Assembly: GCF_000003605.2 (NCBI RefSeq)
Contig: NW_003137330.1
Location: 141,747 to 193,500 of the forward strand
DNA: 51,754 bases
DNA from: Saccoglossus kowalevskii
Taxonomy: Eukaryota; Hemichordata; Enteropneusta; Harrimaniidae
Direction: 5' to 3'
The first letter of the stretch is position 1; every line of letters begins with the position of its first letter. Both the position numbers and the translations under genes were made by a program. Under the pieces are notes generated by a model. It had not been told where the DNA came from. It saw only the letters and a list, made by a program, of their open reading frames with translations, and ran no database searches. Shown here one piece after another: positions 1-51,754 of the stretch.

Positions 1-2935
1 AGCTATCCAGTTTTTGGCTGTACTATGGCAACGATAGGCCAATATTTTCTTCAGATTTTACTAATAACTAGGGTGATGATGTGAACATGCCTGTCAAGTT
101 TGAGGGAAATAGGCCAAGCCAAAACAATCACAGAAGAATTAATACGTGAAAACACCGGAAACCACACACTCAGAAACACAAAATTGATTTTAAGGGCAAT
201 CCTAGCAGAACGGATCGCCAATAGTGAACAAAAATGTTCGTAAATATTATTGACCGCAAAAGACGCTCATCGCGAAGTGTCTTGTTTCTGATTAAAAAAA
301 ACTGTTCAAGAAATCTCTATATAGTTTTCCTCTGCACGTGATAATAAATATTTAAAAACTGGGTCTTTACCGGTTTTATTAGCAACCACACTTAATTAAA
401 AAAAAAACGATTACTAGTACGGTTATAAAAAATATTCGTGAATTATCGAATCTTAACAAATAATTAGAATGTATATTAATATGACATTAATTTGGTGCAC
501 TTATTTTGAAAGAATCAAGAACTGACTTTGAGGATATATGTAATTATAAAATTAATGCGACTAAGTTAATAAAACCAAGAAGTCATCTTTGTTATATTTC
601 ACAAAATAAACATGCATAAGTTTGTAGATAATTATTTTTTAATTTATTTTAAGCCCTTAAGAAATTGAAAAAAAATAGTGAAAATGAAAACATATTTCTA
701 ACATGTTGGGGATGATATCAAGGTGTCCAATGTTAAGCTTTCTATGTGTTCTGGTTCAGGTACGATAGGAAACTATAAATTGTTTGAAATGACTAAAGCC
801 CTTGAGATTGTAATCTACTTTCACTCTCACGACGAGAAATAATGCTGTATATTTGCCAAAGATATTTTTAGAAGCATGATTAATAATGTAACATTAAAAA
901 ATTAGGTTATCAAAATGTTTCACCACATTTTCCCCAAAGGTAGCTTTGCTTTTAAGTAACCGTTGTATGTCTTGATCCGTGACAAGCCAGTAAAGGCGTG
1001 ACCCGGTGCCAATTTCCCTCAACCGTTGAGGGAAATTACAGCAATGGGAATAGAAATCTTTAAAATATACATGCACTAAAACCAATCAAAATCTATACAC
1101 GATGTATATTGTAACAATAGTTTGTTGTACACGAGATATATTACTCTCTGTCTAGATGGCACAGAGCCCTCACTAAAATAAAATGATAAAAAACGTCATT
1201 TCTGCTCAAGTATAATTGAGGTCCGATATCATTATATAGCTGTCCCAGTGTTACAAAATATACACACAATATATATACATTGAGCAGTGATACAGCGACT
1301 GGTTACCGTGGAGACTGGTCACTATGGCGCCCTTTACATACAAAAAGTTGTGATTTTATTAAAATAACTTGACTGGTAGTCCTATATTTCGTCACTTTAT
1401 TTAACAATTATACCATTCATTCATTTTATTATTATATAATAGTGGTTTACTTAATGCTCCGTTGGTATTTTTTTTTTTTTTTTGTTTGTGAAAACATATT
1501 GTTATTAGGCATTTTTCTGAAATTAAATAGCAAGATTATTTTTGTTTAAAGCGAACCTAAATGCGGCCTTAATTTATAGTTGTGTATATTCTAAACTGTA
1601 TTCGAAATAATATTGCAGTGGTTTAATTTTAATTTTATTATAACTGGATAGGCATTTGAAGTGCTTGCAATTAAACACCATGGTGGCCATTCAATATTTA
1701 AGGAGCGAAATGTGAAGGTCGAGCAAAGTGAAATTATATATAAACAGACGGTATTAGATTATTTCTGTTGAAATACTCATCCATTTTAACAAAAAGCTTA
1801 GACGTGAAATCTCTAAAAATGGAGTACGTTTTCAAAATACCTAGTTACCCAAACTCTTTTGGTCATAATTTTACTTCCCCGCTGCATTATATAAATCTTA
1901 GCCTAAATGTCACTCACTTCTTAACAAACAAAATGTCTTTGAAAATGTCACCAACTAATTTGTCACTGACGTATATTTTTGTGATTTGCTAGAAAAAGCA
2001 GATTTGCGTCAAAATTGTGTTATGACATGATTAAATCATTGTATATCGCGCTATCGTACGATAAAACGAGATACTAGCGTTGCCCAGACCACGTATATAA
2101 TATTAAAAATAATATAAAAAAAAACGTGTCGTGGCAGTGTGCGTAAGTCTGATCAAATATGAACGTTTATGCTGTCAGTCGCCGATACAGAGCCACTGCA
2201 AGTCAGGCACTCTCAAACTCACTGTCAATACAGTTGACTGAACGAGCATGGAAAGCTCAATTTATCGGTTGGATCAAAAATAGATCGCTGACGCACCGAC
2301 AAACAGCGGCTGCAAACAGATGTTCATCTCCAAGTATTGATTTTGCCAAGTTAATCCGGTGTATATCCTGGACGTCTTCTTTCGATTTTCATGACAGGCG
2401 ACTAGCTTAGACAATGCATGTCACCCACATACACCGTGCTGTTAGCGTTCGCCCTGTTTTTATTCTCTAAGAACTGACTTGAACTCGCGAGATCAGTGGT
2501 TCTAGATCCTCAACCACGCCTTTAACAGCTCTCGGAGACTTGTAGATTCTCTGTTTTATCATACGTACACATTTTTTTCATTCATTTAATAATTTCAAAA
2601 TAAAAAAAAAATATATAAAAAAAATATTTATATATTGACACACAAATGTCAATAGATTAAATAAAATTGTAATTGGCGATTTGGTCATGTAAGCATGATA
2701 ACCGTATTAATGCAAATCAAAGTGTAATTGAATAAATCTGCAAATATCTGATGACGTGTAAGCGGATACCAATAATGATGTCTTTATATTTACCGTACAA
2801 TACAGATTAAAAATTATTATTTTTGAATTAAAATATTACACATTTTTGGAACACTGAGGGCACTGTCAACGCTGAGCATGTTATATCCAACTGGGTTCTT
2901 ATAATAACGTTATGTTGTTGTTTTGTTTATTCAAG
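1..2935. other. Non-coding, presumed mGluR intron
   Basis: No recognisable exon of the mGluR binding domain or of another gene. AT-rich with short homopolymers and poly(T) at about 1470-1483. The only ordered structure I saw is the hairpin at 1013-1035. Confidence 0.6.
1013..1035. repeat. Perfect short palindrome
   Basis: Two 11-base arms (TTTCCCTCAAC and its reverse complement) flank one central C. It lies in presumed intron. No function assigned. Confidence 0.8.
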
Positions 2936-3127
2936 TTGTCATAGTGTATGGATCGGAGCAGGATGCTGCTGGCCTCATGGGAGCAGCCAAGAAAATGAAA
3001 GGTCCTGGACACTTTGTATGGGTGGGAAGTGATGGATGGAGTAATAGACAACTGCCCGCAGAACAAGGCAAAGAGAGTATACTAGAGGGCGCTATTACGG
3101 TTCAACCATTAGCAGAACCAATTCAAG
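2936..3127 (+). CDS. mGluR exon: ligand-binding lobe, first exon in window
   Basis: Acceptor TTCAAG at 2930-2935, donor GT at 3128-3129. The exon starts at codon position 2 and ends phase 1, 192 nt. It encodes VVIVYGSEQDAAGLM and GHFVWVGSDGWSNR through EPIQG. The Asp (3031-3033) and Arg (3046-3048) of SDGWSNR align with mGluR1 D318 and R323. Confidence 0.92.
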
Positions 3128-6100
3128 GTAGGAGTGTCAAGGGTTCGTTTACGCCAGTAAGCGCGTTTGAAGATTGTTCTTGACTGATAAGGTCGTCGGT
3201 TGTTGGGGAAAAAAAGATCGAGCCAAGAGCAGTATATCACGGTGTTTCAAAATTGAAAAGGCTTTCCTGTAATTAAAACTATATATTGGATATATATTTA
3301 GAGGTATATTTCAGTGATTAGACTAGCTACCGTGACGAAGAAGACTGGGTAAGATGGCAAAGTGTATGACTTACCCGGACGAAAATACCACGTGACCCGG
3401 AAGTCCACAAATAGCCTATTCTTTTAACAGTACATGTATATTGGCGCTCTTTTGGTTAACAACCAATTCGTAAAAACGCTAGAAACATTTATTCGTTTAA
3501 ACTATATTTATTCAACTGTACTTCAAATATCTTTTACATATTCCATATTAATGTTGTTTCAGGTTTCGACGACTATTTCCTAGGCCTAGATCCAAACGAC
3601 AACGAACGCAATCCGTGGTTCCAAGAGTTCTGGGAAACGCATTTCAAATGCATGCTTCCAAACTCAACAATAACACCGAATAATGTTGGCTTTAGAGGCA
3701 AAGAATGCACCGGTGACGAGAAGTTGCAAAAGGGGAAAGACTACGAACAGGACGGGCAGCTACAGTTCGTAGCGGACGCTGTGTTGGCGTTCGCGTACGC
3801 TCTTAAGGACATGCACGCCGATAAATGCGGCGGTTTAGGGCTTTGCAAAAAAATGCAACCAATAAAAGGCAATGAACTATTGGAGTACTTACGGAAGGTG
3901 TCCTTCAGTGGTAAGCTGTTTGGTCGGGGTAATTGTCCAGAGCATCTTTCTTTCGTGCATTTTATGGTCTTTTATTTCTCTTTTTGCTCCATCTGTGTTT
4001 GTCTGCGTCCTCGTAACCATTATGCTTCAATTTCGTTATGGTAATAAAATTACCATATTGTACTACGTCATAACAATGTTGAGCATGATGCCATGTTAAC
4101 CCCCCCCCCCATATTGAGTCAACGTGTGAGTGCATGTGGGCTTGTTTCAAATGCATGACACGTGTATTGTTCGGTTCGTAGTAAAGTAAAGGCGTAACCA
4201 AATAAAAGCATGGAAGTATTACTGTTGTGAATGCTTACTATAGAATAGTTTGCAATCGTAGTTACTTAGTGCAAGCATCCAACGCGTCGTAGGTGGCGCA
4301 ATATATATATAGTTCCGAGTCTGATTAAAATCGGATGTGGTTGCAATCAATTGATTCCCGATGTCCTGTGCACATCGCCTCCAACCACATCTGAAACACT
4401 TACCGTTTTTGACATTGTGGAATTCTTTCCTTTTTTATAGAGAAAAAAAACCTGAAAAATATAATTAACGATGTTTTTTATTAAGAATAAATCATAACGA
4501 AATGTATTCCATATACACCCATGAATAATTTTCATATTACACAAGAATATTGCAGAAAAAAGATAATTTGCTATATTCTTTATATTTTTGCCTTTTATTT
4601 GTCTTGAATTATGACTGAAAGAAGCTGGATGAAATTACAAACTATGTAGTGTGTTCAACAACTCATAAATATGATTTTACTTGGTAAAAATACTTTTTCA
4701 GGGTTCCGCCCCCGCCCCCCCCCCCAAAAAAACGAAAAAGTTTAACAATGTCAAAAACAACAAGTCTTTATCGCAGTCTTCTGACCAAGTGACTGAGGAG
4801 CAAATCACGTTCTTCTGTGACAGGAAAGTAGTCACGGAAACCTCGGAAACATTTAAAACCGCCAAATTTAGGGTACACAAATCGGGTTAGGGTTAGGTTT
4901 AAAGCGGGAGGGTCGTCACCTGCAATTGAGTCTCAAGCGACGATAACAACACACGCTAAAAACGCAAAGGCTCATGGGTAGACTCTTGTTTGTAAACAAT
5001 TCATTTACAGTATTTTTAGTATTTCCTTTTAATTTTCATTTTTTTTTATTATTACATGTTTTTGACTTTATTGTATTTTATGTCAAGATCTCAAATGGGA
5101 TACGATAGCAATAAAGAATGACTTACTTACAATGGCATGCTATGGCCATCTGACGCATGCGCAGGTGACGAATACCTCGCCTTAAAATGTTTGTGTTTCC
5201 GGGGCAAACCCACACTTCGGTTAGCGATCATACGAGACTCCGCGATGGTCGGATACGATGTACATCGGCGGGCGCACTTACAAGCGATCGATACATCATA
5301 GTGATTCGAATGTTGCGTCAAAGTATCAGAAATCCACAGTCAACAAATGGTAATGTCATAGAAACAGCGAATTTGCCGATATCGTGTTAGGCAGACATCC
5401 GGGGCAGACATCTTGAATTCACCCCAAACAAAATACAAGATATGAAACGCAAAGCAAAAACCTTTCTAAAGACTTCGTTAGTCAGAGCTCAAAGTTACCT
5501 TCAGAGTCAGCTTTAAGAATCTTTTGGTGTCCACAAAATCATCTTCAGCATCGTGAAGTGACGTTTGATACATCACGTGACAACGGGTAGACGTAGGTCA
5601 AAGGTCATACGACAAGCGCTCAATTTAAATTGATGAAAGCTCAGGCTTCTTGTGTGTATGGTCCTTTGGGTTCGCCGTTTGAGATTGTAGTGCGTTATAT
5701 TGCAAATCATTTCCCTTCAAAGTAATTTTCTCCCAAATTCTCAAGATACATACTAAGAGAACTAAAATCATTTTTTCCACTCTACTGTTGTTGATATGAT
5801 TATATTAATTCTTAGACTGGGAGATATTCGAAATCTAATTTGAGTACAGTAAAATGAATAAAGGCATTAATGTTTTAATGACAATTTATAAGATATAACA
5901 CATTTACCCTGGACGACCCTTCTGCTTCATTCGAATCCAAAGAATGTCCTTCCATTGACGCCCATTACCCATGATTCTTTGCGGATTTCAATCATTGGTC
6001 CATTCTTACTGTAGTGCCACGTGATGAATGGTCAAGTTGTCTTCAATTAACATTTGAAATTTAAAAAACATTTATTGATATTTTATATAAAAACATTCAT

Positions 6101-8745
6101 GCCTTTATGCAATTCACTGTAATTATTTGCTTTTTAATATTTATATCGTTTTGATTACTAACTGCCAGTGCATGTAACGCTTTGTTACTATTGAACGTAG
6201 AACTAGTCGCATGCGTTCTAAGTTGTGCTTTGATTTGTGTGGGAGGGTTTTCTGCAAATTATGACATTTGGCGAACCTTTTTCGTTGTTATCAATACAGG
6301 AAGTCATTTTTTAAATCCATCCGCTAACGAAATTCTACCAAATTCGGCATTCATCGGTCAGATTCGGAGTTCTTCGGCCAGATTCGGCATTCTTTTGTGA
6401 ACAAATATCTCGCATGTGAATATCTTATTACCTACAAACCTGAACACTTGTGCGTATTTGAAAAAAAAAGAAATTGTCGCTCAACAACGTTGATTGGCTG
6501 GTGACAATTTCGGTTTCAATCTCGCGAGTTGCATGAAGAACGCGCGTCGAACGTCTGCCGCAAAACTCAAATGATTTGATTTTGAACTCGAATTTCTTTA
6601 TTTCGTAGCTCGCATCGAATAGCCGATCTTTGTCAGGGGGGTATTGGGTTTGAATACCCTTACTCCATCGAAATTGCCTATCATCAAATGTGTACAGCAC
6701 ATTATTAAGCATGGAAATATATCCCAAAATACTTTTGCGTTTGTCGAATCCGACGCGATGTTTAATTTGTCGCCACGACGACGCTATGACCTTTGTTTGT
6801 CCTGTTTTTACGTTCGATTTCACGCATAACGCGGGATCTCGCATGAACGGAATGCGTTTATCATAACGCCGAATTAAAATTACCTAATTATAAGTTGATT
6901 GTTTCGATTGAGAGTCTGACAAATTGCATCTAACATTATGTGTTTGTGTTCGACGAGGATTCAAGATGACTGATTTTATCATATTACCACGCCAGCTACT
7001 AATACTACTCTGCAGAAAACAACAAAACAATAATACCAGATGAGCATTTGCTGGTTACCTCAAAACGTTAATGTATTTGCATATATATAAGTCTAGCCTC
7101 TTTTCGATGTCGTCAATTAAACCATAGTTCCTGGTTGACCAAAACCATTTTCGTCTTAGGTGCGTACACACAAACATGTGACGTCAGCGATTTGTGAGTT
7201 GCCCTTCACTGTGCTTACGATCCTGGGTCCGCCTTTGTATTAAACATTTGAACAGCGCAATGTGTTGCACTCTATGCAGACAAACGGAGAGTAACAGAGA
7301 GGGAAACAAGATCTTCACACTATATTTAAATCACGAGCAAAGTACCGTTCCTATTTTTCTTTTATATGGCATATTTGAATAATATTGCCAAATATTATAA
7401 AATCTTGAGTGTTTTCTTGTTTTTAGTACACCTGGATTACGTAATTGTTATTATTAATTTTTCAGGAATTACTGGTGACACCTTTGAGTTTATGAAAGGA
7501 GGAGATGGCCCGGCTAGGTATAAAATAATGAACTACCAGCAAAAGCAACCAGGCAAATACGGTTATGTGGATGCAGGTCAGTATGCAGACCACACTCTTG
7601 AACTGGACCTGTCTGTCTTACAGTATCGTTTGGAGGAACCCGACTATCCCCAGTCTATATGCAGTCTACCTTGCGGTCCAGGAGAAAAAATGTCAATGAT
7701 AGAAGGGGAAAAATGTTGTTGGGTTTGTGTGCCGTGTGGAAAATATGCTTATCTTGAAGACGATCTGACATGCGCAGAGTGTCCTGACGGAACCCTGCCC
7801 AACGAGACTCTAACAGGATGTTTTGAGATCGAGGCTGTGCACATGGAATACAGCAGTGTATGGGCTATATCTTCGATAGCCTTCGCAACCATCGGCATTA
7901 TGCTGACTACTGCCACGGTAGTATTATTCATCAGGTATAACGACACACCCGTGGTGAAAGCATCCGGGCGCGAACTAAGCTACGTACTATTACTCGGCGT
8001 ATTCCTCTGTTTCTGCATGACGTTTCTGATGATCACCAAACCAAATGACATTATCTGCGGTGCTCAGAAATTCATGATCGGCATCGCCTTTGCCACCTGT
8101 TACGCTGCGCTCATGATTAAAACAAACCGAATCGCGAGAATTTTCAACAGCGGGAAAACCTCAGCGAAGAGACCGAGCTATATTAGTCCGCAATCGCAGT
8201 TGGTTTTCACTGCCGTGCTGGTTAGTATACAGGTGGTCATATCGTCAGCGTTCATTGTAGCGTCACCTCCGAAAGCTATACGTCACTACCCAACGAGGGA
8301 TGAAGCGCAACTTGTCTGCCGAGCCACAGTGGACACTTCGTATATGCTCGGACTTGCTTATCCAATATTTCTGATGGTTCTTTGTACTCTATACGCCATA
8401 AAAACTCGTAAAATCCCGGAAGCATTTAACGAAGCCAAGTTTATTGGCTTCACTATGTACACTACGTGTATCATATGGCTAGCGTTTATACCTATTTACC
8501 TTACCACAGCCAATAACATACAAGTTCGAATAACAACAACATCATTTGCCATCAGTCTGAGTGGCTTTGTTGTATTAGCGTGTCTTTTTTCACCAAAAGT
8601 CTACATAGTTGTTTTCCGACCCGAACGAAATAAACCCCAGTCAAAGATGCTGACAAACAAGAGGAAAACGCCTCAGGCAAGGCCAAGTTCATCCTGCAAT
8701 ACGTCATCAGGGGCAACTTGTACAGAAAGTAAGAGCATGCTCTAA
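2936..8745 (+). CDS. Metabotropic glutamate receptor (class C GPCR), 3' part of gene, three exons
   Basis: Joined exons 2936-3127, 3563-3910 and 7466-8745 (both junctions phase 1) encode about 605 residues with a stop at 8743-8745; earlier exons are outside the window. Seen in order: lobe-2 ligand-binding segment with GSDGWSNR, a FDDYFL...RNPWF block and DYEQDGQLQFV; a nine-cysteine domain (CSLPC, CCWVCVPC, CAEC); seven hydrophobic helices with KASGREL, KTNRIARIF and FNEAKFIGFTMYTTCIIWLAF; a short Ser/Thr-rich tail ending SKSML, a possible class I PDZ ligand. Family knowledge: these dimeric plasma-membrane receptors bind an amino acid outside and signal through G proteins. The Asp and Arg of GSDGWSNR match mGluR1 D318 and R323, but the K409 position is Gln (3757-3759), so glutamate may not be the ligand. 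The helical domain looks most like group II, the binding domain more like groups I and III. Class assignment is open; family assignment is very secure. Confidence 0.95.
3563..3910 (+). CDS. mGluR exon: distal ligand-binding domain
   Basis: Acceptor TTTCAG at 3557-3562, donor GTAAGC at 3911, phase 1 at both ends, 348 nt. It encodes FDDYFLGLDPNDNERNPWF, the ECTG motif, DYEQDGQLQFVADAV, the GLGLCKKM motif and the KVSFSG end. The codon at 3757-3759 is CAG (Gln) where mGluRs normally have Lys. Confidence 0.95.
4899..5185 (+). mobile_element. TTAA MITE family 1, copy 1, with an internal insertion
   Basis: Left end TTAAAGCGGGAGGGTCGTCA, right end the diverged inverse (CAGGTGACGA...CTTAA). The internal block (CGACGATAACAACACACGC, GGCTCATGGGTAGAC) is shared with the other copies. 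It is 287 bp rather than about 165 because about 130 bp is inserted after GTAAACAAT at 5000. The insertion ends in CAATAAAGAATGACTTACTT, like the 3' tail of a LINE or SINE. Confidence 0.8.
5001..5132 (+). mobile_element. Probable 5'-truncated retroposon tail nested in a MITE
   Basis: The sequence interrupts the MITE between conserved blocks. It ends in AATAAAG followed by an ACTTACTTAC microsatellite, a typical 3' end of many LINE families. No coding sequence remains. Confidence 0.5.
7466..8745 (+). CDS. mGluR terminal exon: end of binding domain, cysteine-rich domain, seven helices, tail
   Basis: Acceptor TTTTTCAG ending at 7465, entered in phase 1, stop TAA at 8743-8745. Rough map: GITGDTFEF start of the last binding-domain strand, nine-cysteine domain about 7655-7835, seven transmembrane helices about 7855-8620, cytoplasmic tail about 8625-8742. 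The whole membrane domain on one exon suits a retained or retro-fused exon, but that is only a guess. The long reading frame begins upstream of 7466; the upstream part is intron. Confidence 0.95.
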
Positions 8746-8886
8746 TACGTAACTATGGTTACAGTTAAGTATACCCGTTTCAATATCAATTCTCTCCCTA
8801 TTTTACCCTAATTTGTTACGTTGCCAGCACTTCGCACATGTACAACCACGCTGTCAATGACCAGACCAGACTCGACCAACAATGTC

Positions 8887-9008
8887 AATAAACAGACGCC
8901 CCCACTGGTTATGTATAGTGGGTATGATTGCAAAATTCGTAACATTTCCCGCAATGCAATTCAAAGCCTGATTAACTTGAATTTAACGATAATACTAATA
9001 CTAATAAA
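8887..9008 (+). promoter_or_regulatory. Candidate polyadenylation signals of the mGluR gene
   Basis: AATAAA occurs at 8887-8892 and at 9003-9008, about 145 and 260 bp after the stop. No transcript evidence; such hexamers are frequent in AT-rich DNA. Confidence 0.35.
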
Positions 9009-9804
9009 GTACTTACTATTCACTTAGTATTTTAAATTCGCGTTTATAGGACATATCAGTTTTATGTCGTTTCCTTTTTCGTTTATTCGCATAAATTTTA
9101 CAATGCTGATATATTCCGTTTTACTTTCACCATTTCATCGATGATTCTCTGAAGAAAACAACAGAATTACATATACTTTCTAGATGTGTTACCTATTTGA
9201 CCGTATATAATTCAATCCATGTCTTTGTTATTTTATGTATACACTACATTATGACTGAAAACATCCTTCAGAACAATGCTTTCAGATATCAGCTTCCATA
9301 ACCATCAAGCAATGGTACATTTTGCAGCTTTCGGACAAATCCAACAGTTATTATCTGTACTTAATAAAATCGACAAGTAAAGAAAGTTTAAGGGTACAAG
9401 GTATCTAATAAAGAACAATGTTGATGGTGAATATCAACTTTAATTAACATTCCAATTAACAGATTCAAAACATTTTGAACATATTAATGAAATAAAATAA
9501 TTATAACAACTGGACACATTGTGGAGAAGATTTCGTGTTTATATTTCATTTAAAATAAATACCGTGGAGAGAACGAGACAATAAATAAATGACGTACGGA
9601 GTGATGGAGGCACATGTATGGCCAATTCGTGACACCCAAATATAATACCGAAATCAAAATCAGGGAATAATAATATCTAAAGCCCGGGCCTCTAGCCGAA
9701 ATGCAACTTTCTATGAACACTGCGCATGCGTCAAATGAGCACCTGTTACTTGTTCTCTAATGGTAAAAATGCGTGACGTATAAACTATTTGTAGCGGTTT
9801 ATTT

Positions 9805-10015
9805 AGAGTGTACTGTAAAACATGTTTTTTAGCGAGCATGTTAGTTTAGCCGCTAAATCAGCTAATCTGCAATTTTGCTATTTCAAAAAGTAACAAATTT
9901 AAAAAAATATATATTCTCGCAATGAGATTGTTGACACGTCAGCTATATTAAGATTCTTAATTTCTGCATTTATGCCAAAATGGCATGTAGCTATTTGAAT
10001 ATGTTTTACAGTATT
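9805..10015 (+). repeat. Dispersed repeat R5, copy 1
   Basis: It shares TACTGTAAAACA, the TTTTAGCxAGCATGTTA block, GCTAATCTGxAAT and a GGCATGTAGCTATTTxA end with 48905-49085. Both copies have the same order of blocks. Class unknown. Confidence 0.65.
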
Positions 10016-10951
10016 CGATGTGATGCATTGTGGGAAGAGTTACATTCATGTTCATCCACTGTCTGCCAAATACACCTCATACGCAAATGGCCGCCGGCCA
10101 AGATCTCGTCGGGCGACCGAACAACGCAACTAGTCACGTGGTTTCTCGTTCTCGAGATTTCGGCGACCATTGGCGTCTATGGTCTGTTTCCCTAAGCTTT
10201 TCTATCCATGATTTTTCCTGAGTTCATAACTTGCTCAATTTTTCAATGGTGGCGCCCTTTTTTTAAATTGACCTGAAAATATTCCTCTTGCCCAGTCTTG
10301 CTAATTATTATCCAGTGGATCTTTGTTAGATTACATGGCAACACGCATGCCTTTCATTTGGTGTGTGCGACAGATAAGTTGCCAGTTATCTGGCGAACAG
10401 CGCTGAATGGTTATGGGTCATCATTACATTTACATACTGTCATGTTATGAATGGTTCTCGGATTGACATATATTAGTGTATAATTATGCACAAATATTAA
10501 TATGTTCTAAACATTGATATATCGACAATAGTCAGCGAGTTTGCATGCTGATGTTTGTTTCGGCTTTACGTTTAATTTGTTATTTACATAATTCAATTGT
10601 TATTTATTTTTTGCCGGAAAAAGAGTAAACCTGGACCATTCATCATCATTATTCTGTCATTCGCACATCGTCTCATAAACATCATACGTATCTTCACAAA
10701 ATGCAAATTTAAGGATACCAGGCAGCGTAATCGGTTACATGATAAGGTTAGCTGAACATGAAAGGACAAACACGATAATCCGTAGTCTATGTAATGTAAT
10801 ATATGATACAGACCGTGACTGTAAAAGTCCTGCTCGCCAAAATGCGGTCAATGCATAAAGGGCGCCACCAAGCGACCTAGTAATTTGACACCATTAATGG
10901 CACTATAATTTATGTACACATAACCATCATTATTCTGCAAGTTACAAGATT

Positions 10952-11370
10952 ATATTGAGAGGTTACTACGAGGATGCCGCAAAGTATGCACGAAGACAGT
11001 ACAGCGGGAGTTTCGACCGACCCGCAGTGGAGGTCGATGCGACCGCGTACTGTCTGAGTACATACTTTGCGGTATCATCATATTAACCTAATTATTATAC
11101 ATCTTTTCCTTCCAATGATACATCATGGGAATGACGAAATCCAAAAGGTTTAGAACAGATTTCGCGAACTTCTTTGTGTGGGTTCCTGCCAAACCCTGGT
11201 GGCAGCCATGTTTGTTTTTATTATTAGAGGACGCTTACGCGCGTAATCGTTCCATATTTGGAATTCGCATTTCCTAATATGATAGGATGCAAATACCCAG
11301 TGCAAAACCGCAAAATTACGGCACGCTGTAACTTATGGCGTTACGACGACAGATGTATAATAATAATAAA
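10952..11370 (+). repeat. Dispersed repeat R4, copy 1 (hairpin end intact)
   Basis: About 400 bp, strongly similar along its length to 25617-25991. The left 110 bp is an inverted repeat: ATGCCGCAAAGTATG near 10974 pairs with CATACTTTGCGGTAT near 11062, and GACAGTAC pairs with GTACTGTC. Probably a non-autonomous transposon; no coding capacity seen. Confidence 0.75.
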
Positions 11371-14300
11371 CAATATTGATGCAATATGACCACAATATTT
11401 GCAAGTAATTGAATCCCTTCTCATTTCTAAACCTGTTTAGTAGATGTGGAAATAACAAGGGGAAGTAGGCATTTCTACCGAGGAAACACCTTGAGACCAG
11501 AAGATGCGGGAGAAGTCAGACTATGATACTGACTTATTACGCAGACAATGTTAGCAAGTAATTGCTTCCAACATAAATTCGAACTACAGGCCTCCAACCC
11601 GTGTCCTCGACGCAGTCACTAGCCCATGTGGATGTGGTTACCCACCGAGGAATTCCGCAGAAATGTTGAATTGTCAGTGTCGCCATTTGGGACTAGTTGT
11701 TGTGACAGGTGATGTGACCAGTTTGTGTCAGGCACCGATACTCTAGATCTGTAACGGTTACGTGCAATTCATTGTAGGAGACGATGCACCTTACACGCGT
11801 AACTATATACGCCTCGTGAATATCTCCATACGCCTACATGAACCAAAATACGACGAATATAACGTGATGAATGAATAAATAAAGGCCTACGTTTTCGTTG
11901 ACCGCTATCCTACCTTGTATTTCAATATGCACAAACTGTTTTTATAATGTCTTCAAATAGCGTCAAACGTTCATTTAATTTGACTTGTATGCTGATAATA
12001 TAATATTGTTTATGTACACCTGTGTCTTGTACCATCAGCTGATCGTTAGAACTCCATTGTGGAAGGGGAAATGTCAATGCGTTCGACAAAAAAATAAATG
12101 TAGGAGGATGTCTTTAGTTCGAGTTCTTGAGTATCAAACTTGCTGAAATGCTAAATGACTGTATACGTCACTACACGAACGCCTAGACGCGTCGCTAGTG
12201 ATATCTCCTCTCACCTATTTCTGTAGATTTGATTTGTTGAATAACATCTCGTCATAATAAACACTGCCAATCGTCTGTGTGATTGGAGGGGATTGTGAGG
12301 TGATAAAGGGTATTTCATTTCCCGAACGCGTTGCATAAATCTGGTTTCCAATGGATGGTGAGATATCACTAGCGTCCTAACCAGGCGTTCAAGTTATTGG
12401 AGTAGCGTACAACAAATACAGCACCGCGTACATTCTAGACCATAACCTAGTATCAAATAGACGCAGTCTTTGATTAAAGCTATCCTCTTGTCCACTCTTC
12501 AGCTGGGAGAACCATTATGATTAATGACTCCAAGCAAGTTCTAAAGCTTGCAACAATATGTGTTCGTTCGTATTCATGTCATTCCACAGAATATTGGGAT
12601 ATATTATAAAATGGTGATTTGTAAGCACGCAAAAAAAAATCGATTATTTGTCGAATCTTTTTGAAATATCCAGAAGTAATTTAAGCTTGTATATGAAGTG
12701 AGAGTGTAGTTTTTAACAGATCATGTAAGTGAAGTGAGTAAAGTCCGTCATGCCGCTAATATTGATTCCATAGCAACACATACAAAGCAATACTTGGGCT
12801 GGATAAGCACTGCTCATTCCGTCGTGCTTTGAGGTTTTTTTTGGCATATTTGTGACATTCTTGTATATAAACATATTGAATATAAACAAATGAATGAACA
12901 CTTTTTTGGAGGTTTTTTTTCAATGTTATTTCTAGATATATTCGCAAATAAATTTATGAATATTTTAAATAATTGACCATGGTACTTTACTTTAATGAAT
13001 GGACGATTATGTCGCTATGTATATGAGTATTTATACTGTCAATGATGTATGGAAAGTGACGTCACAACAATTAAATGTGTTGTCTTTATAGAATGTAGTT
13101 TGCTATGGTGACATATGATAATTCAGTAAACGTTTGCTACAGCTGCAAAGTACTGTTTTTTTGTTTTTTGTTTTTTTATTACTCATAAACAAAAAAATAC
13201 AGAACTTAAGGAAATAAATACAGAAATAAATACTGTTTCTTACTAATATCTCCACCCTAGGCCTGGTGTATTATTATATCTTATATACGTCTTTAATGTG
13301 CAAAACGATTTCATTATTTTCTAGTTTTGACTCGTGAATATTTTGTTCACTTAATGAATCAGAAAACAAATTATTCGACAATGATTACTGTCTCCATCAT
13401 GGCATCGAGTCATGATTCTAACAGAATCGAGTACACTGGACCCCTTTTTTTATGGAAATCCCCTCACACCATTCGTCCACTGCCTTCTTTAATTATCTTG
13501 TAATAGTAATGGAATCCTTTAACACCTGCCGTTTCCAGATTTCCTTCAAAATCTAAACAATCGCGCTTCTGTTTTAAAGGCCAACTTCTCCTAAATATTT
13601 CATAACAATTCATCTTTAACGTGTTTAGTTAACAGTAATGAAGAATCCTTGCAAAAAGTCATACTCTAATAGAAGCTTAATCGTCTTATTCTTGTCTGAA
13701 GGGTAACAATTCCTATAAGTTTTATGAAAATTGGTTCATATTTTTTTGAGTTGTTGATTTGTCGTTTAATGAGAGCAACTCCTTAAAATTTCATGACAAA
13801 AATCACCCATAACGTTTCGAGTTACCTGGCGATATAGCTTAGTTGCAAGAAATTATGTTTTAATGGTAATCAAGCCCAAATTTCTCCCAATATCTAATAT
13901 GTAGAAAATTGTAGTTCGTAATTGTACTACTTGGTAAATTATTTAAATATAACAAGACGTTGAAAACAATGCAATTACTCTTTCGCAGTGCAACAATATC
14001 TATATCGCTCTTACCAAGTACCACAAAAACTTATATTACATATCGGTTTTAGCAGCTTTCACGAATTGTTCAATTTTATTTTCAACAATTAAATCCTTTA
14101 ATCGTAGAATTTTCGAGATATCTTACTCACAGTCAGACAGGTAAAGAGGCAAACAAAATCTAAGAAGCAATATCATTTTGGCGGAGTCAGTTTCCGAAGA
14201 TTTTATCCTTCAGAAAAAACGGACCACAATCTGCTTACAGGAATTACATCATATCATATTATACCATGAATGAATGAATCATTAAATCCATTAGGAAGTT

Positions 14301-15246
14301 AACCATTTGAAAATTGGAAAGAGGGGTTCTGGGGGGAAACGATTAAATTGCAAATTGTTTTTTCCTGCAAACACACTTTTTTTCTCAGTGTGGGAGATGT
14401 TGAGTATAATCATTTTTTTTTCCACCAAAAGAATTTCGATTTACTCATAAATAACAAGACGACTCATGTCTACAACAACATGTCTATTGGTTGTGAATCA
14501 ATAGTATCACACAATCTATAATGTAACAAGCCCCCTCCCCGTTCTTACGGTTTAATACACAGATAGATTTAGGATTCATTATATAATATATTTCCAAAGT
14601 TTCAGAAGAAATATAAATACTGTTATTATATATTCAGCATTTACAAAATATAAGTCACAATAATATATACATAGAATTATTGTATTTGAATATTACGTCA
14701 TTGGCCAAAAGTGATTATGTTTGCTAACGTTAAATAATTCATTTGGTAATACAAAATATGTACACTGTATTGTATTTATAACAGAGAGCTTTGTTATGAA
14801 ATCTGTTCACTCCACTTTACCCATTTTAGTGCAAATCGGTTTGTTGTATGCAAAACAGCCTACACATGTATTGTCATACAATACATTAACTAAACAGTAG
14901 AACTATCAAATCAAATGATTATATAATTTCGAGATGACAACTGCTGAAGTTTGTTGAAAAAAATAATGAACCTTTGTTTTTTTTAAATCAATAAACCCCG
15001 TATTCCTGTCAGCTTTAAAAAAAGTTAAAATTACGTAAACAAAAATGGCAATGTAGTAAAATTTACATTTGTAAATTTAAAATTTGTAAACAGACCAAAG
15101 TTTTCGCAGCTTCGGTAGAGTGCTCTTTTGGCATGTGTGTATTTAGCGTTGAGTGCAATCCGTGCCAAACTGATTATCAGTTATTAGTTATCGAACTAGA
15201 GCAATAACATACTCGCCATGTCGCCAAGTCTTGATCAAGGATATCA

Positions 15247-15412
15247 TTAAAGTGAGGGAGTCGTCACCTGCGCATGCGTCAGATGGCCATAGCGTGTCAT
15301 TGTTTACAAACAAGCGTCTACCCATGAGCCTTTGCATTTTTTTTCGTGTGTTGTTATCGTCGCTTGGGGCTTAATTCCCGCGCGTGCGCAGGTGACGACC
15401 CTCCAGTTTTAA
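15247..15412 (-). mobile_element. TTAA MITE family 1, copy 2
   Basis: 166 bp bounded by TTAA at both ends with inverted terminal repeats (AGTGAGGGAGTCGTCACCTG and CAGGTGACGACCCTCCAGTT). The internal block is the reverse complement of copy 1. It lies in the mGluR-ILKAP intergenic region. Confidence 0.85.
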
Positions 15413-16134
15413 AGTAAACGTATTCAGCTTTTATTTGAAAGTTCTCAGTCACACTGCTGTTCAATATCACGAGTATGATAGCAAGTGATGGCCAATAGTG
15501 TTAGAAACCACATATAGGTTTTTTGAGATTTAAGGATCTGAGATGTAGTATCACCAGTACTAGGGCGCCATCAAGTACACTTCTCTCTGCTTTTTGGGCT
15601 AATCTGCACTGGCTCGGAAGGTTGTAAATGATTAGCTAGTTTGAATTTGCATAACAATACTGACAATGAACGTGCATTCAACGCCACAAGTTTTTTTGTT
15701 TTTTTAGCCAATCAGAATTCATCTTCCAAGCCAGTGCAGATCAGCCGTGCTTTTTTCCTGACAGGGAACTCTAATATTGCTGTTCAGGCCAAAACATCGT
15801 TATATTATGTAAAACTTATTTGGTATTATTATTATAGTATATGTGACTGAAGTGTTTACGTAAACAAACATTTTTTTTTTTTTTTTTTTTTTGCATTTTG
15901 CTGAGCTTAGTATCACAGAACTGTGAAGAGATTACCTATCAAGAAAGCAGTACCCGCAACTGTTAGCGACCGCGTGATGGCGCACTTTATTAAAAAATGA
16001 CCTACTGGCGACTTCAAATATCCAAAAAATAGAAAAACAAATATTAAAATCGATTATATGCAGTCATAGAGATATGATTTTAATAAATACGTATCCTACT
16101 TGAATGTATGTCACATAAGTTGTTATGGGCTATC

Positions 16135-16517
16135 CCGGGGGGGGGGGGGCTACTTCCACATTAAGTGGGTAAGGGTGTGAAGCCCACCTCTCGTGAACCA
16201 TGCTCACTTCTAAACCATTTGTTTTCTATTTATATACCCACTTCTAAACACAAGTGTATTCAACGAAAAAAAACACCCAGCTCACAACTTTCGCAACCAG
16301 TGAGCGCACCCGGCAATGCATTTTATTCAGCCTTTTCCAGTATATGGCTTTGAATATAAGGATCTGTGAAAAAGTAAAGTGCTACACACTTCTAACCAAA
16401 ACATTGATAAATGGCTACCCACTTCTAAACAAAATAACGTGAAATGGCACCCCATTCGGGCGGCACATACCCGTATTGCACTTCTATGCAAGTACCCCCC
16501 CCCCAGGGGGGGGGGGG
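16135..16517. repeat. Homopolymer-bounded segment, possible SINE-like repeat
   Basis: A G run near 16136-16150, then a segment with repeated CCACTTCTAAAC motifs, ends in a C run and a G run (16494-16517). GGGCTATC occurs just outside the G run on the left and again on the right. Only one copy is in the window, so its class is unknown. Confidence 0.4.
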
Positions 16518-16762
16518 CTATCTTGTGCGTCCGTCTCGCTTATGATGTTTAGCATTTGTGAAATAACTACAATGGAGTTCTGCTGTATTATAGATTTTAT
16601 ATAAAACGCCATTGTTTAGTTTACAATAGCATACGTTATGGCACTAAGTCGTAACAAGAACATGTTAAAAGACTGAACGCACAAAAGGAAATCGGAGATA
16701 GTGTCGTCGAATGAACAGATAGTGTCGTCGAAGTAGGGCATCTTACAACATCTCTTCACACT

Positions 16763-16801
16763 AATTCCTTTGCGTGCGCTGGTGACGACCTCTCGCTTTA
16801 A
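16763..16801 (-). mobile_element. TTAA MITE family 1, truncated copy 3
   Basis: About 39 bp match only the right end of copy 2 (TGCGTGCGCTGGTGACGACC, then CTCGCTTTAA). The rest of the element is missing. Confidence 0.6.
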
Positions 16802-17131
16802 AAAAATTTAATATTTATGACACCCAGAACAAGCATCCAGGGTGTTTTGGACTTGTAAATGCTATATTAATTTGCACATAGCCGTTGGAAAGCCAGTCCA
16901 AGTTGCAGGTAACCAGAAATGGAGCACTGAATCGTGTTGTTAACGACGTGCGCCCTCTGGTGGGCGTTTAAAACCAGGGTTGAAAGTCAGAGGTCGTAGG
17001 TAGATATCTACTGATCGAGGTCACTAGTTTAGGCAAGCGATTCAAAAAAAAAATGTCTTTACCATTATGATATGCATCTTTTAAAAACTAAGCGTTAACT
17101 GGTTGGTACAAGAAGTCATCAGTGCGTTATT

Positions 17132-17162
17132 ATGGATCTGTTTGCAGATATACCAGAAGCAG
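17132..17162 (+). CDS. ILKAP: ILKAP exon 1 (start codon)
   Basis: ATGGATCTG... encodes MDLFADIPEA and ends phase 1 at a GTAACG donor. The very short first exon was chosen because it matches the conserved ILKAP start and its phase fits exon 2. The upstream 5'UTR limit is unknown. Confidence 0.88.
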
Positions 17163-20100
17163 GTAACGAAAAGAGAAAGGAGATTCCGTGAAAGTGTCAC
17201 GCAAATATCATGTCAGTATCACTGATTAGGATAACACATTTAAAGTCTGAGTCGAGAGCTGGAGGATGTAGAAAAAAATTATGGCTAGGGTGAAATCTGG
17301 GGGAAAGAAAAATAGAAGAAAAAATCCACAATTGTCAATTTTTGGCAATATCCACAAAATATATCCGAGTCTGCTATCTCCTCTCCACAAGAAATCTTTG
17401 TAACATTTGGCAACCAAAAAAGAAAAAATACATACTTACTGTAAGATTGAAAATCACATTTCCAGTCACTTACCTTGCTAAATTAATTGAGTTATTACAA
17501 TATAAACTCAAATGCTGTCAGGTGGATACATGCAAAATTTGAAGAGAAACGTATAATTACAGGTTGTGGATTGCAGCTTTGTAATGATACTGGCCCAAAC
17601 ACCTTGATTCCTGACAAGCTACCTGCAGTATGTGCACAGTGTATGTAGGCAGTCCTTTGCACTCAAATACTGCTTAAATAGCATTCTACACATCTAAAGT
17701 CGTGACCTTCTTAACCTTTTCAGCACCAGACTTTCTCATCATATTTTTTTCTTATATTCTTCAATATTTCTGGAAATGAACCTGTACTCATGGGCTATAG
17801 AGAAATCGAGACTCTTTATTCGCTTCACTCGATTACAAGCAAGTTACACTTAAACAACAAACAAACTACAAATAGTAACACCGGGATGTGATTGGTTGAA
17901 AGAACTGTGGGTGTGGCAACAACAGTGGGTGTCTAATTAGGTCAGACTAACATTCTCCGCAGAACCCTAATGATTGTGGAGCCAACATACAAAATTTGAG
18001 TAAATTTTCAGTTTTTACTCAATAAATTTGGCTACTTTTTTTTCCCAATCTTTTGAAGGAAACAGGCTATTATGTGAATTTGTGATGTTTCTTTTTTTTT
18101 AGCAAAAATAAGATTGGATCAAACTATTTTTTTTTTTATTTATTGGGGAAATGAATAACCCTGACATCAGGGTATCAGGTGTGGTTTCATTTTTTTTATT
18201 TGGAAGGTATGAATGATATTGAATTCGTTCAGTTGACCAACACTCTGGGGGAGGCATTTAAATTGGAGCTATGGTACCCACGCAAAATAACATTTGCAAC
18301 AACAAAAAATACATTACAAGTACAAAATCATCAAAAGCAAACCTAATTTGCCGGGGAAATTTTTGGAATGTGATGTATGTTGGGAGACAAATTTATTCTC
18401 AAGAATCATCGTCGGTGTTCCAAAAAGAGATTCACGAACAAAATTAAGACATGGAGATTGGAAAATATACCCTTAATTGTTTTATTATTTTTTTTAATTT
18501 TATTAATAACCCTAAACATCATACATGCAAAGACCACCCATATACTATGCATTTTTTGTGTTCCAGCTAAATTGGCCAAGTCATGGCAATTTTATTGTTT
18601 TATACAATACATACTATCCAGAATGTTTAGTAGAATCTCTTGTGTTGATGTGAATTTATGTGGTATTTCACATTGGACCAAAATTAAAATATATATATAT
18701 AAAATTGCCACGACTGGCCAGTGTATGTTGCATCATGTGAACCAATTTCAAATTCAAGTCCCCCTCCCAATACAAATACATCTGATATTTGAGCAAAACA
18801 CTTGCTATGGCGTGCACAACGTTTTAAACATTAGCCAAACTAATGGTAGCTTAATTTGATTTTCTTGCTGATAAGAACATTAAAGGGCGACCATTAGAAT
18901 CCTTGGGGGGGGGGGATTTGTTAAAAAAAACTTGCAGGTTTTGCAGTGAATAAATGTTGGCACATCAAATAATAATAACAGATAAGAAACCGTTCAAAAA
19001 ATTGTACTGGTCTCACTCTTCTAGTCATACCCCGAGATTTCAAATTGTTGAACCCCTTTTGAATTATTGACTATTATGTGGAGCTACTACTACTACTACA
19101 AGACAGCAAATCAGAGATATAACCTCATTTCAGAGATAATATATTTTATAGTGTTTACTTTCTTTCTTTTTTTTTTTTTATATTGTGCCATATTCTGTTT
19201 TTTTTATATTTTTGCTACGTAACCAGTTTAATTCCTACTGGGAAATTTTATGCGTTCCCAAAAAAACTAACTTAAAGTATCACACTGCAACACTGCAGCA
19301 GAAATTGGTCTACTATATTGGCACTGTGAATGTAAATAACAGAAATGTAATAATTAATGTAATAATCAAAAATACGAATAAGTCCTGTTTAAACAAGTTT
19401 TAGTTTATTTGATTGTTAGCTGTCTGATTATTACCAAGTGTCCAAAACCTTGGTATCCTCGAGGCGGAGCAATTTCACAAGACGTTCACCACTGTACCAT
19501 CTATTTCTATTGGCTCTGTGCGAGCTGCTGTGCAACGCCGGTCGAAGAGTCCGTGGAAAAGGAAACAGCACAAACTCAACTTTGATGTAATCATGTATAA
19601 CCAAATGTATATATGTTAAACATCCAGGGGTAATCTTGTTACACTGTTCAATAGAATCTCAACAACTATCCCAAAGTACAGTTTTCTGAAAGTTTTCGGC
19701 CTTTGTTTTCATTGTGGTGGTTGCCAGGAGGTGAAAATACCCAGATGTCCGCCCCGAGGATAGTGGGAATAGTGCGTCTGTGTGTACGTTGTATCTCATT
19801 GCAATTGACATGTAAAATGTACTTGTCATTCATTCCAATAGACAATCAAACCAAAGAAACTATTCTTACAGCCACCACTACCCAACCAAAGTTGCAAAAT
19901 ACAGGGCCATCATTATTTGATGATCTTCCAGCTGAGACTACTCTGAAGATTGCTAGCAAAGAAGTTACAGATGTACTTGGTTACATACCTCCAAAGCGAA
20001 GGAAACTTGAGGAAGAAGATAAAGTCCTCTCTAGATCAACACAAGGTAAAACAGTTGTTACTACTTAATGACATGTCCAACTACACCAAAGTCAGGTAAG

Positions 20101-23100
20101 ACATGAAGATGCCAGGTAGATGCTTTTCTTCAATTGGTGCAGTGATCACGTGACACCAGGGTAATTTTACTGTTTCTTTAAATCTATGTAGTTTTCTTTA
20201 TATTCCTTGTTATTACGGGCCCGTGCGTTATTTATTATGGTAACCCGTGAAAATGACAGGAGCTGAAAGCGAGATTCTGTTGGGACCGTGAACAGGAACA
20301 TGTTTGGAGAGCATCAAGTCGGCGTACATGCACGTCGCACACTCGTTAGAGGCACTCCTTTGATTTCCTGCAGATCAGAAAAACAACCCAGAAGACACCA
20401 GGAACGCTTTGCGGATTGTATTGCAGCCAAACTTGCAAGGCAGAGGCGACGAGGTTTGTGTGACGATTGCCGGTGAATTAAACTTGGACAGATTTGAGTG
20501 GACTTTTTGTGGGATTGACATTGCCGCATGTTTTCTGTTCAGAAACTGTTGTTGCTATGGCATCCTTATATTGAATGAATTATTTGTTTAATACTTACAT
20601 TTGTATTTTATTTATTTTTATTTGACAAGTTAGTTGTTTGTTCCCCCAGGCGGTATAAATGCCTTTACGCTCCTCACCACGCCAAATTAGATTTGAATAG
20701 GATACAATTATTTTAATGAAGTTGGGAGATTCGCACCGAAACCTAAATTCTCCATTGTGCGTAAAACGAAATATCTCGCGGTGGACTTGATGCGAGAAAT
20801 ACCCGAGCTTCACATGCATGAATAAAAACATGCAAATACTTATATTCATGAATTTTCACTAGCCAGCTGGAGACTTACTCTGAAATGTTGCAACCAAATC
20901 AGGTAGTGTTCTTTAACATGAATCTCCCTGAACATACAAGTAAATGTATATTATCATTCGAACCAATGATCCATGCAGATTTTATCTAATAATTTCTTGT
21001 CTCTTACTTCAACAGAATGTTTACCTTTGAAAGCATTTGTAGCTGAGAGAAAAGGCGAACGAAATGAAATGCAAGATAAGCACACACTCATAGACGACTT
21101 TACCCAGAGTTTTCTCTCTCCTACTGATGTGTATGTACCTATTTACAGTAATATAAATCTCTCACTTAAAACAATAGTTTATCATTTTTGTAAGACTCTG
21201 TATCTGCATTTCTTCTAAAGTGTATCTAAATTTGTTTCAATGTCTGTATTTTCCCTTATATGGGATAAACTACGTCACTAACATTGAAAATGATCCAGGT
21301 TAATGACTTTTTTTACATTTGACGCAGAAACACTTATATTAGCATGTGATGGTAATAGAATCGCTCACTGATCACGATGTAAAATATTTATTTTCTTATT
21401 TTGGCTGTTATGTCTCATTAATTAAATTTCTACAAGCAGAAAATATTTAGTTTGGTATCTATATGTATAACAATAGTTATTATAATAATACTGGAAAGAC
21501 CGTACCAAGGCACTACTGTATCACATCATACTCTGCACACTGCTCTGTAAAAAACTGTGTCAGCATTCTTTTTAAAATGCATCATCACATTAATATTATC
21601 GCATTCAAATTTATTGATGCACACGCAAACACTTTTTTTAACATTGGATGCACAGCAACGCTATAGACCATTGCAGTGACTGATTGAGAATAATCGGTCG
21701 CTCATACTCGAAAATAAAATAATTATTTTATTCGCTGATGTAACACATCAGCAAGCGGCCCAAGTGTTGAATTATGCTGTATCACTTGCTGATTGGTCGG
21801 GAAATACACTTTTTATGGTCACCTCGGCTTCAGGCAGATGTAGAGTCACAAGCTCTTTCCTTAGCTGATAATTTAGTGGCCTATTGAGTGCTTTGGAATT
21901 AGCTAAATTGTAATCAGACTCAGTGTTTAAAGCGTGGTGGTCATGTAAATAAACAATGTATTTTACACGCGTTGTATACGTCGCTATGAGTCCCATATCG
22001 AACAGGACGCGGCGCGACGACTGTCGCCCTTTAATAACTGACCCCATGAAAAATTCTCGTTGCCCTTTCTCAATGTTATAGAAAGCAGGGCTTAAAATTA
22101 ACATAGACCAAATCATAATGACTGTCAATTTGGACTATCAGAAATTTACAAAAAGTTAAAATGTCTCTCTTTTGATGTACAAAAATAACAAACTACTAGT
22201 ATGGGTTGTCTACAGTACTACATATTTAGGATGATAATTATAACCATTGGAAGGAATATTTTAGCATCTCAACTTGTATGTCTATGAATGGAGAAATACT
22301 ATAATCTAATGTAATAATCCAGGTATTCTGTCACCAGGGTTACACTCATTTGTTTTCATCTTTGTCCCGCAGATCAAGGATGGCCTTTTACGGAGTATAT
22401 GATGGCCATGCAGGGGCCCGAGCATCGACGCATGCTTCTCAGAATCTTCACCTCAATATTATATCCAAGTACCACAAAGCAGAAGTCTCCAACAGAGATA
22501 AGGAAATTAAAAAATGTTTAATTGAAAGTTTTAAAAAGACAGATGATGACTTCTTGAAAGAAGCGTCGACTCAGTAAGTGTGCATAGTCATGTTGTTAGT
22601 TTCTTTAACGTGATGTATACAACAATGCTGGTATCTGTTAAGAGTACATTGTAGGTGCTGTACTTCCTTCGTTATTCTCACATTATTTGTTGCTATGGTA
22701 ACATTAGAGTGAACACATACTGTATGTAATTTGTTGAGAGGGGTACTTCTATGTTTCAGTAGACATTAAATGGCGATGACATGCGCGATGTATGGGTCTC
22801 ATATGAACAAAGATGGCAACTTTGACTGTTGCGCAGATCAACGAGTACAAACTGAAACTTTAATTAGGTCTTTTATGTGGTTGAAAGGTAACGAAGGAGT
22901 CACAGGTGGTGATTAGTACAAGCCGCGCCCAGGTAAAACCTCATACTCACAGATTTCCATTAAAAAAGTGCATTGGATTGTGGGTAAATCAATGTTTATC
23001 AACACAAATGTCGCACGACAACTACCGCGCTTTAACTAGCTAATTTTGTTGGTGATTGGAAGGTATCGATAGAGTCATCAACGGTAATTAGTACATGTAG

Positions 23101-23289
23101 CACCCAGTTCAAAATTCATACTCTTGATTGCCATTAGAAGAGTGCATTGCATTGTGGGAAAATCAATGTTTATGAACACAAATGTTGCACATGAGTGGCG
23201 GGATGACTACCGCCCTTCAAATATCTCAAATGCCATGTCGCATGTGCGCCCTCTAGTGGTAGCCTTTTAAATCCTGGTGAGATGACGTC

Positions 23290-23327
<38 letters not shown>

Positions 23328-26300
23328 CGAAGCAGAATTTGCCAAAATGTTTAATTGAAAGTGTGTTTTTGCGGAGCCCCACATTTAGATGATGTTTTAA
23401 TCAAGTATGACTCAACTTAACTACAAAAGTTCTTCATTGAAAATGCTCATATGTGTCATTTGTGGCTACACACTTTTTGAGTCAGAACAACTCAAGTTCA
23501 ATGACTTGTGATGTTGAATGACACAACTATGATGTCTGCTCTAGTGTAACCATAGTAACTGTCATGTCATGAATAAATGTATGTGTCATTTCATCGTTTT
23601 TATGTTTACTGCTATGTCAATGTGTTTATAGTGTCAAAGGTTTTTATGTTTACTACTATGTCAATGTGTTTATAGTGTCAAAGGTTGTTATGTTTAATAC
23701 TATGTCAATGTGTTTATAGTGTCAAATGTTTTTATGTTTACTACTATGTCGATGAGTTTATAGTGTCAAAGGTTTTTATGTTTACTACTATGTCAATGTG
23801 TTTATAGTGTCAAAGGTTTTTATGTTTACTACTATGTCAATGTGTTAATAATGTCAAAGGTTTTTATGTTTACTACTATGTCAATGTATTTATAGTGTCA
23901 AAGGTTTTTATGTTTACTACTATGTCGATGAGTTTATAGTGTCAAAGGTTTTTATGTTTACTACTATGTCAATGTGTTTATAGTGTCAAAGGTTTTTATG
24001 TCTACTACTATGTCAATGTGTTTATAGTGTCAAAGGTTTTTATGTTTACTACTATGTCAATGTGTTTATAATGTCAAAGGTTTTTATGTTTACTACTATG
24101 TCAATGTGTTTATAGTGTCAAAGGTTTTTATGTTTAATTCTATGTCAATGTGTTTATAGTGTCAAAGGTTTTTATGTTTACTACTATGTCAATGTGTTTA
24201 TAGTGTCAAAGGTTTTTATGTTTAATACTATGTCAATGTGTTTATAGTGTCAAAGGTTTTTATGTTACTATGTTCATGTATTGTTTGTTTGTTTATTTCA
24301 GTAAACCAGTTTGGAAGGATGGTTCCACTGCCTTATCAATACTTGTTATCAATGACATCCTCTATATTGCCAACTTAGGTGATAGTAAGGTTTACACATT
24401 TTCCTTCATTATCATATTTTCATAACAATTTGCAACTTGTACACTAGTAGGCATTGTTTAGTATGGTATTAGATTAAAACAGTGCATTATGGGTACTCAG
24501 TGAATGACGTCATGTATGTCCCTATTGCATTGTGTGTATGAAGGATTATCTAAAATGCAATATGGTTATCAAGGAAACAGACAAGCAACAGGGATTGACT
24601 AGTAGTCTCTGTGGGGAGGAATTGACTGGTGGTTTGTATTGGCATGGTGTGACTGGTGTGCTTTGACCATCGATCGTCTGGTGGTGTCGATTGCATGGCA
24701 TGGACTGACTGGCTCTAATATAAGGGCATGGATTGACAGATGGGTAACTAGAGGCAGGGATTGAATCATGATTTCTGTAGGGGGGAGTGTGTTTAGAATG
24801 GATGGTATAGTTTTAGCGTAGTAGGTTAACCCAAAATATCACTAGAATCTTTCACTTTGTGATACAAGCACCAAATTTTGTATGTTGCATGTTGAACCAT
24901 CCTTCAACAAAAAAGCACATTAGCCACCAAAAAAAATCAAAATGGTCTCCATTTTATTTTTTTCCATGGCTAATGTGCTTTTTTGTTAAAAATATAGTTA
25001 AACTGCAATCATGCCAAGTTTGGTGCTTGTATCATTAACTGAAATATTTTTTACTATCCTGCCGCGCTATTTCTCTAAGAAGGAAACGACCCATGATTTA
25101 TGCTGAGAATATATTGTAGCTAATATTTTTGATTTCGTATTATTCTATTGTTGCAGGCTGTGCTCTGTCGGTACAACAAAGAGAGTGATAAGAATATGGG
25201 AATATCGCTATCAAAGGAACATTCACCTACACTGTATGAAGAGAGACAGCGAATACAGAAAGCTGGAGGAACAGTGAGGTAAATATTGGTTTTTACTTTG
25301 TCTCAGTCCATTGCCTTTATCATTTCACTGGGAGTCAATGGTGCGTGATTTCAAGCAGTCCAAATACTGTTAACCATTATATATGTACCACACTTCCTCT
25401 AATTATGATGGTTTAGTAAGGTTTGAGTCAAATTGAATGTCATCATTTTCATGCTTTCCTTATTATTGGTCAATGCCAAAAAATACTCAAAATAAAACAA
25501 AAATAGAGACCACTAGACTTCTTGTGGTGAAGAGTTTTGCTCAGTGTCAATAACAAAATTGCATACTATTGATCTTAGTATTGTTAAAACACTTGACATT
25601 TATTGTAGTGACTGATAATATGAGGTTATTATGAGGATACTGCAAAGTATGCACGAAGACAGTACAGCGGGAGTATCGACTGACGCACAGCAGAAGTCAA
25701 TGCGACCACATACTGTCTGAGTTTTTTATACATCTTTTCCTACCAGGAATATATCATGAGAATGCCGAAATCCAAAATGTTTAGAACAGATTTAGCAAAC
25801 TTCTTTATATGGGGTTCAGTCAAACCCGGGGGCTGCCATGTTTGTTTTTATGATTATAGGATACTTATGCCATATTTGAAATTCGCATTTCCTAATATGG
25901 TTGGATGCAAATACCCAGTGCAATACCACAAAATTACCGCACATGGTTAGTTATGGCGATACAGTACTAGTAACAGATGTATAATAATAGTTTGTAATAA
26001 CATACAATGGGAGTCCTCTCCTATAATGCATTGCATGTATGCATAGTATCATGCTAACTTTGAATATGACTCTAACTGCTTTAAAGATCCACAGTATCAT
26101 TTTCAAATAATTTCTTAATATTCTCTTACAAGAACGTTAAGAAATTAATTTGTATTCTGTGATAATAAGTTTTACATAAAGTTAAACAAAAGTTGTGGCT
26201 TAAAGTTGTATTGTCTGAGAAAATAGTTTGAAGGCGATGGCATGTCAAGTAATAGGTATAATATAAGAAATGGTAAAATTATGGTATTCTCAAGTTAGCT

Positions 26301-29300
26301 ATGCTAGGAATGTATTGTCATTTGACGTATACCACAGAGCAGATCTGTAGATTCAGTTGATTGATTTTTCAGCATCTTAGGGTGTCATCCAAATATTAAA
26401 TGACACACAGGTTTTTCAGCTTGACAATCGAAAATAGAGCAGCATCACAAAATCATGATTTGATGTATTTGACTTTTTATTAGGACTAGTCTGAGATGCA
26501 CACCAGATTCTTCAGGAGTTTCCTGTATATAGCAATTTTGTTCCTTTTCAATTTATGTTTTACCCATAATGCCACTGTGTTCGTATGAACCTATGTACTC
26601 ACTAAGTTAGTTGCATCAAGCACCTGAAACACAATAAACAGCAATACATGATGGGATGTATTGTAGTGAACCAAAAAATAACTTATTGTAATTGATAAAT
26701 GGTGTCAGGTTTCAACAAATGCCGTAACTTTCAGATTCAATTTTTGGACAAAGTAATTTTTTAAGGAAAAGTTCTAATCTGCATATATAAAGTAAAAGTG
26801 ATGTCCAGATTATTTAATAATTTTAATCATTGCTGTATTTTCTGCATCAGAGATGGTAGGGTGATGGGAGTTCTTGAAGTTTCCAGGTCAATAGGTGATG
26901 GTAGATTTAAACATTGCGGTGTTTCATGCATTCCTGAAATTAAACGATGTCAGTTAACAGAAAATGACAGGTAAGACCTACTTATCATTCATCAATTACA
27001 TGTATCATATTCTACCAACATTGTAAGTCCGTGTTTGAAAATACATTGTACTAGTAGTCAGAAAATTGGGACTTGAAATTGTTATATTTTGTAAGCAGTT
27101 CAAAATTGTTAATTATTCATTTGCATACTTTTCATTTGCATATGCTTTGTTCATTTGTTTCATTTCTCCACTGCGCATGGTTATTGTAGCTTAATGCTAA
27201 GAAACGACATTAGAGACCAAGTCTTGGCTGAGAGCAGAAGGGGTGTGAGCCACGGCCAAGCGTCGTCACCGAAACCAGCTCCGTGATATGAGTCGCAGAT
27301 TTGATTCACATCACGGAGAGATTAGCATGGTACTCGATGGAGGCCAGTCAACGCAGGGGTTACCACCTGACCGCCGTTGCGGATACCATTTCCGTGCACA
27401 GAGTTGCATGTTTGACTCTATTCACGAAGAATGGCAGTGTGTTAATCAAGTGGTTGCCCGCATTCACTGCGATGACAACCCCCCCCCCTTAACTTTATTG
27501 AAACAATGTTGAAATGTAATACAGGTTGATGCAAAAGTTGAATGCTTAAATTATGAGGTGGCGTGTGGGTGGGATAGCTTATAGACGGGTTCAGGTCACT
27601 TTCTGAATGTGGAATGACTATGCTAAGGCAAAGCAGGATACAGGAAAGCTTAATGATTGCATGGCAAATGAGATTAGGCGAATGACCGTCACGAGAGTAC
27701 GTGCTTAGAATATGCATGTGAATTGAAATAGCATGGGCGAGGCGTGCGCAAGATGAAAGGTCACGTACCTATGAATGGGGGTACACGTTGATGTCATGTG
27801 AGGGGCATTACGGCTGGCGTGTGTTGCTTAAGTCATGTGTAGGAGATTAAGATAGAAGCATCGTTGCCCGGCATTAACACAGACTATGCTGTCGCATAAT
27901 CATACTATTAATGCTAAGAAACGACGCTAGAGACCAAGTCTTGGCTGAGAGCAGAAGGGGTGTGAGCCACGGCCAAGCGTCATCACGCGTCGTCGCCGAA
28001 ACCTGCTCTGTGATGTGAGTCGCAGATTTGATTCACATCACGGAGAGATTAGCATGGTACTTGATCGAGGCCAGTCAACCCAGGGGTCACCACCCAACCG
28101 TCGCTGCAGATACCATTTCCGTGCACAGAGTCGCAAGTTTGACTCTATTCATGAAGAATGGCAACGTGTTAATTGAGTGGTGCCCGCATGCACTGCGATG
28201 ACAACCCCCAAATTATGAGATAGCCGGGAATGACGCAGCGACAAGCAAGCCGAGGAATCGGTATAAATACATGTTGTGGCATTAAAGTACATAACGGTGA
28301 TGTTGCTCGTGATATATAAAATGCAAGAGGTGGTCGACATGACTGAAAGTTAAATAGTTGATACGAACATGTCAAGGCAAATGTCTAAAGCGAAATATAG
28401 TTCATGTAAATGAATGTAACGAGGTAATAACGAGCGGGTACAAAGTTGGATGGTCGAAGGTAGCACCAAGTACCTGGATGTGGCAAACAAGATGCCAGTG
28501 TGAGAGTCGCGTGAAGTTGAGAATCCACAGGTAGTAGGAGGCGCCTAAGATGAATGACCGCTGAGGATTCAAGGCTTGTAGCTTTGAAGAAGGTGTGTCG
28601 ATATACACTATGCGTTGCTTCGCCATCTTCCTAGAGTCTTGATTAACCAATCTGGCACGTTCGCTTCTGCTGCGGTTGTTGCTGCCCCTCGTCTGAAGCT
28701 GTGGGTTGTGTACAGGCATGGATTTTGGATCCCAGCTCTAGTCAGCAGGTCACGCAAGTGGGTGGTGAGGCTTTGACGTGTAAGCCAACTCCCTGAGTGG
28801 AACTGGATGGCTAGCGTTTGGAGTGATGGGGCACAGATGCTGCGATACTTGGTGTACGCACGAACAGCACAGACTGAGGTGAATGTAGGCGCAATTTTGA
28901 TGATGCAGCCATGACGAAATGGATCTGTTTTGGAGGCACGCAACTGGAGGTGTAGCTCGATTGCAGTAAAGTACGGGTTTTGTCGAAATGCTGGGGCGAG
29001 AGTAAATTCACTGACTCTAGGAATCCAAAGAACGTGACCGTAAATGCTGACCATAGCATGAGTTGTCATTTGTGTGGATGGACGGGTGCGTTCGGAGTGA
29101 TTCTTTCAGGCGTCTTAGAATGTTCATAGTGATAGGGAGTCGTGGTTTCTTGGTGTCCCCTAATGACCTTTTGATGCCAAGTAGTGTACGTTGTAACTGT
29201 ACGTTGTCCGAAATGTTGTCTGGTTGACCTGAGTCGGTGTTTAGATGGATAATGGCCGCCAGGTAGACCTTAATGGTTTTGTACATTATGCCAGTCTGAG

Positions 29301-30043
29301 CTAGGTAGGTGGCAAATAGTATGGTTGTTTGTGGTGTGACTGGGTATCTGTTAAACTAATGATATACATTTCAGGTATATTGTCATAGCTTGTGATGGGC
29401 TGTGGAGGTCATTCAACTCTGAAGAGGCATTGCAATACATAGATACAATATTACAGGTAATTAATTTATCTTTATTTGCATATCAATGCATAACAACCCC
29501 AAGACAGTTGAAAGGTGTTATATGTAAACAAGAAAAGAATCTCATCCAGAACAAGTACACTATAGCTCTATAAATTTGTTTTTGAAAAGTTGTTGTACAA
29601 ACCATTGTCGAAGATAACAAAATTGTATTTTATTTTCCAAGAAGGTAGGCTGAATATTGCACTAAAATGTTGGTGAGAAAAAATGTATTAGAAATTTTTA
29701 TGTGAAAAACATAAACATCTTAAAGCGGGGGACATGCGTCAGATGGCCATAGTGTGTCATTTTTTATAAACAAGCATCTACCCATGAGCTTTTGCGTTTC
29801 TAGCATGTGTTGTTATCGTCGATTGGGACTCAATTCCCCGCGCGTGCGCACGTGACAACCCCTCTGCTATAATTAAGTAGAAGTCATGTTGTATTGTGTT
29901 TGTAGGGTGAGTCACATGAGAGAACTGAACTGAAGACAGTAGAAGACTCCAAGTATGAGATGGCATGCAACAAGATTGCTAATGAAGCTGTCAGAAGAGG
30001 AAGTGCTGATAATATCACTGTTGTCATAATTAGAATTGGTTAA
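17132..30043 (+). CDS. ILKAP: ILKAP-like PP2C family Ser/Thr phosphatase, complete gene, nine exons
   Basis: Exons 17132-17162, 19842-20045, 21016-21130, 22373-22573, 24302-24389, 25157-25278, 26851-26970, 29375-29456 and 29906-30043 join to 1101 nt, 366 codons plus TAA, with every phase matching and GT-AG throughout. The protein starts MDLFADIPEA, has SLFDDLP (34-40) as in vertebrate ILKAP, a basic PPKRRK (60-65) possibly nuclear-targeting, then the PP2C fold: ERNEMQDKH, YDGHAG (126-131), NLGDSK (208-213), EVSRSIGDG, ACDGLW (299-304), GSADNIT (353-359). Metal ligands in DGH, DG and DN are all present, so the enzyme should be active. Known family role: Mg/Mn-dependent phosphatase that binds integrin-linked kinase and restrains its signalling. 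Human ILKAP is slightly longer (392 residues). Introns hold many repeats; the coding sequence is clean. Confidence 0.96.
17163..19841 (+). other. ILKAP intron 1
   Basis: 2.7 kb of AT-rich DNA with several T and A runs. I see no exon or recognised element in it. Confidence 0.8.
19842..20045 (+). CDS. ILKAP: ILKAP exon 2
   Basis: Acceptor CCAATAG, donor GTAAAA, phase 1 to phase 1, 204 nt. It encodes the linker with SLFDDLPAETT and the basic PPKRRKLEEE stretch; the phosphatase fold has not yet begun. Confidence 0.92.
20046..21015 (+). other. ILKAP intron 2
   Basis: GTAAAA donor to CTTCAACAG acceptor. A slightly more GC-rich block at about 20280-20480 has short open frames on both strands but matches nothing I know and does not fit ILKAP. 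Confidence 0.75.
21016..21130 (+). CDS. ILKAP: ILKAP exon 3
   Basis: Acceptor CTTCAACAG, donor GTATGT at 21131, 115 nt, ends phase 2. It encodes AFVAERKGERNEMQDKHTLI, the first PP2C motif with the phosphate-binding Arg and metal-site acidic residues. The nearby GT at 21129 would break the phase. Confidence 0.93.
21131..22372 (+). other. ILKAP intron 3
   Basis: Contains MITE family 2 copy A (21927-22034). The rest is AT-rich without recognised features. Confidence 0.75.
21927..22034 (-). mobile_element. TTAA MITE family 2, copy A
   Basis: 108 bp bounded by TTAA. Ends are AAGCGTGGTGGTCATG and the inverse-related GACTGTCGCCCTTTAA. The internal TGTATTTTACACGCGTTGTA and CCCATATCGAACAGG blocks match 42011-42138 in reverse orientation. 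Confidence 0.8.
22373..22573 (+). CDS. ILKAP: ILKAP exon 4
   Basis: Acceptor TCCCGCAG, donor GTAAGT at 22574, 201 nt, phase 2 to phase 2. It encodes MAFYGVYDGHAGARAS with the metal-binding DGH and the following helices to KEAST. Confidence 0.95.
22766..23035 (+). mobile_element. TTAA MITE family 3, full copy
   Basis: 270 bp from TTAAATGGCGATGACATGCG to CGACAACTACCGCGCTTTAA, both ends TTAA. It is matched in reverse complement by about 43580-43865 and in part by the next tandem segment. The end sequences resemble families 1 and 2. It lies in ILKAP intron 4. Confidence 0.75.
23045..23230 (+). repeat. Partial second copy of MITE family 3 in tandem
   Basis: It repeats the right two thirds of 22766-23035 (TTGGAAGGTATCGA, TGCATTGTGGGAAAATCAAT, GACTACCGCC) about 165 bp further on. 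It has lost a clean TTAA end. Confidence 0.7.
23596..24272 (+). repeat. 44-bp minisatellite, about 15 copies, in ILKAP intron 4
   Basis: The unit reads CAATGTGTTTATAGTGTCAA then AGGTTTTTATGTTTACTACT then ATGT (44 bases). Copies are nearly identical. A variant with CGATGAGTTT appears at 23750 and 23926, exactly four units apart, hinting at block duplication. The array stops about 30 bp before the exon 5 acceptor. Confidence 0.95.
24302..24389 (+). CDS. ILKAP: ILKAP exon 5
   Basis: Acceptor TTATTTCAG directly after the 44-bp minisatellite; donor GTTTAC (weak) at 24390; 88 nt, ends phase 0. It encodes KPVWKDGSTALSI and ILYIANLGDSK, core PP2C strands. Confidence 0.93.
24814..25069. mobile_element. 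Foldback element in ILKAP intron 5
   Basis: 256 bp imperfect palindrome. ACAAGCACCAAATTTTG near 24864 pairs with TTTGGTGCTTGT near 25019; ACAAAAAAGCACATTAGCC near 24908 pairs with GGCTAATGTGCTTTTTTGT near 24968; the outer ends TAGCG...TAGTAG and CTATC...CGCTA also pair. Probably a non-autonomous foldback/MITE; no coding. Confidence 0.8.
25157..25278 (+). CDS. ILKAP: ILKAP exon 6
   Basis: Acceptor TGTTGCAG, donor GTAAAT, 122 nt, starts phase 0, ends phase 2. It encodes AVLCRYNKESDKN and LSKEHSPTLYEERQRIQKAGG, closely like vertebrate ILKAP. Confidence 0.95.
25279..26850 (+). other. ILKAP intron 6
   Basis: Contains repeat R4 copy 2 (25617-25991); otherwise no recognised element. Confidence 0.75.
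25617..25991 (+). repeat. Dispersed repeat R4, copy 2 (hairpin partly deleted)
   Basis: It matches 10952-11370 through GCAAAGTATGCACGAAGACA, TTTAGAACAGATTT, GGATGCAAATACCCAGTGCA and ACAGATGTATAATAATA. The right arm of the left-end hairpin is deleted after GTCTGAGT, so it could no longer fold. Confidence 0.75.
26851..26970 (+). CDS. ILKAP: ILKAP exon 7
   Basis: Acceptor CTGCATCAG, donor GTAAGA, 120 nt, phase 2 to phase 2. It encodes DGRVMGVLEVSRSIGDG, the typical PP2C segment, and CGVSCIPEIKRCQLTENDR. Confidence 0.95.
27191..27488 (-). repeat. Direct repeat B2 of the recombinase element
   Basis: About 298 bp, roughly 90 percent like 27908-28209 by eye: shares TTAATGCTAAGAAACGAC, GAGACCAAGTCTTGGCTGAG, GATTTGATTCACATCACGGA and CACTGCGATGACAACCCCC. 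It ends in a run of C. Confidence 0.9.
27908..28209 (-). repeat. Direct repeat B1 of the recombinase element
   Basis: Partner of 27191-27488 in the same orientation. It has a short local duplication (CGTCATCACGCGTCGTCGCC) absent from the other copy, showing the two copies have diverged. Confidence 0.9.
28608..29286 (-). pseudogene. Broken tyrosine recombinase (DIRS/Ngaro/Crypton type)
   Basis: Three frames in sequence make one family: an N-terminal helical part (TIKVYLAAIIHLNTDSGQPD, LLGIKRSLG, PRLPIT) at 29286-29060, a short WSAFTVTFFGFL piece in a second frame near 29050-29010, and the catalytic part in a third frame with RVSEF, SKTDPFRHG and THSFRRGAATTAAEANVPDW. HSFR is the family's HxxR box. 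At 28608-28610 the codon where the nucleophile tyrosine is expected is TAG, and a further frame change follows. Two or more frameshifts and this stop make it inactive. In living elements this enzyme integrates circular cDNA. Confidence 0.85.
29375..29456 (+). CDS. ILKAP: ILKAP exon 8
   Basis: Acceptor ACATTTCAG, donor GTAATT, 82 nt, ends phase 0. It encodes YIVIACDGLWRSF with the metal-binding Asp of DG, then EEALQYIDTILQ. It begins only about 90 bp after the recombinase remnant. Confidence 0.95.
29720..29876 (-). mobile_element. TTAA MITE family 1, copy 4
   Basis: 157 bp in ILKAP intron 8, same orientation as copy 2: TTAAAGCGGGGGACATGCGT on the left, TGCGCACGTGACAACCCCTC then ATTAA on the right. 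The left terminal repeat is shortened. It ends 29 bp before exon 9, so it may contribute to the acceptor's upstream region. Confidence 0.8.
29906..30043 (+). CDS. ILKAP: ILKAP exon 9 (stop codon)
   Basis: Acceptor GTTTGTAG, 138 nt including TAA at 30041-30043. It encodes YEMACNKIANEAVRRGSADN and ITVVIIRIG; the Asp of SADN is the last metal ligand. A MITE ends 29 bp upstream of the exon. Confidence 0.95.
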   Translation, partial: GESHERTELKTVEDSKYEMACNKIANEAVRRGSADNITVVIIRIG

Positions 30044-30077
30044 TTTAGTAATTGATAATTTAATTTTTCGACATTCA

Positions 30078-30083
30078 AATAAA
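30078..30083 (+). promoter_or_regulatory. Likely ILKAP polyadenylation signal
   Basis: AATAAA 35 bp after the stop codon, followed by a G/T-rich stretch (GGGGGAGGGGGGCATTTGTG). This would make a very short 3'UTR. Confidence 0.5.
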
Positions 30084-30489
30084 AATGGGGGAGGGGGGCA
30101 TTTGTGTCCTTGTTGTAGTTGTCATTGACTCGTTTGTCAAACGTTTTTGTGGTTACATTTACTTTTTTTACAGTTTTTATCCAATCTTATTCAAACTTGG
30201 TATTACATTAACTAGTTTGGGATCTTGGTCAAGTTTAATTTCAGTATTTGTACATTTTTCAGGATATTGGTGAAAATTCACTTGAAACTTTTCTTTTGGT
30301 TTCAATTTTTATTTGATCATTTTCAATATTTTGAAATACTTTATTTTAGCTGGAATCAAATTTCGCTGAAAAGACTTTTTAGGTGTTTTGTATGAATTTA
30401 TTTTCACTCGAAAGTAGCGAAAATTAATTCTGAGCGAAAATAAAGTATTTTACAGTATTCTTCTTATTATTATGGTTTTATTTCAAACA

Positions 30490-31313
30490 TAGTTCATATA
30501 TAAATACAAAAAAGTGACAAACAAATATGTAAAAAGATGAAATTACAGACTATACAGATTTGAAAACTATGACTAAACTCAGTAGACTTCGTCCAATGCT
30601 TCACTAAAGCAGGCTTCCATCTTACATCACTATTGAGTATTGCACAGACAAGCGTATTGCTTGATGTTTGTAGTAAATCTTGAAAAGCAGAAATTAGCTT
30701 TCTATATAAATCGGTAAATGTATTTGTACGAACGAACAAAAGTTCCTGCCCTAAAGTCATGGGCGTACCCTAACAGTTTATGAAAAGCATTTATTATAAC
30801 TGACCCGAAGGGCATTAACAGTTGACTTTTTATACATACACAATAACTGGCAGTAATGCAGGCTAGAACAAAATGTTTTAATAACAAAAGTTTGACTTCA
30901 CGGCTACAGTATGAACAAAGAACAAATGTTTCTGACAATCTATGTTCACATTGTCTTTCAAGTCACAAGTTATGTTATGTTCCAGATAATTAAACTGGTC
31001 AACAAAGTCATCATTATTATTATATAAATACAATGGTGGGTAATTGTTCATGCAATTACGACCATAGAAATGCATAGACTTATTTGAGTTGTAGGTAATG
31101 TCATGCTCTTCAGCGTGTAACTCACAAATATGTAACATTTTGTGCAAACCTTTAATAGAGGGCACAATTACACACATATCATCTGCATAGCTCAAATTGT
31201 TTATAACTTACCACCAATAAGACAACCACATGGCATGCTATTGAGTGTTACACTAAGATTATCCATATAAATACTAGACAGTTCTGGGGACATTACTCCT
31301 CCCTGTCGAAATT
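30490..31313 (-). pseudogene. LINE reverse-transcriptase fragment (non-LTR retrotransposon)
   Basis: On the - strand from 31313: FRQGGVMSPELSSIYMD and SVTLNSMPCGCLIGGK, then a frame change, then LSYADDMCVIVPSIKGL (active-site YADD at about 31190-31170), FNYLEHNITCDLKDNVNID, and in further frames the thumb/C-terminal part (AFHKLLGY, FTDLYRKLISAFQDLLQTSS, ALVKHWTKS). This is the usual order in jockey/RTX-type invertebrate LINE ORF2. Several frameshifts and missing 5' parts show it is dead. It lies about 450 bp after the ILKAP stop, in opposite orientation. Confidence 0.85.
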
Positions 31314-32149
31314 TATTGGATTATATGTAGTATAAAGCAAAAACGTGATTTGTAATTTTCCTAGCAAATCTGGCTTGTATAACTTTTGCCAAATGTTGCT
31401 CATATATGTTCCTTATTTGGTAATTTTCATAAGATTAATTTCATATATTATTATATAAAGAACATTGAAAATGATATATTACATGTAGGAATAATTGAGG
31501 AACACATTCACAAATGTGGCTAATATATTTTTCTTGTCATATTTTACTTTGTTCTATTTTGAAACTTTCATATAATTCATGTTATCTTATTCTACAAGGA
31601 CATCTAGAATATATTAATTACGGAATATGAATATTAATTATAATTATTCATTGTTCAGATTTGTTCACAGCTACATTTTTGACAGTCTTTTCCACGCAAA
31701 ATGCTCAGATATATTATTGCATTGTCAGGTATTTTATAGTCACATTTAACATGCAAAGAAAAAAATCATACTAATCGATTAACATCATATCATTAGTTTA
31801 TATTCATTCATCCAGTTATTTAATCTATATTCTCAGTGGGCAAGGTTCTAATAGTTACGCTACGTTTTGTAATTCGTTGCAGCAATATTTTTTGCATTCA
31901 AAGTGGTAAGGTGTACTTAAATAGAACTTGGAAACATTCCGTCTGATTTTTACTGGTTAGTGACGAGAAGTCACATTTCTGTACTATCGTATAATTGTGT
32001 AGCAGAAATATTTGTCAAATGGCTCTGGAACCTGTATAAAAAAATATTATTTTATCAAAGCAAAATTACCTTCACATTTAACTAATTTCAATTGCGTGTG
32101 CTGTTAATTCGATATGACCTACTACTGTTGTACACATACTGTTTTAATC
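31314..32149. other. Unassigned AT-rich DNA
   Basis: No coding or repeat signal I can name between the LINE fragment and the pyrimidine-rich array. Confidence 0.6.
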
Positions 32150-33550
32150 GTTTCCAACAAATGTTTCAACTTCACAAATTTGTGAACATTTCAGACAGCT
32201 TTCTCATTTCTGAGAATGATTTTTGAAAACTTGTAACTTTTTCCAACTTCTAAACACCATTTTTGATATCATAGATGACATTTGACAGACATTCCAGAAA
32301 GCACTTGGAAACTACTTTATCGATTTATAAGTCTTGGACTTTCAACCACATTCTCACATTCCATATAACCTTGGCAAAGGATGTCAGTGCTTGTACATTG
32401 TCTCAGCCATACCAGACAATTTACTTTCTATGAAAATTACTGTTTCGACGATAAAGTTGTTTCTTAACAAGTTTTTAACAAGAACTTTTTCACCTTCCAA
32501 AGTAATCTTATAAATTATTAAATTATAATTATTGTGCAGGTGAATCGTTGTGGTTATAACTATTTTTGAACTTTTAATACAATTTTCCTGCTTACCAAAG
32601 CCATTTTTCTGACTATCCAGACGTGAATCTTGTATTCTCACTATGTTCTGTTCTCTTCAAACTATTTTCCAGAATTGTTTAGTCAACTTTTTTTGCATTT
32701 CAAAAAAACTTTTGTGACTTTCAGGCAACATTTCCGTTTCAGGATACTATTTGAACTTTTCAAATTTACTGTCTAATAGATGCAAATTTTCGGTCTTGTA
32801 ACATGATCTTTCCTCTTCTCAGACCACTTTTTGACTCCCAAAATCTTTTCCCATTCATAATCTACCTTGCAAATGACTTCAGAATCATCTAAAATGCTTC
32901 ATAACTTTTCAGATCACTTTCTAGAATTTAAAATCAATTTTGCCAACATCTACATTCTTGTCGTCTGAAATCACGACTCTTCTGACATTTCCGCCTTCCA
33001 AAGCAAAGTTTCTGACTTGGCAGGCAATATTTCTACCTTCCCAAACAACGTTCAATACTACTAATGCAAATCCCCCCCCTAAAAAACAATTTCGGACTGT
33101 AGATCTTTTTTATTTTTTCCCAAAACTGCCAAGCAATTTTTGCCCCTTCCAATCAACTATTTTATCCTCGGAGACGAATGTTTTGTTCCCGTCAACCTTT
33201 CAAAGCAACTTTTTTTCTGCCAATGAACACAACTACGTTCTGTTCTCTCCCATCTTTCAAAGCATTTATTTCTACTTATAGACAACATTCCAAGAAATTT
33301 TACTGCAACTTTTTAGTCTTGTAAAAAAACTTTTCCCTCTTTTGAAACTACTTCACGGACAGTTACAGCCAATCTCGCAAACTTCTTCAACTTTGCTGAT
33401 CGCGTTTTCGTTCCCTCTAATTATATGTTTTAGACTTTTGACACAACCTCTTTCTAATGTAGCATTTCCAACTTGCAGACGAGATTTCGGTCATTCTGCA
33501 TTTAGAGCTGCTTTTGGATTTTTCAAACAATTTTCACCCCTTTAAAATTG
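32150..33550 (+). repeat. Degenerate pyrimidine-rich tandem array (left arm)
   Basis: Successive segments of about 40-50 bases vary on a theme such as ACTTTTCAGACCACTTT, TTCCAAAGCAA, CTGACTTT. Sharp unit edges are lost. Open frames in it (32940-33281) are low-complexity Phe/Ser/Thr/Pro and not a gene. The complementary theme appears at 34500-35330. Confidence 0.55.
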
Positions 33551-34499
33551 ACTTTCCAGTCGACACTACTCCATCATCTAAAATAGCACCTCAGGTGCTA
33601 ACAAATTAGTCACTGGAAGGGCCCAGCACCCCTAGCCTCTGTTTTAATGTTTGACGAACCAGCTAGTTATAAGATGTCGAATCCAGAACTAATTCCACCT
33701 ACCTGGAAAGAATTCCCGATTCCGCATTCAGAAAATTGAATGACAGTACTCGGAACTCCTAGAGGGCGCTGATGAATACGCTTTTCAAAGATGCTGTAGC
33801 TTTCATAAGTAATGTGTTAAAAAGCATTGTGAAAAGATACGGCTTATTTAAGCTGACATGTTTATTCTTTTGTTTATGGATCAAAGTACACACTCAATGA
33901 AGTATTGAACAAGAACTTTGTTGTCAACAAAGCAAGTAGTCACTCATGCACACAAGTTTATATATAGACAGGGAGTGTTTTCATTATGGTGTATTCTCAT
34001 TTTTGTGTATGATTATTGATCATGGTTAATGTATTTCCAATTCATTAATTTGAGTCAAATAAAATATACTATACTATAAACAGTAGTCATCTCCACAACG
34101 GCGTTATTATTGGTAATCTGGTCGTGGGAGTTGAAATATCGTGGTAAAGGTGGGCCATCTGAATGGTTAACCACTTCCATTTACTGTGGCGGCACACCTA
34201 ACAGCTTCCCAGCACAACTAATCAACTATCAGACTATGTTGAAAGATCTGGAAAGTGTTACTGACATATTCAGGAAGAAGGAGATTTGTTGGCGAATATT
34301 GTGGTGGTCACAGTGGTGTCCGACTCCCTCCCTCTTCATGTATTTGGTGGAAAGATGTGCCCAATCATAGACTTAAGAAACCTAATCTATACATACCTGT
34401 AGATTACTTCAAAATTGTAACTGCAGCCTATGTAAGCCACTGCCCACATCAAAGCGATTACTTGACAAAGCCATTGATATACCTACACTTCATGACTCT
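33551..34499. other. Spacer between the two facing degenerate arrays
   Basis: About 950 bp of more complex sequence, including short open frames at 34110-34370 that I do not recognise. No known domain. Confidence 0.5.
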
Positions 34500-35330
34500 T
34501 GAATATATGCATGGACTTCTCAAACAAATTTTCAAAATCAAGTTAAAGTTTGAAAACTAGCTTTGGAATTTGAATAGCTGTATGTCCGAAAAGTAGTTTG
34601 AGAAGACTGAAATTTGTTGTAAAGTTCGGAAAGTTCATATGAAAACATATTATCTGTAAATGTTGGGGAAAACATACCCTTTTACTGTCAATTATTTTGA
34701 AAAGACGGGAAATCTGTCCCTTAAAAGTCCGGTCAGTTGTCTGAAAAAGTTCTATGTGTGGTTTGGTAAAATAGGAAAGCGGTTTGAGAAAACAGGAGTA
34801 GTATCTTCAAAGTCGATATAAATAGATATTTGTATGAAAACTTTACAAACTTAATTTGGAAGAAAAGAAAAGAATAGTGTCTGGAGCGTTTGAAACGTGG
34901 TTTTTGAAGACATCCAATTGTCCGCAAGGCCGAAAAAGGATAGCGGGATGTCAACAACGTCGGAAGTGTTGCTTGCAAAGCAGTAAAGTCCTGAAATGTT
35001 GTCAGAGAAGACAAGGTAATTGTTTGCAAAGTTGCTATGGCAGGTGTGATAGTTGTCTGTGGATTAGTTCGTGAAAACAATGAATTTGAAAATTCAAGAA
35101 GGGGTTTTGTAAGGGAGCGAAGTTATTTGAAACGTTTGATGGAATGGACCAGTCATCTGCATTGCATTGGATGGAAAAATTGTATACCATTTCTGAAAAT
35201 GGTTTAAAAATAAAAAAAAAGTCTGGTTCATAAAATAAGTATGTCATATGCAAATTTCAATAATTGGCTAGAAACGTTTCTGAAAAATTTTAATTCATTT
35301 ACAAGATCGAATGTCGCTTGGAAAGTACGA
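34500..35330 (-). repeat. Degenerate purine-rich tandem array (right arm)
   Basis: On the + strand it repeats themes such as GAAAAGTAGTTTGAGAAGA and GTTGTAAAGTTCGGAAAG; its reverse complement resembles the 32150-33550 array. Any protein frame here is an artefact of the repeat. Confidence 0.5.
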
Positions 35331-36336
35331 GTAGGAGTGGTAGTTATCAAAAAATAAGTCCGTACAATTTTACACACCTTTCATGCAACTTTTAATCAAT
35401 TATTAAAATTCATTCAATAAGTTCTGCAACCTTTCAGAAGTCAATCGTCAGTAACCTTCGGAAGTCAATACATAATATAATACACACGTAATCACATGAT
35501 CATACCATCATGGACAGTTTCCACAAATATCGTGGTTAAGTATAGTAGTAATATTGAGCAACAATAACACAGGACCAGTTCAATAGGAATCCCAATATTT
35601 TACAATTATACAAAAGAGTACACGGTGATAAAGCGCCTCCAATTACACAAGGCTGCAGGCAGTTACCGAGGAGGTTTCGAAACATTCCCAGACACTTTCC
35701 CAAGAAGTTATTTAGAGATTATCAAAACACTTTATGCCCTTGACATATGATCGTATGGGATGGCGTCGTATAATGGATGTTCCATTGCCAGTTTATTTGC
35801 CAGAACACGCGTCACTCAGTCAATCTTTCCCAATTTGCAATCTTCTACTATTTAACTCCACATCAATAACGTCATCATGTACGAGTTTGTGCAACGATGT
35901 GTGACAAAGTACAGTGAATTTGTCGCGTTTTATCAAAAGTAACGTGACACAGCTAGCTGAAGTCGACCGCTACTCTTGCTGGAACGTATCCGACCAGTTC
36001 GGCGGAAATGTCGCACATTAATGCAATAAATGTATATGTTTAGTAAATGATGAGTACAAAATCAAAAACTGCATTCAAAACAAAAATGTTCAGATGCAGA
36101 TAATTCGGGTTTTAAAAACAATCAACGATTGTATCGACGAGGTTTTCGTAAAACGTTCAAAATAGAATCAACTTATTAAATTAACGAGCGTTTGGATGCA
36201 TGAGTTATTTATTTTTGTTGAACCCACCTGAAAACAAGATTCGTTGTTCTGATTAACTGTCACGTAGGCAAGTACGTAATCATGTGGCGTTACATCGATC
36301 ACTGAAGGATCTAGGAAATTGTCTGATTAACTTGTA
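35331..36336. other. Unassigned DNA
   Basis: No gene, RNA or repeat recognised over about 1 kb. Confidence 0.6.
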
Positions 36337-36339
36337 GTT

Positions 36340-36540
36340 TGGTATTTTTTGTCTGCTAAGTAGCTGCAATCAGCGAAGTAATTGCAATGAAAGCTTAACT
36401 TAATGTGACGGTCATCAATCTCTGTCCCATCTCTAGTAGGAATTATTTGAAACTTGTTATTATCGATAATAATTGCCTGACCCCTTAGTTTATGGCCCAT
36501 CATATATCTCAAAGTTACTGGGTAGTTGCCTAACAGGTGA
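36340..36540 (-). pseudogene. Caspase-like fragment (isolated exon or pseudogene)
   Basis: After a possible acceptor (CCTCACCTGTTAG, 36535-36523) the - strand reads YPVTLRYMMGHKLRGQAIII, then DNNKF and TRDGTEIDDRHIK. The RG, AIIIDNNKF and TRDGTEID pattern is that of the first strand and loop of caspase p20 domains (usually RG.ALII.N..F and R.GT..D). The following residues (FHCNYFADC) fit less well, no donor is visible, and neither the catalytic His nor the QACxG Cys is nearby. Most likely a lone exon or relic; a chance match is possible. Confidence 0.5.
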
Positions 36541-36948
36541 GGTCAAAGTAAATATTTTGCGCCTGCTGTAAATATACACAATACACTGTTTTCATATATC
36601 TGTTTTTAAACATAATTTAATAAGTTTATTCTGAAATACTGAAATGTTTTAAAGCTTAAATCACAAAAAGTACAGTAGTAGGGAACTGTCCCTCATAAAG
36701 TTTTTTGTTAAAATAGTTTTTTTTTCTTGATACAACAGAACCTCCGAGTGTTGTTTATGACTGTACATATATGGTGTGGTAGAAATATCGTGTATATTAT
36801 CAACTATTGCTTCGAGAACACGCCTGTAGTGATTACAGTCAGCGTAAATTAGAAAGGCTTGCAGACAATCTGTTTAAAATCCCAGGCACACGGAGGAATC
36901 CAGGTTATTTGAGGCCGGTTATATTCCATTTCTGTGTGATCAACATAC

Positions 36949-37011
36949 AGGCGGTTGTCCGGGAATACGACTCTGACATCGCAATAGCCAGAACATAACT
37001 GCATTCCATGC
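36949..37011 (+). pseudogene. Possible relic of an iGluR amino-terminal-domain exon, inverted
   Basis: After CAACATACAG the + strand reads AVVREYDSDIAIAR then a stop. The - strand iGluR exon at 46115 begins [18 protein letters not shown] after the same type of acceptor. DNA resemblance continues a little past the stop (an ACAT and CTGCAT pattern). Short and degenerate, so only tentative; no neighbouring iGluR exon is seen on the + strand. Confidence 0.3.
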
Positions 37012-37127
37012 ATTCCTCGTTGATACGTTTAACTCCAGACATCTGCATTCATTCAGCAATTTTGATTTGTGACGTCACCAATTATATCCACTTATATGCA
37101 CATCATACACTTACGTATTCCTATATA

Positions 37128-37148
37128 TATATATATATATATATATAT
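37128..37148. repeat. AT dinucleotide microsatellite
   Basis: About ten TA repeats in uncharacterised intergenic DNA. Confidence 0.9.
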
Positions 37149-37851
37149 GATATTTGCACGAACACATTGTACGATGCTCCAAACTGCGATTTAGGAGGTG
37201 TTGACAAGGTAACATCTGCTAACCTGCATGATCGATATCACGTGGGAAGACTAGTGGGCAAACTCTCAAAGATGAACAATTGTCATTATAACAAATGCAA
37301 ATCAATTTAGCAGGATAACGCTAAAACATACAAGTAAAACGTGAGTTATTTCTCAATGATGGACAAACTAATTCAAACCATGCGACATGCATTGCTAACA
37401 TTTATTGATACAGGTAACAGGTGATGATATCTACACACTGGACATTGTAATGTGATGCAGTGATTCTAATTTACACTAGTCCTTGTTTAGAAAAGGTGTG
37501 ATGTGCATTATGCCATTGATGCACTGGAATAAGTTAACTGCGATGCAATGTAGCGAGTGTAAACAAGTTCTTTCTTTCTATTTCATTTATACATTGGTGT
37601 GAGTGCGTGGCAGTGAGGAAAGTTATATTATTTACGTTTTGTTTTTGGAATAAGAATTATGTGTTCTATGCCATTTATATATAAGATTATGGCATCCGCT
37701 AACTGAGGTAGAGTAAGCAATAAGTAGTCCTTTCTTGGTCTATGTCTTGTACACATTCATTTTTTATAGTTCTTTATTGCTGTGTGAACAATCACACGAA
37801 TTATGTAACGCACGTGGAGTAAACTGACTGGGACAAAGGGCGCACAATTTT

Positions 37852-37901
37852 NNNNNNNNNNNNNNNNNNNNNNNNNNNNNNNNNNNNNNNNNNNNNNNNN
37901 N
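37852..37901. other. Assembly gap
   Basis: Fifty N. Its true size is unknown; it lies just beyond the candidate last exon of the iGluR. Confidence 0.99.
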
Positions 37902-37988
37902 CTCCGTGAACAAGAAATATCAGATTATAAAAAAAAAACAATTGACAGAGGAAAGCCAAAAAACACACATGAGAAGGAAATTATAAAT

Positions 37989-38039
37989 TTACACTGGAGT
38001 TAAACCATCTTCCCCAACAGAATTTTTAATCTCCATCTT
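37989..38039 (-). CDS. Candidate last exon of the iGluR (tentative)
   Basis: After ATTACATTAG a phase-0 frame of 16 codons (KMEIKNSVGEDGLTPV) ends in TAA; TPV would be a class I PDZ ligand. A rival at 38092-38051 after TTCTCTACAG also gives a short phase-0 tail (14 codons to TAG). The true exon may instead be elsewhere or in the gap. Confidence 0.25.
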   Translation of the reverse strand, partial: KMEIKNSVGEDGLTPV

Positions 38040-38194
38040 CTAATGTAATTCTAGTCGCTTTCCAGTGAAATTGTCAAAAAAGAGGCATATTTCTGTAGAG
38101 AATGTCATCATTTTCGCGTAAAAATGATGGTCGACCATCGAATTTGCACGCTACAACACAGTATCAATAAAAGGTATAACGATAACCAATAGCT

Positions 38195-38359
38195 TTAAAG
38201 AGGGAGGGTCGTCACCTGCGCACGCCCTGGAATTGAATCTCAAGCGACGATAACAACACACGCCAAAAACGCAAAGGCTCATGGGTAGACGCTTGTTTGT
38301 AAACAATGACACGCTATGGCCATCTAACGCATGCGCATGTGACGACTCCCCCGCTTTAA
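38195..38359 (+). mobile_element. TTAA MITE family 1, copy 5
   Basis: 165 bp, TTAA at both ends; GGGAGGGTCGTCACCTGCGC on the left and GACTCCCCCGCTTTAA on the right. It lies 78 bp past the M4 exon donor of the iGluR gene, inside the next intron. Confidence 0.9.
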
Positions 38360-38436
38360 CATTCTTGAAGCCGTCTTCGTTCACATATACCACACTTCGA
38401 CCGCAGAACACATAGTAGGCGTTAGGCAATACATAC

Positions 38437-38609
38437 CTTTTTAGCCGGCTCTATCTTGACCGACGTGGTTTCTTTATATGACGCCCAGCACCACTCCACC
38501 AACATTATAATGAAACCGAACCCAAAACCGGCAAACATAAAATAAAACACACCCGCCATGTTGTTAATACTCATTTGGCTGCCGGCTTTCTCTGTGCTAG
38601 TTTTCTTAT
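38437..38609 (-). CDS. iGluR exon: M4 and start of tail
   Basis: Acceptor TTTTTCAG, donor GTATGT, 173 nt, ends phase 0. It encodes [20 protein letters not shown] and [15 protein letters not shown] to IEPAKK. The gene continues beyond the donor. Confidence 0.95.
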
Positions 38610-41600
38610 CTGAAAAAGGAAATATATACTTTTATCTACTTCCAAAATGTTACAGTTCACAATCATTGAATTGGGCGATAAAACAATAACTGATAAAATA
38701 ATCTACAGAGGCAACACGGAATTTGAACACTAAGATATAAACATTTATACGAATATCATGGTAAACATGAAGTGGTGTCAGGTGATTTTAAAACAAGTGA
38801 GATTATCCTGCTTCTCAAGTGCTCATTCTGATTCATAATCAAATGGTTAATATCATAATTCCTTGGTTTATATCAGACAAGTAACATTGATGACATCATT
38901 ATCTGTGAACATCATTACCATATTAAACTGTAATATCTGCTAAAAACAAACCATTGAATGATGTTAACCATGGTTAATATCATTTTTACTACAGAAGAGA
39001 ACGTTTCTTTAAAACATCGACATAAGCACTACGTGTCCTGGGCTGGTGTATAAGTTGTAAACCCCTAAGGCAGGAGGGAGTGAAATATTGCTGTGGAGAT
39101 GTGTGAAATTGAAATCATCTCTTTTCTCATAAAATCTAGTAAAACACCAAATTTCAAAGCACAGTCCTAAATATGAAGCAGAAATAGCAAATCTCCCATT
39201 CATCCAAGGTTTATTATATATTTGGAATCTAATCACTAAATTAATATAGAAATTACATCATCAAAATACTCTTACGAATGAAGAAAGAGATCAGTCAGCA
39301 AGTGCGCAGAGTTTGTTGCCAGCTCCTCCAAACTTGACAAACAAATTAGTTGGCAATTATAAATGTTAGCACACTAATAATGTCTTCGAAATGAGTTGCA
39401 TCATAATTACTTCCCTTGATAGTTGACAAAGTAGAGGTTAAAAAAATCAGCTCTTTAGTTAGGAGATTCAGATGACCCAGCAATCATTCAAGCTTTGTAT
39501 GCAGTCTGGGTACCAAGTCATTTGTTACCTCCTTGATAGAAATTTGTATACAAGTCTTGAATGACTTGTGAATCATTAGCATTATTTAATTAATATAAAT
39601 ACCGTTCATCTAAGTTATCAGTAGTATTATTTTGTTCTCGATAGTTTGGATTTAGTAGCGCAATAATCAGTAAAACTTTTCTCCAAATATATATATATAT
39701 ATATATATCTTATCATTTATCATCACGCGCAGAAACCGGCATAATACAGTAATGAAATACTGTCAACTATAAAAACGCACGTGAAGAAAAAGTATAATAT
39801 AGTTTCTAGATAACTCACCTTTGTCACAGATTCCCGTGAAATAATTATTCGAGAGTTGCTCTATGTATCCACTTTGCCGTAGCTTTAAAATTTCTAAACT
39901 AAAAATGTCTGTGAGCTGTGAGTGAAGCGGCAAACCAAGTCCATAACCCATTTTGCCAAATAGTCTGCCAACGGTCTGTACGTCACATGGCTCCTTATTC
40001 GCCGCGTACTCCAATATAGCCGAATCCCAAATGAATGCGTAATTGCCTTCTTTCACTTTTTTTATCCCCTCCGTCGTGTTGTCCACGTTTATCATGGAGT
40101 TTGAGATTTTTTTGTAAGGCTCTACGCCGGCTTGTTCAAAGTACGATTCCGGTTGACTGTTATGCACAGTCCCGTATGGGATGCTGCTTTGTTTTGCCAA
40201 GTCATCCACGGAACTAATTCCTGTAATGTATAAATGTATATGCCTTAGAACCTGTGTGATTCTAGTTTCACAGTGCACGGAAATATGTACTGTGCTACGA
40301 TATATACACATTTACTCTCATGAACGTAACGCACACTGGATGTATCTGTGATGATTTATTTTGTGAAAAACTGAATATGAGAATAGTGCCATGCGAGACG
40401 GTGCCGCTGTCAACTGGCTCCGCTTTATATTATTATGTCTAAAAATTACTGCCGATTAACCCCTTGTATTATAATAATTAGTTTAAATATATGTAGTCGC
40501 AGGTACAGGGTTGCGTGCTGGTATAAAACAAAACAATTTCATTTGTCATTAATAGGACTGACAACTTGAAATCACATCACAGTTATTAATCATATCAACA
40601 GACGTGTTTATGATTTATGATCTTACAGTCAGGTAATAGAAGATTTCAGTAAATGTCTACTAATATTGAAAATAAATAAATGGAACTTCAAAAGTATCCT
40701 ATTTACGTTCAAAAGTATACTGGTAATATCTTACAGTTAGGTAATATAAGATTTCAGTAAATGGCTACTTATATTAATAATAAATAAATGGAAGTTCAAA
40801 CGTATCCTATTTACATTCAAAGCTGTAATAAACTACAGTTGGTTGATAGCACTTTACATTGAATTTCTTAGAACATTCCTATTTTTTAACGAAGTTAAAA
40901 AGCATTATATTTTTGCTTTCTAAAACCTCGTAATATCGCAAGTTTAAGAATCTTAGAAAGGGTATTGGGAACAGAGAAGAGTTTAAAATGTGATTTCTCA
41001 TCCGGGAGGAACATCAAGGATTTACTGAACCTGATCGTACAGGTATATTCCTGGTGTCGTTCAGGTTGACTGACATGTTCATATTTTATGGGGCTAAGTT
41101 TATGACCAGAAATAAAAATAATCTTGGGCTAAAGCTCAAAAAAATTACAGTTGTACCAAATATGTCAAAACTCAAGATTGTTCTAGCTAGCTCATCGATA
41201 TACTTCAAATAAAATAATCAGATATGTTTTTCATGCATAGTTTATCTGTAGAAATTGGGGAAACATTTATCATTCACCATTTTTCATGAAATTACACACT
41301 CATTAGTATTCTAATTTGCATATTCAGATAATTACCACTGGTAATATGGATGCAGACTGCATCAATGTATGTGCCTATCATATTTCATCCAAATATATTG
41401 AATTGAGATAATCCATATTCAGTAATGTGTAAATGAGGCAATTTACATATGCAAATTATCCCTAATAGCAGGGGCATATACTAGTAAATGATATCAATGT
41501 ATATCCCCACTAAATTTAGTTCAAATCTGTTGAGCTGTTGATGAGTGAATCCAAACTTAGTGAAAAAATGCAAATTGTCTAATTTACATATGTAAATTAA

Positions 41601-44600
41601 CGAATAGTAATATTTAGGTGTAAAACGACTGCATTTCAAGTGTGGTGAGCAGCAGTAACATGAATTACATATGCTAGCAGACAGTACGTATGCAGTACCA
41701 CCTAACTTTCTGTTCATTGGAACATGGGCGCCTTTTGAACGTAAGGACCCTTTGAACTCCTAACAGTCGTCGCTCAGTGCATTACAGTGGTCACGCGGTG
41801 AACCTTCGAATTTCATGCAAACAAATAATGTATTTTACACACTTTGTTGTCGTCGCATGGGACCCATACCAGTGTCTTATCTGACGACGTGTCTATCCAG
41901 CCCATGTGGATTGAATTGAATTTAGATTTATCAAAATCGATCCATCGCGGCAAAAAAGTAGATTTCATAATTTCTATTAATTAATGAATATACCTGGTAC
42001 ATGTCATATTTTAAAGGGCGTTTGTCGTCACGCCGCGCCCTGTTCGATATGGGACTCGACGTATACAACGCGTGTAAAATACATTGTTTATTTACATGAA
42101 ATTCGAACACGCGCTGCGCGACGACCACCGCGCTCTAAACGTGTGCTTACCGGTACTCATTCTAGCAACAGTGAGAAAAGCAGCTAGGTTGGCTGTGTAG
42201 TTTGCTGTGATGATAATGACTGCCATCCACCAAAATCCACCAACTATTCTACCAGATATCGACCTTGGATTGAAATCAGCTCCCTGGTGAAACACCGATA
42301 AATGATTAGTATTCTGGCATGTCAGAATGTAAATATATTGTTATTCAAATAAGTATCGTGTCAGATTTCTAATCTATTGTTAATTCGGATATGTACATTT
42401 CATATAATTTTGAATACATTTTAGTCTAATAATAATATGCGTTGAAAATGAATGGTTATTCCAATAAGCACAATACAATATTTTGTTATTCTTATGTCGT
42501 TGCGAATATGCTGAATATCCGAATTCCTATGAAACACGGAACCGTAATCGCGTAACTGGAAAATTAGTATTAAAATCATTATAAAAAAGTATGTGTTCCA
42601 GTATTAAAAACATATGTTTTTGCCCATATCACCTCTTAAAATTGCATTTCTATAAAGGACTGCAATTTAATTGAGTCGAATTAAATTACATTTAAAATGC
42701 CTTTCTAGAAAGGATTGTGATTTAATCTAAGTTTAATTAAATTGTATTTGGAATGCATTCTTATACAGGATTGCAATGCAATTGAGTTGAATTAAATTGT
42801 ATTTTAATGGCATTCCTGTATAGTTCCACCATCGATTCTGATTCTGGTTCCGGTTCTGCGTTTTATAGAAAACCCTATTTCCAGCGAAATAACCACGCAC
42901 TCACTTACTTGTTGCATCCAGGAAGCGAATGAAAACCACAGAGCGTTATAAAGATTCATAGAATTTCGTGCATCGTACGTAGAGGTATCACTTGAATCGG
43001 GACGCTGGACGTATGCACCATAATAGCCATAGGGACTGAGATAACTGCAGACTGAAACACACATGCCGGCAAACAACATGGCAAGCAGAATAGCCATCCA
43101 CAAATCATAGCTGAATGGGTCGAGAAATGCAAACAGGCTGCGTTCTGGCTCCTTGACTTTCATTAGAATGGTCAGTCCGAGGTCCAAGTATGGTTTGGTG
43201 AATGCGATGTACTGTTGCCTTTCGTAACTTATTGTGAACGGTGCCACTGCCACATCGGCTTTCTGTGAACGAAAAATAAAAGTTGTTTAAAGTCCCATAT
43301 GACCTATGCAACGCGTGTAATGCATTCTCCAAGTATCGACTGAACCACGCCATCAACGGCAGAAATTAGTCGAGGCTTGGAGGATGGCTTGTTAGACCAC
43401 GGAAAATACAACCATGACAGTTTACTGATAGTCGATAGAAAAGAATTTTATTTTTGTTACGTCGATTGGTACACCCAGGAGCACAATATCACGCGTGCAA
43501 GTTTACGTTACACCCCAATTTCGCATGCGCGCGCATGCGAAAAGGCGGTTCTTCGACTTCCGGGAAAGTCGTCTGTGCATACTGTTTTCAAGCGCGGCAG
43601 TCGTGCGCATGTGCGACATTTGTATTGACAAACTATTCCCACAGTCCAATGCGCTCTTTTAATGGAAATCACAAGTATGAGGTTTTGCCTGGGCGCGTCT
43701 TGCACTGAATACCGCCGGTGACTCCTTCGATACCTTCCAACCACCTAACAACTACCTAATTAAAGTTTCGTAACGCCTCAGTGTGTACTCGTTGATCTGT
43801 GCAACAGTCAAAGTCGCCATCTCTGTTTATGTGAGAACCATATATCTCGCGCACTAGTGGCGCGACGCGTTTGAGGCCAAATCACGCGCGGGTTTATGAT
43901 TGATTCAGTGTAAACAGTTACGTTTAGTAAATGACATAGAGATTTCGTCATCATTTTTTGAATCTGGATTATAACCACGAAAATGCATCTATACCATAGT
44001 TTTGTGATACACAAACACTGAGAGACACTTACTCCCTGGATGAGCTGACCAACCATGCCATTCCATCTAACCCTGTCTGAGTCCTCGTCTTTTGCGCCAT
44101 ACTGGCCATCGGGAACAAGGGTCATCTCGTATTTGAAATCTAAACTACTCTGCAATTTGTCCAATAAATCTTTGCAAAAGCCTTTATATCTATCGTTGCC
44201 CTTTTTTGTAGGATCGTCAGACATCATAACAAACGGCTCATCCTATAAGCAAAGAAATCAAACCAAGCTTGCATATTACTATGGAGTATACAGTGTGGTT
44301 TTCCAATGTCTGATCAGTGTAACCCCTTTGTATCACTATGGTAACGTTGTTGTTTATCAAAACTTTGAACGCCGAAGTAAACTTTTGCCATCTTTCGCGA
44401 AAAAAAAACAAAAAAAAACGAAACAAAAAAAAAACGCGTAAATATTTTAATATTTTTTCTCCAAGAAATATTGACCTGTCGCTTTAAATATCAAGTTCAT
44501 CTGGTCCAAAACTAAAATACTAGTACCTTATAGAAAAATTCATGATTAAAACGTGGGGAAAATCCCTCAACATTTAGGGGTGAAAACTCGTGGCGTTCAG

Positions 44601-47600
44601 TATTTTAATATGTAAAATATGAAAGAATTCTACGTTGCTAATCCTCGTTGTCTTAAAGCAGGGGGGGGTCGTCACCTGCGCACGCGCGAGTCTCATGCGA
44701 CGATAACAACACACGCTAAAAACGCAAAGGCTCATGGGTTGACGCTTGTTTATAAACAATGACACGCTATGGCCACCTGACGCATGCGCAGTCGACGACT
44801 CCCCCGCTTTAACACATGTTTGTTGTACAATGTTTCACCCTAAAACACGAGATTCCTCTGGAACAATCTAACAAATAACTAAATTGAAGTAAAAATTGTA
44901 AAATTGGAATAGTTCATAGAAAAGAATATAGAATAAAGTCAAATAATGTACCAAAAGCAAATACGTTTGTAGATAGAAATAGCATTCTGGGTAAAATTCT
45001 TTTGCATAGAGTCAAGAGGCAATGGAACACGTAGAAGCGTAAAATTACAAGATTTAAACCGCGTTCTGTGTCCTCAGTCAACGACCTATTCTACGTGAAA
45101 TACATATATAGATGACCAGCTACCTGAAGGAAAAGTCGACTTACCAATATGGTAGTGATTTTCAAAGTATAGTTACTGAGATCAAGATTACTATCAGTCG
45201 GAACTGTTCGGGTATTTCCAGGGAAGAACACACGTGTCGATATCTCCATGTCACCTTCGCCATACCATCCGCCCACCTGCAATTACGAAAATCGTTCCAC
45301 CACGTGATTACATATATTAAGTTACCGTAGATTACGTAATAAAATGAAGTGGCGGTAAACGCGGTGCGTCGTTTGATATACATTTTTTTGTGTTTACATG
45401 AAATTCGAACGACTACTATAAATACAGAGAATTATCACAGACTTACTTTTTCAAAACCACGGTTTCTCAAATTCACGATATCATAGTGAGCCACATCGGG
45501 CGCGTTGAAGTCTGTGAAATTGACATAATTCATTGTGCCATTGCATTGCACCTGTAATTAGAACATGCCGTATATATTACTCCTTCGTGCGATGTACATA
45601 CACCCAGGCTTCGGTCATTGCGTATTAGTTTCGCAAACTAGCAGGACCTAACTTGTACACTGCATAGTACTGTAACACTTGTGTATACTTATTTTAAACG
45701 TCCCTCTTGTTTGTTGTTGTGTCATCTATTAACCCTATTATTATTATTATTAACTCGCAACCAGCATGGTTTGACTTTAATCACTCAGGCTGTATAATGT
45801 CTCCAGTTGTGACGCTAACACTGATTGGCTATTCGCACTGCCAATCACGTGGCCGATTTTTCGTAATATTAACACGTACTATTTACTACTGAAAAATACT
45901 AAATCTATAATATCTACTCAAAACACGACAGAAGGACTTACTTTTCGTATATATTGCTTTAGTTTTTCTCCATCTCGCCATTTCTCGATGTCTCTCTTCG
46001 AACACGTTCTAGCTGGATAAGCGGGTATGCTAAGATTGTGTCCGTCTGTCAGGTAGTTATGCAGAGCATGTCCTATAGCAATTACTGAGTCGTACGTTCG
46101 CAATACGGACGCCATCTGTTTTAGAAAATATGGTGGCTTAGAAGAAAAAATATTCGAGAAACAGATTAAGTATGACAAACACTTTAATTCAGCTGAAATC
46201 TCGAGTCGGAGGTCATGACCTTGAAAGGAGACTTCCTTCTACAGTTACGACTAGTGCATTATATTATTTACATATCATTGGGCCCATATCTCTCCGGGAA
46301 ATAAATACCTAACAAAACAGTGGATATGAATAAACAGTGCATAAACGGTAATACCGATATTAAATTCAAACAAACAATTGTTACTATAAACAATGACAAG
46401 CGTTATTTACAGGTGCATTATGGGTACCTTTGAGTTTATGTTGTTGCAGCACACATAACAGTATACATTTAGTGAAATAACAATGCAACTGCGCATGCGC
46501 TTTTAATTAGTTATGCAATGCGCAAGTATAGTATATTTCAATCATATTGACATTGCCCTTTTTAAATTAATTTTATGTCCACCGCTTTGGATCATGCTGT
46601 AAAAACCCATGTTTACAATGCGATATATTTTGGGGCACAGACAAAACTGACGCCTCCTACGCGCCTTGACGTGACAGAAGACAACTTTAACATATAAGAA
46701 CATACATAAGTAATAAAACATTGCACGCACGGCAAACGATCGATGGCCACACATATCTGCGGAAGAGTTTGGGTGAGAGGAAGGATACGATGATGAACAC
46801 TGAGAATAGAGTTGCGCCCTCATAGTCCGCGTGGACACTTCTCGCTGCTATTAATGTGGCGCTGCTTGACCTGGTTGAAGTCATTGTCACTAGATGTGCT
46901 AAACATGTTGCATTCACCCCTGACCACATGCAACTTTATTTTCGCTGAATTTGAAAAATCAGTGAATATTATAGTGTAGTGCTATATTGTTATTAGCCAA
47001 ACCTTGCGGTGAAGTGTTCCAGTAACTGTGCTAGTCAGGAAACGTTTTCTAGGAATACGTGCCTGGGGGTAAACAGATTGGATACTGACTGAAACGTACA
47101 ACGATATAATTCATGAGTGAATACAGTTCGATTTAGTCTAAATTAGTTTGCCAATTTCATTCGTAGATAAGGAAAACCCAAACGACAGGGACTAGCGCGA
47201 AGGAAAGGGACAGGAAGGTGCAACTGGAGTAAATATATTACACACCGACATGGCAATATACAGCAACGTGTAATTTGCATACATTAAACGTGTTATACAT
47301 ACCAACCGGTTTAAACCTGTTTACATATATGTGTGTATGTCACTTACAGTAGGACGAACAGACAGACATACATTAGTAAGAGAGTCAGAGCAGAATGCTG
47401 CTGAATGAATGGCCAACTTTAACTCGCTTGGTGTGATGACGACAGAGGAAGTGACGTAATATCTCAAACAAGAAATTATGAGGAAGTAACGTAACGTAAA
47501 CAGAAATCACCAGAAAATCGTCGGGAAGGCTAAATACATGCGTGATGCATGCAATTGAACTTAACTGAAATAACTGAAAATACAAACAAGTGTTTCACCT

Positions 47601-49562
47601 CAGGGAATGTACTCCCGCCATCACCAAAAATGGAGTTATAATATGATTAAAATAGGATTATGACATGCATGAATTAGGTATGCAGATCAGAAAGAGAGAA
47701 AATGAATGAATGAGTGCGTACATTGAACTGATCAGTACAATGGTGATTGACCTCGAATCCTCGACTCCCACTGGAAGTTGGGTCCGTATTCCAGGCTTCA
47801 AGAAAGTTGGTGAACAGCATGCCCTCACCGACGGTAGGTCTCGTTCCTATCACTCCTATCAAATGTGGCGGTATTTCGAGACAGTCTTCATAAAGTCCTT
47901 CCTGCAGAACGAGGTCGACATAAAGTCATATTTATTTAAAAACTGACGACGGTGTTTGGTCGGTAATTTCGATTCTGGGCATATTATTTTTAAGTGTCGG
48001 GCGACGAAAGATCAAATCTATGTCGACGCTGAACAAATTTTCTTTGATAGAATTTCGTACGTATAAATATAATCGAACAGGTAGACACATGACTGATTGA
48101 TTTTTTTCATTGATTGATTAATTTATTGATCGATAAATCGTAACTAACGATGACTAATGTACGATCGTAATTACCAGCGCTGTGACTCCATCCGTAACCA
48201 CCCACGCCCAGCCTGACTGAGTCATTCCTAGTTCCCCAGCCTGTCTCAGCACATATCTGGCGTGTATCGCTAAGCAGTTCAGTATCACCAGTCGTACCCC
48301 TTTACTGCGAATTGTGAGCAGCTGTTCCCTCGCGTCTACGCTGGAAGCATTTTGGGTTGGCAGAAATCGACCAACGTGCGAGATCACCCAGTTCTTTAAT
48401 ATTGCTATCCGTTGAAATTCTTGAAGTCCATTTATTCCTGTGAAACAAATTTCATAGGGTCATAGAACACGGCCAAACTCTTTATTTCTCTGGACGTTTG
48501 CCGTATGTTGGCGACCAAGTAGTTTTGTTCAGTGCGTATGGCCGAAAATGATTCTGTTGACAACTAGTATATCATATGAAATGGTTTTCTGAGTTTAAAC
48601 TTAATAATAGATTCTAATCCAGCTGTGACGTAATACTGTATATTTGAATTCTGAGCGTTGGCGTAAGCACATTTAAAGAATTAATCGCATTAAATCTCAA
48701 AAATTCAAAAGATAGGTCGATATAAGAAATGGAACGAAATTATCGATTTCATGTGAGAATTATGATATTTGATATTCAGTTGTTTTCGGTTTGAGTGAGA
48801 ATTAAATATATAAAAAAATAATCAGACTGAGTCACAGTGTTATGAGATGCCAATTTTTAAAACGTATATAGTATCACTTAATTTGGTAATCGTTGTTCAA
48901 AGTAAATACTGTAAAACAAGTCTTTTTAGCTAGCATGTTATTTTAGCTAATTTAGCTAATCTGTAATGTCGCTAATTCAAGATGTCGCTAATTTAAAATA
49001 AAGTACATTTTCACATTAACTAAATTAAGATTCAGTTAATTCATGCATGGATTCAATTAAAAATGTCATGTAGCTATTTAAGCAATGACCCTATTTCGGG
49101 TATATCAGGTCGAAACTGTTAAATAGTGCTTGGAACAATGATTACTAAATATTTTCTACATGTATCTATCTTATGTATCTATCTTAAAAACTTGCATCTA
49201 TTTGCAAGCCTAACATAGTAGTGCAATTTGTATCCAGCAGTGCACGTGATCATGACTACGACACGTGATCAGAAAATGCTTAAGGAACTCACCATAGTCT
49301 GTCAACGAAGTCAGGATGGCCATTCTGGACCAACGGAAATGTGCAATAATATCGATCAGCGCGCGGCTCTGCCAACTGTCTGGAGCGCTCATCTTGAACA
49401 AATACCCATACGTATTAGGATTCTGGGATAAGGTGGGATCCGTTGCAAACGGCGCAAATTGTGGGATGTGCAGACCTTCGGCAATTGGGTATACAGCCTT
49501 AACGTCTGAAGACGTCGTGGGTCCAACTATCGCTACTACTCCACGGGATATTAAGTTACAAG
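38437..49562 (-). CDS. Ionotropic glutamate receptor subunit, partial gene (11 exons), epsilon-like with GluN1-type ligand signature
   Basis: Exons on the - strand: 49562-49293, 48437-48175, 47901-47752, 46115-45942, 45551-45447, 45276-45145, 44242-44033, 43262-42909, 42283-42151, 40220-39819, 38609-38437; phases agree and all introns are GT-AG. About 788 residues: amino-terminal domain, S1 ([26 protein letters not shown] with the alpha-carboxylate Arg at 43220-43218), M1, pore ([10 protein letters not shown], Gln at the Q/R site), M3 with [13 protein letters not shown]2 ([11 protein letters not shown], Asp at 40026-40024), and M4 ([13 protein letters not shown]). Role: cation channel gated by an amino acid at the cell surface. 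The Trp-Asp pair resembles glycine-binding GluN1, while the pore is non-NMDA; this combination suggests the epsilon class of invertebrate receptors. The N-terminal exons are off the right edge; the last exon is uncertain. Confidence 0.93.
38610..39818 (-). other. iGluR intron between S2 and M4 exons
   Basis: AT-rich, with a TA microsatellite at 39687-39709. No other recognised feature. Confidence 0.8.
39819..40220 (-). CDS. iGluR exon: S2
   Basis: Acceptor CATTACAG, donor GTGAGT, 402 nt, phase 1 to 1. It encodes [66 protein letters not shown] and [17 protein letters not shown] replaces the usual S/A-T carboxylate contacts (Gln 40155-40153, Pro 40152-40150). Confidence 0.96.
40622..40825. repeat. 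Tandem duplication, 108-bp period
   Basis: CTTACAGTCAGGTAAT at 40622 recurs as CTTACAGTTAGGTAAT at 40730, followed by the same AAGATTTCAGTAAATG, AATAAATAAATGGAA and TATCCTATTTAC blocks. It lies in the iGluR intron between M3 and S2. Confidence 0.85.
41290..41600. repeat. Diverged tandem repeat, about 130-bp period
   Basis: Blocks ATCAATGTAT...TTTxxTxCAAAT and TTTGCATAT/TTTACATATGCAAATT recur at about 41360 and 41490. Weakly conserved; in the same iGluR intron. Confidence 0.45.
41765..41895 (-). mobile_element. Diverged copy of MITE family 2
   Basis: Shares AATGTATTTTACACxCxTTGT and the GTCGTCGCATGGGACCCATA-like block with copies A and B, and has GTCGTCGC near its left end, but no clean TTAA borders. 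Confidence 0.5.
42011..42138 (+). mobile_element. TTAA MITE family 2, copy B, next to a splice donor
   Basis: 128 bp starting TTAAAGGGCGTTTGTCGTCA and ending GCGACGACCACCGCGCTCTA, the inverse of copy A. The right border has CTAA instead of TTAA. It ends 12 bp from the donor of the M3 exon (GT at 42150-42149). Confidence 0.8.
42151..42283 (-). CDS. iGluR exon: pore end and M3
   Basis: Acceptor TTTCACCAG, donor GTAAGC, 133 nt, ends phase 1. It encodes [44 protein letters not shown]. The gate motif is [12 protein letters not shown] instead of the usual [14 protein letters not shown] starts about 12 bp into the next intron. Confidence 0.95.
42641..42825. repeat. 55-bp tandem repeat, three and a half copies
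   Basis: GCATTTCTATAAAGGACTGC, GCCTTTCTAGAAAGGATTG and GCATTCTTATACAGGATTGC recur at 42644, 42699, 42754 and 42810, each followed by an AATTAAATT block. It lies in the iGluR intron just after the pore exon. Confidence 0.85.
42909..43262 (-). CDS. iGluR exon: S1 end, M1 and pore
   Basis: Acceptor TTCACAG, donor GTAAGT, 354 nt, phase 0. It encodes [20 protein letters not shown] with the ligand-binding Arg, M1 ([20 protein letters not shown]) and [13 protein letters not shown]. The last codon is the Q/R-site Gln (CAA, 42911-42909). Confidence 0.96.
43580..43865 (-). mobile_element. MITE family 3, reverse copy in iGluR intron
   Basis: Reverse complement shares GATGGCxACTTTGACTGTTG, CAGATCAACGAGTACA, AACTTTAATTAGGT, GCGCCCAGGxAAAACCTCAT and GTCGCACxTG blocks in order with 22766-23035. 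The terminal TTAAs are eroded. Confidence 0.8.
44033..44242 (-). CDS. iGluR exon: S1 first half
   Basis: Acceptor CTTATAG, donor GTAAGT, 210 nt, phase 0. It encodes [37 protein letters not shown] and [11 protein letters not shown]. The Tyr of DGQYG matches GluA2 Y450; the GluA2 E402 position appears to be Asp. Confidence 0.95.
44653..44812 (+). mobile_element. TTAA MITE family 1, copy 6
   Basis: 160 bp, TTAA both ends, AAGCAGGGGGGGGTCGTCAC on the left and CGACGACTCCCCCGCTTTAA on the right. In an iGluR intron, same orientation as copies 1, 5 and 7. Confidence 0.9.
45145..45276 (-). CDS. iGluR exon: linker into S1
   Basis: Acceptor AATTGCAG, donor GTAAGT, 132 nt, phase 0. It encodes [13 protein letters not shown] to YTLKITTIL; the TTIL strand starts the ligand-binding core. 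Confidence 0.92.
45345..45415. repeat. Partial MITE family 2-like segment
   Basis: TTTACATGAAATTCGAAC and a nearby GCGGTxAACGCGGTGCGTCG resemble one half of copy B. Short and partial. Confidence 0.45.
45447..45551 (-). CDS. iGluR exon: end of amino-terminal domain
   Basis: Acceptor TAATTACAG, donor GTAAGT, 105 nt, phase 0. It encodes [34 protein letters not shown]. Confidence 0.92.
45942..46115 (-). CDS. iGluR exon: amino-terminal domain
   Basis: Acceptor CTAAAACAG, donor GTAAGT, 174 nt, phase 0. It encodes [20 protein letters not shown] and KLKQYIRK, matching the YDAV.AIA.AL helix of iGluRs. Confidence 0.92.
46116..47751 (-). other. iGluR intron (amino-terminal domain)
   Basis: 1.6 kb without recognised coding or repeat content; open frames near 46550-46930 match nothing I know and do not fit the receptor. 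Confidence 0.7.
47752..47901 (-). CDS. iGluR exon: amino-terminal domain, 3' end ambiguous
   Basis: Acceptor TTCTGCAG, phase 0. It encodes [38 protein letters not shown]. Two in-frame donors are possible: GTCAAT at 47751 (150 nt) or GTACGC at 47721 (180 nt). I list the shorter; the longer has the better +5 base. Confidence 0.8.
48175..48437 (-). CDS. iGluR exon: amino-terminal domain
   Basis: Acceptor TTTCACAG, donor GTAATT, 263 nt, phase 1 to 0. It encodes [41 protein letters not shown]. Confidence 0.93.
48905..49085 (+). repeat. Dispersed repeat R5, copy 2
   Basis: Partner of 9805-10015: TACTGTAAAACA, GCTAGCATGTTATTTTAGC, GCTAATCTGTAAT and CATGTAGCTATTTAAG in the same order. In an iGluR intron. 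Confidence 0.65.
49293..49562 (-). CDS. iGluR exon: amino-terminal domain
   Basis: Acceptor CATTACAG, donor GTGAGT, 270 nt, ends phase 1. It encodes [32 protein letters not shown] and [16 protein letters not shown], typical of the LIVBP-like iGluR domain. Confidence 0.93.
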
Positions 49563-51754
49563 CTGTAATGAAAAGAATTAGCAAATTTTGAATTATATGC
49601 AATTATCTTGCGACATGGTAATAAATGATTAGTTATTACGCTAACACCAACAAATCGAATTGATTATATTAGGAAATGAACATGGCGTGTTAGCAGAATT
49701 GGAGACATAGGTGTTCTGTTATATTAAGCAATTTCGATTTCATTATGAAAATTTATAATGAGATATAGTGCATGCATATATCACGTTATGGTAGTAGGTT
49801 TATTCTTTGTTTTGTATTGTTTCCTACTATTATTGTTACACATTATTGTCAGTTCCTGTATGTCATATGTTGAATTGGAATAGCCAAAGGGACGGCTCTG
49901 CATATATACGGTATGTTTTCTATATTAGTGCATTTAGTTATACGACAGCGTTTAATATGTATCATAATATATTTGGTTAGCTCACGACGTCATAACTATG
50001 TCTACGTTCCCCTAGAATGTAAATCGTGTTTCAAAAGTTCACAATGACTGATGTAATTCAAGTGCGATTCCGGTGTCATTGTATCAGTGTGTGTGGCAAA
50101 GTTCTTTTATTCGAATAATTTCGCCACGCTGTTACCGTTGAAAATAAGTCTCTAGTAACCGAGTCACCCGAAACTCAGTGTCGACATTAATGATTTATTT
50201 ATTTTTTTAAATTGTGTATCACAAGTATGTCACATGTATGTATTAAATTTACCACACATCTCACTGTATATACATAAGTGACGTCACTGGGAATCATCAA
50301 GCAGACGGACGAACCGCATGTGGACTTTGGAATCCAAGAAGAGAACTATTGCCAATGGAAACATTTCATTTTCTTTAAATTGAAGTGTATTTATATTGGC
50401 CCGGTTAGTCAGTGCAAAAGAATTTGACACATGAATTGTTTATTGATTCAAATACAAGTTTGGTTATTAAGTTATTTATTCAGTTGTCATTGAATGTTGC
50501 TATCATTTTATCTAGGTAATCTTAGACGTATTCAATCACGGCCAAGTGTAGCACGGCCTGCTGCGACAATACTAACAGGCGATATTATTACAGCAAATTC
50601 ACCGAACTCTGAGTGCAAGCAAGCATAGCGCCGCCAACGGATACTAACACTTTCTTATGTAGTGTTTCCGGTACAAATTAATGTTTCATTTCCGAGATTA
50701 GTAGCGTTCAAACACAGCTTCTTAGCATATGTTAAGACACAGTCCCTCATTCAGTGCTCATTCTCTGTATAAAGATCGCAGTTGTATATGTACATACGCA
50801 CACGTTTTTTTAAAGCGGGAGGGTCGCCAACTGCGCACGTGCGGGAATTGAGTCCCAGGCGACGATAACAACACACGCTAAAAACGCAAAGGCTCATGGG
50901 CAGACGCTTGTTTGTAAACAATGACACGCTATGACCATCTGACGCATGCGCAGGTAACGACTCCCCCGTTTTAATTAATCAAGCGTATTTCAACATTTTT
51001 TGTTAAGTGTAACACAGTCACGTTTTCTCCCTAAAACAAGCACTAGAAACTTTTATTTTCACATTCAAAACTGAAAAATGCAAATTTCAGTGTTATATGA
51101 CTAACTTGTCACAAATTAGAATTTCCCCCTGTTGCCCAAATGTATATATTGTGTCTTAGTTTGGCTTATTAAAAAATAATTCATTTTTTACTCACAACCG
51201 TGACATATTTCGTTTTTTAACAGATCAACCAAGTGAGTATTTTCGTAAGTTGTAATCATTGTTTTTATTTTCGTGATATGTAATTTAAATAAATAAAAAA
51301 ACGTAAATTCGTAGACATGGCCAAGGTGTAAAATGTAATCAGCTATTTTATTCGTCCGTAATTTTTACAAAGATATTAATTATTGTACTAAGTGTATAAA
51401 GCATTTTCAAATTAAATGTCTTAATTTCCAATTTTTATTCTTAAACTCCAATCATCCAAAATATTATAAAAAAACTTAAAATGTAATTAGGAATTCGCTT
51501 TATCTGTAAAGTGTAAAAACCTATTTTTTACTGCAAATGGAACTTTCATTTTATTTCCTGTAAAATGCCGTAATTATTTCCTGTAGTCTGTACCAGCTTA
51601 CTTCCCGGTTTCCTTGTCCCCCCCCCCCCATTGCCAATATTTTTGACTAGTTCTGTTGGAGGCTTAGTCCACACAGAGTAAGATACTGAATGTATAGGAA
51701 ATTTCGTCTTGGACGGGGTCGCCAGAAGGAACTGGCCCGCACGGCAGTCGCAGC
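49563..51754 (-). other. iGluR upstream intron reaching the window edge
   Basis: Upstream of the first visible iGluR exon. It holds MITE copy 7 and a C run at about 51619-51630; I see no further exon of the amino-terminal domain. Confidence 0.65.
50810..50974 (+). mobile_element. TTAA MITE family 1, copy 7
   Basis: 165 bp from TTAAAGCGGGAGGGTCGCCA to CAGGTAACGACTCCCCCGTT then TTAA. The best-preserved full copy with clear inverted ends. Confidence 0.9.

Follow-up and report, generated by a model that had tools for sequence, protein, structure and literature searches.

A Trp-Asp and Gln-Pro ligand pocket in a likely epsilon-class ionotropic glutamate receptor of the acorn worm Saccoglossus kowalevskii

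Results

The window, as we call the whole analysed stretch of 51,754 nucleotides of S. kowalevskii DNA (contig NW_003137330.1, positions 141,747 to 193,500), carries an ionotropic glutamate receptor (iGluR) gene on its reverse strand. Eleven exons running from 49562 to 38437, all flanked by an AG acceptor and a GT donor, join in frame into 798 stop-free amino acids (Table 1), a part read of the gene without its first and last exons, which were not located; open reading frames upstream were inspected by eye. The segment 39819..40220 is exactly one S2 exon of this gene, with the acceptor ...attacag and the donor gtgagt. In Pfam the spliced protein matches ANF_receptor (5.8e-49), Lig_chan (2.5e-40) and Lig_chan-Glu_bd (1.3e-39), and iGluR identity is far above chance (Pfam Lig_chan 6e-41 and Lig_chan-Glu_bd 4.5e-37; GluA2 in PDB 1.7e-105). 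Such E-values rule out a chance open reading frame, and a pseudogene is not supported for the part read, with its 11 canonically bounded exons and no stops. A tblastn search found no further iGluR copies within the window, its matches falling on exons of this gene only. An AlphaFold2 model of the S2 exon alone had a mean pLDDT of 40.3 and was set aside.

Table 1. Exons of the iGluR gene and residues located in them (GluA2 numbers in S1, pore and S2; mGluR1 numbers in the amino-terminal domain, ATD)
Feature	Positions	Strand	Evidence
ATD exon with Ser165, Thr188, Asp208 and Tyr236 equivalents	49293..49562	-	splice sites, frame, alignment
Ser165 equivalent	49509-49507	-	alignment
Thr188 equivalent	49443-49441	-	alignment
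Asp208 equivalent	49380-49378	-	alignment
Tyr236 equivalent	49296-49294	-	alignment
ATD exon with Asp318 equivalent (48192-48190)	48175..48437	-	splice sites, frame, alignment
ATD exon	47722..47901	-	splice sites, frame; Pfam ANF_receptor over spliced protein
ATD exon with Lys409 equivalent (45965-45963)	45942..46115	-	splice sites, frame, alignment
ATD exon	45447..45551	-	splice sites, frame
ATD end and S1 start	45145..45276	-	splice sites, frame
S1 exon (D402, Y450)	44033..44242	-	splice sites, frame
S1, M1, M1-M2 loop and pore exon (P478, T480, R485 at 43220-43218, Q586 at 42914-42912)	42909..43262	-	splice sites, frame
M3 and gate exon (D590, NYTANLAAF)	42151..42283	-	splice sites, frame
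S2 exon (Ser-Gln-Pro 653-655 at 40158-40150, W704 at 40029-40027, D705 at 40026-40024, Y732 at 39945-39943)	39819..40220	-	splice sites, frame; PDB matches of the exon
M4 exon	38437..38609	-	splice sites, frame

On the opposite strand lies an mGluR-like gene (2908-8742, plus strand; 7tm_3 1.2e-74, NCD3G 2.6e-13 and pieces of ANF_receptor), whose exons were matched besides those of the iGluR gene when mGluR queries were used in tblastn. Elsewhere in the window an exon at 22305-22574 (plus strand) matches protein phosphatase 2C (6e-06), and a tandem array with a 44-base period occupies 23464-24423. A dispersed repeat of about 80-170 bases recurs at 4919-5000, 38194-38359, 44647-44812, 50809-50974, 15273-15339 and 29733-29799; it is made up of two families that overlap and a third, short one, and three of its copies fall within the introns of the iGluR gene or next to them. 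Open reading frames at 28611-29105 and 30881-31207 (minus strand), tyrosine-recombinase-like (0.00034) and reverse-transcriptase-like (0.00083) at scores under the Pfam cut-off, are likely transposon remains. Rfam and tRNA scans gave no matches.

The genome assembly (572,110,611 bases in 4830 contigs) was searched with PF00060, which gave 22 exon matches, two of them from this gene. Thirteen paralogs were assembled and 12 entered the tree, a partial one read through an intron (C4731) being left out; three places on C1210 also lie outside the tree, and the two of them that were partly retrieved score best with GluN2A. The paralogs are joined tblastn pieces in which a few intron-derived residues are possible, and several are without parts of S1 or S2. 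Pattern scans of the viral_contigs and genome_contigs sets gave 62 and 29 matches, none of them confirmed. The sister gene, C1 (C1:126500-136499), is 58% identical to the window gene over 385 columns and retains S653-Q654-P655-W704-D705, with His586 in place of the Gln586 of the window gene and with Glu590.

In GluA2 numbers the pocket of the window gene reads D402, Y450, P478, T480, R485, S653, Q654, P655, T686, W704, D705, I708 and Y732. Alignment thus bears out the residues to which a sequence-only reading of the S2 exon had drawn attention, namely Trp and Asp at what are GluA2 positions 704 and 705 and Gln-Pro at the carboxylate site within the Ser-Gln-Pro of 653-655, and it agrees that the pore (MQQ, followed by GAD across the exon junction, with Q586 and D590) and the gate (NYTANLAAF) are non-NMDA. 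At positions 653-654-655/704-705/732, GluD1 and GluD2 read SAV/WD/Y, GluN1 SSV/WD/F, GluN3A SSA/MD/Y, GluN2A GST/YD/Y, GluA2 GST/LE/Y and GluK2 GAT/ME/Y. The same reading had taken Trp-Asp as the glycine-site signature of GluN1, at a place where glutamate receptors have Glu; this does not hold in general, since GluN2A, a glutamate binder, carries Asp705, which leaves glutamate possible with Asp705. Nor is the pair specific to a class, as it occurs in nine of the 19 rows with letters at 704-705 (window, C1, C1357, C4525, C1572, C1515b, GluD1, GluD2 and GluN1), all nine having S653, and the exact 11-residue motif around it recurs in the NMDA3-type C1515b (C1515:177000-196999) of the same genome. 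GluN3A binds glycine without Trp704, having Met. Trp704 is absent from every row that combines G653 with T655 (GluA2, GluK2, GluN2A, C3767, C50 and C354). Gln654-Pro655 is found in three of 20 rows, the window gene, C1 and C1357, and Gln654 in no vertebrate reference row. The AKDF-side gene C1357 (C1357:46000-65999) has Ser-Gln-Pro together with Trp-Asp, for which descent and convergence are both possible, and C1515b has Ser-Ser-Pro at 653-655.

A tree of eight rows places the window gene, without resolved order, at the base of AMPA, kainate and delta receptors (beside GluA2 and GluK2, 62/56); AU tests give p 4e-6 for a clade with GluN1 and p 9e-5 for one with GluA2 alone, and p 0.32 and p 0.33 for positions with delta and outside GluA2, GluK2 and delta. 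Across four partitions, with and without the pocket columns, the GluN1 clade has p 0.0002 to 0.002 and the order at the AMPA/kainate/delta base stays as indistinct. The phylogeny that the sequence-only reading had suggested as a check was run on 20 rows, none of them a named epsilon sequence, and puts the window gene clear of NMDA1. The window gene and C1 pair at 100/100 and lie outside the 11 AKDF (non-NMDA) rows, as expected of epsilon, which should be sister to AKDF and outside NMDA, at a weak 79/77 that is not starred, and at 69/35 without the pocket columns. C4525 and C1572 group with GluD1/2 (96/95), the window gene staying outside, C3767 groups with GluK2 (100/99), and C50 and C354, both with Leu586, form a pair (98/99) of phi-like appearance. 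By AU test on these rows, a clade of the window gene with NMDA1 has p 8e-7, with AMPA and kainate (GluA2, GluK2 and C3767) p 0.037, with C1357 p 0.17, with the phi-like rows p 0.34 and with AKDF minus delta p 0.40. A GluN1-type subunit is ruled out by the AU tests on eight rows, 20 rows and four partitions and by Gln586, not Asn; the AMPA and kainate classes were likewise rejected on their clade tests. GluN1, the glycine subunit of NMDA receptors, shares S653, W704, D705 and the string AFIWDSA with the window gene, and differs in its Asn586 pore, its loop-1 insertion with cysteines and its F732.

The M1-M2 loop, 17-29 residues long in the remaining 18 rows, has 31 in the window gene and C1, and in the available part of PMC6307864 an insertion between M1 and M2 is what noticeably sets epsilon apart; the long loop appears in line with that insertion, to which we liken it by its description and not by its length. 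The same partial text gives non-ctenophore epsilon receptors as without the loop-1 cysteine pair, and the alignment of the window gene has no loop-1 insertion with cysteines. It also reports no phi member with Gln586, so the Gln586 of the window gene goes against phi, but C1 has His586, and p 0.34 does not reject a clade with the phi-like rows. Epsilon receptors are known, as far as the available literature text extends, from hemichordates, non-vertebrate chordates and an annelid, and were not found in the echinoderms examined there.

The spliced ATD (367 residues) finds its top PDB match in plant GLR3.4 (4.4e-18), followed by mGluR7, mGluR5 and mGluR6 (about 2e-14) and, from 2e-12, by kainate and AMPA ATDs; the best 60 of 330 matches include neither delta nor NMDA chains. 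It is nevertheless an ion-channel ATD, 23-27% identical to the Venus flytrap of class C GPCRs (mGluR), which gives it better PDB matches than AMPA/kainate ATDs do, and Ser186 is Phe in it. With mGluR1 residue numbers placed on mGluR5 by motifs that we take to mark them, alignment with mGluR5 and mGluR7 shows all five of Ser165, Thr188, Asp208, Tyr236 and Asp318, and Lys409 as well. In the available part of PMC2680970 amino acids are recognised mainly by the first five of these, and Lys409 is the glutamate residue. The ATD of the window gene shares 47 of the 127 columns common to mGluR5 and mGluR7, and agreement at six of six site residues has P 0.002. GLR3.4 is without equivalents of Ser165 and Tyr236. 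By eye, C1 keeps four of the five (Thr188, Asp208, Tyr236 and Asp318) but reads Gln at the Ser165 position and Val at that of Lys409; in their aligned stretches Asp208 is kept by neither the kainate gene C3767 nor the NMDA3-type C1515b, and C3767 also lacks Thr188.

Discussion

The part read of this gene contains an ATD, a ligand-binding domain and pore domains, the ligand arginine R485, T480, the acidic D705 and Q586/D590, in an open chain of exons. We consider that it likely belongs to epsilon, a placement kept at that strength because the tree has no named epsilon sequence. As far as aligned residues can tell, Trp-Asp at 704-705 is a mark of pocket type and not of a class or of one ligand; it cannot by itself place the gene, because the pair occurs in several classes.

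Our preferred explanation, to which we give about an even chance, is that the gene encodes an ATD-bearing invertebrate iGluR subunit, most likely epsilon, whose cation channel would open to glycine or to another small alpha-amino acid much like it. The alpha-carboxylate would be held by R485 and by the backbone at 480 and 654, and the amine by D705, after which closure of the pocket would open the M3 gate. Pro655 has neither the hydroxyl nor the amide hydrogen by which Thr655 holds the glutamate side chain in GluA2. W704, S653 and P655 would fill space, and with Thr655 gone the glutamate side chain would be without the donors it needs, so that glutamate would be disfavoured. Gln654 would be tolerable because GluK2 and GluD have Ala there, the serine side chain therefore being dispensable. 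By the rule for the glycine type in the available part of PMC12226733 (S653, a hydrophobic 655, with Pro named, and F732) the window gene has two of the three residues; Tyr732 is the glutamate-type residue of that rule but is common to GluD and GluN3A.

Among the closest known systems is GluE1 of amphioxus (Branchiostoma lanceolatum), in which, according to the portion of PMC6307864 available, glycine opens the channel, alanine or D-serine do so very little, and glutamate and aspartate do not. Ser653, Trp704, Gln586 and Asp590 of the window gene are the residues described there for GluE1, a comparison by described residues only, and the window gene may resemble epsilon also in its M1-M2 loop and tree position. 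Glycine-evoked current is known from amphioxus GluE1 and placozoan GluE1alphaA. The glycine-gated, epsilon-type channel of the sequence-only reading is favoured in part, by tree position, loop and GluE1-like residues; its argument from the motif is weaker than it was put, and delta receptors had been overlooked. Among candidate ligands we rank glycine, or an alpha-amino acid of similarly small size, ahead of GABA.

GABA enters because the gene could be a delta-like receptor, or an early branch of AKDF, with a Trp-Asp pocket that serves GABA (or D-serine) and not glycine, which we regard as unlikely. The S2 exon has GluD2 and GluD1 as its top PDB matches, with no GluN1 chain in the best 60 of 360, and its identity is 41% to GluD2 but 32% to each of GluA2, GluK2 and GluN1; GluD1 and GluD2 share S653, W704, D705 and Y732 with the window gene, and a clade of the window gene and C1 with all four delta rows, at p 0.41, is not rejected. 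GABA is by sensitivity the most effective ligand of starfish and acorn-worm delta receptors (PMC10861852), and the Thr480 of the window gene has its counterpart in a Thr of acorn-worm GluD. However, two separate delta-type genes of the genome, C4525 and C1572, group with GluD1/2 and leave the window gene outside, and the clade has p 0.078 with GluD1/2 alone and p 0.14 with C4525 and C1572 alone. Further, GluD1 and GluD2 have Ala654-Val655, the M1-M2 loop of delta rows has 17-24 residues (17-21 in GluD1/GluD2), and in S1 and the transmembrane segments identity to GluA2 and GluK2 is above that to GluD2.

A modulatory or orphan subunit that forms no amino-acid-gated homomer seems more doubtful still. 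Gln654 is unusual, ligand does not open vertebrate GluD receptors, and none of six amino acids evoked a response from amphioxus GluE7, which the part of PMC6307864 available attributes to Tyr653; but the window gene keeps R485 and the acidic 705, named in that paper as the two positions that fix the ligand backbone, and its 653 is Ser, not Tyr. A glutamate-gated receptor with an unusual pocket we hold to be very improbable: GluN2A shares Tyr732 and D705 with the window gene, but W704 and P655 are both off the glutamate pattern, and Trp704 does not accompany G653 and T655 in any row.

The most surprising part of the gene is its ATD, which lay outside the original finding. Its class C residues may reflect ancestral likeness only, or may form a working second site. 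A narrow literature search for an ATD amino-acid site gave an AMPA review whose available part has no such site. A rather improbable extension, judged from the residues, is a two-site channel in a single subunit, with a glycine-type ligand-binding domain and an ATD whose class C GPCR site would still bind an amino acid. Occupancy of the ATD by one amino acid, perhaps glutamate, would then modulate the gating of the channel by a different one.

That Trp-Asp is common to delta, NMDA1, NMDA3-type, AKDF-side and epsilon-position receptors corrects an easy misreading of such pockets. The genes with Gln-Pro at 654-655 are a natural test of the role of the 654 side chain and of any exclusion of glutamate by Pro655. 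With class C residues kept in the ATD, one can ask directly whether the ancestral iGluR ATD sensed amino acids; if the two-site channel were true, the ATD of early animal iGluRs would have been a second sensor, later lost in the AMPA, kainate, delta and NMDA lines.
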